A DNA stretch of 64,000 nt. Source: Lichina pygmaea (taxonomy: Eukaryota > Ascomycota > Lichinomycetes > Lichinales > Lichinaceae). The notes under the pieces are model-generated. The model was given only the letters and a program-made list of their open reading frames with translations, was not told the DNA's origin and ran no database searches. Positions 1-64,000 of the stretch are shown in pieces. Position numbers and translations under genes: made by a program. Position 1 is the stretch's first letter. Each line of letters opens with the position of its first letter. Where the stretch lies: positions 1,178,001-1,242,000 of the forward strand of contig OY730170.1 of NCBI GenBank assembly GCA_963422465.1, given 5' to 3'.

Positions 1-392
1 ATCCGTATACTCCTGTGATTCTCCGGGACAGCGCTCAGTCCTCATCCTCCGGCAGCGAAGAGCCGACCAACGATACGTGAGGGGTAACATGCAGATTTCA
101 ACCTGGCAAGGAGATATCAATCTAACCCGAGCGAACCCACCCCATTGACGAGATCAAAGATCAATCTCATGGCCACACAGAACTCCTCAAAATCCAAGTT
201 GCCATCATTGTCAACGTCTGCCAAATCCCAGACCTTCTCTAGCTGGTCGTCTCTGAGCTGACTGTTCTTGAGCACCGAAGCCGCTTGAGCGCCTTGCAAG
301 TGCGTCGATCCTCCAGCCAACGACGAGAAGATTTCCCAGTACCGCTCTATCTCCCATTGCTCCATACGTTTGGGATCGGTGGATCTCGACAT
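1..392 (-). CDS. END3: End3-like EH-domain endocytosis protein, 5' part only
   Basis: The start of the gene for the End3 subunit of the Pan1/Sla1/End3 complex, which links endocytic cargo to cortical actin. Exon 1 runs from the ATG at 392 down to 141. It encodes [13 protein letters not shown], then an EH domain ending in an EF-hand-like loop ([16 protein letters not shown]) and IFDLVNG. An intron at 140-13 (gtgggt..cacag) joins NG to E-Y-T-D, and the gene leaves the window at base 1. I chose the ATG at 392 over one 69 bases upstream because family members begin just before the MEQWEI block. The identification rests on the N-terminal EH domain alone. Another EH-domain protein is possible but less likely given the [10 protein letters not shown] opening. 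Confidence 0.85.
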
Positions 393-1118
393 GGTGCCGT
401 AACGGAAATGAGGAAGAGAGATCTCGAGGACGGCACTCCAACAAGCTGCTGTGGCTGCCAACCACTGCCAACGAAGTCTCCGTACGCGTCAACGTACAAG
501 GAAGAAAGATTTTCCGTCTACTTCGAAAGTACGTGATAACTACGCAATGTACCCGTGGTACGTAAGGTACTTCGTACTGGTGTTACATAAGCTACCGTTG
601 ACTATGCACCTTCGTACCGTAATGTTCATCTTCTCACGTGATCATGAAATCAAGTTCCTCAAGCCACAGAAGACGGAGATGTGTGGTGACCTGTGTCATC
701 GTAGAAGTGTGCTGGGAGACTGGCCAAATATAGTTACAAGGGCTACAACTCTGCGGAGTCCAGCCCTACGGGCACACGATTGTAACAACGCACTACGTTA
801 ATGTACTCCACGCTGACACCCGACTTAAACAGAAACACAGATAGGTAATTTTTACTGTCTACTTCACAGAATCACCAGCATAGTAACACTTCAAGAGCAA
901 CTATAAACACACGCATGTATTGGTATCCTGACCATTTCTATACAGAATCTGTTCCTAGCTTAGACCAACAAAAACACTACCTTCATTGTAACCCACAAAT
1001 CTCTCCAGGCTGAAAGGAGGAATGACAAGGTCACTCACAGAAGGCAACGATCCACGTTGTTGTTATCCGACAAACCCTGTGTTCAACCCGATGGTCCCGT
1101 CTCACTGGTGAAGCATAT
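393..1118. other. Intergenic, no gene recognised
   Basis: Between the divergent end of END3 and the 3' end of the next minus-strand gene. It holds several GTAC and CGTAC words (about 501-575), probably in the END3 promoter side. Open frames here have no recognisable protein content. Confidence 0.5.
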
Positions 1119-1448
1119 CTAATACTCTCCACCGGAGTAGACGCATGCCTCGCAGCCACAGTCCTCGGCCAGCATGGCGTGGGCGTACGTGGCCAGGTCG
1201 CTCGAGATGAATGAGTCGACCGAGACCTGAAAAATGTTCTTTGTGTAGTGAGGCGGGAAGATGCCGTTGGCGTTATTCTTTGCCTTGGACTTGCCGATCT
1301 TTCTCCTGACGGCCTCGACAAGTCTTTTCATCTGCGACGGTCGCGTCGGTGGCGCCGCTGGGGCGTCTGCCATCAGCTGTTCGTGGCATATGCTTTTGTA
1401 CATGACCGTGCGCCCGTCCGGGTATATAGTTCTGACTCTGAGACACAT
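1119..1448 (-). CDS. Small cysteine-containing orphan protein
   Basis: An uninterrupted frame of 109 codons from ATG 1448 to a stop at 1119, starting MCLRVRTIYPDGRTV and ending CGCEACVYSGGEY. The middle is basic (about residues 38-58, with KRLVEAVRRKIGKSKAK). The C-terminus has a C-x-C-x2-C cluster, and two more cysteines lie near the N-terminus. There is no signal peptide and no membrane segment. The opening recalls short fungal proteins that begin MC followed by a Y-x-x-G-R/H motif and end in clustered cysteines, but I cannot name the family. Base composition is that of the neighbouring genes. No intron is needed. It could be a terminal exon of a longer gene. Confidence 0.5.
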   Translation of the reverse strand: MCLRVRTIYPDGRTVMYKSICHEQLMADAPAAPPTRPSQMKRLVEAVRRKIGKSKAKNNANGIFPPHYTKNIFQVSVDSFISSDLATYAHAMLAEDCGCEACVYSGGEY

Positions 1449-2628
1449 GATGATATGCCTGTTTCTGCTGCTTTTGAAGGGTTAGTAAACTTGACCAGCG
1501 AAAGAAACTTACCTGTGCGGGTCCTTCTCCACGTTGCTACCTGGCAGTGTCGGAAGGTGAGATGCTTGGTGATGATAGAAGGCAGGGGAACATGCACAGC
1601 TTATATATTCCATCTTCAAGGACTGGCGAACTTCAAGTGATAGACGATTTACAATGCTCCCTCATTGTTTATTCCATTGTGTGATGCAGTATCGAGATTG
1701 TAGGTCTTTCAAATGAACAAAGTCTCTGTCGACCTGAAAGAGAGTGTTCCATCTCCTTGTTTTGGAACAAAAGAGTGTTGTTCTTTGTGTAGGGTGGGAG
1801 AGAAGACCCCGTGTAGCTGTCGAGTGCTGCTTCAAAGATCTTTGTTACCATTCGATGGATGACAACAATGGAGTTTCATTTGTCTGTTTCAGAGGTTGCA
1901 CACTTTCAACATCTGTTGCACTTCGGAAATCCAGTTCAAGGAGGCAGGCAGGTCCAGTTTGTTATGTTGGTAGGTACAGCTGCATTTGCAGTTGCATCTG
2001 CCAATGACAAGCCATCACAGTCGTAAGCACGCCGCTGCGTAATGGACTTGGAACAAAGAGAGTACATACGTTCCCGAAACATATTTCCGCCTACCTCAAG
2101 AGCTTCTTTCCTACAACTTCGCACCTCCACCATCGACTTATCAAGTCACCAGAGAATCAAACGGAGAAGTTCGAAATCGAAGCGGGACTCCGCGAAATGA
2201 AACGAGATCGGCAGTGGCAAAAGCCACCATAAGTACATTGGGAGCCAGTGGAGGTAACGGCCGCCGTGGCAACTGTCGCGCCAGAGACCCGGTGGTAGCA
2301 ACAGTGGTATCCGCACAAGTGGAAGAATTACAGCAGTAGCAGGGGAAAAAGAAGGCACAGAGGTGTCAAGAGCAGGAGCAGCAATAGTAGCAATAGCAAC
2401 AGTTGTGGTTGACGAGAGGATCAGGCGTGTGACGCCGTCCCCACGTCAAGGAAGAGGAGAGCAAAGAGGCGGAACAGGAGAGTAGTGTACAGATTTAGAA
2501 CGGTAGAATTAGAACTGGTGGAAGAAGGAGTAAAAGAGGCACGAGAAGCTGCCGGGGAAGAAAAGGAAGTAGAAAGAGAGTAGGAAGAGACGAGATCGCC
2601 TGGGTGCCATTCGAATCAACTATGCCTC
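1449..2628. other. Intergenic, no gene recognised
   Basis: About 1.2 kb between two minus-strand genes. The half nearer 2628 is purine-rich on the plus strand (repeated gaagaggag-type words, about 2360-2600) and may be the transcribed 3' region of the following gene. I see no convincing coding frame, RNA gene or repeat. Confidence 0.45.
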
Positions 2629-4333
2629 TCATTCCTTATCCTTTCTCTTCTTTCTCGCCGGTGACTTTGTTGTTGCTGTTGCGGCGGCTGTTCTGGCTCG
2701 GGTGACTCTTGCCGTTGGTGCTGATCTTGACGCCGGTAATTTTCGCCTCGTCGCCGGTGATACCGTCGTGGTGGCCAAGGCGGTCGATCTGGCCGAAGCA
2801 GCACATTTGCCTGTGTCTTTGCCAGCGCCTGTGCCCGTGCCCGTGCGCATGTGTGTGCTCGGAGATGTACCCAGCAGTGTAGACCCCGCGCTTCTTCCTG
2901 CGCTGATGCTTGATCTTGTAGCGTGGACGTCCATCGTGTATGTTGGGGCGCTGATTGGAGCCGTGCCTTCGAGATTGGACGGCCGGGCCGTGGATGACGA
3001 TGACGCTGGAATTGGTGGCGAATGCTGTCTCTTGCGAGATTTCGATTCGGTAGTCGGTGCCGACGGTCGCACCTTTGGGGGTCGACCGCGGCGTTTCGTC
3101 GGTGCTTCTCTCGTCGTCGACGGCAGCGGTGGTGCGCCGCAGTCGCCAGGAGGAAGGGTTGTCGTGGGCGTAGATATATCTGCGGTCGAGCAGTCTCCAT
3201 TGGCCGCGCTCGTGATTTTTTCAAAAGTGGGAGCAGCGGTAACCGGTGTCATAGGCGATGGGGGTGGAACTCCCCACCCTGGTCGCACGGCGATTGTCGT
3301 AGTGTCAGGCGTGCTAGATGGAAGACACGCCGTGGGCGGAGGCATAGCAGCGGTTGACAGGTTCGCAGCAGCAGTAACAGGGGTGATGGGCGACGGTGGT
3401 GGAAGTCCCCAGCGAGCTTTGGTGGCGAGACTAGGTGCTGCACCCGCCGATGGAGATACGGCTGTTGCTGGACCGCTTGTGCTGCCCATGTTCGTGACGT
3501 TGTGAAATACAGTAGCAGTAGTACCCGGAGTGACTGGGCGCAGAGATGGAACACCCGAATCTTTCTTCACGGTGATAGTAAGTCCTGGGTTCGCCGACAT
3601 TCGCTTCGCAGCCGCGGTACCAGTTGTGCTACATGGAGGAGATGCCGTGGGCGGAGATATCTCTGTGGTTGACAAGTTCGCAGCAGCTATGCTCCTCGTG
3701 CTTTCAGAGACACCAATCCCAGCACCAGCTCCATCAGCAACCGAAGTCGATGGCAAAGGTGGCGGTGGTTCCCCATCAGATTGGGTGGCGAGAGCAAGTG
3801 CTGCATTCGCCGCTGCCTCTGCCCGTCGCTTCTTGGTGTTGTACGGACCGCGTTTCTTCCTAGCGGGGGGAACTGGCGGGACGGCACTGGGCGCGGCGGC
3901 GTCAAGTTTGACCCTGACGGTCGCCGACGAAGGCCGACTCGCTGACACGGCCGGACTGGATAAACACGGCTCTGAAAGCCCCTGAGGCGAGTCGAATGAC
4001 GGCCAAGTAGCAACGCATACCGACCCCGTGGCGTGTTCGTCCCTCGGGACGAGAAGCGCTTGTTGGCCACCGCCGCCATGTCTCGTGGTGTCAGTTGGTA
4101 AAGGGTTCATATCGATCGTCTTCAATCCCCCTGCGATGCGCGGTTGAACAAAGACGCACGCGGAACCCTCGGTGTCCCCTTCCCGCTTAATGGTGTCCGA
4201 CTGAGTATAATCAGGTACAGTAACTTCGACCTCGACTTTGGACTTCGCAGAGTCTGACTTGGCCGCAGACGGGCCCGGAGCCAAGGGCTGATGCGGTCGG
4301 ATTGCGACTTGCAGATTGTCCAACGGCCTATCG

Positions 4334-4383
<50 letters not shown>

Positions 4384-6197
4384 CTCGGGAAGCCCTGTAT
4401 CCCCAAAAACGACTATTTGTCGGGCAGTCCTTGAAGTCGCTCCTCTATCCTGACTACCCGGTGGCGGAGACTCTGCCTGCATTGGTGACATGACCGTTTC
4501 TAGCCACGGCAACCGCCGAACAACTTTTGCCTGCGGACCCTTCGGCTCGTCACTGCCACACGTGTCGTCGGTTGTGGACGCTTTCTTGAAGATGATTCTT
4601 GGCGTTGTAAGATCTGACGAGGCGGGACCCGACTGAATGTCGGTCACCTGGGATGGAACTGAAGCTCCTGGCGGAGCCGAGGCGACCAAAGGCGGCTGCC
4701 GAACTGGCCCCGGTGACGTAGCCGGCGACTTGATCGCGATAGCGTCCTGATCGACCGAGCTCTTGATTCGTAACACAATCTTTGGTCGGTTCGCAGTCGG
4801 CTGACGGGCCCTCGGTCGCCCAGGCCGAGCCCTCGGTGCTTGCGGCATGGCCGATGGGGTGCTCGATCCCGACGGCGCAGTTTCCGCGGTGACGATGCTC
4901 CTCTCGGCACTGATATCTGGGCTGCGCTGCGCTTCCTCGACTTGTCCGTTGAGGATCAGCTGCAGAGGCTTCATCGGCCACCCCCGCCTCGATGTCCGAG
5001 CCTGATTCTGACAGCCCGAGGCAAACGTGCCAGCCTCTGGGCCACTGGACCGTTTAAACGACTTGGGTTGTCTCGCGAACGGTGCAAGAGACGGTTCTTG
5101 CACGGGTGGACCATCGTCTGAGAGCCTTGAGCCATCTTCTGCGACGGCTCGCTCTGGCCTCTTGAGAAGAAGTTGACTGCGATCGGGCAGCTCGCCCATG
5201 ATCTTCCAGTCACCTAGCATTTCGGGCTCGAGTCCACGAGATCTGGCGTACTTTTCGGCGATAGCTAATTCGTTGGTCGTCGATTGGTACTGCTTCTGCG
5301 TAACCAAGTCCTTGTATAGATAGTCCTGAGCCATCGCCCTAAACTCTGACAACGGCAAGTCGACAAAGGTCGGCCCTTTCCACTCGTAGAGTCTTCGTGC
5401 CACCATCTGTTGCCAGTTCGAGATACGCTCGTCTTCTGCGCTGGTCTCCTCGTCACGTACAGCGAGTAGTGCGATGGCTCGCTCCTGCTGCCTTTCATCG
5501 AGACCCAACCAAGTGCAGACATGACGAATAGTCTCCGCGTCACGTGAGAAAGATTCTAGAAGTGCATCGAGAATGGAGATCTTATGGCCGTCACTGACGT
5601 CTTCCCAGGTTGGAAGAGGTTGCTTGGAGTGACCGAATTGTTAGTACAGCACAACGGCAGCGAAAGCCTGCTCGGACGTCTCTAGGGTACACCTACAAAT
5701 CTTTTCAACGGCTGCTCCCTGCCGTCTTCATCGCCCTCCTTCATATCGCGCGTGAATCTCACTTCTCGGATCATTCGCGTGCAGGAAACCGAGTGAGATT
5801 TGTCCGCGTGGACGTTCGGTTGTCTCTTCCTCGGATGTCGCGTCTTGTCTTGAGCCACGGTGTAAGATGGAGTATCGTTCTCACTTCGCACAATCTGAGA
5901 TGGAGATGGGCGTAGGTTGGCGTCTTCCGCTATGGCGGCGGAGGAGCCTTCCTTCCTGGTAACTTCGCCGTCTGGGCTGCGTCTGCCTTCGCTGGTGGCC
6001 GGCTTAGCTGATCGCTTGAGAGCAGCCGACGGACCTTCGAGGGTGGGAAATGCGGCGGGAGGTAGGTTTGGATTGAACTCGATGATGACTGGCCGTACCT
6101 CCTGGCGGACGAAAAACCCAGGCACTCGGCGAGAAGCCACGAATTCAACATCCTCGCTGTACCGAGCTGGTGTTTTGATTGTCTTCCTCAGCTCCAT
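2629..6197 (-). CDS. Long low-complexity AT-hook nuclear protein, function unknown
   Basis: Two exons: 6197-5697 and 5622-2629. They are joined across a 74-base intron with donor gtaggt, a TACTAAC branch site and acceptor ccaag; the phase is kept. The product is about 1164 residues. The N-terminal part looks folded (RYSEDVEFVASRRVPGFFV; then TWEDVSDGHKISILDALLES, about residues 172-191, and CTWLGLDERQQERAI). The rest is rich in P, S, T and A. AT-hook-like basic motifs stand at about residues 431 (RPGRPRARQ), 754 (KKRGPYNTKKRR) and 1008 (KRRGRPPKVRP), and the C-terminus is RKKRKDKE, a likely nuclear signal. A polythreonine run comes from a triplet repeat. I infer DNA or chromatin binding. The conserved N-terminal block is not one I can name. 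The true start may be further upstream. Confidence 0.75.
4334..4382. repeat. GTC triplet microsatellite inside a coding region
   Basis: About sixteen consecutive GTC/CGT units on the plus strand, read on the minus strand as ACG/ACC codons giving a polythreonine tract in the AT-hook protein. Being triplet-based, length change keeps the frame. Confidence 0.9.
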
Positions 6198-6774
6198 CTG
6201 AATGGCAACTTCCTGTTGTATCGTGTAAATATCCGAGGAGACGGTGGAGTGGAGGGCGAAGAAGACGTGGGAAAGACCCTAGGGCAAACAAACACAAACA
6301 CGAGTCATAAGCTGGTAGCTGCAGACGGGGGTGATATTTGTTGACTGGTGTTGTAAGATGAGTAACCCGACCGTGATCGATGCTTGCAGGTGTTTGGTCT
6401 GCTGTTGGTCCCTTGTCAAGGGTAGTTTTGGGGTGATCGCAACAGCCAGGGCAGGATGTACCTCAGCGACGCAACAGTGAATGGAAGCAGCTACCGAATT
6501 TGGAAGGGGACATATACGTGGCATGGGAGTGAATGGAAAGACTCATCAACAATCACGAATGAGCCTCGACCAACTTACAGCTGGTGTATTCAATCTCGCC
6601 ACTGTCTTTGAGCAAGGCAGACCGATCAGCCGCCTGTCGACAAAAGCGATGAATTAGATTCTTGCAGCTGGCCTGCATGGCAACGGAAAGCTCCATGAAG
6701 TTGATTCCCACACCCGCTCTCTCTCCAGCTTTCTCACCGTCTTACTCTCTGACGCACATCATGTCTCTTTTCTT
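6198..6774 (-). other. Possible upstream exons of the AT-hook protein gene
   Basis: The frame of the ATG at 6197 stays open upstream to an acceptor-like ctag at 6280-6279, and the residues it adds (LSHVFFALHSTVSSDIYTIQQEVAIQ) look like protein rather than UTR. Further up, an ATG at 6678 opens MQASCKNLIHRFCRQ..GEIEYTS, followed by a strong donor gtaagt at 6578. The simplest splice of the two leaves the phases unmatched, so a small extra exon or a different acceptor would be needed. I therefore keep 6197 as the annotated start. Confidence 0.35.
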
Positions 6775-7740
6775 TCAGTCATCAAGCCAGTCTCTAAACG
6801 GCGCGGCTCCGGGTCGTCCTCGAGAAGCGCAGGGATCCTGTTTGTCGCCAGACCCGCCTGCGAAATCTTCTGCCTCTTCAAGAGCCCGCTTCGACCCTCT
6901 GTTGCCTCCAGAGTCTCCCGGGCCAAAGAATCTCGCGTTCTTGACACTACGCTCAGCTGCGACGATATCGGCGAAAGAGGAGAGACCTTCGCTCAGGCCA
7001 CCGGCGAAGGACGCGCAGCCGCGTCGTAACTGAACCAAATTCACGGCGTCCTTGACGGATAAGTCGTACATGGCCAAGATGTAGGCCACGACAACCGCGG
7101 CTGAGCCTCCTATACCGGACTCACAGTACACCAAGACCTTCCCTAGATGACCGGTCATGTTCGAATCCGCCTTTTCGTCCTCGACTTCTATCAACCGCCA
7201 TCTCCCCTTGAGCTTGCGCATCGGTTCGCCGTATACCGTGGTCAAGTGTGCGTTGATCAACCCGACCCCGCGGCCGAACGAGGAGACGAAGTTGAAGCGG
7301 TCATCGATATCGACAGAGCGAAATTCAAGACCTAGATCGTCCGAAACTTTCCTGCCGTCGAGCACATTTTTCTGGGGCACTAAGGTAGATCGGATGGCGA
7401 GTATCATCGTGATGCCTTCTTGCGCCAGAAATGACCGGTCACGAGCGCTCGAAAGTGGGCCCAAATAGAGGAACGGCAGGATCTGCTGCGCTTCGCGGCG
7501 GGCTTCATACGGCCAGTAATACGGATGCGGTGGATGAAGATCGTGATAGGACACTCGTTTGATGTAAGGGTACTCCACAGCCGCGACCAAGTCGATCTCG
7601 GGGCTCTTCTCTTGGCCGTCTCTACTTGTATCGCCGGTATCAGACGATGGCCAGGACCAGGACAGATAATGTGGCCGGGAGGGCATGCGAAAGCTCCGGG
7701 GCTGCACGGCCACCTGGGGAGCGAGAATCGTGAGAACCAT
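6775..7740 (-). CDS. Dual-specificity-phosphatase-fold protein with degenerate active site
   Basis: A single-exon frame of about 321 residues. The domain runs from about residue 82 (ARREAQQILPFLYLGPLSSARDRSFL) to about 270. Typical elements are FLYLGPL..A.D..FL..EGITMILAIR, a YxVDIDDRFNFVSSF-like strand and loop, and the P-loop helix VLVYCESGIGGSAAVVVAYIL. The catalytic motif of the family is H-C-x5-R. Here cysteine 206 is kept, but the histidine is tyrosine and the arginine is glycine 212, so phosphate binding should be lost or very weak. That points to a STYX-like pseudophosphatase acting as a binding protein (inference). The C-terminal 60 residues are Gly/Ser-rich. I chose ATG 7740 because upstream residues have no family character and could be intronic. 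Confidence 0.75.
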   Translation of the reverse strand: MVLTILAPQVAVQPRSFRMPSRPHYLSWSWPSSDTGDTSRDGQEKSPEIDLVAAVEYPYIKRVSYHDLHPPHPYYWPYEARREAQQILPFLYLGPLSSARDRSFLAQEGITMILAIRSTLVPQKNVLDGRKVSDDLGLEFRSVDIDDRFNFVSSFGRGVGLINAHLTTVYGEPMRKLKGRWRLIEVEDEKADSNMTGHLGKVLVYCESGIGGSAAVVVAYILAMYDLSVKDAVNLVQLRRGCASFAGGLSEGLSSFADIVAAERSVKNARFFGPGDSGGNRGSKRALEEAEDFAGGSGDKQDPCASRGRPGAAPFRDWLDD

Positions 7741-8293
7741 CTCAACGGAATGGACCTTGAGGAGTGCGGTTGCAGGAGTAGACCTAGAGAACCAAGCCGT
7801 TAGGGAAGACGCCTTCAGAGCATTGTAACCCCTGATCCCAGCCAACAAACTTTCGAATGTCCTTACTGGGCAACGCAGGGTCGAAGTTATAACGTGACGC
7901 ACGCTCTTCCTCGACACCGTGCGATGGGCGGTGATGGAAACAAGTTCCAGCTGCTCTGAAGAGCAATGGCGCTAGTCACAGTTTGGAGACTAGGATGAAC
8001 TCGAGGACGAGGAAGAGCTGCAGGAGGAGAAATCGATATCTCCTCTCAGGGTGTCGAGGCGCTAAACCTTTTCGTTCCGTGCGTCGACGCAATGGTGTGG
8101 CGAGGGGGCATGTTGGTAAGCAACTCGTCATGGTCTGTGCAGATAATTCGACTGGTGGAGCTATCTGCAATATTTCGGCACGATCATGAGTCACAGGGAA
8201 GGGTTGGCCAAGAGTGTGCCTTCTTCTTGAGTTCTCCATGGTGATTGGGTTGAGATGATTGGATGTCGTCGTCGACTTACACTCCTTTCCGAA

Positions 8294-8338
8294 GTACCCG
8301 CGCCAAGGGTACGGAGTGCCCCCCCTTGGCGCGGGTAC
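8294..8338. repeat. Perfect 16-base inverted repeat (hairpin)
   Basis: Arms at 8294-8309 (gtacccgcgccaaggg) and 8323-8338 are exact reverse complements around a 13-base loop. The loop holds tacggagtgc, a word repeated through this window's intergenic DNA. A related stretch, starting gggtacggagtgc and ending ggcgcggta, recurs in direct orientation at about 8433-8466. Best guess: ends of a small decayed DNA transposon. Confidence 0.7.
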
Positions 8339-8481
8339 CGACGGAAGCGCCGACTCCCATGATCAAAAATCATGGACTAATTCTGCTCAGAGCCAAGCAA
8401 GCAGGATATTGGACTTGAGCACGAGGCGTTGTGGGTACGGAGTGCGGTTGGCCTTAGGGGCGCGGTAAGTTGGTGCGAAAT

Positions 8482-8669
8482 AGGGGTGTACGAGTAGGTG
8501 GTGGGACCGAGTAGGGGTGGCTCTAGCTCTAATAGCGTGACGTTTAGGCTAAGAGGATGCCTACAGCAGAGCTCTAACTCGGTAGTTGTCAGGTCTTAGT
8601 AGGAGGAGTCGCCGCGCCTACGGTATAGTGCAGCATCGATCTCTAGCCGCGCCGACTACTCGTACCCCT
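8482..8669. repeat. MITE-like inverted-repeat fragment
   Basis: The left end aggggtgtacgagtag (8482-8497) matches, apart from two extra bases, the reverse complement of ctactcgtacccct (8656-8669). The 190-base size, lack of coding and position in a promoter fit a non-autonomous DNA element. No clean target duplication was seen. Confidence 0.35.
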
Positions 8670-8773
8670 CGTACGTATTTGCGTCCGGCTACCTCGCCGA
8701 GGTGCCTAGGGATCGTTTGAAGAGGCAACGCCATGACCTGACTCGAGCTCTCGTATTCAACGCCCGTAGTACC

Positions 8774-10742
8774 ATGACCATCGCCGACGATCCCGAATCA
8801 GTTGGCCAGAGCGTCTTTGATCTGACAAAGCATCTGCCAGAGGATACTGTGGACTACACGTTGTTGGTCGTCCCCAGTGGCCACCAGCAAAGGCCTACAT
8901 CGACTAGGGAAAGACTAGAGACAGTTCGGAAATCCGCATTGTCGCTAGTCGAAAAGCGGTTGCAGGAATATTTATGGCAACGAGAGCACTTTCACCTGGA
9001 TTTCATTCGGCTCGATGGTACGATTATGTGCTGTGCTCGATTCTGATGGCCCTTGGAGCTAACTGTCGCAGACTTTCTAGGTCTGCATGGCCGGACAAAC
9101 TACGGAGATTCAATTGACGACGAGTGGTTGATTGTATACCTGCTTCGGGAGCTTAGCAGCACGTTCCCTGATCTCTGGGTGAAAGTGAACGACACTGATG
9201 GAGAGTTCCTACTCGTAGAAGCTTCCAACGAGCTTCCGCAGTGGCTTGTTCCTGAGATAGCTGAGAATAGAGTACTTTAATTTTTGCCGTGTCTCCCCCT
9301 AAGATCGATGGTAACGCTGTACATAGGTATGGATCCACCAGGGCAAGCTGCACATTATTCCAATCGACGACAAGGCGGCAAGCGCTGGGGCCTCATCTGT
9401 GCATCGAGCCCTCTCTATCGGGGAGGCGATCGACCATATTACAGCAAGACCCGACTCGTTTCTGCGCTCACCTGATCTGGAAGCAGAGGCCTTTTACCGT
9501 TTAAGAAAGTATCCAACGCGGATCACAGACTCGATGCACCATGCCTTGGTGACCCTTCCGCGGAGACTGGCACGTATCCTACATCTCAAGCCAGACGCGA
9601 TCAGCCCAGCGGTTGAAGCATTTTATCTCCGGGATCCCATCGCCCTGCGTCCTCTGCTGGAGGGAGGAGCAAAGGCCGCGACGAATTTGTATTTTCCGGC
9701 AGAGGATCTGGTGACGGTTTCTGTTCGATTTAGCAAGACAGGTTACGCACAATTGACGAGCCAACATTTTGCGCCTCCGCCAACATGGACCGGGGCCTTT
9801 GCCACGACGGCAGATTCAGCTGTCTCCAGGCGACTGGAGACCGGGATGAAAGTAACGAGTGGGTTTGAAATGCTGGTCTCCGATACTCAGTCCCAAGAAA
9901 AGGATGTGGTGCGACAGATCAAGCTAGCATTGCAGTCCGTGGCGAAAGGCGATATCCAGCTGCCGTCTGACGATGAGATCAAAGCGTGGCACGGCAAGCA
10001 GGATGACGAGGGTTGGCTTGATATCAACTATGAAGACCTCGAACATGAACTCTCGAAGAAGGTGGCAGACGGAGAAACCCAATCCGCAGCCTTTGGCGAC
10101 AGCAACGCGCATGAGAACTTGCAACGGCTCGTCCAGCGTTTCGAGTCGTTCTTGAATGATGAGAGTGCCGGGATCGACGGCGTGGAAGAGCTTGGTTCGG
10201 ATGATGATGACGATGGTAGCTTGAGCACTGGCGATGACGAAGACGACATATCTTTCAACGAAGCAGACTTTACGACGATGATGCGCGAGATGATGGGTCT
10301 GCCGCCGCAGACAGGACCGGCCGGGCCTGGCGTGTCAGGAGATGTCGGCTCGCAGAGTCCATCGCGGGGGTCGGGGGCGGAGAGTGCGCAAGGCGAAGAC
10401 GAGGCGATGCAGCAGATGATGGCAGACATGGAAGCCGAACTCAGGCGGGCCGGAGCGCTCGAGCTAGATGGTACGGCGCTCAAGGATGCCCCGGCCACGA
10501 AAGACACAGCGACGACAAGACGTCACGCGACAGCTGGCAGTGTCGAAGAAGCAGAAGGAGCTGCTGCCGATCCGGGCGACAAGGACGACGAAGTCGAGGT
10601 CGACTACAACCTGGCCAAGAACCTGCTCGAGAGCTTTGGCGGCCAAGCCGGTCTCCCTGGTCCCGGTGGAAATCTCTTGGCGTCTCTCGGCATCCTCTTA
10701 CCACGCGATGAACCCGACGTCGATGGCGATTCTCCCGATTGA
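8774..10742 (+). CDS. SGT1/ecdysoneless family protein
   Basis: Three exons: 8774-9017, 9072-9271 and 9327-10742, about 619 residues. The introns of 54 and 55 bases have gtacga..gcag and gtactt..atag ends. They restore R-L-D-D-F-L and N-R-V-W-I-H-Q, and the spliced protein runs without a break. Family blocks are PEDTVDYTLLVV near the start, then GRTNYGDSIDDEWLIVYLLRELS, DTDGEFLLVEA..PQWLVPE and RALSIGEAIDHI. An acidic C-terminal half follows (GSDDDDDGSLSTGDDEDD) with FTTMMREMMGLP. The family (ecdysoneless; human SGT1, found as a suppressor of yeast gcr2) has roles in transcription and in pre-mRNA splicing complexes. The ATG at 8774 is the first in a good context (accATGacc). Confidence 0.9.
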
Positions 10743-12240
10743 CTGACCGAACGGTCGACTGAATGTTTGAACGATTGACCGAACGACGTGGGTGCTGGAG
10801 CGGTATGACTAGTAGATGGGAGACAAGCAGACCAATGCCAGGAAGGGGAGGTATACCAACGCTCACGCTGTCATGCCGGCCTTATGGCCTCGTCAACATG
10901 ATCATCATCACTCAGTACTTCACCTAGAGCCATCCAGCCATCCACTTGTCATCGTCGTCAACGATTCATCAATCCTTAATCACCTTCACCATCGCCATTC
11001 ATCATCCTGGACATCACTCCATACTCCATCTCCTTCTCCATCCTCTCCAACGCCATTGGCAAAAGAGAGCGCAACTCCCTTTCCACCTCATCATTCCAAG
11101 CAGGTACCGTACAGTACACATACCCAACCCCGGTACAAGTACCATGTCGTTTGACGAACTCCGCCCTCCATCCCATTTCTCTTATCCCTTCAAAGCGGAT
11201 TCTCTGGAGAAAACAAGCATGTATACAGAAGTTCTGCATCGCCAAATCAGAGCTAAGAATAAAAAACAAAAATAAAGAACAAACAAAAAATCCATCCTCT
11301 TTCCCCCCCCCCCATTTTCAACATCGTTCGTCAGCGTCCAGTTCTCTGTCCAAACCCCCAAGCCCGCCATGATCGTGAAGCTTGCTACCGTACGGGTCGG
11401 GATCGGTGTGTAGAATAGTCGTTGAAGGACCAGTGGTCACTTGCTGGGGAAGACCCCTCGGTGGTGTGGAAAGGAGGGTAAGTGATGATCATGGTGGCTT
11501 GGAGAGGAAGGCAAGTGACGATCACGATAGCATGAGTGATGTGGAAAGTGGCTTGGAAAGTGGCTTGGAAAGTGGCTTGGAAAGGAAGGTGAGTGGTGTG
11601 GAAAGTGGCACGGACACTGGCGTGAATACTGGCGTGAATACTGGCGTGAATACTAGCGTGGAAAATGGTATGAATAATGCCAAGGAAAATAGCATGGAAG
11701 TTGCGTGGCATTGTACAATACAAAGGATTGTACGGAGTACCTACCAAACTAGCGGCAAGAAACTGACTTCTCTACAAGTAGTGAGTTGATAAGGGGTTGA
11801 CAAGGGGTTGACAAGGGATTGATACGGGGGGGGGTTTGATACACTCGCTCCATACTTCTTTTTTGTACATTCAAGCTTACTCAACAAGTTCCATGAACAA
11901 CAGCTGGCTTAGCAGAGCTCAACGCCATAGCAACAGAGCTCAACGCCATGACAACAACGCCTGGAGCCATGCTTTCAACAAGCTATCGACAACAATCGAT
12001 TTGTCGAGTTCAACACCATTGCATCAACAACTGTTTGCATCAACAAAGTTCAACACAATCCTATCACCAGGCTCAGACATTCCATTTGAAGAAGTTGCAT
12101 ATCATCCCGTTGTCAAGTCCGAATGGGCTCAGCTAGTATGATGGGAGCTTGGCGCAACTTCAGATGGAAGCGCTGCTCAACTTCAAAAAGGTCAGACGAG
12201 CGGAGGAGAGCGGAGGAGAGGAGAAGGAGGGTGAGCTAAG
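10743..12240. other. Gene-free region with low-complexity repeats
   Basis: Lies between the convergent 3' ends of SGT1 and SPO7. It holds T/C-rich stretches, a C homopolymer (about 11305), 12-base tandem repeats (11549-11670), repeats of ttgacaagggg (about 11789-11830) followed by a G run, and short repeats of agctcaacgccat (about 11915-11950). Frames are open on both strands only because the 12-mers lack stops. Confidence 0.55.
11549..11670. repeat. 12-base minisatellites
   Basis: Two neighbouring tandem families, gtggcttggaaa (about three units) and actggcgtgaat (about four units), with diverged copies on both sides (related gtgtggaaagtgg words from about 11485). No function is evident. 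Confidence 0.75.
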
Positions 12241-13680
12241 CTAGTCGCTCTCACCGCCCGAAGTGGTGCTCGCGCGATAGCTGTCCTCGGATCGGATGAT
12301 AGAAGGACGGGTGGCAGCAGCGGCGCTGCTGGACGACGTCTTCGTCGTCGGCCGTTTGGGCCGACCGCCATCCGCCGACAACGAGTTCTGCCGGGTCCGT
12401 CTGGGTCGGGCGGTGCCGCCGCTGCTGCTCGCGTTGCTGCTGCGCCGCCGCACGCGCTCCCTCGGCGACACGCCGTCGTCCATGTCACGCGTCGGCGTCG
12501 TGCTCCGGGACGACGCGCCCGAGAACGAGCCCGACCGCGACGAAGTCTTGTTCCGCCGCCTCTGTTCCTTCTCGATCCGCTCGTGGCTGAGATGGCTATG
12601 ATGATGATGATGATGATGATGATGATGGTGATGGTGATGTTGGTGGTGGCCTTGCTGATGTTGATGTTGATGGGTTTGCGCCGACTGAGACCGTACTTGG
12701 ACGCCGTCGGGCCTCCCGGCCATGCTCCGGGCCTTCCTCCAGCCCCTCCAACCCGTCCACCACAGCCAGCCCCCTTCTTGCTTCGCCATCTGACGCCGCT
12801 GCTGCCGCATCTGACGTCGTAGGCTCGTCCGCCTTTCGTTCTCCCTCTCCCAGTACTCGGTCCGATAGAGCTCCCAGTTCTCCCGAAAGTCGGGGGAGAA
12901 GGGCTTTGGGAGAAGCAACAGCTTGATGAGGTCGCCGCCTGCGGACAGATCTTCCTCGGCCGTGGCGGAAGCGTCGTCCGCGTTCCGTTCCCTCGACGCC
13001 AGACGGCCGACCGGCCGTCGGCCTCGATCCTTGGGCCGTCCGGCGGCACGATCGACGTAGTAGTAGGTCGACGAGCACGGCGAGAAGAGCGACGGCGAGG
13101 GGAAGAGATTTGCGAAGGTCGACCAGACTTCCTTCCACCACGGCCCCTTGATGACGACCACCTTCGCGTTGACGCTGCGGAGACCCCTGTTCGCGACGGC
13201 GACCCAGCGTCGAGGCCATCGGATACCGCGCTCCCACTGGCCGGTCCCCCAGACCAGGATCGCGGTGAAGGCTCCGCCCAGGAGAGCCATCTTCTCGGCC
13301 GTCTCGACGACCCAGTACACGGACCCGCCCACGCCACGGCCGTCCTCGCGCGGCCGCAGGAAGAGGGCGTAGAGGAAATACGCGATCCACGCGCTCAGCA
13401 AGAGCAGGAAAAAGGTATGCTGACGGCGGCGGGCGCGCAGCGTCACGTACTGCGAACGAAGCGAGGCCTCGAGCACGAGCAGATTGAGGTAGATCTGGGG
13501 AGCCGACGACGGGAGCATCGACACGGGGTCCGGCGGCACCGGATCGGACTCGCCGACGTCGTCGTGCTGGGAGATCGAGACCGACGGCGTCGAGGAAAGC
13601 GTTCGAGGTGGCCTCGGGGTCCTGGCGGCACCTGGAGGAGGCGCTCCTTTCACGATCCGGTCCGTCTTGGACTCGGACAT
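12241..13680 (-). CDS. SPO7: Spo7-like regulatory subunit of the Nem1-Spo7 phosphatase
   Basis: A single exon of about 479 residues. Spo7 holds the phosphatase Nem1 at the nuclear envelope/ER, where the pair activates the phosphatidate phosphatase Pah1 and so controls lipid storage and nuclear membrane growth. The core block begins QIYLNLLVLEASLRSQYVTLRARRRQH. Two membrane segments follow (FFLLLLSAWIAYFLYALFL and ALLGGAFTAILVW), then GTGQWERGIRWPRRWVAVANRGLR and VVVIKGPWWKEVWSTF. The C-terminal half is charged, with a WxLYRxEYWERENERR helix, a run of about fourteen histidines and a Ser/Arg-rich tail, much longer than in yeast. The chosen ATG (13680, MSESKTDRIVKG) is the first before a proline-rich leader. 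Confidence 0.9.
   Translation of the reverse strand: MSESKTDRIVKGAPPPGAARTPRPPRTLSSTPSVSISQHDDVGESDPVPPDPVSMLPSSAPQIYLNLLVLEASLRSQYVTLRARRRQHTFFLLLLSAWIAYFLYALFLRPREDGRGVGGSVYWVVETAEKMALLGGAFTAILVWGTGQWERGIRWPRRWVAVANRGLRSVNAKVVVIKGPWWKEVWSTFANLFPSPSLFSPCSSTYYYVDRAAGRPKDRGRRPVGRLASRERNADDASATAEEDLSAGGDLIKLLLLPKPFSPDFRENWELYRTEYWERENERRTSLRRQMRQQRRQMAKQEGGWLWWTGWRGWRKARSMAGRPDGVQVRSQSAQTHQHQHQQGHHQHHHHHHHHHHHHHHSHLSHERIEKEQRRRNKTSSRSGSFSGASSRSTTPTRDMDDGVSPRERVRRRSSNASSSGGTARPRRTRQNSLSADGGRPKRPTTKTSSSSAAAATRPSIIRSEDSYRASTTSGGESD
12597..12652. repeat. ATG/GTG triplet repeat encoding polyhistidine
   Basis: A run of atg and gtg triplets on the plus strand, read on the minus strand as CAT and CAC codons inside the SPO7 C-terminal region. 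It keeps the frame. Confidence 0.85.
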
Positions 13681-14440
13681 CGTCGACCTCGGACGGCGAA
13701 GCGCGACGGCTGTCGATGGATCACCGGTCCCCAAAGCGGCTGTGACCGCCGATACGGCATCATCGCTTCATCTGCGCTCCGGCATCGCGAACCATTTCCT
13801 CGGGGGCTCGGTTGGGCCGTTGCTTGCTTTGCCTCGGTTGTTTTGGATCGTCAATTGACATGCTCGTTGGGAGCAACGTCGCTCGGTGGAAATCGGCTTC
13901 GGGTTGGAGTTACGTACGTATCGTATCGTACGTACCGGCCGCACCCAGGACGCCGTTCTTTAGGTCCTGATCTCGGCGCTAGACTAGGGCTCTCAACCAC
14001 TGTTTTTAGGAACTTTCATCGTGGCGCTATCAGTAGAGTACCAAGGTACTGCACACACACAACGCGATGCAGACAATTACGGTGGCACGTGTACAGTGGG
14101 TACTATAGGGGAACAGGGGAGCTCCTACAAGCTGAAGCTCCCTAAACTTGAGTAGAGAATTATGCTAATTATTGTTCAATGTATGACTAGACCAAGGAAC
14201 GCTAGTCGTACACAACGTACGTGCTGCCAAGTCTCATAGCGAGACGATGACAAGGCCGTCGAATTCCGGCCGCCGCAGCAACGCCTACCGCGGTGCACGT
14301 CCAAGTGCGCCGTTTCCCAAATCCAAGTGCTCCACGCTCACCGTCACGGATCGGATCGTCAAAGGCCCTTGATGTCCAGTGCTCCTACTCGCCTTCAGGA
14401 CCACGCCCAATCGTGATCTTGAACACGAGCCTCCGTGCCT
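13681..14440. other. Intergenic, CGTACG-rich
   Basis: SPO7 upstream region and MFS gene downstream region. It contains dense tacgtacgtatcgtatcgtac words at about 13,911-13,937 and aacgtacgtg at about 14,214. No gene is recognised; the long plus-strand frame overlapping SPO7 is a GC-rich shadow. Confidence 0.5.
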
Positions 14441-16428
14441 TCAGACCGAGTCCGGATCTGGGCTTGGCGTACTCTCGGTCGACGACATCTTCGCGGCTTT
14501 GGTTCTCGCACCGGTGAACAGGATCTGGCCAAGACGGGTCAGCGAACGTGTACCCGGTGCCAGGGGGTGCGAGCTGGCCCTGGAAATACCACTGGGATGG
14601 CGGTGATGCCGCACGTGATGCCGAGCGACCAGGCAAAGGTGGGCAGTCCAAACCGAGCCAGGCTGTAGCCAGCCCACATCGGGAAGACCAGCATGCCGGC
14701 GGCCATGGCGCAGTTGAAGAGCGCAAAGGCTTGGGCGTAGGCGCCAAAGGGCCCAAAGATGCCTGGCTCCTCGGCTTCCTTCGCCTGCACCATGTACGCG
14801 AGGTCCGCGGCGAGCGGTGGCATGACGAGGGCGAGGAAGAGGCCTGGAACGTCGGTCGGGTCAGACGACTCTCCGCAGGTAGCCCCGGGGGAGGGGAGGG
14901 ACGAAGCTTCGAGCGAGGTCCTTACCGATGAGCGCGAGCAAGACGCAGAGGAGAACGACCTTCGCCGTGCCGCGATCGGTGATCGACTCGAGCAGGATGA
15001 GAAAGGGGACGGCGGCGAGAAAGCCGACGACGGCGATCCAGCGTGGCCCGTATCGATCCGAGAGCTTTCCCACGAGCGGGCCGGTCAAGGACGGAGCGGC
15101 GATGCACAGGAAGAGCATGCCGCACTGCAGGGGATCCCAGCCGAAGGTCTGCTTCACCAGCAGAGGGAGCACCGTGTCGAAGCTCGACATGATGCCCACC
15201 TCGACGAAGATGCCGAGCATCGCCGTCAGCAGCCGTGGCGATCGAATCAGGATGAAGACGGTCGGCCTCTTCAACCTGAACTTGGCCTTCCTGTCGGTGG
15301 CCCTCGCGAACAGGCCGGGGCGGGCGCCACCGGACGGCGGCGACCCCTGCTCCGTGGGTCGGTAGACGGGACAGGGCGCGTCGTGATCGTCGAGGCTCTC
15401 GCCCTCCGGCACGCGCTGATACGGCGGCGGTGGAGACGCTTCGCTCCCGGCCGACGGTCCGGCCTGAAAGGTGCCGTACCGATCCATCTTCGCCCGGAGC
15501 AGATACCTTGCGGCGACCTTCTTCTCGATCATCGCGAGACGCAGGAGGATGTCGACGGAGATCAGGGCGAGGGCCATGGCGAAGAGGGGGTAGTATCCGG
15601 CCCGGGTGTAGACCAGACCTCCCACGAGCGGCGAGATCAAGACGCCGACGTGAGCGCTGGTCAGGGCCCAGCCCATCATCTGGCCGACGTCGTCGCGGCC
15701 GACGGTGTCGACCAGCAAAGCCAGTCCGATCGTGTAGACGTTGGCGGCGGAGAGACCTTGCAGGACCCGGCTCACACACAGAACCCACAGGGATCTGCCG
15801 CCGGCGAACATGACCGTGGCCAGGGCCAAGATGCCGAGGCCTACGAGGAGGGACCATCGCCGCGACGGATTCCGATCGGCCAGCCAGCCGAAGATGGCTG
15901 CGACGAATGAGCAGACGCGCGCGGAGACGGGACGGTCGAGCCGGAGACGTCTGCTCCCAGGGACACTCACGAGATCCGGCCAGGATGGCGCCGCCGAAGA
16001 CGGAGAAGAGCAACGAGGTCCAGTACGGCACTGTGGCAAAGCCGGGTGAGGACGCCGATCGAGGAGCAAACAGCACGAGGGGAGGGGGGAAGGGGCGCAG
16101 ACCGTGCTCCGGAGGGACGTGAGAACGCTGCGTCAAGGTGTAGGGAAGCACGGGCACGAGCTGCGATGGGTCGTCAGCGCCGTCGGGGCCAGCACGTCGG
16201 GGCCGGAGCCGGCGTGGGAGCTCACGAATCCGTAGAGGAAGCCGTCCTGACCGACCAAAGTTTAGCCGCGCCTCCTCGAGGGCACTCCGGTCGAGCTTCT
16301 CTCACCGTGAAGATGGACATGCAGACGGTGAGGAGGATGAAGCCCGTCGAGGAGCGGAACTCGAGGAGCCACGGCGGCGGTCTCTCGAGATCCTTGGCAT
16401 CGCGAAGCAAGCTGCGGCGTTCGGCCAT
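14441..16428 (-). CDS. Major facilitator superfamily transporter, DHA1/vesicular-amine-transporter type
   Basis: Seven exons: 16428-16306, 16246-16226, 16160-16103, 16030-15971, 15897-14926, 14843-14590 and 14524-14441. They total 523 codons, and all introns (59, 65, 72, 73, 82 and 65 bases) are GT..AG with matching phases. Splicing gives D-G-F-L-Y-G-F-L-V-P-V-L-P, a family-typical loop end of helix 1. W-T-S-L-L-F-S-V-F-G-G-A-I-L-A-G-S-P-I-F-G-W-L-A-D-R follows, the MFS motif A region (G-x-L-a-D-r). After that come helices with VGQMMGWALTSAHVGVLISPLVGG, a charged central loop of about 100 residues, and the second half with GKLSDRYGPRW, again motif-A-like. It should be a plasma-membrane or vesicular proton-coupled exporter. 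The substrate is not predictable, and no biosynthetic cluster adjoins it. Confidence 0.88.
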
Positions 16429-16578
16429 GTCGGGGGGGGGAGGAGGAGGGGTCAAAACGTGGAGGAAGAGCCGGGCTCGACAAACGAACGACAGCTTCCG
16501 GTCAAGATGTCCGGCTGATACTGTAGGAGAGGATGCCGATGGGGACCAAGGCATGGTGCAGCCGAGGCCATGTGGCGA

Positions 16579-16615
<37 letters not shown>

Positions 16616-18764
16616 TGCCGCCGCCGTTGCCGCCGCCGCCGCTGCTCGTCGGCGTCGTCGACGACAGAGTCGACCGGTGATATAGCACTCCGTACCGTAC
16701 GTATGCGCAGGTCACCGCTCGGCAGGACGCGATCTCACACTTGATGACGGTATGACTTCGCCGTCCGCCCGTCGGCATTCGGGTCCGGCATGGATTCCCC
16801 TCAGGCCTCGTCTGGTCGTAGGAGTTTTGTCTCGAAATTCGATGGAAATCTTCTTTCCACATCGAGCCAGAAATTATTATTGGCCTCGGTCGGGACTGCC
16901 ATCTGCGATTTCACTTACGGTGGGCGGGATCCTGGGCGGGGAGGGGCGGTCGGGCATGCTGCGTCCTAGGGGAGATGGCGTCGCCGGGCTGGACCCCGTC
17001 GCCTGCCTGTCTTTTCTTTTTAGCCGCATTCCGGAGCGCGGTAGCTGGTCGCGGTGGTATGTAATTAGCTGCACCGTCCGAGGAGGAGGAGGGGAGGGGA
17101 AGTCGAGATGTCGACCAAGAACAGGTGCGAGGAGACGGGAGGATGACTAATCAGGGTGACTCCGTACCAGTACTGATTCGGTCTCGTCCAGGTTGATGGA
17201 GGTGAGAAGTAGCAGTACTTCGTACGTACGCAATCACGTACGGTACGTAGTACGTATCGAAACGGACGATGCTGACTGTCCGTACGTAACGGTACGTCCA
17301 TACGTACGAAGTACATACGTACCAGCACGCACTCGCACCCGACAGCGGACAAGCGCGCCCTAGCTCGTCGGGTATCGGCCATCGCCCGTGGCAAAGGTCA
17401 TGTCAGACACACGGCCGTGACGGTCGCCGCGCCTGGACGAGGCTGGACGAGCCCCGGCTCGGTCCTGAAAAAGCAAAGGCGCACGCTACTGCAAGTCGAC
17501 AAAGCATACGGCATCGGATGGGGTTCAGGTCGTCGCGACAAGATCTATGACGGCGACGACGGACCGGCCAGGACCGCGATTGGCCCATTGACTTCCGATG
17601 TGGGGCACCCTCGTCCAGAGGTCGTCGCCGAGGTCGACATGGCGCTGCTGATCCTTACTCTGGATCGAGCGGTTTCCTGGCACGACCGACAAACCTAATC
17701 TTGCAACTGAGATGCCGCTCCTAGCTGCCGGCGATGCACGTCTTAGCTTCGATGCGCCCCGTGCGGCTTGTGTCCGCGGCGGCGCGAAGATGGACTCTCG
17801 AGTGGACGTGAGTACTTACGTAGCTCCGTGCCGAAGCAGCTCTCTGACTTGCGAGCCGTATAGGATGCTGGCGCGGCGGTGCGACTACGTCCTCGAGCAC
17901 GACGAAAATCGAGCCCAAGCTCGTCCGGCGCAGCTACGCGGCCGGCCGGCGATGCGCCCGAGTCGGCTTCTTGCCAGACGGATGTCGTATGCCACGGTGA
18001 CGCGCAAGGAAGATGCCGGACGAGCCACCGGACCTCGAGAGCGGGCACGAGAACGAGACGATGCCACGAGCCGCGACCGAGAGGGAAACCTCCGCGCCGG
18101 AGAGACCGAGAATGCTGGACCGGCTGTCCTTGACGTCGATCGATCATTGTACGGAGTATGGTGGGGCAATGTCCCACCGACCAGGCCCCTCTGCCGACCG
18201 ACCACGGCCGAAGCGGTGCCACCGATCCCCTCCTGGAAGAGTGGTTTTTGTACGAATCACTGCCCAGCTAGCGTAACGTATATCGCCGACTGGACGTACG
18301 TGTTTCGTACGGTAGCAGGGCCGTGCCCGCCGGAACCGGCTGGAGTGCCCCGCGATCCTGATGATACGCATGCCGAGGCAGCCGTAGCTGGATCGAGTTC
18401 GCCAGAGCACGACCGGTGAAGGTGGTGGTGCAGGCGGGGACTGCAGGGCAGTGCTCCTCGAATGCAGGGTGCGCCGGCGCGACCAGATCCGAATTGCTCC
18501 GTCACACGCGGAGTACGTTCGTACTCCCCTACGTACTGTACTTCCGAACGTACCGAGTACGTACGAGTATGATGTGAGCAAAGTAAAGCTGACGGCAGAG
18601 CCGCATCGTCAGGACTCCCGAGTCCTCCAGATACGATCCAATCGTGCCAACGTCTAGTATATCCTCTATGTACTCCGCACATCACCGACTGCCTGACGAC
18701 ATGTCCTCTCAAGTCATCTGCTGGAGGCCGGACGGTTGAGAAGACTTGGGGGCCTGATCCGTCC
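16429..18764. other. GC-rich gene-free interval before the transposon nest
   Basis: MFS gene promoter side followed by about 2 kb without a recognisable gene. A CCG microsatellite lies at about 16,577-16,645. Palindromic CGTACG/TACGTA words cluster at 17,217-17,330, 18,290-18,312 and 18,509-18,568. TACGGAGTRC motifs occur at 16,685, 17,159, 18,150 and 18,669. Several long frames overlap one another on both strands and look like products of high GC. Confidence 0.5.
16577..16645. repeat. CCG triplet microsatellite
   Basis: CCG units with a few CCGTTG interruptions, lying in the upstream region of the MFS transporter gene, probably within its 5' UTR or promoter. Confidence 0.85.
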
Positions 18765-19722
18765 TTGGACAACCACAGAAGTACTTTGACCAGCAGCGGC
18801 CTGATGGCTCACTGTAGTATTTGGACATGGTCACTGATCTTCCAGCTTACTAATGGTACTGTGCTAACATCATCATATGTACCACTCCTGTACGGCAGCC
18901 TATATCGGCCAGACCGCAAAAACTCGAAAACCCGAGAATCACTGTCACTGAAAATTGTCGCTCTGAGTCGTCACATTGAATCCACCCTCAACACTGTACA
19001 GAACAATCACCGGGAGCTGCTAGACAGTAGTGTCAGCCCACAGAGTCACTAAAGAGCTAATCACTTGATCAAAATAAGTAGTCAGGAACTCCCTCCTGTT
19101 GTTGAGATTCATTCCAACCACAGAGCTCTCTACCAGCCATGTTGTTGTTCAGTGTATGGGTACCACAGTAAGTGATAGACTATTCTATTCATTGTCTAGT
19201 ACAGAGACTAGTAACAGAAATCTATAGCTGGCAGATCTCACTCTATTGTGAGCATCATGTTGCTACTCAAGGACCACCCTACCAGTCACAACATTGTTCT
19301 TCAGCCCAGACAAAACCTTCCCTCCAACCACTCTGAGCTTTGTGTGGTGGAAAGCCTTCTGATTCAGAGCAGGTTAGTCAGTCTATACATATTAGTTAGC
19401 TGTGAATAATAAAGCTATAACTAACTGACCATCCAGATTCTTCCCAGTACAACTACGTTCAAGGACCACTACTTTTGACAATCGCCGGATTTTGTCATAA
19501 GTCCTGGAGACCAGCCGAGTTCCACCCTGAAACCACCAAAATCTTAAGGTGGAAAACCATCACTTTGGAAAAGTTGACCTGTTTGTCAATAGTTGTGATC
19601 CCAGACTCCATGATCTTTAACTTCAACAAGTACGTACGTAGATATACCGTAGTCGATCACGTGACGCTCGTTATCACCCAACGCTCGGTATTTGTAGATT
19701 TTGACCTTTTTTTTATATCGCC
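18765..19722. other. AT-richer unassigned flank of the transposon nest
   Basis: Composition drops sharply from the GC-rich left side. No open frame of interest. The 3' end has acaagtacgtacgtagatataccgtagtcg-like sequence (19,627-19,655) and a TATA-like run just before the Fot1-type transposase start, so part of it may be the 5' terminus of that transposon. I found no terminal inverted repeat because its partner would lie outside the window. Confidence 0.4.
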
Positions 19723-20438
19723 ATGGAGAGGTCATACAACAACTGAATGAGTGATGCTCTTGCTGAGCTGGACCTAGCGGATCGAATCAACTATACGGCA
19801 ACTGCTGTAAAGCATGATATCAGTTGTCATGCACTTTCTCGTCACCACCAGGGGAAGAGCACCTCCCGAAAAGAAGTTAACTCCACAATCATCAAAGCTC
19901 TCTCCGATAGCCAGGAAGCAGTTCTGGTAGAGCGTATCAGTGCTCTGAGCCTTAAGGGATGGCCAATGACACCTCAGGTTGTCTGAGACTTGGCAGAACG
20001 TATTGCCAGAAGACCTCTTGGGAAGTGCTGGACGCAAAACTTTGTGCAACGTCATTTGGACAGTATTGAAAGTGTCTACCTGAAGCCTATAGATAAGAAG
20101 CGTAAATAGGCAGAATCTATAGCCCAAATCAAGGCTTTTTACCAGCTGGTATTACTATCCCCAGTATTATTGATGAATTCTTGCTAATCTTCATATAGCT
20201 AGATGACGCTATTGAGAAACACCATATCACAGCGGATAACATCTACAATGTTGACGAGAAAGGCTTCCTTATTGGCCAGGGGCATGCCACACGACAAATT
20301 GTCAACAAGGAGGCATGGAAAGCTGGCAGGATTCTAGGTGTTAATCAAGATGGGAGTTGAGAGTTTGTGACTCTAGTTGCATGTGTTCAAGCAACTGGAT
20401 CATATATCCCTCCAACTCTTATCTACCAAGGTCAATCT
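19723..20438 (+). mobile_element. Fot1/pogo-type DNA transposon, 5' part of transposase
   Basis: The N-terminal half of a Tc1/mariner-superfamily transposase of the pogo/Fot1 branch, starting at ATG 19,723. A helix-turn-helix region (TAVKHDISCHALSRHHQGKST) is followed by a CENP-B-like half (LSLKGWPMTPQVV, then WTQNFVQRHLDSI) and the first catalytic aspartate block NVDEKGFLIGQG. A 50-base intron at 20,149-20,198 (gtatta..atag, gctaat branch site) joins FYQL to LDDAIEKHHI. The frame has premature stops (TGA near 19,744 and 19,984, TAG near 20,107), so it is a pseudogene. It is cut by LINE1 at 20,438/20,439 and continues at 29,301. Confidence 0.85.
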
Positions 20439-21799
20439 ACAGAACACCTTCAGAAAACAAGTTCATGAGCTAGCCAGTTCCTCAAAATTCTGGAAGCTTG
20501 CAAAGTGGGGAAAATCAAAAGCTAACAAGACCCCTGATCTTCCTCTGGTCCCTGATCTGGAGACTCAAGAAGGACTAGCCAAAAGCTTTGAGGAGAAGAC
20601 AAAATCTTTCTCAGCTCAATTCTTTCCAGAAGCACTTGTTCCAGAACCAAGTACAGAAAGTCACCAGAGTACCCCAGAGATCCAGCTTTCTCAGGAGGTT
20701 ACCACTGAAGAAGTGGAGCAAATTCTGAACAAGAAGAAACCTTTTACAGCAGGAGGAAAAGACAAACTGCCAAATGGATTTCTGAAAGCTCTGGGCCCCA
20801 AGTTCTGCCAAGCTATAGCTGTTCTCACATCAACATGCTGGAGACTAGAATACTTTCCAGAGAGATTCAAGAATGCAAAAACAGTCTGTCTAAGAAAACC
20901 TGGCAAGGGAATCTATAACCAAGCTAAAGCCTGGCGCCCTATAGCTCTGCTAAACACAACTGGCAAGCTGATGGAAGCTATTACAGCAGCCAGACTAAGC
21001 AAGGTAGCAGAAGAGGCTAAACTCTCGCCAGAAATTCAGATGGGGTTCAGGAAAGGCAGATCAACTGAATCAGCACTTTTCCTTCTAACTTCCCAAGTGG
21101 AAAAAGTCTGGAAAGAAGGCATGGTTGCATCTCTACTTTCTCTGGACATCTCAGGAGCATATGACAGAGTTCTTCCAGAGATTCTTCAAAAGATTCTGGA
21201 GAGAAAAGGAATACCTCTCTGGCTAACTTCTTGGATCCTCTCTTTCTGTACCAGACGTACCACCACCCTAGTTTTTGATGACTCTGAGTCCTCTTCTATT
21301 CCTATTCACTGTGGAGTCCCCCAAGGTTCCCCTTTGTCTCCTATTCTTTTTCTATTCTATATTTCTGAACTTCATAAGACTGTACATTCTCCTACTACTG
21401 GTGTTTCTGCTCTGGGATTTGCAGATGATACAAATCTGCTTGCATTTGGACACTCTCTTAAAAGCAACCTTCTGAAGTTGAAGAATACACATCTTAAATG
21501 TCTATCTTGGGCTGCAAGACATGGAATGGTCTTCTCTCCTGAGAAATATGAAATACTTCATTTTTCCAGAAGAAGATCAGACAATCTGCAGCTCAAGCTT
21601 AGACTTGGGAATGTGATTCTAAAACCAAAAGAAGAAGTGCGAGTATTGGGAGTGTACCTGGATGCCAAACTCCACTGGCACAAACACCAGAGAATTATTC
21701 TTCAAAAAGCACAAAAAGCACTATCTTCTCTTTCTAGAACCTCTTACTCCACCTGGGGCTTTCCAGTTCTCACAGCACGCCTTGTGTACACTGCAATAC

Positions 21800-22343
21800 T
21801 GTTACGACCCAGGAGGAACACAGTCTTTATATACTCACAGAAAGCAGCAGACAGGATACTGGACGGAAGTACCAGACAGCGTGACACGGGAACCGGTCAC
21901 GTAACCGGCGAGACAAACCAGGGGGTGCTTGCCGCAGCATGCATATGCACGAACAAGTGAGCAAAGTGAGCAGAGCTCACCCAGCTCGCCGCAGCGTGCA
22001 TGAAAAGTGAGCAAAGTGAGCAGAGCTCACCCAGCTCGCCGCAGCGTGCATGAAAAGTGAGCAAAGTGAGCAGAGCTCACTCTGCTCACGAACTGGGCAT
22101 TATATAGCCAGGCGATAGTTCCTCTATGGAATGATCGTCTTCAACTCATGTTGTGATCCAGACAACTAGATCTACTTCAATACAATCCTTTTGTACGAAG
22201 CTGTTGATCAGGTGTCACCACTACCATGTTCTACCAAACCCCTTCGCGCTCCTTGACACTCCTCTCCTGCGAGAACCAACCCGCCTTCCACCTCTCGCCC
22301 TAATCCTATACTCGGATAGGACAGTGCGGTACAGACTGCAACA
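21800..22343 (+). repeat. 5' LTR of Gypsy A1
   Basis: 544 bases, TGTTACG..TGCAACA. U3 has about three tandem 50-base units, each with the palindrome GTGAGCAGAGCTCAC. A TATA-like tatatag lies at 22,101. The right part from the TATA box on is shared with family B LTRs. Confidence 0.93.
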
Positions 22344-22359
22344 CTTTGAAGACCCTCAA

Positions 22360-23190
22360 GGATGAGTACCTCAGGAGCAACCAACCCTAACTTCCCAGAT
22401 GGAAAGATTAGCGTCGCCAAGCCAGACCTGTTCTACAGCGAAAGGAACAAGGTTGAAGACTGGCTTATGCAACTCCAAGTCTACTTTCAATTCCAACCAG
22501 AGACAAAGCTGCCTAAGGACAAGTGGCCCCTCTTCGCAACCACTTACATGAGAGGCAATGCTTATCGATGGATCAAGCCCTACATCAACAAACATCTCTC
22601 AGGAAACAGAGACCACGACGGCACAACGGAATGGATGACAAAATGGACGCGATTCAAGGAAGAGATCAAAAAGATCCTTGGACTATCTAACAAAGATAAA
22701 GTGGCTATACAAATGATCCAGCACATCAAACAACAACGCTCAGCCGCAGAGTACACCACGCAGTTCAAACAATACTCAGTACTGACTGACTGGGACAACA
22801 ACGCCCTGATGGTCATGTACCGACGTGGACTCAAGGAAAACGTGAAGGATGAAATCACCTTCGATGGACGAGCGGTCGACACACTGGATGAACTTATCGC
22901 ACAAGCAATCAACATCGATGACAAACTATTCAAGCGAGCGATGGAGAAACACCACGACGGAGGATACAGCCACCCCGCATGGCATGTGAGCAACCACTAC
23001 AAGCCGCCTAACAAGGCACTGCCACATGACCCATATGGCTATGCACCCATGGAACTGGATGCAGTCCACCACAAGGGAAGGTTCACGAAGGGAAGGAACA
23101 ATAAAAAGGGGAAAGCACTAAAGTGCTATGCCTGTGGCAAGCTAGGCCACATGGCGAAAGACTGTCGTTCAAAGAACAAGGTGCACTGAC
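22360..23190 (+). other. gag region of Gypsy A1
   Basis: Retrotransposon gag-type capsid domain (DWLMQLQVYFQFQPE, YMRGNAYRWI) followed by a CCHC zinc knuckle, CYACGKLGHMAKDC, at about 23,130-23,171. It starts with ATG shortly after the LTR. Confidence 0.85.
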
Positions 23191-23453
23191 AGCAACTTAA
23201 TACACTTGACGGAGACTGGAATGTCATTGAGCCAGAGGACCCACCAGGAGAGGCTCAGCTATCCCTCGAACAATGGGACAACTACAATCAGACATTGGAA
23301 GCAGCCCACCAACTGGCAACATCAGGAGGCAAGGACCTACCAGAACAGACAGGTCAGGACAAGGGACAGGAGCCCTTAACCACCTCTGATGGGGACTGAG
23401 ACAAACCCACATCTATCAAAGAAGAAATACCACGAGGAAGCTATGCTTACAGC

Positions 23454-23862
23454 ATGGACCCACGAAATCTACGGCACGGCGAACTACAGTGGAGGTTTTG
23501 CACAAAGCACTACTGCACCTACCACAAACAACTACGAAGGTACGGAGGACATTCACCCTACCACGCCACCTGCCACAAGCATTGGGTCAATTGCGAGAAG
23601 GATGCGTGTGAGATCCATCTTTGGGACAAACGCCAACACACTGCATTCCCCGGGCACACACATGATTGGCACGAACACCTCATGTTCCTACAGCAAGGCA
23701 ACAACTACAACTGCTACATCAACAATTGGCAGTACTGCCTCAAGCCTGGATGTGACAAGCATCAGCAAGACAAATTCATGAACAGATTCCTCAGAACTGA
23801 TGGGAATGGCTGGACCTATTGCCCAGTCAGTGGTAAGACACTTCAATCAGGAAAAGACTGAA
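23454..23862 (+). other. Triplicated W-x2-C-x4-C-x2-H module of Gypsy A1
   Basis: A region of about 135 residues between the zinc knuckle and the protease. It holds three units of the same spacing: WRFCTKHYCTYH, WVNCEKDACEIH and WQYCLKPGCDKH, each followed by basic residues and histidine-rich linkers. A related GWTYCPVSG follows. The module recurs in family B and in the second A copy. It resembles a zinc-binding repeat, not a known Gypsy domain (inference). Confidence 0.7.
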
Positions 23863-23899
23863 CTCCCTTGTCAAGGGGTGACATCAGGAGCTCAACAAC

Positions 23900-26800
23900 A
23901 TGACCCCTAGCAACGCAAAGCACCTGCGATTGCCTGTGTCACTACACGCCAACACGCCAGTACGGACATACGCACTTGTGGACTCTGGAGCCAGCAGAAA
24001 CTACATCTCAAGACAACTTTATGATACCCTCGGCACTGGAAGGAGACGCAAGCAGCAGCCCTATCAGCTCGCGATGGCAAATGGACAGACAGAGCTAGTC
24101 TGCCATGAGACGCAGCCAATGGAAATGGTTACCGGACACCATGCTGAAAGGATCCACCTTGATATTGTCGAGTTGGCCACTCAGGATATCTATTTGGAGA
24201 TACCTTGGCTAAAGAAGCACAACCCAGTTGTTAACTGGAAGACAGGAGTACTCACATTTAGGAACTGCACTAACAACACAGCTCAGACCTGTTACCAGCC
24301 GCAGAAGGTGTGGACAGATGAGGGAAGGAGTCCTCAGTGGAACCTCACTGACAGAAAGGACAACTCTCAAAAGAAGAGGTCTGCCTTGACAGGCACACCC
24401 CGGAACCAGGTGGCCAAACAGTCAGAGATAAAGAGAGAGGAAGTTGTTAACCCTCTGGAGATCCCTGAAGAGTACTGACCTGGGTATGATAACCTCTTTC
24501 AGGAAGAGACAACAACAGCAGTGTTGCCTAAGCACCAATCTTGGGATTATGAGATCAAGTTGCAACCAGGGACAGAGCCAGGATTTGGACCAATTTACCA
24601 GTTATCAGAGAAAGAGCTCCAAGTACTTCACGAGTACCTGGAGGAAAACCTGAAAAAGGGTTTCATTCAAGAATCTCAATCGCCAGCAGGATACCTGATA
24701 CTATTTGCACCAAAGAAAGACAGAAGTCTTCGACTTTGTGTGGATTACAGGAAACTCAACAACATTACCATCAAGAACTGATATCTGTTGCCAAATGCGA
24801 ATGAATTGTGAGACAGGATCAGCCAAGCTACAATCTTTACCAAGCTGGACTTGAAAGGAGCATACAACCTGATACGCATGAAAGAAGGAGAAGAATGGAA
24901 GACAGTCTTCAGAACCTGATACAGACACTACGAGTATCTGGTTATGCTATTCAGACTCACGAACACACCAGCAACATGTTAAGCATTGATCAACAACGTC
25001 ATCAGAGCACACCTGGACCAAACAGCTATCGCCTACCTGGACAACATTCTTGTCTACTCGAACACGCAACAGGAACATACCAAACATGTGAAGGATGTTC
25101 TACAATGCCTACAACAGGCAGAGCTCAAGCTCAACCCAAAGAAATGCGAGTCCAACAAACTGGAAGTTGAATTCCTTGGATATGTCATAGGGATTGAAGG
25201 GATCAAGATTGACCCTGAGAAAATCAAAGTGATTCAGCAATGGCCAACACTGATGTCAGTTAAGGAAGTACAAGCCTTCCTAGGATTTGCCAACTTCAAC
25301 TGACAGTTCATAAAGAACTACTCACAGATAGCAACACCACTGACAGAACTCACAAAGAAGAACGTGGAGTACCGGTGGACGGAGAGACAACAAAAAGTAT
25401 TCCAACAGCTCAAGGACACTTGCGCCAAGGAACCAGTTCTCCTCAACTTCAAGACAGGCCAACCAACATGAATCAAGACAGATGCTTCAGATCAGGCAGT
25501 AGGAGTATGTCTATACCAACAGGCAGACAGCAAGTGGCACCCAGTTGCCTACTACTCACGAAAAATGACACAAGCAGAACAAAACTATAATATCCACGAC
25601 AAAGAGCTATTGGCAGTTGTCAACACACTCGAACACTGGAGAGTGTACGCGGAAAGCAGTTCTGAACTCACTGTTCTCACAGACCACAAGAATCTGACAA
25701 CGTTCACAACAACCAAGAAGCTGAACAGATGGCAAGTCAGATGGGCTGAACTCCTAGGGCAACACAAGTTCAAGATCTTGTACACCCCTGGACAAGACAA
25801 CAGGAGAGCAGACGCACTAAGCTGACAAAAAGACCACATGGAAGATGATGAACACCAAGGAATAATCTTACAGCAGGACCAGCAAGGAAACCTGGTGCCT
25901 CAGCCACAGATCAACAAGCTCACGGCAGAAGACACTGAAGAACTAATAAGGAACTACCACAACAATCCAGCACATGGTCACCCAGGAATCTCCAAGACCA
26001 CAGACCTTATCCAACAGGCAGGGAACAATGTTATTAACCTCTGACAACATGTCACAAACTACATCAGCAAGTATCTACTATGCCAGAAAAACAAACATGG
26101 AAGACATAAGCTATACAGAGAAGGACACCCGAACACAATACCGAGAGGCCTGTGGGAAGACGTGTCAATAGACTTCATCACAAAGCTACCCAAGTCCAAA
26201 GACCCAGTCACAGGAATCACCTACAACTTGATTATGGTGATAGTGGACAGATTCACAAAATATCTAATAGTGGTACTATTCAAGGAGACCCACACAGCAG
26301 AACAGTTGGGACACCTTTTACTGGACAGATTAGTCAGAGACCACAGAGTTCTGATCATGATCATTACAGACAGAGACAAACTCTTCACATCCAACTACTG
26401 GAAGACAATCAGTGCAGCCATAGGAACAAAACCCAAAATGTCTACAGCCTATCACCCACGAACTGACAGCCAGACAGAGCAAGCAAACCAAGTCCTGGAG
26501 ACTTACTTACAGCATTACATCAACCAGACCCACAGCAATTAGGTACAGTTATTACCGGTGGCACAGCTGGCAATCAACCAGCACAGATCAGACTCAACAA
26601 AGGAATCACTATTTTTTGCTAATTTTGGATGACATGTGAACATTGGGATGCCAAGCAGAGCTTCACCAAACATGGAGAAAGTACTCCAACATGACAAGCT
26701 CCTATGACAAACACACACAATGATGAGGCACTACCTTCAAGAGACCTCAGAAAGAATGCAACATCAAATGGACAAGAAATCAAAAATGGCACCTCAGCTA

Positions 26801-27200
26801 AAGAAGGGGGATAAAGTCTACCTCCTTACAAGAAATTGGAAAACAAAGAAACCAAAGACAAAGAAACTTGACAACATCAAGGTCAGACTATTTTCAGTCG
26901 AAGAAAAAACAGGACCAGTCAACATCAAGATACAACTACCAAGGGATGCCAGAGTCCATCCAAACTTTCATATATCAATGATTGAACCAGCCGACCAGAG
27001 CACACCCTTGCAGGAAACATTCTATTACCAACCCGAAGAAGAACAAGAGTTTGAGGTTGAACAGATCCTGGCTAGAAAAAGTCAGCAATACCTTGTCAAG
27101 TGGAAAGGATACCCAGACTTGGAAAATACCTGGGAACCACTCAAGAACCTCGCGAACTGCCGGCTTCTTCTGCGACAGTTTCAGCAGGAGCAGGACTGAA
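23900..27200 (+). other. pol region of Gypsy A1
   Basis: Domains in order. Retropepsin carries ALVDSGASRNYIS (about 23,970). RT carries [17 protein letters not shown] (about 24,725) through about 25,300. RNase H is at about 25,560-25,825. Integrase, about 25,840-26,540, has an H2C2-like half and DFITKLPKSKDPVTGI..VDRFTKYL. A chromodomain, about 27,050-27,195, has YLVKWKGYPDLENTWEPL. The chromodomain places it in the chromovirus branch of Ty3/gypsy. The region is a broken fossil. Confidence 0.88.
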
Positions 27201-27326
27201 CAGCTCGGCCTGCAGGAGGGATGTGTTAATAACTGATCAAGTCAAATCCTCACCATCCGACTCCATCTCTTTCACCAAGCACTGAAGCTTCTGCCTTGCA
27301 CAGACCTCAGCGCCCTCTAACACCTT

Positions 27327-27641
27327 TCACTTCTGAGACAGACAAGCCTGCACTGTGGCATGTTGTTCAAAGAGTGCATCATGTGTTGCCTCGTCAGCGG
27401 CAACATCCTCACGGAGGTTGTCCCGGGACATGTTCAAAGATTCCCAGGACACAGAGACACAAGACCTTCCGCGCTGAGTGCACACAGCACATTTCAACTT
27501 ATCATCTTCTCCCAGCATCTGGAAGCACGGACAACCACAGAGAACACAAAAGTCGCAGGGCGTACGTGAAACAAAACCCTGATTGCAGATTTGAGCAGCC
27601 AGCTGAGTTCGGCTAACAGTCGCACATGACTTTGGAGGCAT
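27327..27641 (-). CDS. Antisense Zn2Cys6-like small protein of Gypsy A1
   Basis: A 104-codon frame opposite to gag-pol, starting at ATG 27,641, only 44 bases from the 3' LTR. Its cysteines are spaced C-x2-C-x6-C-x11-C-x2-C-x6-C, from CDFC to RSC. This is the arrangement of the GAL4-type fungal binuclear zinc cluster. SVSWESLN and a short alpha-helical tail rich in A, D, E and Q follow. The same frame, at the same distance from the LTR, is present in family B (plus strand, 37,231) and in the second A copy (52,403), with every cysteine kept. Transcription would have to start inside the LTR. A role as a DNA-binding regulator is inference; it may also be a captured host gene fragment. Confidence 0.65.
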   Translation of the reverse strand: MPPKSCATVSRTQLAAQICNQGFVSRTPCDFCVLCGCPCFQMLGEDDKLKCAVCTQRGRSCVSVSWESLNMSRDNLREDVAADEATHDALFEQHATVQACLSQK

Positions 27642-27684
27642 GACCAGATTTCATCAAGATGATGAAAGATGGAGAGGAGGATAG

Positions 27685-28278
27685 TGTTATGACCCAGGAG
27701 GAACACAGTCTTTATATACTCACAGAAAGCAGCAGACAGGATACTGGACAGAAGTACCAGACAGCGTGACATGGGAACCGGTCACGTGACTGGCGAGACA
27801 AACCAGGAAGTGCTCGCCGCAGCATGCATATGCATGAACAAGTGAGCAAAGTGAGCAGAGCTCACCCAGCTCACCGCAGCGTGCATGAAAAGTGAGCAAA
27901 GTGAGCAGAGCTCACCCAGCTCACCGCAGCGTGCATGAAAAGTGAGCAAAGTGAGCAGAGCTCACCCAGCTCACCGCAGTGTGCATGAAAAGTGAGCAAA
28001 GTGAGCAGAGCTCACTCTGCTCATGAACTGGGCACTATATAGCCAGGCGATAGTTCCCCTATGGAACAATTGTCTTCAACTCATGTTGTGATCCAGACAA
28101 CTAGATCTACTTTAATACAATCCTTTTGTACGAAGCTGTTGATCAGGTGTCACCACCACCATGTTCCACCAAACCCCTTCACACTCCTTGACACTCCTCT
28201 CCTGCGAGAACCAACCCGCCTTCCACCTCTCACCCTAATCCTATACTCGGATAGGACAGTACGGTACAGACCGCAACA
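27685..28278 (+). repeat. 3' LTR of Gypsy A1
   Basis: 594 bases, preceded by a purine tract (gatggagaggaggatag). It has one more 50-base U3 unit than the 5' LTR. Followed by target duplication AATAC and the rest of LINE1. Confidence 0.93.
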
Positions 28279-29514
28279 AATACTCAGATCTGTACTGAAC
28301 TATGCAGTGGGAATTTGGTTCAACCCACTCAGAAAATCCTCTAATATTTCCTCTCTTATCATATTCCAAAACAAATGTCTGAGACTTATTGGGGGTGCTT
28401 TCAAAGCCACTCCTTCTTTTCTATTAGAGAGTGAGCTTTTTCTTTTACCTCTAGATCTCTATTTTAAATTTCGCACAGCTTGTTTTCTATCTTCTATCCA
28501 AACCTCCTCTCTGAAAGACTTTCTTGACAGTACCTTTTCTACTATTTCTTCCTATACTTCTTCACTGAGGAAACTTTTAAAGAAATCCTCAACTATCTCT
28601 CCTAATTGGAAGTTCACTTGGTTAAGTCAAATAACTACTAACCAGGCTAGTTCAAAGAAAGAACTACAAATACTCTTTACTAAAGAGTGGGAAAACCAAT
28701 AGGAGGAGAAGAAAAGAAAAGGCTATGCTGGATGGCAGGTGTTTTGCCAAAAACCTCACTACAACAACCTAAAGCTCTACAAAGAGCTACAGAAAGCTGA
28801 GGCAAGTCTACTACTGCAAACCAGAACTGGGAGAATTGGTCTAGCAAGTTTTCTTTTCAGAGCTGGAGTCCCTGACTTTCCTACCCCCCTATGCATGTGT
28901 GGTCAAGCAGAAGAGACAGTAAAGCATATTACCTCTTCATGCTCTCTCTACTCAAGTCAAAGACAACATGCTCTCTTTAACCCCCAAGATTTCACTACTA
29001 TTATTTCAAACCCAGAGCTTCTACAGAAGTTTCTGTACTGGTTTATGTCTTTGAAAAGACTAAACCAATTTAATCTGGCTTTCAAACTTCACTATTCACA
29101 CTCCAACATCTAGAAGCTTTTCCTACCAGACACTACAAGATTTCCTTTTGCTACACTTTCTAGTCACCTCCCTGTCTTCAGTTTTTATTCCTTTAAAGGT
29201 TTTCTGAAGAAGTTCACTATTAGCTGGAAGATCTGCATGGCTGTAAAGCTACAAACAGTGTAAGAATCAAATCAAAAATCAAAAAAACCAAGGTCAATCT
29301 CATGACCTTCTTGATACCTGGGTGCAAGATCTGAACAATACTGAGGCATATTTTGCTGTCTCTGAGAAAGGGTGGACTAATAATAATCTAGGTCTGCAAT
29401 GGTTGGAGAAAGTCTTCAACAAGTCTACCAGAACTCAGACAGGACAAAGCCGTCGTTGTCTTCTTATTGTTGATAGCCATTCTAGCCATGTTAATCTTCC
29501 TTTCCTTGAATATG

Positions 29515-29854
29515 TGTTAAGGCCTAGGCCGGAACAGCCTAGGTAAGCAAGGGAGGTGTGTTAGTCACACGGAACAACGTCCGACCGACCAGAGGACGAG
29601 CAGGAGCTAAGCGAGGAGCTCGACCACGCGAAGGGACGATACCCCTCAAGGAAGACCCCCCCCTTGGGCATCTGTATAAAGACCGCCCCAAAAGCCTAGA
29701 GGGATTAGCTCTCCAGGCTGAACATCGTATTAGAACAATAGTACAGGGAGAGCTACCCACCTGTCTATTCACCTATCGAGTCCCTGTCTAGAATCCGCCC
29801 TGCGAAGCAACAGACCGTACTGATTTCTGTGTGAACCCGGCCCGGCCTTTAACA
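29515..29854 (+). repeat. Solo LTR, family X
   Basis: 340 bases, TGTTAAGGCC..GGCCTTTAACA, with imperfect inverted ends, a tataaa box at about 29,676 and a 5-base target duplication ATATG on both sides (29,510-29,514 and 29,855-29,859). No internal region remains. It interrupts the Fot1-type transposase. Confidence 0.9.
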
Positions 29855-30063
29855 ATATGCTGATGCAAATAGTATTATTATTCTTGTACTACCTCCTCAT
29901 ACTACCCATTGATTACAGCCTCTTGATATTGGTCTTTTCTCTCCCCTAGCACAACACTATTCCCAACAGCTTGATGTTGTGATGTGTAACAGCTTAGGCA
30001 TTACATCTATCACAAAACACATCTTCTGGCCTATCTTCTACTCTGCGTGGCAAAAAAGCTTTA

Positions 30064-30663
30064 TGTTACGACCTATGGGATGGGAGCCACTCATTTATAG
30101 GCAATCAGACTGTGGGCCAGGCAAGAGGACACCATGGAAGTCAAGTGACCAACCAACAAGGGGTCACGTGACTGTTGAGACACACAGAAGTCTTGACGCA
30201 GGATGTATGAAGTATTGAGACAATCTCACCAGTCTTGACGCAGGATGCATGAAGCATTGAGACAATCTCACCAGTCTTGACACAGGATACATGAAGTATC
30301 AAGACAATCTCACCAGTCTTGACACAGGGTGCATAACATGGTGGGACTGTCGAGACAATCTCACCTGTCTTGATGTCGAGACTGTTAAGACAATCTTGAT
30401 TGTCTTGACAGGCCAGCACTATATAGTCTGACAATAGTTCCTCTATGGAACAATTGTCTTCAACTCATGTTGTAATCCAGACAACTAGATCTACTTCAAT
30501 ACAATCCTTTTGTACAAAGCCATTGATCAGGTGTCACCACCACCATGTTCCACCAAACCCCTTCGCACTCCTTGACACTCCTCTCCTGCGAGAACCAACC
30601 CACCTTCCGCATCTCACCCTTAATCCTATACTCGGTTAGGACAGCATGGTACAGACCGCAACA
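30064..30663 (+). repeat. Solo LTR, family B
   Basis: 600 bases, TGTTACGACC..CCGCAACA, with target duplication CTTTA (30,059-30,063 and 30,664-30,668). U3 has tandem units of about 42 bases built on gtcttgacgcaggatgcatgaa and related inverted GTCTTGAC/GTCAAGAC words. Confidence 0.9.
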
Positions 30664-31117
30664 CTTTACAACTGAGAATATTCAGTCAGCTTTTGAGACT
30701 ACTGGTATCTTTCCCCTGAATACTTCTTGAGTACTTGATGTTCTTAATCCACCTTCTCATACACCTCAGAAACCTGCCCCTATCTGTGCTAAGACTCCTG
30801 TTACATTCAAATCTTTCTGTTATGCAATTTGAGCGCAGAAGAAAGCTACTTCCTCAGAAGGGCTTGAGCAGATCAGTGATGGCTTTGCAAAAGTTATCAC
30901 AGAGCGAGATCTCTATAAAGCTACAGTGGAACAGCTAACACAGGCTCTACTAATAGAGAAGAAGAAGAAACAGCAAGGAAAGCAGCTTAATCTGCTTGGA
31001 GAGAAGGATAATAAGCCTCAGATCTTCACTCCAACAAAAATCCAAGTAGCACTTGCAAGTTGTGACAAGGCAATGGCAGAGCAGAACTCGAGCCTAACTG
31101 ATTCAGTAACCTTGACC

Positions 31118-31379
31118 TGACTTGGCTTGAGACTTGAGACTTGGATTGATGTACAAGACGAAAGACGAGGAAGGAAAAGAGAAAAGAAGAAGAGAAGAAG
31201 CTGGGGGAGCAGGAGAAGTTCTTATAGGCAGGGGATCAGGCAATGGCAGAGCAAACAGGCAAACAGTGCAGATGGGACTTCCTGGCAACAGCGGAGCATA
31301 CAGGCAAACAGTGCAGATGGGACTTCCCGGCAAGGTGTGTGACTTGTGCCAGATATGCAACTGGGCCAGAACTGTGACA
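31118..31379 (-). repeat. 3' LTR of Gypsy C, copy 1
   Basis: A short LTR of about 262 bases, TGTCACAG..AAGTCA on the minus strand, with a ctataag box and a doubled segment (GGAAGTCCCATCTGCACTG, two copies). It is preceded on the minus strand by a G-rich polypurine tract. The outer edge is inferred, since the other LTR is not in the window. Confidence 0.65.
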
Positions 31380-32899
31380 TTACCCCCCTCCTTCACATGG
31401 CCAACTCCTGTGAGCCTCAGGCTGCTCATGGGTGTAGTTCTGTGGCTGTGGCTTCCTTGGGTATTTCTCATGGAAGTTGTAGATGGTGTCTTTGGTGTTG
31501 TCAAGATGCTCAATAGGCTCTTCAGTGGCATCTTCAATTGGCTATCCAGACTATTTGACTGGGTACTTGAACTTCTGTCAAGATGTTGCTGGCTTGGAGT
31601 CAAGGATTTCTTCAACCTGGAACTCTTCATCTGTGTCTTGACCAATGACAGGGCCAGGATGTTCATTTGATTGGCCAGGGATAGGATTGGCAGGTGTCAG
31701 ACATAGAAGGGAAACATGAAAGACAGGGTGGATCTTGAGAGTGTGTGGAAGCTCCAGATGGCAGGCACAGCTTCCGACTGTCTTCAACACCTTGAATAGT
31801 CCAATCCACTTGTTGTCAAGCTTTTTGCATGGGTGGCATGTCCTGATATTCTTGGTATTCAGCCAAACAAGATCTCCAGTTTGATAGGACAGTGACAGGA
31901 CTTGATGCAAATTGGTGGTGTGAGCTTGAGCTTCCTGGGATAGTCGGAGTTCAGCTTGCAACTGTTCCAGAATCTGCGTTATTTCTCCAGAGATTTCCAT
32001 AGCATCTTGGTTGCAGGCTTCACTCGTGGGTGTGATGCTGAGCTGTGGATGGAACCCTTTGTTGGCAAAGAACAGTGACATGCCAGAGGAATCAGACTGG
32101 GAGTTGTTCTGCGTGAACTCTGCCAGAGGAAGCTATTGGACCCAGTCATCTTGGAGATAGTTGACATAGGATCTCAGGTAATGTTCAAGCTCCTGATTCT
32201 CTTGTTCTGTCTGACTATCTGTCTCTGGGTGGTGTCCTGAGGATAGTCGTAGCATGATGTCAAGATGGGTACAGAGTGCTTTCCAGAATAAGCTGACAAA
32301 CTGACCTCCTCTGTCTGAGACAATACTCCTGGGTAAGCCATGGGTACAGACAACAAACTGGATGAACATCTGGACAAGATGCAAGGTTGTTATCTCAGCA
32401 CATAGCACAAAGTGGTGTTCTTTGGTGAGACAGTCAGTGATGACCCAGATGTGCTTGGCACCAGGGAAGCAGGCATCTCTTGACTTGGGCAAGTCAGTAA
32501 TAAAATCCATAGCCAGATCCTGCCAATGTTGCTGAGGCATGGGAAAAGACAGCAGCTCTCCTTGGTGATCACAGGCAGGCTTTGCTTGAGAGCAGACATG
32601 ACAATTCCTGATGTACTGCTGTATGATGTTCACCATCTTTGGCCAATAGTACCAACAAGACAGAAGATTGTGGGTCTTGGCAATCCCAGTGTGGCCAGCC
32701 ATTGCTTGGTCATGGGCTTCTTGGAACAGGTGTAGGTGTAGCTTATTGTTCTCAGGGATCCAGAGTCAGTTCTTGTAGAAGAGACAGTTATTTTCCAAGC
32801 TGCAGTCTGAGAGAGACACTTCTCAACTGTGCCTGACACTATCTCTTAGCATCTGTGACACTGTTGCCACTGGATCACCTTCAGCAAGGTTGTTATAGG

Positions 32900-33498
32900 T
32901 GTTGTGGTCTGTACTGTACTGTCCTATCCGAGTATAGGATTAGGGCAAGAGGTGGAAGGTGGGTTGGTTCTCGCAGGAGAGGAGTGTCAAGGAGTGCGAA
33001 GGGGTTTGGTGGAATGTGGTGGTGGTGACACCTGATCAATAGCTTTGTACAAAAGGATTGTATTGAAGTAGATCTAGTTGTCTGGATCACAACATGAGTT
33101 GAAGACAATTGTTCCATAGGGGAACTATTGTCAGACTATATAGTGCTGGCCTGTTGAGACAATCAAGATTGTCTTGACAGTCTTGATGTCAAGACAGGTA
33201 AGATTGTCTTGACAGTCCCACTATGTTATGCATCCTGTGTTAAGACTGGTGAGATTGTCTTGATGCTTCATGCATCCTGTGTTGAGACTGGTGAGATTGT
33301 CTTGATGCTTCATGCATCCTGTGTTGAGACTGGTGAGATTGTCTTAATGCTTTATGTATCCTGCGTCAAGACTCCTGTGTGTCTTGACAGTCACGTGACC
33401 TCTTGTTGGTTGGTCACTTGACTTCCATGGTGTCCTCTTGCCTGGCCCGCAGCCTGATTGCCTATAAATAAGTGGCTCCCATCCCATAGGTCATAACA
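32900..33498 (-). repeat. Solo LTR, family B, inside Gypsy C
   Basis: 599 bases in minus orientation, with target duplication ATAGG (32,895-32,899 and 33,499-33,503). It splits the region between the integrase and RNase H parts of element C. Confidence 0.92.
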
Positions 33499-36400
33499 AT
33501 AGGCAGCTTGGATGATGTCTGAAAGAGGTGTAGCATCAGGTTCAGTGTCAACTGGTGCAGCTTCTGAACATCTCAGGATCTGGATAGGCTTGACTTGAAC
33601 CTCTGAATGTGCAAGATTCTTGGACTTAAGGATGACTTGCTCCATGAAGTCTTGACAGAGATCACTGTCTGACAGGAGGTCTTGGGAATGTCAAGTGAGG
33701 GTGTTGGCCTTGCACTGACTACCTGGACAGTAGCTGATCTTGAAATTGAAGTGTGACAAGAACTTGCTCCAACAGGCTTGACAGCAGGAAAGACACTTTG
33801 ACAACATGAAGTACTCCAAGTTCTTATGATCAGAGATCACCTTGACAGGTTCTGGAGATTCTTCAAGCTCTGCTCACCATTCTTCAAAAGCACAGACAAT
33901 TGCCAGCAACTCTTTGTTATAGATCTTGTAGTTGCATTCTGCTGGCAGGTGGTGGTGTGATAAGAAAGCAACAGTGTAGAACTTCTTCATGGTCTGGCTG
34001 TGACAGGACAGCACCAGAGACATAGTCAGAAGTGTCAGTCTCAACAACACACTCCTTCTCTGGATCAAAGTGCTGCAGGATAGGTGCAGTCCTGAACACC
34101 TTCTTGATACTTTCAAACAAGCACTGCTCTGGGGTTTCCCACTTGAAGGCAACATTCTTCTTGGTCAGAGCTGTGAGCAGAGATGCAAGCTTGGCAAAGT
34201 CTTTGATGAACCAGTGGTAGAAGTTTGCAAAGGCAATAAAGCTCTGCACTTTCTTGAGACTGGCAGAAGGATTCCACTCCTTGATGGTGTCAGTCTTGGC
34301 TGGGTCTATGCTCACAGATCTGGGTTGGCTATCTTCAGTGGCAGACTGAATGATGAGGCCAAGGTACTTGACTTGATACACTTCAAAGTCACACTTGGAG
34401 ATGTCAACTTGCAGGCTTGCATCTTGTAGTCGACTGAGAACAAGCTTGACATGCTTCCAGTGTTCCTTGAGTGTCTGACTGTAGACAAGGATGTTATCCA
34501 CATAGGCAGTGCTAAAGATGTCAAGGATGTCAGGTCCCAAAACATCATTGATGTAGTTCTGGAATGTGCTTGGAGCATTGGCAAGACCAAAGGGCATGAC
34601 GAGGTATTCGTAGAGGCCTGAGCGTGTGCGGAACGCAGTCTTCTATTCTTCACCTTCCTTCATCCAGATATGGTTGAAGGCCACTTCAAGAGCTCTGGAA
34701 AAACTCTCACCTAGAAACAAGCACTTCAACTGTTTTCTCTTCCTTTCTTCCTCTCTACTGTTCAGAGATTGGCAGAACACTTTTTCTTATTAATAAAAAT
34801 CTGAAACTCTCTTCTCTTCATCCTACCTTCTGGAATAAAGACTTTGTTTCTCTTGAAATCTACTTGGAAAACTCTTCTACTTCTCTCTGGGTACATAATC
34901 TCTACTTCACCCCATCAAGTCAAGAAAACTACACAGAGGTATCAGAAGCTCTTCTCTGTTTACTCCAAAATACTTTACAAGAACAAGGACAACATATTCT
35001 TCTCACAGACTCAAATCTTCACCACCCAGACTGGTCAAAGAAAAGAAGACTGTACTCTGAGACTGCAAACAAGTTTCAAGACCTAATGAAAAGTTTAAAT
35101 CTGGATTTAGCTATTGCACCTTTCACCCCTACCAGAGCAAGATCTCTTTCTGAAAAACCATGTTCTCCTATTGATCTGTCTTTTATTTCTTCTTCTCTTT
35201 CTAACTCTCTGATTTTCTCTAAAGTGGCTCTTCAGTTCTTTCATGGGTCTGACCACAGACCTGTACTAACCTGCCTGGACCTGGATCCTCCAAGGAAAAT
35301 CTGGAAACCAGAAAGAAACTGGAGAACACTGGACTCAAACCTTGCAAGAGTAGAGTGTGAGAAGCTACACCTGCCCTTCCACTTCCAAGACAAATATGAA
35401 GTGGATGAGTACTTGGAGTATCTTGACAACTTTCTCCAAGAAATAGCAAGCAAATCCACACAGCTCCAGAAGCAATCTGGCCACTCAGTTCCCTGGTGGA
35501 ATCAAGAGATCCAAAACAAGGTTAAAGAGGAAAGAAGAGTAAGAAGAAAAGTGCAAAAAAGGCAAGCAAGTCAAGAGGAACTTGAGCAAGCAACTAAGCT
35601 CAAGAAAAAGGCAGTCAGAGATGGAAAACAGAACACTTTCAGACACCAAATCCATGAGCTGGCCAGCTCTTCAAAGTTCTGGAAGCTTGCAAAGTGGGGA
35701 AAGTCCAAAGCCAACAAGACTCCTGATCTTCCTCTGGTTCCTGACCTGGAAACACAAGAAGGAATAGCCAAAACCTTTGAGGAAAAGACTAAAGCCTCCT
35801 CACAGCAGTTCTTTCCAAAAGCTCTAGTTCCAGAACCAGGCTCAGAAAGCTCCCAGACTATCTCTGAGATACAGCTCTCCCAGGAGGTAACATGGGAAGA
35901 GGTGGAGCAAATTCTGGCCAAGAAGAAACATTTCACAGCAGGAGGGAGAGATAAGCTGCCAAATGGATTTCTGAGAGCTCTGGGGCCTAGGTTCTGCCAA
36001 GCTCTAGCTATTCTGACTTCAACATGCTGGAAACTAGAGTACTTCCCTGAAAGATTTAAGAGTGCAAAAACAGTCTGCTTGAGGAAACCTGGCAAGAGAA
36101 CCTACAATCAAGCTAAAGCCTGGCACCCTATAGCTCTGCTAAACACAACAGGCAAGCTGATGGAAGCTATTGCTGCAGCCAGACTAAGCAAGATAGCAGA
36201 AGAAGCTGGACTATTGCCAGATATCCAGATGGACTTTAGGAAAGGAAGATCCACAGAAGCAGCACTTTTCCTTCTAACCTTCCAAGTGGAAAAAGTCTGA
36301 AAGGAAGGCATGGTTGCATCCCTACTCTCACTGGATATCTCAGAAGCCTATGACAGAGTTCTCCCCAAGATACTACAGCAAATTCTGAAAAGAAAAGGAA

Positions 36401-36589
36401 TACCTGCCTGGCTAGCTTCCTGGATCTACTCTTTCTGTGATAAGCGCTCTACCACTCTTGTCTTTGATGATTCTGAGTCTTGTTCTATTCCTATTCATTG
36501 TGGAGTTTCTCAAGACTCTCCAGTATCCTCTATTCTTTTTCTATTCTACATTTCTGAATTGCATAAGACTGTGCATACTCCCTCTTCTG

Positions 36590-37186
36590 TGTTGCGGTCT
36601 GTACCGTACTGTCCTATCCGAGTATAGGATTAGGGCGAGAGGTGGAAGGCGAGTTGGTTCTCGCAGGAGAGGAGTGTCAAGGAGTGCGAAGGGGTTTGGT
36701 GGAATGTGGTGGTGGTGACACCTGATCAATGGCTTCGTACAAAGGATTGTATTGAAGTAGATCTAGTTGTCTGGATCACAACATGAGTTGAAGACGATTG
36801 TTCCATAAGGGAACTATCGCCGGACTATATAGTGCTGGCCTGTCAAGATGATCAAGATTGTCTTGACAGTCTTGACGTCGAGACAGGTGAGATTGTCTCA
36901 ACAGTCCCACCATGTTATGCACCCTGCGTCAAGACTGGTGAGATTGTCTTGATGCTTCATGCATCATGCGTCAAGACTGGTGAGATTGTCTCGATGCTTC
37001 ATGCATCATGCGTCAAGACTGGTGAGATTGTCTTGATGCTTCATGCATCATGTGTCAAGACTCCCGTGTGTCTCGACAGTCACATGACCCCTTGTTGGTT
37101 AGTCACTTGACTTCCATGGTGTCCTCTTGCCTGGCCCGCGGCCTGATTGCCTATAAATGAGTGGCTCCCATCCCTGGGTCGTAACA
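36590..37186 (-). repeat. 3' LTR of Gypsy B
   Basis: 597 bases, TGTTGCGG..CGTAACA on the plus strand. U3 has several 42-base units with the core catgcatcatgcgtcaagac. It adjoins the polypurine tract of the element at 37,187-37,200. Confidence 0.93.
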
Positions 37187-37230
37187 CTACCCTCCTCTCC
37201 TTCATTCATCGTCCTGATGAATTCTTGAGT

Positions 37231-37572
37231 ATGTCTGCAAAATCACGTGCCTCTGCTTACCGAAACCAACTGGCAGCCCAGATCTGTGATCATAACTTTG
37301 TGTCGCTTGCTCCGTGTGACTTCTGTGTTTTGAACCACAAGCCCTGCTTCCGAATGTCTGACGACAACGATAAGTTGAAGTGCGCTGAGTGCACTCGTCA
37401 GGGAAAGTCCTGTGTGTCACTTTCTTGGGAGTCACTGAACATGACTCAGGATAACCTTCGCGAGGATTTGGCTGTTGATGAGGCCAAGCGGGATGCTCTT
37501 GTCAAGCAGCTTGCCGAGCTGCAGGCTCGTGTGTCCCGAAAGCGAAAGGTTCTTGAGGGTGCTGAGGGTTGA
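37231..37572 (+). CDS. Antisense Zn2Cys6-like small protein of Gypsy B
   Basis: A 113-residue frame from ATG 37,231 (MSAKSRASAYRNQLAAQ), 45 bases inside the 3' LTR and antisense to pol. The cysteine pattern C-x2-C-x6-C-x11-C-x2-C-x6-C starts at about residue 30 (CDFCVLNHKPC) and ends with KCAECTRQGKSC. VSLSWESLNMTQDNLRED follows, then a helix likely to form a coiled coil (DALVKQLAELQARVSRKRKV). That order, zinc cluster then helix, matches fungal Zn2Cys6 regulators, which dimerise through a coiled coil. The basic residues usual between the second and third cysteines are few (NHK), so DNA binding is unproven. The frame is open upstream into the LTR. Confidence 0.7.
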   Translation: MSAKSRASAYRNQLAAQICDHNFVSLAPCDFCVLNHKPCFRMSDDNDKLKCAECTRQGKSCVSLSWESLNMTQDNLREDLAVDEAKRDALVKQLAELQARVSRKRKVLEGAEG

Positions 37573-40500
37573 GCAAAGAAGAAGCTCCAGTGCCTTGTTG
37601 CTGAAATGGAGGTGGATGGTGAAGACTTGTCGGTGACAGTTATTGATGTGTCCGCACTGCAGGCCGAGCTGTTTGGTCCTGCTCCTGCCGGAACTGCTGC
37701 AGGAGGAGCTGGCAGTTCGCGAGGTTCCTGAGTGGCTCCCAGGTATTTTCCGAGTCTGGGTAGTCTTTCCACTTGACAAGGTATCACTGACCTTTTCTCT
37801 TCAGGATCTGTTCGGCCTCAAATTCCTGTTCTTCCTCTGGTTGGTAATGAAATGTTTCCTGCAAGGGTGTGCTCTGGTCGGCTAATTTGATCATTGAGAT
37901 GTGAAAGTTTGGGTGTACCCAAGCGTCTCTCGGTAGTCGCAGTCTGACATTGACTGGTCCGGTTTTTTCTTCGACTGAAAATAGTCCGACCTTGACATGG
38001 TCTAGTTTCTTTGTTCTTAGTTTCTTTGTTCTCCAATTTCTTGTGAGGAGGTAGACTTTATCCCCCTTCTTTAGCTGAGATGCCATTTTCGATTTCTTGT
38101 CCATTTGGCATTGTATTCTTTCTGAGGTCTCTTGAAGGTAGTGCCTCATCATCATGTGCGTTTGTTGTAGGAGCTTGTCGTGTTGGAGTGCTTTCTCCAC
38201 ATTTGGTGAAGCTCTGCTTGGCATCCTGATGTTCGCATGTTGTCCAAAATTGGCAAAAAATGGCGATTCCTTTGTTGAGTCTGGTCTGTGCTGGTTGATT
38301 GCCAGCTGTGCCACCAGTAATAACTGTGCCCAATTGCTGTGGGTCTTGTTGATGTAATGCTGTAAGTAAGTCTCCAGGACTTGGTTCGCTCACTCTGTCT
38401 GGCTGTCAGTTCGTGGATGATAGGCTGTAGACATTTTGGGTTTTGTTCCCATGGCTGCACTAATTGTCTTCCAGTAGTTGGATGTGAAGAGTTTATCTCT
38501 GTCTGTAATGATTGTGATCAGAACTCCGTGGTCTCTGACCAATCTGTCCAGTAAGAGGTGTCCCAACTGTTCTGCTGTGTGGGTCTCCTTGAATAGTACC
38601 ACTATTAGATATTTTGTGAATCTGTCCACTATCACCATAATCGAGTCGTAGGTGATTCCTGTGACTGGGTCTTTGGACTTGGGTAGCTTTGTGATGAAGT
38701 CCATTGACATGTCTTCCCACGGGCCTCTCGGTATCGTGTTCAGGTGTCCTTCTCCGTATAGCTTATGTCTTCCATGTTTGTTTTTCTGGCATAGTAGACA
38801 CTTGCTGATGTAGTTTGTGACATGTTGTCAGAGGTTAATGACATTGTTCCCTGCCCGTTGGATAAGGTCTGTGGTCTTGGAGATTCCTGGGTGACCATGT
38901 GCTGGATTGTTGTGGTAGTTCCTTATTAGTTCTTCAGTGTCTTCTGCCGTGAGCTTGTTGATCTGTGGCTGGGGCACCAGGTTTCCTTGCTGGTCCTGCT
39001 GTAAGATTGTTCCTTGGTGTTCATCATCTTCCATGTGGTCTTTTCGTCAGCTTAGTGCGTCTGCTCTCCTATTGTCTCGTCCAGGGGTGTACAAGATCTT
39101 GAACTTGTGTTGCCCTAGGAGTTCAGCCCATCTGACTTGCTGTCTGTTCAGCTTCTTGGTTGTCGTGAACGTTGTCAGATTCTTGTGGTCTGTGAGAATA
39201 GTGAGTTCGGAACTGCTTTCCGCGTACACTCTCCAGTGTTCGAGTGCGTTGACGACTGCCAGTAGCTCTTTATCGTGGATATCATAGTTTTGTTCCACTT
39301 GTGTTATTTTTCGTGAGTAGTAGGCAACTGGGTGCCACTTGCCGTCTGCCTGTTGGCATAGACATGCTCCCACTGCTTGATCTGAAGCATCTGTCTTGAT
39401 TTGTGTCGGCTGGCCTGTCTTGAAGTTGAGGAGAACTAGTTCCTTGGCGCAAGTGTCCTTGAGCTGTTGGAATGCTTTTTGTTGTCTCTCCGTCCACCAG
39501 TACTCCACGTCCTTCTTCGTGAGTTCTGTCAGTGGTGTTGCCATCTGTGAGTAGTTCTTGATGAACTGTTGGTTGAAGTTGGCAAATCCCAGGAAGGCTT
39601 GTACTTCCTTAACTGATGTCAGTGTTAGCTATTGCTGAATCACTTTGATTTTCTCAGGGTCAATCTTGGTCCCTTCAATCACTATGATGTATCCGAGGAA
39701 TTCAACTTCCAGTTTGTTGAACTCGCATTTCTTCAGGTTGAGCTTGAGCCCTGCCTCTTGTAGGTATCGTAGAACATCCTTCACATGTTTGGTATGTTCT
39801 TGTTGCGTGTTCAAGTAGACAAGAATGTTGTCCAGGTAGGCGATAGCTGTTTGGTCCAGGTGTGCTCTGATAACATTGTTGATCAATGCTTGACATGTTG
39901 CTGGTGCGTTTGTGAGTCTGAATAGCATAACCAGATACTTGTAGTGTCTGTATCAGGTTCTGAAGGCTGTCTTCCATTCTTCTCCTTTTTTCATGCGTAT
40001 CAGGTTGTATGCTCCTTTCAAGTCCAGCTTGGTGAAGATTGTAGCTTGGCTGATCCTGTCTCGCAATTTGTTCGCATTTGGCAGTGGATATTGATTCTTG
40101 ATGGTAATGTTGTTGAGTTTCCTGTAATCCACACAAAGTCGAAGACTTCTGTCTTTCTTTGGTGCAAATAGTATCGGGTATCCTGCTGGCGATTGAGATT
40201 CTTGAATGAAACCCTTTTTCAGGTTTTCCTCCAGGTACTCGCGAAGTACTTGAAGCTTTTTCTCTGATAACTGGTAAATTGGTCCAAATCCTGGCTCTGT
40301 AGCTGGTTGCAACTTGATCTCATGATCCCAAGGTTGGTGCTTAGGCAACACTGCTGTTGTTGTCTCTTCCTGAAAGAGGTTATCATACCCAGGTCAGTAC
40401 TCTTCAGGGATCTCCAGAGGGTTAACAACTTCCTCTCTCTTCATCTCTGACTGTTTGGCCACCTAGTTCTGGGGTGTGCCTGTCAAGGCAGACCTCTTCT

Positions 40501-42528
40501 CTTGAGAGTCGTCCTTTCTGTCGGTGAGGTTCCACTGAGGACTCCTTCCCTCATCTGTCCATGCCTTCTGCGGCTGGTAACAGGTCCGAGCTGTGTTGTT
40601 AGTGCAGTTCCTAAATGTGAGTACTCCTGTCTTCCAGTTAACAACTGGGTTGTGCTTCTTTAGCCAAGGCATCCCCAAGTAGATATCCTGAGTGGCCAAC
40701 TCGACAATATCAAGGTGGATCCTTTCAGCATGGTGTCTGGTAACTATTTCCATTGGCTGCGTCTTATGGCAGACTAGCTCTGTCTGTCCATTTGCCATCA
40801 CAAGCTGATAGGGCTGCTGCTTGTGTCTCCTTCCAGTGCCGAGGGTGTCGTAAAGTTGTCTTGAAATGTAGTTTCCACTGGCTCCAGAGTCAACAAGTGT
40901 GTATGTCTGTACTGGCGTGTTGGCGTGTAGTGACACAGGTAATCGCAGGTGCTTTGCGTTGCTAGGGGTCATGTTGTTGAGCTCCTGATGTCACCCCTTG
41001 ACAAGGGAGTTCAGTCTTTTCCTGATTGAAGTGTCTTACCACTGACTGGGCAATGGGTCCAGCCATTCCCATCAGTTCTGAGGAATCCGTTCATGAATTT
41101 GTCTTGCTGATGCTTGTCACATCCAGGCTTGAGGCAGTACTGCCAATTGTCGACGTAGCAGTTGTAGTTGTTGCCTTGCTGTAGGAACATGAGGTGTTTG
41201 TGCCAATCATGTGTGTGCCCGGGGAATGCGGTGTGTTGGCGTTTGTCCCAAAGATGGATTTCACACGCATCCTTCTCGCAATTGACCCAATGCTTGTGGC
41301 AGGTGGCGTGGTAGGGTGAATGTCCTCCGTACCTTCGTAGTTGTTCGTGGTAGGTGTAGTAGTGCTTTGTGCAAAACCTCCACTGTAGTTCGCCGTGCTG
41401 TAGATTTCGTGGGTCTATGCTGTAAGTATAGCTTCCTTGTGGTATTTCTTCTTTGATAGACATGGGTTCGTCTCAGTCTCCATCAGAGGTGGTTAAGGGC
41501 TCCTGTCCCTTGTTCTGACCTGTTAGTTCTGGTAGGTCCTTGCCTCCTGATGTTGCCAGTTGGTGGGCTGCTTCCAATGTCTGATTGTAGTTGTCCCATT
41601 GTTCGAGGGATAGCTGAGCCTTTCCTGGTGGGTCCTCTGGCTTAATGACATTCCAGTCTCCGTCAAGTGTATTAAGTTGCTGTCAGTGCACCTTGTTCTT
41701 TGAACAACAGTCTTTCGCCATGTGGCCTAGCTTGCCACAGGCATAGCACTTTAGTGCTTTCCCTTTTTTATTGTTCCTTCCCTTCATGAACCTTCCCTTG
41801 TGGTGGACTGCATCCAGTTCCATGGGTGCATAGCTATATGGGTCATGTGGCAGTGCCTTGTTAGGCGGCTTGTAGTGGTTGCTCACATGCCATGCGGGGT
41901 GGCTGTATCCTCCGTCGTGGTGTTTCTCCATCACTCACTCGAATAGTTTGTCATCGATGTTGATTGCTTGTGCGATAAGTTCATCCAGTGTGTCGACCGC
42001 TCGTCCATCGAAGGTGATTTCATCCTTCACGTTTTCCTTGAGTCCACGTCGGTACATGACCATCAGGGCGTTATCGTCCTAGTCAGTCAGTACTGAGTAT
42101 TGTTTGAACTGCGTAGTGTACTCTGCAGCTGAGCGTTGTTGTTTGATGTGCTGGATCATTTGTATAGCCACTTTATCTTTGTTAGATAGTCCAAGGATCT
42201 TTTTGATCTCTTCCTTGAATCACGTCCATTTTGTCATCCATTCCATTGTGCCGTTGTGGTCTCTGTTTCCTGAGAGATGTTTGTTGACGTAAGGCTTGAT
42301 CCATCAATAAGTATTACCTCTCATGTAAGTGGTTGCAAAGAGGGGCCACTTTTCCTTAGGCAGCTTTGTCTCTGGTTGGAATTGAAAGTAGACTTGGAGT
42401 TGCATGAGCCAGTCGTCAACCTTGTTTCTTTCGCTGTAGAACAGGTCTGGCTTGGCGACACTAATCTTTCCATCTGGGAAGTTGGGGTTGGTTGCTCCTG
42501 AGGTACTCATCCTTGAGGGTCTTCAAAG

Positions 42529-43127
42529 TGTTGCGGTCTGTACTGTACTGTCCTATCCGAGTATAGGATTAGGGTGAGAGGTGGAAGGCGGGTTGGTTCT
42601 CGCAGGAGAGGAGTGTCAAGGAGTGCGAAGGGGTTTGGTGGAACGTGGTGGTGGTGACACCTGATCAATGGCTTCGTACAAAGGATTGTATTGAAGTAGA
42701 TCTAGTTGTCTGGATCACAACATGAGTTGAAGACGATTGTTCCATAAGGGAACTATCGCCGGACTATATAGTGCTGGCCTGTCGAGATGATCAAGATTGT
42801 CTTGACAGTCTTGACGTCAAGACGGGTGAGATTGTCTCGACAGTCCCACCATGTTATGCACCCTGCGTCGAGACTGGTGAGATTGTCTCGATGCTTCATG
42901 CATCATGCGTCGAGACTGGTGAGATTGTCTTGATGCTTCATGCATCATGTGTCAAGACTGGTGAGATTGTCTTGATGCTTCATGCATCATGTGTCAAGAC
43001 TCCCGTGTGTGTCTCGACAGTCACGTGACCTCTTGTTGGTTGGTCACTTGACTTCCATGGTGTCCTCTTGCCTGGCCCGCGGCCTGATTGCCTATAAATA
43101 AGTGGCTCCCATCCCTGGGTCGTAACA
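42529..43127 (-). repeat. 5' LTR of Gypsy B
   Basis: 599 bases. Same structure as the 3' LTR, with a small number of differences, mostly C/T. Target duplication TTCTG follows at 43,128. Confidence 0.93.
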
Positions 43128-43939
43128 TTCTGGTGTATCTGCCCTGGGGTTTGCAGATGATACAAATCTGCTTGCTTTTGGTCACTCCTTGAAAAGTAAT
43201 CTTCTGAAGTTAAAGAACACACACCACAAATGTCTATCCTGGACTGCAAGACATGGAATAGTCTTCTCACCTGAGAAATATGAAATACTTCATTTTTCCA
43301 GAAGAAGATCAGACAATCTTCAGCTCAAGCTCAGACTGGGGAATGTGATTCTCAAACCAAAAGAAGAAGTGTGAGTACTTGGAGTGTACCTAGATGCAAA
43401 GCTCCACTGGCACAAACACCAGAGGATTATTCTTCAAAAAGCACAGAAAGCACTCTCTTCCCTTTCTAGAACTTCCTATTCTACTTGGGGCTTTCCAGTT
43501 CACACATCATGTCTGGTGTACACTGCTATACTGAGATCTCTACTGAGCTATGCAGTGGGGATCTGGTTTAACCCTCTAAGAAAATCCTCCAATATCTCTT
43601 CTCTTGTTTCATTTCAAAACAGATGTCTAAGACTTATTGGGGGTGCTTTCAAAGCCACTCCTTCTTTTCTATTAGAGAGTGAGCTTTTTCTTCTATCTCT
43701 AGACCTCTACTTTAAATTTCGCACTGCCTGTTTTCTTTCTTCTATTCAAAAATCCCCTCTCAAATAATTTCTTGACAGTATCTTTTCCACTATTTCCAGC
43801 TATACCTCTCTCTTGAAGAAACCTTTAAAGAAATCCTCAACTATCTCTCCTAAGTGGAAATTCACTTGGTTAAGTCAAATAACTACTAACCAGGCTAGTT
43901 CAAAGAAAGAACTACAAAAGCTCTTTACTAAAGAGTGGG

Positions 43940-45058
43940 GCCTGCGAAGACTCAAACCTCCACGCGGTGCAGGCTGGGAACCTCGGGGCAGCGATGGCAG
44001 GCAGTCTCCCAAGCTGCTTGTAGTCGCTGCACCGAGAGCTAATTGAGTCACCGGTCAAGCTGCTGGTGCCCGTGGAGCGACAGGCCACCGGAGGTGTTGT
44101 GCAGGCACCCTGGACGCCCCCGTGAAGTGACATCAGCAGAACAGAGGACTTTGACCAAACTGGTTATGAAAACCACCTGACAGATGTCTACCGTGTACAC
44201 TACAGCCCGAAGCCAGCCTTGCAACTGGTGGATGTGAAGTCTAGACACCTGACAGGGCACCTCTGGAGTAGACGAGAGGAGTTCCTATCGCACACCCCCC
44301 TTCTGGCAGAGTCTCCAGCAGCTGATGCATCGAGGATCTTGTTCTAGGAGAGGAGTGATGTCTGTACCGCAGTGTTGTTAATCGAACGGGGACTACGTGT
44401 TAAAGAAGGTGAGCAGGTGGCACGAAGGGTTTCCACCACTCCAGTACCTAAGGGCTGTGTGATAGTCAAAGTGCTGGCTTGATGGTTTTGCCTAAGGTCT
44501 TGCCACGGATTCTCTTCAGGCCACCTACGGACTGGGGCTAAGGCACTGGAGGTTCTCCAGTGGGCCACCACATACATCCGGGGTCCCACAGGCGACAGCG
44601 GGCAGACGGAGACTTCTCCCTACTTGGTTAGTGGGCTGGAAAGGTGGTCCTGCAGGTGCTGGCATGGCCTGCAGGGTCCGTAGAGCCTGCAAGGCATGGT
44701 CGGCCTCTGTACAAGAGATCTACAGAGATAACATGAAACAGCGAGAGCTGCGGGGTGTGGCATATAATGGCAGTGATGGCAGTAGGGTCTGGGCCTACTA
44801 CAAGACTGTCTATATAGCCCGAGAGGACAGAAGTGTATGCCGGTCCGTACAGAGTGCAGGCTCAGGCTGCAAATGACGGGCTCAAGGAGCAAACTGCAGT
44901 TGGAGCGTGGGCTCCGGGCTGGCAACCCGGCGCTCCGAAGCAGGACCTAGGGGTGAGCGTACACGGCGGAGTGCAAAAGACCTCAGGACTGCGGGGAAGC
45001 GTGGCAGAGACCCTGCACGGGATGTCGACTCTGCGCTATGCCTCGGCATAGCTCAACT
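43940..45058. other. Unassigned GC-rich spacer between duplication units
   Basis: 1.1 kb with clearly higher GC than either flank, lying between the broken end of LINE2 and the first base homologous to LINE1. No long protein frame. It has hairpin-prone stretches (gctccgggctggcaacccgg at about 44,919) and repeated gcagg and ctgcgaag words. It may be the 5' UTR or ORF1 part of another LINE, or DNA captured at the recombination junction. I recognise no family. Confidence 0.4.
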
Positions 45059-46511
45059 GTGGTAAGAAGACAAGTGCTCAGAGGACAGGCAAGCCAAGAA
45101 GAGCTAGAAGAAGCAACTAAGCTCAAGAAGAAAGCTGTCAGAGAAGGCAAACAGAACACCTTCAGAAAACAAGTTCATGAGCTAGCCAGTTCCTCAAAAT
45201 TCTGGAAGCTTGCAAAGTGGGGAAAATCAAAAGCTAACAAGACCCCTGATCTTCCTCTGGTCCCTGATCTGGAGACTCAAGAAGGACTAGCCAAAAGCTT
45301 TGAGGAGAAGACAAAATCTTTCTCAGCTCAATTCTTTCCAGAAGCACGTGTTCCAGAACCAAGTACAGAAAGTCACCAGAGTACCCCAGAGATCCAGCTT
45401 TCTCAGGAGGTTACCACTGAAGAAGTGGAGCAAATTCTGAACAAGAAGAAACCTTTTACAGCAGGAGGAAAAGACAAGCTGCCAAATGGATTTCTGAAAG
45501 CTCTGGGTCCCAAGTTCTGCCAAGCTATAGCTGTTCTCACATCAACATGCTGGAGACTGGAATACTTTCCAGAGAAATTCAAGAATGCAAAAACAGTCTG
45601 TCTAAGAAAACCTGGCAAGGGAATCTATAACCAAGCTAAAGCCTGGCGCCCTATAGCTCTGCTAAACACAACTGGCAAGCTGATGGAAGCTATTACAGCA
45701 GCCAGACTAAGCAAGGTAGCAGAAGAGGCTAAACTCTTGCCAGAAATCCAGATGGGGTTCAGGAAAGGCAGATCAACTGAATCAGCACTTTTCCTTCTAA
45801 CTTCCCAAGTGGAAAAAGTCTGGAAAGAAGGCATGGTTACATCTCTACTTTCTCTGGACATCTCAGGAGCATATGACAGAGTTCTTCCAGAGATTCTTCA
45901 AAAGATTCTGGAGAGAAAAGGAATCCCTCTCTGGCTAACTTCTTGGATCTTCTCTTTCTGTACCAGATGTACCACCACTCTAGTTTTTGATGACTCTGAG
46001 TCCTCTTCTATTCCTATTCACTGTGGAGTTCCCCAAGGTTCCCCTTTGTCTCCTATTCTTTTTCTATTCTATATTTCTGAACTTCATGAGACTGTACATT
46101 CTCCTACTACTGGTGTTTCTGCTCTGGGATTTGCAGATGATACAAATCTGCTTGCATTTGGACACTCTCTTAAAAGCAACCTTCTGAAGTTGAAGAATAC
46201 ACATCTTAAATGTCTATCTTGGGCTGCAAGACATGGAATGGTCTTCTCTCCTGAGAAATATGAAATACTTCATTTTTCCAGAAGAAGATCAGACAATCTG
46301 CAGCTCAAGCTTAGACTTGGGAATGTGATTCTAAAACCAAAAGAAGAAGTGCGAGTATTGGGAGTGTACCTGGATGCCAAACTCCACTGGCACAAACACC
46401 AGAGAATTATTCTTCAAAAAGCACAAAAAGCACTATCTTCTCTTTCTAGAACCTCTTACTCCACCTGGGGCTTTCCAGTTCTCACAGCACGCCTTGTGTA
46501 CACTGCAATAC

Positions 46512-47105
46512 TGTTACGACCCAGGATGAACACAGTCTTTATATACTCACAGAAAGCAGCAGACAGGATACTGGACGGAAGTACCAGACAGCGTGACACG
46601 GGAACCGGTCACGTGACCGGCAAGACAAACCAGGGGGTGCTCACCGCAGCATGCATATGCACGAACAAGTGAGCAAAGTGAGCAGAGCTCACCCAGCTCG
46701 CCGCAGCGTGCATGAAAAGTGAGCAAAGTGAGCAGAGCTCACCCAGCTTGCCGCAGCGTGCATGAAAAGTGAGCAAAGTGAGCAGAGCTCACCCAGCTCA
46801 CCGCAGCGTGCATGAAAAGTGAGCAAAGTGAGCAGAGCTCACTCTGCTCACAAACTGGGCACTATATAGCCAGGCGATAGTTCCCCTATGGAACGATCGT
46901 CTTCAACTTATGTTGTGATCCAGACAACTAGATCTACTTCAATACAATCCTTTTGTACAAAGCCGTTGATCAGGTGTCACCACCACCACATTCCACCAAA
47001 CCCCTTCGCACTCCTTGACACTCCTCTCCTGCGAGAACCAACCCACCTTCCACCTCTCACCCTAATCCTATACTCGGATAGGACAGTACAGTACAGACCG
47101 CAACA
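46512..47105 (+). repeat. 5' LTR of Gypsy A2
   Basis: 594 bases; four U3 units where the matching LTR of A1 has three. Confidence 0.92.
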
Positions 47106-50100
47106 CTTTGAAGACCCTCAAGGATGAGTACCTCAGGAGCAACCAACCCCAACTTCCCAGATGGAAAGATTAGCGTCGCCAAGCCAGACCTGTTCTACAG
47201 CGAAAGGAACAAGGTCGAAGACTGGCTCATGCAACTCCAAGTCTACTTTCAATTCCAACCAGAGATAAAGCTGCCTAAGGACAAGTGGCCCCTCTTCGCA
47301 ACCACTTACATGAGAGGCAATGCTTATCAATAGATCAAGCCCTACATCAACAAACATCTCTCAGGAAACAGAGACCACGACAGCACAACAGAATGGATGA
47401 CAAAATGGACATGATTCAAGGACAAGATCAAAAGGATTCTTGGACTATCTAACAAAGACAAAGTGGCTATACGAATGATCCAGCACATCAAACAACAACG
47501 CTCAGCCACAGAGTACACCACGCAGTTCAAACAATACTCAGTACTGACTGACTGGGACAACAACACCCTGATAGTCATGTACTGATGTGGACTCAAGGAA
47601 AACATGAAGGATGAAATCACCTTCGACAGACAAGCAGTCGACACACTGGACGAACTCATCGCACAAGCAATCAACATCGATGACAAGCTATTCAAGTGAG
47701 CGATGGAGAAATGCCACAGCGGAGGATACAGCCACCCCGCATGGCATGTGAGCAACCACTACAAGCCGCCTAACAAGGCACCACCACATGACCCATATGG
47801 CTATGCACCTATGGAACTGGATGCAGTCCACCACAAGGGAAGGTTCACGAAGGGAAGGAACAACAAAAAGGGGAAAGCACTGAAGTGCTATGCCTGTGGC
47901 AAGCTAGGCCACATGGCGAAAGACTGTTGTTCAAAGAACAAGGTGCACCGACAGCAACTTAATACACTCGACGGAGACTGGAATGTCATCAAGCCAGAGG
48001 ACCCACCAGGAGAGGCTCAGCTATCCCTTGAACAATAGGACAACTACGATCAGACATTGGAAGCAGCCCACCAACTGGCAACATCAGGAGGCAAGAACCT
48101 ACCAGAACAGACAGGTCAGGACAAGGGACAGAAGCCCTTAACCACCTCTGATGGGGACCGAGACAAACCCGCGTCTATCAAAGAAGAAATACCACAAGGA
48201 AGCTATGCTTACAGCATAGACCTACGAAATCTACAGCACGGCAAACTACAGTGGAGGTTTTGCACAAAGCACTACTGCACCTACCACAAACAACTACGAA
48301 GGTACGGAGGACATTCACCCTACCACACCACCTGCCACAAGCATTGGGTCAATTGCGAGAAGGATGTGTGTGAGATCCATCTTTGGGACAAACGCCAACA
48401 CACTGCATTCCCCGGGCACACACATGATTGGCACAAACACCTTATGTTCCTACAGCAAGGCAACAACTACAACTGCTATGTTGACAATTGGCAGTACTGC
48501 CTCAAGCCTGGATGTGACAAGCATCAGCAAGACAAATTCATGAACAGATTCCTCAGAACTGATGGGAATGGCTGGACCCATTGCCCAGTCAGTGGTAAGA
48601 CACTTTGATCAGGAAAAGACTGAACTCCCTTGTCAAGGGGTGACATCGGGAGCTTAACAACATGACCCCTAGCAACGCAAAGCACCTGCGATTGCCTGTG
48701 TCACTACACGCCAACATGCCAGTACGGACATACACACTTGTGGACTCTGGAGCCAGTGGAAACTACATCTCAAGACAACTTTATGATACCCTCGGCACTG
48801 GAAGGAGACGCAAGCAGCAGCCCTATCAGCTCGCGATGGCAAATGGACAGACAGAGCTAGTCTGCCATGAGACACAGCCAATGGAAATGGTTACCGGACA
48901 CCATGCTGAAAGAATCCACCTTGATATTGTCGAGTTGGCCACTCAGGATATCTATTTGGGGATACCTTGGCTAAAGAAGCACAACCCAGTTGTTAACTGG
49001 AAGACAGGAGTACTCACGTTTAGGAACTGCACTAACAACACAGCTCAGACCTGTTACCAGCCGCAGAAGGCGTGGACAGATGAGGGAAGGAGTCCTCAGT
49101 GGAACCTCACTGACAGAAAGGACAACTCTCAAAAGAAGAGGTCTGCCTTGACAGGCACACCCCAGAACCAGGTGGCCAAACAGTCAGAGATGAAGAGAAA
49201 GGAAGTTGTTAACCCTCTGGAGATCCCTGAAGAGTACTGACCTGGGTATGATAACCTCTTTCAGGAAGAGACAACAACAGCAGTGTTGCCTAAGCACCAA
49301 TCTTGGGATCATGAGATCAAGTTGCAACCAGGGACAGAGCCAGAATTTGGACCAATTTACCAGTTATCAGAGAAAGAGCTCCAAGTACTTCACGAGTACC
49401 TGGAGGAAAACCTGAAAAAAGGTTTCATTCGAGAATCTCAATCGCCAGCAGGATACCTGATACTATTTGCACCAAAGAAAGACAGAAGTCTCCGACTTTG
49501 TGTGGATTACAGGAAACTCAACAACATTACCATCAAGAACTGATATCTGTTGCCAAATGCGAATGAATTGTGAGACAGGATCAGCCAAGCTACAATCTTT
49601 ACCAAGCTGGACTTGAAAGGAGTATACAACCTGATACGCATGAAAGAAGGAGAAGAATGGAAGACAGCCTTCAGAACCTGATACAGACACTACGAGTATC
49701 TGGTTATGCTATTCAGACTCACGAACACACCAGCAACATGTCAAGCATTAATCAACAACATCATCAGAGCACACCTGGACCAAACAGCTATCGCCTACCT
49801 GGACAACATTCTTGTCTACTCGAACACGCAACAGGAACATACCAAACATGTGAAGGATGTTCTACGATGCCTACAACAGGCAGGGCTCAAGCTCAACCCA
49901 AAGAAATGCGAGTTCAACAAACTGGAAGTTGAATTCCTTGGATATGTTATAGGGATTGAAGGGATCAAGATTGACCCTGAGAAAATCAAAGTGATTCAGC
50001 AATGGCCAACACTGATGTCAGTTAAGGAAGTACAAGCCTTCCTAGGATTTGCCAACTTCAACCGACAGTTCATAAAGAACTACTCACAGATGGCAACACC

Positions 50101-52088
50101 ACTGACAGAACTCACAAAGAAGGATGTGGAGTACCGGTGGACGGAGAGACAACAAAAAGTATTCCAACAGCTCAAGGACACTTGCGCCAAGGAACCAGTT
50201 CTCCTCAACTTCAAGACAGGCCAACCAACATGAATCAAGACAGACGCTTCAGATCAGGCAGTAGGAGTATGTCTATACCAACAGGCAGACAGCAAGTGGC
50301 ACCCAGTTGCCTACTACTCACGAAAAATGACACAAGCGGAACAAAACTATAATATCCACAACAAAGAGCTATTGGCAGTTGTCAACACACTTGAACACTG
50401 GAGAGTGTACACGGAAAGCAGTTCTGAACTCACTGTTCTCACAGACCACAAGAATCTGACAATGTTCACAACAACCAAGAAGCTGAACAGATGGCAAGTC
50501 AGATAGGCTGAACTCCTAGGGCAACACAAGTTCAAGATCTTGTACACCCCTGGACAAGACAACAGGAGAGCAGACGCACTAAGCTGACGAAAAGACCACA
50601 TGGAAGATGATGAATGCCAAGGAATGATCTTACAGCAGGACCAGCAAGGAAACCTGGTGCCTCAGCCACAGATCAACAAGCTCACGGCAGAAGACACTGA
50701 AGAACTAATAAGGAACTACCACAACAATCCAGCACATGGTCACCCAGGAATCTCCAAGACCACAGACCTTATCCAACAGGCAGGGAACAATGTCATTAAC
50801 CTCTGACAACATGTCACAAACTACATCAGCAAGTATCTACTATGCCAGAAAAACAAACATGGAAGACATAAGCCATACGGAGAAGGACACCCGAACATGA
50901 TACTGAGAGGCTTGTGGGAAGACGTGTCAATGGACTTCATCACAAAGCTACCCAAGTCCAAAGACCCAGTCACAGGAATCACCTACGACTTGATTATGGT
51001 GATAGTGGACAGATTCACAAAATATCTAATAGTGGTACTATTCAAGGAGACCCACACAGCAGAACAGTTGGGACACCTTTTACTGGACAGATTAGTCAGA
51101 GACCACGGAGTTCTGATCACGATCATTACAGACAGAGACAAACTCTTCACATCCAACTACTGGAAGACAATCAGTGCAGCCATGGGAACAAAACCCAAAA
51201 TGTCTACAGCCTATCACCCATGAACTGACGGCTAGACAGAGCAAGCAAACCAAGTCCTGGAGACTTACTTACAGTATTACATCAACCAGACCCACAGCAA
51301 TTAGGTACAGTTATTACCGGTGGCACAGCTGGCAATCAACCAGCACAGATCAGACTCAACAAAGGAATCACTATTTTTTGCCAATTTTGGATGACATGTG
51401 AACATTGGGATGCCAAGCAGAGCTTCACCAAACACAGAGAAAGCACTCCAACATGACAAGCTCCTATGACAAACACACACAATGATAAGGCACTACCTTC
51501 AAGAGACCTCAGAAAGAATGCAACATCAAATAGACAAGAAATCAAAAATGGCACCTCAGCTAAAGAAGGGGGATAAAGTCTACCTCCTTACAAGAAATTG
51601 GAAAACAAAGAAACCAAAGACAAAGAAACTTGACAACATCAAGGTCAGACTATTTTCAGTTGAAGAAAAAACAGGACCAGTCAACATCAAGATACAACTA
51701 CCAAGGGATGCCAGAGTCTATCCAAACTTTCATATATCAATGATTGAACCAGCCGACCAGAGCACACCCTTGCAGGAAACATTCTATTACCAACCCGAAG
51801 AAGAACAAGAGTTCAAGGTTGAACAGATCCTGGCTAGAAAAAGTCAGCAATACCTTGTCAAGTGGAAAGGATACCCAGACTTGGAAAATACCTGGGAACC
51901 ACTCAAGAACCTCGCGAACTGCCAGCTTCTTCTGCGACAGTTTCAGCAGGAGCAGGACTGAACAGCTTGGCCTGCAGGAGGGATGTGTCAATAACTGATC
52001 AAGTCAAATCCTCACCATCTGACTCCATCTCTTTCACCAAGCACTGAAGCTTCTGCCTTGCACAGACCTTGGCACCCTCTAACACCTT

Positions 52089-52403
52089 TCACTTCTGAGA
52101 CAGATGAGCCTGCACTGTGGCAAGTTGTTCAAAGAGTGCATCGTGTGTTGCCTTGTCAGTGGCAACATCCTCACAGAGGTTGTCCTGGAACATGTTCAAA
52201 GATTCCCAGGACACAGAGACACAAGACCTTCCACGCCGAGTGCACGCAGCACATTTCAACTTATCATCTTCTCCCAGCATCTGGAAGCACAGACAACCAC
52301 AGAGAACACAAAAGTCGCAGGGTGTACATGAAACAAAACCCTGATCGTGGATTTGAGCAGCCAGCTGAGTTCGGCTAACAGTCACACGTGACTTTGGAGG
52401 CAT
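52089..52403 (-). CDS. Antisense Zn2Cys6-like small protein of Gypsy A2
   Basis: 104 codons from ATG 52,403, 44 bases from the 3' LTR. All six cysteines and their spacing are the same as in A1 (CDFCVLCGCLC..KCAACTRRGRSC). The rest is about 85-90 percent identical to A1 by eye. It remains open although the sense frames around it are decayed. Confidence 0.65.
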   Translation of the reverse strand: MPPKSRVTVSRTQLAAQIHDQGFVSCTPCDFCVLCGCLCFQMLGEDDKLKCAACTRRGRSCVSVSWESLNMFQDNLCEDVATDKATHDALFEQLATVQAHLSQK

Positions 52404-52446
52404 GACCAGATTTCATTAAGATGATGAAAGATGGAGAGAAGGATAG

Positions 52447-53103
52447 TGTTATGACCCAGGAGGAACACAGTCTTTATATACTCACAGAAAGCAGCAGACA
52501 GAATACTGGACAGAAGTACCAGACAGCGTGACATGGGAACCGGTCATGTGACTGGTGAGACAAACCAGGGGGTGCTTGCCGCAGCATGCATATGCACGAA
52601 CAAGTGAGCAAAGTGAGCAGAGCTCACCCAGCTCACCGCAGCGTGCATGAAAAGTGAGCAAAGTGAGCAGAGCTCACCCAGCTCACCGCAGTGTGCATGA
52701 AAAGTGAGCAAAGTGAGCAGAGCTCACCCAGCTCACCGCAGTGTGCATGAAAAGTGAGCAAAGTGAGCAGAGCTCACTTATCTCACTGAGTGAGCAGAGC
52801 TCACTTATCTCACTGAGTGAGCAAAGTGAGCAGAGCTCACTCTGCTCATGAACTGGGCACTATATAGCCAGGTGATAGTTCCCCTATGGAACAATTGTCT
52901 TCAACTCATGTTGTGATCCAGACAACTAGATCTACTTCAATACAATCCTTTTGTACAAAGCTGTTGATCAGGTGTCACCACCACCATGTTCCACTAAACC
53001 CCTTCACACTCCTTGACACTCCTCTCCTGCGAGAACCAACCCGCCTTCCACCTCTCGCTCTAATCCTATACTCGGATAGGACAGTACGGTACAGACCGCA
53101 ACA
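52447..53103 (+). repeat. 3' LTR of Gypsy A2
   Basis: 657 bases, the longest of the set. The usual 50-base units are followed by an extra short repeat (cttatctcactgagtgagca, two copies) that still carries the GAGC..GCTC palindrome. Confidence 0.92.
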
Positions 53104-54339
53104 AATACTCAGATCTGTACTGAGCTATGCAGTGGGAATTTGGTTCAACCCACTCAGAAAATCCTCTAATATTTCCTCTCTTATCATATTCCAAAACAAA
53201 TGTCTGAGACTTATTGGGGGTGCTTTCAAAGCCACTCCTTCTTTTCTATTAGAGAGTGAGCTTTTTCTTTTACCTCTAGATCTCTATTTTAAATTTCGCA
53301 CAGCTTGTTTTCTATCTTCTATCCAAACCTCCTCTCTGAAAGACTTTCTTGACAGTACCTTTTCTACTATTTCTTCCTATGCTTCTTCACTGAGGAAACT
53401 TTTAAAGAAATCCTCAACTATCTCTCCTAATTGGAAGTTCACTTGGTTAAGTCAAATAACTACTAACCAGGCTAGTTCAAAGAAAGAACTACAAATACTC
53501 TTTACTAAAGAGTGGGAAAACCAATGGGAGGAGAAGAAAAGAAAAGGCTATGTTGGATGGCAGGTGTTCTGCCAAAAACCTCACTACAACAACCTAAAGC
53601 TCTACAAAGAGCTACAGAAAGCTGAGGCAAGTCTACTACTGCAAACCAGAACTGGGAGAATTGGTCTAGCAAGTTTTCTTTTCAGAGCTGGAGTCCCTGA
53701 CTTTCCTACCCCCCTATGCATGTGTGGTCAAGCAGAAGAGACAGTAAAGTATATTACTTCTTCATGCTCTCTCTACTCAAGTCAAAGACAACATGCTCTC
53801 TTTAACCCCCAAGATTTCACTACTATTATTTCAAACCCAGAGCTTCTACAGAAGTTTCTGTACTGGTTTATGTCTTTGAAAAGACTAAACCAATTTAATC
53901 TGGCTTTCAAACTTCACTATTCACACTCCAACATCTAGAAGCTTTTCCTACCAGACACTACAAGATTTCCTTTTGCTACACTTTCTAGTCACCTCCCTGT
54001 CTTCAGTTTTTATTCCTTTAAAGGTTTTCTGAAGAAGTTCACTATTAGCTGGAAGATCTGCATGGCTGTAAAGCTACAAACAGTGTAAGAATCAAATCAA
54101 AAATCAAAAAAACCAAGGTCAATCTCATGACCTTCTTGATACCTGGGTGCAAGATCTGAACAATACTGAGGCATATTTTGCTGTCTCTGAGAAAGGGTGG
54201 ACTAATAATAATCTAGGTCTGCAATGGTTGGAGAAAGTCTTCAACAAGTCTACCAGAACTCAGACAGGACAAAGCTGTCGTTGTCTTCTTATTGTTGATA
54301 GCCATTCTAGCCATGTTAATCTTCCTTTCCTTGAATATG

Positions 54340-54714
54340 TGTTAAGGCCTAGGCCGGAACAGTCTAGGTAAGCGAGGGAGGTGTGTTAGTCACACGGAAC
54401 AACGTCCGACCGACCAGAGGACAAGCAGGAGCTAAGCGAGGAGCTCGACCAGAGGACGAGCAGGAGCTAAGCGAGAAGCTCGACCACGCGAAGAGACGAT
54501 ACCCCTCAAGGAAGACCCCCCCCTTGGGCATCTGTATAAAGACCGCCCCAAAAGCCTAGAGGGATTAGCTCTCCAGGCTGAACATCGTATTAGAACAATA
54601 GTACAGGGAGAGCTACCCACCTGTCTATTCACCTATCAAGTCCCTGTCTAGAATCCGCCCTGCGAAGCAACAGACCGTACTGATTTCTGTGTGAACCCGG
54701 CCCGGCCTTTAACA
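54340..54714 (+). repeat. Solo LTR, family X, copy 2
   Basis: 375 bases with the same ATATG target duplication. It is 35 bases longer than copy 1 because of a tandem duplication of gaggacaagcaggagctaag-type sequence at about 54,413-54,483. Confidence 0.9.
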
Positions 54715-54923
54715 ATATGCTGATGCAAATAGTATTATTATTCTTGTACTACCTCCTCATACTACCCATTGATTACAGCCTCTTGATATTGGTCTTTTCT
54801 CTCCCCTAGCACAACACTATTCCCAACAGCTTGATGTTGTGATGTGTAACAGCTTAGGCATTACATCTATCACAAAACACATCTTCTGGCCTATCTTCTA
54901 CTCTGCGTGGCAAAAAAGCTTTA

Positions 54924-55525
54924 TGTTACGACCTATAGGATGGGAGCCACTCATTTATAGGCAATCAGGCTGTGGGCCAGGCAAGAGGACACCATGGAAG
55001 TCAAGTGACCAACCAACAAGGGGTCACGTGACTGTTGAGACACACACGGGAGTCTTGACGCAGGATGCATGAAGTATTGAGACAATCTCACCAGTCTTGA
55101 CGCAGGATGCATGAAGCATTGAGACAATCTCACCAGTCTTGACACAGGATACATGAAGTATCAAGACAATCTCACCAGTCTTGACGCAGGGTGCATAACA
55201 TGGTGGGACTGTCAAGACAATCTCACCTGTCTTGACGTCAAGACTGTCAAGACAATCTTGATTGTCTTGACAGGCCAGCACTATATAGTCTGACGATAGT
55301 TCCCCTATGGAACAATTGTCTTCAACTCATGTTGTGATCCAGACAACTAGATCTACTTCAATACAATCCTTTTGTACGAAGCCATTGATCAGGTGTCACC
55401 ACCACCATGTTCCACCAAACCCCTTCGCACTCCTTGACACTCCTCTCCTGCGAGAACCAACCCACCTTCCGCATCTCGCCCTTAATCCTATACTTGGTTA
55501 GGACAGCATGGTACAGACCGCAACA
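54924..55525 (+). repeat. Solo LTR, family B, copy 2
   Basis: Counterpart of 30,064-30,663, 602 bases, with the same CTTTA target duplication. Confidence 0.9.
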
Positions 55526-55979
55526 CTTTACAACTGAGAATATTCAGTCAGCTTTTGAGACTACTGGTATCTTTCCCCTGAATACTTCTTGAGTACTTGA
55601 TGTTCTTAATCCACCTTCTCATACACCTCAGAAACCTGCCCCTATCTGTGCTAAGACTCCTGTTACATTCAAATCTTTCTGTTATGCAATTTGAGCGCAG
55701 AAGAAAGCTACTTCCTCAGAAGGGCTTGAGCAGATCAGTGATGGCTTTGCAAAAGTTATCACAGAGCGAGATCTCTATAAAGCTACAGTGGAACAGCTAA
55801 CACAGGCTCTACTAATGGAGAAGAAGAAGAAACAGCAAGGAAAGCAGCTTAATCTGCTTGGAGAGGAGGATAATAAGCCTCAGATCTTCACTCCAACAAA
55901 AATCCAAGCTGCACTTGCAAGTTGTGACAAGGCAATAGCAGAGCAGAACTTGAGCCTAACTGATTCAGTAACCTTGACC

Positions 55980-56241
55980 TGACTTGGCTTGAGACTTGAG
56001 ACTTGGATTGATGTACAAGACGAAAGACAAGGAAGGAAAAGAGAAAAGAAGAAGAGAAGAAGCTGGGGGAGCAGGAGAAGTTCTTATAGACAGGGGATCA
56101 GGCAACGGCGGAGCAAACAGGCAAACAGTGCAGATAGGACTTCCTGGCAACAGTGGAGCATACAGGCAAACAGTGCAGATGGGACTTCCCGGCAAGGTGC
56201 GTGACTTGTGCCAGATATGCAACTGGGCCAGAACTGTGACA
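55980..56241 (-). repeat. 3' LTR of Gypsy C, copy 2
   Basis: Counterpart of 31,118-31,379, same length. Confidence 0.65.
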
Positions 56242-57761
56242 TTACCCCCCTCCTTCACATGGCCAACTCCTGTGAGCCTCAGGCTGCTCATGGGTGTAGT
56301 TCTGTGGCTGTGGCTTCCTTGGGTATTTCTCATGGAAGTTGTAGATAGTGTCTTTGGTGTTGTCAAGATGCTCAATAGGCTCTTCAGTGGCATCTTCAAT
56401 TGGCTATCTGGACTATTTGACTGGGTACTTGAACTTCTGTCAAGATGTTGCTGGCTTGGAGTCAAGGATTTCTTCAACCTGGAACTCTTCATCTGTGTCT
56501 TGACCAATGACAGGGCCAGGGTGTTCATTTGATTGGCCAGGGATAGGATTGGCAGGTGTCAGACGTAGAAGGGAAACATGAAAGACAGGGTGGATCTTGA
56601 GAGTGTGTGGAAGCTCCAGATGGCAGGCACAGCTTCCGACTGTCTTCAACACCTTGAATAGTCCAATCCACTTGTTGTCAAGCTTTTTGCATGGGTGGCG
56701 TGTCCTGATATTCTTGGTATTCAGCCAAACAAGATCTCCAGTTTGATAGGACAGTGACAGGACTTGATGCAAATTGGTGGTGTGAGCTTGAGCTTCCTGG
56801 GATAGTCGGAGTTCAGCTTGCAACTGTTCCAGAATCTGCGTTATTTCTCCAGAGATTTCCATAGCATCTTGGTTGCAGGCTTCACTTGTGGGTGTGATGC
56901 TGAGCTGTGGATGGAACCCTTTGTTGGCAAAGAACAGTGACATGCCAGAGGAATCAGACTGGGAGTTGTTCTGTGTGAACTCTGCCAGAGGAAGCTATTG
57001 GACCCAGTCATCTTGGAGATAGTTGACATAGGATCTCAGGTAATGTTCAAGCTCCTGATTCTCTTGTTCTGTCTGACTATCTGTCTCTGGGTGGTGTCCT
57101 GAGGATAGTCGTAGCATGATGTCAAGATGGGCACAGAGTGCTTTCCAGAATAAGCTGACAAACTGACCTCCTCTGTCTGAGACAATACTCCTGGGTAAGC
57201 CATGGGTACAGACAACAAACTGGATGAACATCTGGACAAGATGCGAGGTTGTCATCTCAGCACATAGCACAAAGTGGTGTTCTTTGGTGAGACAGTCAGT
57301 GATGACCCAGATGTGCTTGGCACCAGGGAAGCAGGCATCTCTTGACTTGGGCAAGTCAGTAATAAAATCCATAGCCAGATCCTGCCAATGTTGCTGAGGC
57401 ATGGGAAAAGACAGCAGCTCTCCTTGGTGATCACAGGCAGGCTTTGCTTGAGAGCAGACATGACAATTCCTGATGTACTGCTGTATGATGTTCACCATCT
57501 TTGGCCAATAGTACCAACAAGACAGAAGATTGTGGGTCTTGGCAATCCCAGTGTGGCCAGCCATTGCTTGGTCATGGGCTTCTTGGAACAGGTGTAGGTG
57601 TAGCTTATTGTTCTCAGGGATCCAGAGTCAGTTCTTGTAGAAGAGACAGTTATTTTCCAAGCTGCAGTCTGAGAGAGACACTTCTCAACTGTGCCTGACA
57701 CTATCTCTTAGCATCTGTGACACTGTTGCCACTGGATCACCTTCAGCAAGGTTGTTATAGG

Positions 57762-58360
57762 TGTTGTGGTCTGTACTGTACTGTCCTATCCGAGTATAGG
57801 ATTAGGGCAAGAGGTGGAAGGTGGGTTGGTTCTCGCAGGAGAGGAGTGTCAAGAAGTGCGAAGGAGTTTGGTGGAATGTGGTGGTGGTGACACCTGATCA
57901 ATAGCTTTGTACAAAAGGATTGTATTGAAGTAGATCTAGTTGTCTGGATCACAACATGAGTTGAAGACAATTGTTCCATAGGGGAACTATTGTCAGACTA
58001 TATAGTGCTGGCCTGTTGAGACAATCAAGATTGTCTTGACAGTCTTGATGTCAAGACAGGTAAGATTGTCTTGACAGTCCCACTATGTTATGCATCCTGT
58101 GTTAAGACTGGTGAGATTGTCTTGATGCTTCATGCATCCTGTGTTGAGACTGGTGAGATTGTCTTGATGCTTCATGCATCCTGTGTTGAGACTGGTGAGA
58201 TTGTCTTAATGCTTTATGTATCCTGCGTCAAGACTCCTGTGTGTCTTGACAGTCACGTGACCTCTTGTTGGTTGGTCACTTGACTTCCATGGTGTCCTCT
58301 TGCCTGGCCCGCAGCCTGATTGCCTATAAATAAGTGGCTCCCATCCCATAGGTCATAACA
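57762..58360 (-). repeat. Solo LTR, family B, inside Gypsy C, copy 2
   Basis: Counterpart of 32,900-33,498 with the same ATAGG target duplication. Confidence 0.92.
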
Positions 58361-59543
58361 ATAGGCAGCTTGGATGATGTCTGAAAAAGGTGTAGCATCA
58401 GGTTCAGTGTCAACTAGTGCAGCTTCTGAACATCTCAGGATCTGGATGGGCTTGACTTGAACCTCTGAATGTGCAAGATTCTTGGGCTTAAGGATGACTT
58501 GCTCCATGAAGTCTTGACAGAGATCACTGTCTGACAGGAGGTCTTGGGAATGTCAAGTGAGGGTGTTGGCCTTGCACTGACTACCTGGACAGTAGCTGAT
58601 CTTGAAATTGAAGTGTGACAAGAACTTGCTCCAACAGGCTTGACAGCAGGAAAGACACTTTGACAACATGAAGTACTCCAAGTTCTTATGATCAGAGATC
58701 ACCTTGACAGGTTCTGGAGATTCTTCAAGCTCTGCTCACCATTCTTCAAAAGCACAGACAATTGCCAGCAACTCTTTGTCATAGATCTTGTAGTTGCATT
58801 CTGCTGGCAGGTGGTGGTGTGACAAGAAAGCAACAGTGTAGAACTTCTTCATGGTCTGGCTGTGACAGGACAGCACCAGAGACATAGTCAGAAGTGTCAG
58901 TCTCAACAACACACTCCTTCTCTGGATCAAAGTACTGCAGGATAGGTGCAGTCCTGAACACCTTCTTGATACTTTCAAACAAGCACTGCTCTGGGGTTTC
59001 CCACTTGAAGGCAACATTCTTCTTGGTCAGAGCTGTGAGCAGAGATGCAAGCTTGGCAAAGTCTTTGATGAACCAGTGGTAGAAGTTTGCAAAGGCAATA
59101 AAGCTCTGCACTTTCTTGAGACTGGCAGAAGGATTCCACTCCTTGATGGTGTCAGTCTTGGCTGGGTCTATGCTCACAGATCTGGGTTGGCTATCTTCAG
59201 TGGCAGACTGAATGATGAGGCCAAGGTACTTGACTTGATACACTTCAAAGTCACACTTGGAGATGTCAACTTGCAGGCTTGCATCTTGTAGTCGACTGAG
59301 AACAAGCTTGACATGCTTCCAGTGTTCCTTGAGTGTCTGACTGTAGACAAGGATGTTATCCACATAGGCAGTGCTAAAGATGTCAAGGATGTCAGGTCCC
59401 AAAACATCATTGATGTAGTTCTGGAATGTGCTTGGAGCATTGGCAAGACCAAAGGGCATGACGAGGTATTCGTAGAGGCCTGAGCGTGTGCGGAACGCAG
59501 TCTTCTATTCTTCACCTTCCTTCATCCAGATATGGTTGAAGGC

Positions 59544-62500
59544 CACTTCAAGAGCTCTGGAAAAACTCTCACCTAGAAACAAGCACTTCAACTGTTTTCT
59601 CTTCCTTTCTTCCTCTCTACTGTTCAGAGATTGGCAGAACACTTTTTCTTATTAATAAAAATCTGAAACTCTCTTCTCTTCATCCTACCTTCTGGAATAA
59701 AGACTTTGTTTCTCTTGAAATCTACTTGGAAAACTCTTCTACTTCTCTCTGGGTACATAATCTCTACTTCACCCCATCAAGTCAAGAAAACTACACAGAG
59801 GTATCAGAAGCTCTTCTCTGTTTACTCCAAAATACTTTACAAGAACAAGGACAACATATTCTTCTCACAGACTCAAATCTTCACCACCCAGACTGGTCAA
59901 AGAAAAGAAGACTGTACTCTGAGACTGCAAACAAGTTTCAAGACCTAATGAAAAGTTTAAATCTGGATTTAGCTATTGCACCTTTCACCCCTACCAGAGC
60001 AAGATCTCTTTCTGAAAAACCATGTTCTCCTATTGATCTGTCTTTTATTTCTTCTTCTCTTTCTAACTCTCTGATTTTCTCTAAAGTGGCTCTTCAGTTC
60101 TTTCATGGGTCTGACCACAGACCTGTACTAACCTGCCTGGACCTGGATCCTCCAAGGAAAATCTGGAAACCAGAAAGAAACTGGAGAACACTGGACTCAA
60201 ACCTTGCAAGAGTAGAGTGTGAGAAGCTACACCTGCCCTTCCACTTCCAAGACAAATATGAAGTGGATGAGTACTTGGAGTATCTTGACAACTTTCTCCA
60301 AGAAATAGCAAGCAAATCCACACAGCTCCAGAAGCAATCTGGCCACTCAGTTCCCTGGTGGAATCAAGAGATCCAAAACAAGGTTAAAGAGGAAAGAAGA
60401 GTAAGAAGAAAAGTGCAAAAAAGGCAAGCAAGTCAAGAGGAACTTGAGCAAGCAACTAAGCTCAAGAAAAAGGCAGTCAGAGATGGAAAACAGAACACTT
60501 TCAGACACCAAATCCATGAGCTGGCCAGCTCTTCAAAGTTCTGGAAGCTTGCAAAGTGGGGAAAGTCCAAAGCCAACAAGACTCCTGATCTTCCTCTGGT
60601 TCCTGACCTGGAAACACAAGAAGGAATAGCCAAAACCTTTGAGGAAAAGACTAAAGCCTCCTCACAGCAGTTCTTTCCAAAAGCTCTAGTTCCAGAACCA
60701 GGCTCAGAAAGCTCCCAGACTATCTCTGAGATACAGCTCTCCCAGGAGGTAACATGGGAAGAGGTGGAGCAAATTCTGGCCAAGAAGAAACCTTTCACAG
60801 CAGGAGGGAGAGATAAGCTGCCAAATGGATTTCTGAGAGCTCTGGGGCCTAGGTTCTGCCAAGCTCTAGCTATTCTGACTTCAACATGCTGGAAACTAGA
60901 GTACTTCCCTGAAAGATTTAAGAGTGCAAAAACAGTCTGCTTGAGGAAACCTGGCAAGAGAACCTACAATCAAGCTAAAGCCTGGCACTCTATAGCTCTG
61001 CTAAACACAACAGGCAAGCTGATGGAAGCTATTGCTGCAGCCAGACTAAGCAAGATAGCAGAAGAAGCTGGACTATTGCCAGATATCCAGATGGACTTTA
61101 GGAAAGGAAGATCCACAGAAGCAGCACTTTTCCTTCTAACCTTCCAAGTGGAAAAAGTCTGGAAGGAAGGCATGGTTGCATCCCTACTCTCACTGGATAT
61201 CTCAGGAGCCTATGACAGAGTTCTCCCCAAGATACTACAGCAAATTCTGAAAAGAAAAGGAATACCTGCCTGGCTAGCTTCCTGGATCTACTCTTTCTGT
61301 GATAAGCGCTCTACCACTCTTGTCTTTGATGATTCTGAGTCTTGTTCTATTCCTATTCATTGTGGAGTTTCTCAAGACTCTCCAGTATCCTCTATTCTTT
61401 TTCTATTCTACATTTCTGAATTGCATGAGACTGTGCATACTCTCTCTTCTGGTGTATCTGCCCTGGGGTTTGCAGATGATACAAATCTGCTTGCTTTTGG
61501 TCACTCCTTGAAAAGTAATCTTCTGAAGTTAAAGAACACACACCACAAATGTCTATCCTGGACTGCAAGACATGGAATAGTCTTCTCACCTGAGAAATAT
61601 GAAATACTTCATTTTTCCAGAAGAAGATCAGACAATCTTCAGCTCAAGCTCAGACTGGGGAATGTGATTCTCAAACCAAAAGAAGAAGTGTGAGTACTTG
61701 GAGTGTACCTAGATGCAAAGCTCCACTGGCACAAACACCAGAGGATTATTCTTCAAAAAGCACAGAAAGCACTCTCTTCCCTTTCTAGAACTTCCTATTC
61801 TACCTGGGGCTTTCCAGTTCACACATCATGTCTGGTGTACACTGCTATACTGAGATCTCTACTGAGCTATACAGTGGGGATCTGGTTTAACCCTCTAAGA
61901 AAATCCTCCAATATCTCTTCTCTTGTTTCATTTCAAAACAGATGTCTAAGACTTATTGGGGGTGCTTTCAAAGCCACTCCTTCTTTTCTATTAGAGAGTG
62001 AGCTTTTTCTTCTATCTCTAGACCTCTACTTTAAATTTCGCACTGCCTGTTTTCTTTCTTCTATTCAAAAATCCCCTCTCAAATAATTTCTTGACAGTAT
62101 CTTTTCCACTATTTCCAGCTATACCTCTCTCTTGAAGAAACCTTTAAAGAAATCCTCAACTATCTCTCCTAAGTGGAAATTCACTTGGTTAAGTCAAATA
62201 ACTACTAACCAGGCTAGTTCAAAGAAAGAACTACAAAAGCTCTTTACTAAAGAGTGGGAAGACCAATGGGAAGAGAAGAAAAGAAGAAGCTATCCAGGCT
62301 GGCAGACTTTCTGTCAAAAGCCACACAAAAACAATCTGAAGCTCTACAAAGAGTTACAGAAAGCTGAGGCAAGTCTGCTACTGCAAATCAGGACTGGAAG
62401 AATTGGTCTGGCAAGTTTTCTTTTCAGAGCTGGAGTTCCTGACTTCCCTACCCCACTATGTGTGTGTGGCCAAGCAGAAGAAACTGCAAAACATATCACC

Positions 62501-62858
62501 TCTTCATGCTCTCTTTATTCAAGACAAAGACAACAAGTCTCTTTTAATCCCCAAGACTTCACCACTATTATTTCAAACCCAGAGCTACTACAGAAGTTCT
62601 TGTACTGGTTTATGTTTTTGAAAAGACTAAACCAGTTTAATCTAGCTTTCAAACTCCACTATTCCCAATCTAATACCTAGATTCTCTTCTCTTACCAGAA
62701 ACTTCAAGATTTCTTTTGTTACATTCCCTAGTCACACTCTGCCTTCAGTTTTTATCTCTTCAAAGGTTTTCTGAAGGAGTTCACTATTAGCTAGAAGATC
62801 TGCATGGCTGTAAAGTTACTACCAGTGTAAGAATCAAATAAATAAATAAATAAAATAC
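59544..62858 (+). mobile_element. LINE2 copy 2, 5'-truncated, otherwise complete
   Basis: 3.3 kb, flanked by the target duplication GGTTGAAGGC (59,534-59,543 and 62,859-62,868), ending in an AAAT-repeat tail. Coding starts inside the endonuclease (LLTDSNLHHPDWS; SDHRPV) and passes a basic linker (EERRVRRKVQKRQ). It continues through an RT with KAWHSIALLNTTGK, LSLDISGAYDRV, FADDTNLL and a C-terminal zinc motif CVCGQAEETAKHITSSC to a stop at 62,678-62,680. There are two internal stops. A TGA at 61,691 stands where LINE1 has CGA, a C-to-T change at CpG. A TAA at about 62,084 stands in place of an aspartate codon. No RNase H was seen. It interrupts the RT of Gypsy C. Confidence 0.88.
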
Positions 62859-64000
62859 GGTTGAAGGCACCAACAATGTCAAGCTTGGTGTACCACACAG
62901 CTTTGCAAAGCTGGTCCAACATCTCCCGGATCAGTGGCAGGGGGTAACAGTTCTTGATGGTGATGGTGTTGAGTGCTCTGTAGTCTACACAGAAACACAA
63001 TCCACGTTCTGGCTTCTTGACAAAGAGGACTGGTGCAGCAGCAGGTGATGAAGATGCTTGAATGAAGCCCTTGTTCAGGTTCTCTGTCAGGTACTTCTTG
63101 AGAACTTCAAGTTCTTCTCTGCTTATACTGTACAGAGGTCCAGAGGGTGCCTGGGTTCCTGGTTCCATCTTGATCTTGTGGTCAACTTCTGGGTGTAGAG
63201 GAGGAAGCTTGTCAGTGTTATCCTTGCTGAAGATGTCCAGGAACTTGTGGTACTGAGCAGGGAGAAGTGTGGCAGGATCCACACACTTCTTTGACTTCAA
63301 CACCTGCTCAATGTCTCTCAGAGAAACACTGAACACCTGGTGATCTGGCTTGGCAGCAAGGAGAGAAAATGTGGCAGCATTGATGGGGATTGGCGTGGCA
63401 GAAAGAGGCTTGGGATTCTGAGACTTTCCAGCAGATGTCTTGGCTTCAAGATCCAAAGAGATTGGATAGCTATTGTTTGACTTGAGGCATGCAGATCAGC
63501 AGTGATCTGACTTGAACATGATTGAGGTGTTTGTCCAATCAATGTGTGGCCTGTGCTTCTGGAGCCATGGCATCCCCAGAATCACATCATAGTGAAGATC
63601 AGGAGACACAAAGAGAGAGACTTCTTCCTGGTGCACGCTATATGCTGTGGTCATGATTGTCTTGGCAAGATGTGTGGTTTGTGATGTCTTGCCATCAAAC
63701 AATCACAATGTGCGTGGGTAGGGGAGAGGTTCTTGGTGAAGAGATTGCGCAAAGGAAGCACCAATGCAGCCAAATGCTGAACAGCCAGAGTCAATAAGAG
63801 TATTGCACTTGAATTTCCCATCTAGGATACAAGGAAGAAACAAGCACTTGCTGTCTAATTGCTGGTCTGGAGACAGATAGCCAATATGGAGATCCTTTTC
63901 ATGTTCTTGGGTGTGATGATAACCAAGGACTACTTGTTTTCCGACTCTGGAGTAGTCTCAACAGTGGCAGACTTGGTGGTGGTTGTGGTGGTGGCAACAA

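Follow-up and report, generated by a model that had tools for sequence, protein, structure and literature searches.

A conserved antisense gene with a Zn2Cys6-like cluster and a swapped gene-U3 module in a chromodomain Ty3/gypsy element of Lichina pygmaea

In the 64-kb window (the whole stretch of Lichina pygmaea DNA analysed here), a chromodomain Ty3/gypsy element carries an additional gene that is antisense to pol and encodes a protein with a Zn2Cys6-like six-cysteine cluster. Given the pattern of substitution among its genomic copies, this antisense frame is a real coding gene under purifying selection. Together with the U3 region of the LTR, it forms a module that differs between two subfamilies of the element, A and B. 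The best reading, to which we give about an even chance, is that the gene encodes a dimeric regulator of the element's own LTR.

The window holds two independent insertions of this element. Element B (36590-43127, minus strand) lies within a LINE-like repeat and is flanked by the target site duplication (TSD) TTCTG (36585..36589 and 43128-43132); its 3' LTR (36590..37186, minus) and 5' LTR (42529..43127, minus) are 96.8% identical. Element A1 (21800-28278, plus strand; 3' LTR from 27685) has the TSD AATAC and LTRs that are 87% identical. A2 is a second copy of A1 produced by a segmental duplication of about 16 kb (20350-36590 and 45060-61450, offset 24.7-24.9 kb), which contains A1/A2, LINE-like repeats and LTR fragments. 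The 100-bp samples taken along the duplicated block were 94-100% identical, except for the last (89%). The sequence-only reading had counted three elements; three frames are indeed present, but A1 and A2 share the TSD AATAC and represent one insertion duplicated with its flanks, so that the independent insertions number two, not three. The empty target site of B survives in the second duplicate at 61412 (78/80 bases), indicating that B was inserted after the duplication.

The sense frames were assigned by Pfam to gag, a CCHC zinc knuckle, protease, reverse transcriptase, RNase H, SH3_Tf2-1 and Chromo, and the integrase core, read from a partial frame, scored 29.6 bits against a cut-off of 32.6. 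The element thus has the chromovirus plan, gag-PR-RT-RH-INT-CHD between LTRs with a TSD, its INT being just sub-threshold. In A1, the 3' end of pol (SH3_Tf2-1 and Chromo) occupies 26708..27196 on the plus strand, and its end overlaps the antisense gene. A LINE-like reverse transcriptase frame (20377-21957; RVT_1, E 9.8e-35) adjoins A1. After the 5' LTR of A1, 8 bases at 22344-22358 (CTTTGAAGAC...) were found by eye to be complementary to the LTR near 28067-28080, a region near the expected RNA start; this presumably resembles Tf1-like self-priming.

The antisense frame lies between pol and the 3' LTR in the three window elements, pol running in the opposite direction in each, and pol likewise follows it in the 68 aligned genomic copies. 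In B it begins at 37231 on the plus strand and reads 113 aa to an in-frame TGA (37231..37572), the homologous frame continuing to 37731. In A1 (27141..27641, minus) it reads 104 aa to the first stop at 27327-27329, with the homologous frame extending to 27141, and the counterpart in A2 is at 51903..52403, minus. The antisense ATG lies 45 bp from the LTR edge in B, and in A1 the interval is 44 bp. The location of the three frames 44-45 bp inside the 3' LTR, their orientation opposite to pol and their exact cysteine spacing, as given by the sequence-only reading, were all confirmed. The ends that it assigned are early stops: the gene comprises 166 codons in uninterrupted genomic copies, the last 19 or so overlapping the end of the pol chromodomain tail to tail, and the window frames are interrupted by stops. 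Among the sampled copies, the gene was stop-free in 23/46 of B and 0/22 of A; an uninterrupted A-type protein is available as P0063 in a public protein collection. The in-frame stops of genomic copies are mostly TGA. Frequent changes from Arg to Cys, His, Gln or Trp were observed in the same gene, and we infer that the TGA stops and the Arg changes reflect CpG-type C-to-T decay of silenced copies.

Coding status was assessed in 68 distinct copies (22 A and 46 B) from a genome search of 32.5 Mb in 8 contigs. Because the copies chosen were those ranked highest by protein similarity, the counts of indels and stops, as well as pN/pS within each family, are biased towards conservation. All 68 aligned over 504 nt without a single gap. 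Between A and B, 113 differences were fixed at 80%, and they fell on codon positions 1, 2 and 3 in the numbers 27, 23 and 63, which excludes the equal rates that had been named in advance as evidence against a gene. Outside the overlap with pol, the comparison of A with B gave a dN/dS of about 0.14 in the antisense frame (dN 0.24; dS 1.77, near saturation), and 0.27, 0.96, 1.11, 1.45 and 1.69 in the other five frames. In the short overlap, constraint switched to the pol frame (dN/dS 0.13), which served as a positive control. The pN/pS of the antisense frame was 0.307 (codon-bootstrap interval, 0.236-0.392), and within-family pN/pS was 0.45 in both A and B in this similarity-ranked sample. Non-coding conservation was rejected by the dN/dS of 0.14, the lowest of the six frames, and the earlier suggestion of a conserved coding frame is borne out. 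In the comparison of polymorphism with divergence, fixed changes (55 nonsynonymous to 58 synonymous) differed from polymorphic ones (173 to 103) when all sites were used (p 0.013); without CpG-prone sites the counts were 43:42 and 65:47, and the difference was not significant (p 0.32).

The pattern C-x2-C-x6-C-x11-C-x2-C-x6-C is exact in all three window frames (37315..37413, plus, in B; from 27557, minus, in A1; from 52319, minus, in A2). A regular expression for general Zn2Cys6 spacing, C-x2-C-x6-C-x(5-12)-C-x2-C-x(6-8)-C, had 3 matches in the six frames of the window, exactly these frames, and 0 matches in 60 simulated 64-kb sequences (first-order Markov), so that chance occurrence of the six-cysteine pattern was rejected. 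The six-cysteine region aligns in register with GAL4, a long helix is predicted after the cluster, and fold matches were mostly to Zn2Cys6, but weak. These observations support the proposed Zn2Cys6-like cluster followed by a long helix. The significant PF00172 hits that had been anticipated were not obtained: the Pfam scan listed no PF00172 match for the three window proteins at E<=10, and the best match in the family, P0108 (18.7 bits, E 0.0019), falls below the gathering cut-off of 21 bits. PF00172 was matched at E<=1 by 14/51 aligned family members. The Zn2Cys6 identity of the cluster is therefore supported, at sub-threshold scores, and not proved. The zf-PHD-like domain PF15446 also appeared below its cut-off in P0001 (E 0.0035) and P0053 (E 0.0088); it was set aside, being matched in just 1/51 aligned members. 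An NCBIfam scan returned nothing judged relevant.

Homologues of the antisense protein numbered 49 with a window protein as query, 259 with a 12-row profile (120 of them detailed) and 74 with a profile restricted to divergent members; the three sets overlap, and the profile searches scored only the approximately 8,000 candidates sharing most words. Identity within the family is 31-60%. Most full-length members have 159-177 residues, and a few with a leader reach 193. After an N-terminal region and the six cysteines, the common plan has a CVSxSWESL block, then a coiled coil that includes RKRKVLEQ, followed by CLVEEMEAEGED and a short tail. One homologue derives from a metagenome-assembled genome (MAG) of Watsoniomyces obsoletus. 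The C-termini of P0034 and P0038, from other contigs, run out of frame into the antisense of a pol chromodomain, indicating the same antisense position as that of the window gene, and it is on these two that this position outside the L. pygmaea genome rests. For the distant homologues, one scan each of viral and genome contigs found no genomic context. Within the genome, the A-type and B-type queries each had at least 150 scored matches. One relative, P0117, carries a precomputed assignment to PF27583.1, which did not appear among the matches listed for it in the present Pfam scan.

The sequence-only reading had held that A and B diverge around the frame while all cysteines are kept and the surrounding sense coding decays. 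Divergence was confirmed, A and B differing by 25-42% in the block of antisense gene and U3, and all six cysteines are kept in 63/68 copies. The decay of sense coding was not: identity between A1 and B is 90-98% over gag and the greater part of pol, drops to 79-86% at the end of pol and further to 63-70% within the antisense gene and 54-62% within U3, and recovers to 93-96% in R-U5. What differs is thus the antisense gene with U3, since this block is of another ancestry. The comparison of 22 A with 46 B copies agreed with this profile. None of 800 pol columns carried a fixed difference; the end of pol had 2-15 per 100, the greater part of the gene 18-28 per 100, the half of U3 that holds the array 36-50 per window of 100-119 columns, and R-U5 0-1. 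Identities among copies were taken from random pair subsets (120/231 AA, 150/1,035 BB and 200/1,012 AB), and fixed differences were counted over all 68 copies. Given the absence of fixed differences in pol and the high fixation in the gene and U3, A and B therefore draw on one common gag-pol pool and carry different cassettes of antisense gene plus U3. In B the swapped module (U3, antisense gene and the pol 3' end, relative to A) spans 36836..38050, with approximate ends. From what is known of retroelement replication, a single template switch close to the pol end, together with the usual strand transfer at R, would be enough to produce it.

The U3 regions of the two subfamilies contain different tandem palindromic arrays. 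In B the array (36917..37062) has 3.5 copies of a 42-bp unit with the palindrome TCAAGAC-N10-GTCTTGA. In A1 (27831..28023) it has 3.8 copies of a 50-bp unit with GTGAGC-N3-GTGAGC-N3-GCTCAC-N3-GCTCAC, that is, four GTGAGC half-sites at a 9-bp pitch, two direct and two inverted. When the conservation of half-sites was compared with that of spacers within repeat units, with apparent register errors, the values for B were 0.72 and 0.67, respectively. Within the B palindrome, the spacer includes GTGAGA, which resembles the A half-site GTGAGC, and the arrays of A and B may have a common ancestry. Exact palindromes per strand numbered 1,466 of the B type and 821 of the A type in the whole genome, counted at all positions, inside LTRs or not, and the reversed patterns numbered 0. 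The array lies between two TATA-like boxes. One, at 37152..37157 (plus) in the U3 of B, is directed at the antisense gene 79 bp upstream of its ATG, and an antisense TATA occurs 75-80 bp upstream of the ATG in 66/68 copies; it supports the suggestion of an antisense LTR promoter. The other, CTATATAG, is the sense box for gag-pol at the U3/R edge (36825..36832, minus, in B; 28035-28042 in A1) and is present at that edge of U3 in 65/68 copies. U3 therefore looks like a divergent promoter around palindromic arrays.

Array type matches subfamily. With 2-3 mismatches allowed, the own-type site was found in 21/22 A copies and 45/46 B copies, and the other type in 0. In a third, recombinant class the zinc cluster is of B type and the coiled coil of A type, with the switch at about codon 70-80. 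In its 6/6 best matches (L085-L090) only B sites were found, one of them with a single site, indicating that array type goes with the zinc cluster rather than with the coiled coil. Physical proximity could by itself account for this linkage as well, and the independent recombination events are few. The co-inherited arrays and the module swap had been missed in the sequence-only reading, the interpretation of which is partly supported overall.

The coding gene, its position, the arrays, both TATA-like boxes, the exchange of the cassette and the linkage of zinc-cluster type to array type can be read from the DNA itself; transcription, zinc binding, dimerisation, DNA binding, and activation or repression are steps that we infer. 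On the preferred reading, a protein of about 166 aa, with an N-terminal helix, a GAL4-like binuclear zinc cluster, a long dimerising coiled coil and a conserved tail, would be made from an antisense gene probably transcribed inward from the TATA promoter in U3 of the 3' LTR. The dimer would most likely bind the palindromic half-site arrays between the antisense and sense TATA boxes. Binding at the 3' LTR arrays would set the regulator's own level and binding at the 5' LTR arrays that of gag-pol, the net effect being a self-encoded, copy-number-sensing switch. Gene and arrays would be inherited as a single cassette exchanged between elements, and such co-inheritance fits a cognate regulator and operator. 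The fuller proposal, that each element carries its own GAL4-like factor and a matching LTR operator array which are swapped between elements as a specificity cassette, is put forward tentatively.

Selection and fold evidence would fit equally well if the conserved zinc-cluster protein acted elsewhere, for example on promoters of the host, in import into the nucleus or in the choice of integration sites, and were no regulator of the LTR; nuclear entry and retroviral accessory roles are raised for plant antisense genes in a passage of PMC7264820. Since palindromic arrays and a divergent promoter adjoin the gene, and array type stays matched to zinc-cluster type through two recombination joints, we regard this explanation as unlikely, though it deserves serious weight. 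It is rather improbable that the six cysteines bind zinc in a fold merely resembling Zn2Cys6, for protein or RNA contacts, given that the spacing, the in-register GAL4 alignment and the structural matches over the cluster point to one fold class.

Capture of a host regulator that rides along in a small number of copies has a precedent in the transduction of host genes by LTR elements noted in part of PMC11963269. It is given very little credence, in view of the numerous genomic matches to both queries and of the two relatives on other contigs that share the antisense position. Non-coding antisense LTR transcripts are likewise known in other elements, according to a section of PMC7264820, so the locus might be conceived as a source of dsRNA or siRNA with an incidental open frame; this is largely refuted by the dN/dS, and with zero indels in 68 copies and a protein family at 31-60% identity its probability appears close to negligible.

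The antisense proteins resemble PF00172 regulators (GAL4, PUT3, HAP1, Leu3 and Pho7) in cysteine spacing, in the long helix after the cluster, in the palindromic target-like sites nearby and possibly in a short helix after each CxxC; they differ in their sub-threshold similarity, in having few basic residues in the first loop and in being encoded by a retrotransposon. The usual host Zn2Cys6 regulators are far longer than the antisense protein. The element shares its gag-pol layout and SH3_Tf2-1 plus Chromo with Tf1/sushi-type chromoviruses (fungal MAGGY-like), in which, to our knowledge, an antisense gene is not usually described. HBZ of HTLV-1 is a bZIP protein, not a zinc-cluster protein. 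Passages of PMC7264820 and PMC11963269 present HBZ as a nuclear protein from an antisense retroelement gene with a 3' LTR antisense promoter; it belongs to a retrovirus of people, and no common ancestry is suggested.

The view that Ty3/gypsy elements lack such a gene was overstated, as antisense genes in this place are already known. The brtn gene of Boty in Botrytis cinerea lies antisense between pol and the 3' LTR, according to passages of PMC7264820, PMC8365987, PMC4227169 and PMC5987419, and is attributed by the citing papers to Zhao et al. 2011, on Boty-like elements of Botrytis cinerea and Sclerotinia. Like the present element, Boty is described there as a fungal gag-pol element with a chromodomain and an extra antisense gene; the two may be the same family. 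In plants, antisense ORFs between pol and the 3' LTR are established, as stated in sections of PMC11963269 and PMC7264820. These aORF-3R genes (Retand TRP28/PF04195, Grande gene23, RIRE2 and PvRetro13) occupy the same position in several species, and some products are nuclear: Grande gene23 is antisense-transcribed with a nuclear product (a passage of PMC7264820), and the TRP28 antisense proteins of Retand are predicted to bind DNA (a passage of PMC11963269). About half of Retand elements have tandem arrays, as described in part of that literature, between pol and the LTR, whereas the arrays here lie inside U3; Retand also differs in its TRP28 protein family, in place of a six-cysteine cluster, and in its non-chromovirus lineage. 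A survey of fungal LTR elements (PMC3248453) does not use the word antisense anywhere in its main text, and a Histoplasma tiling-array paper states in part that repeats were excluded (PMC3207942). No zinc-cluster antisense gene or gene-plus-U3 cassette in a fungal retrotransposon was found among the best-ranked open-access titles and abstract openings. New here are the A/B module of gene and U3, the match of array type to zinc-cluster type, and the recombinant class.

The function of LTR-retrotransposon antisense genes is described as unknown in plants in passages of PMC7264820 and PMC11963269. The present family offers a DNA-binding layout, candidate target sites alongside, two natural variants and natural recombinants, and with these the question of regulation becomes directly testable. 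If the preferred reading is true, some retrotransposons regulate themselves via a dedicated transcription factor, and the spread of the element would scatter many hundreds of candidate binding sites through the genome, as the counts of A-type and B-type palindromes indicate. If the cassette also confers specificity, each subfamily would sense and control its own copies only, and would thus behave as a regulatory compatibility group, in the manner of plasmid or prophage immunity.
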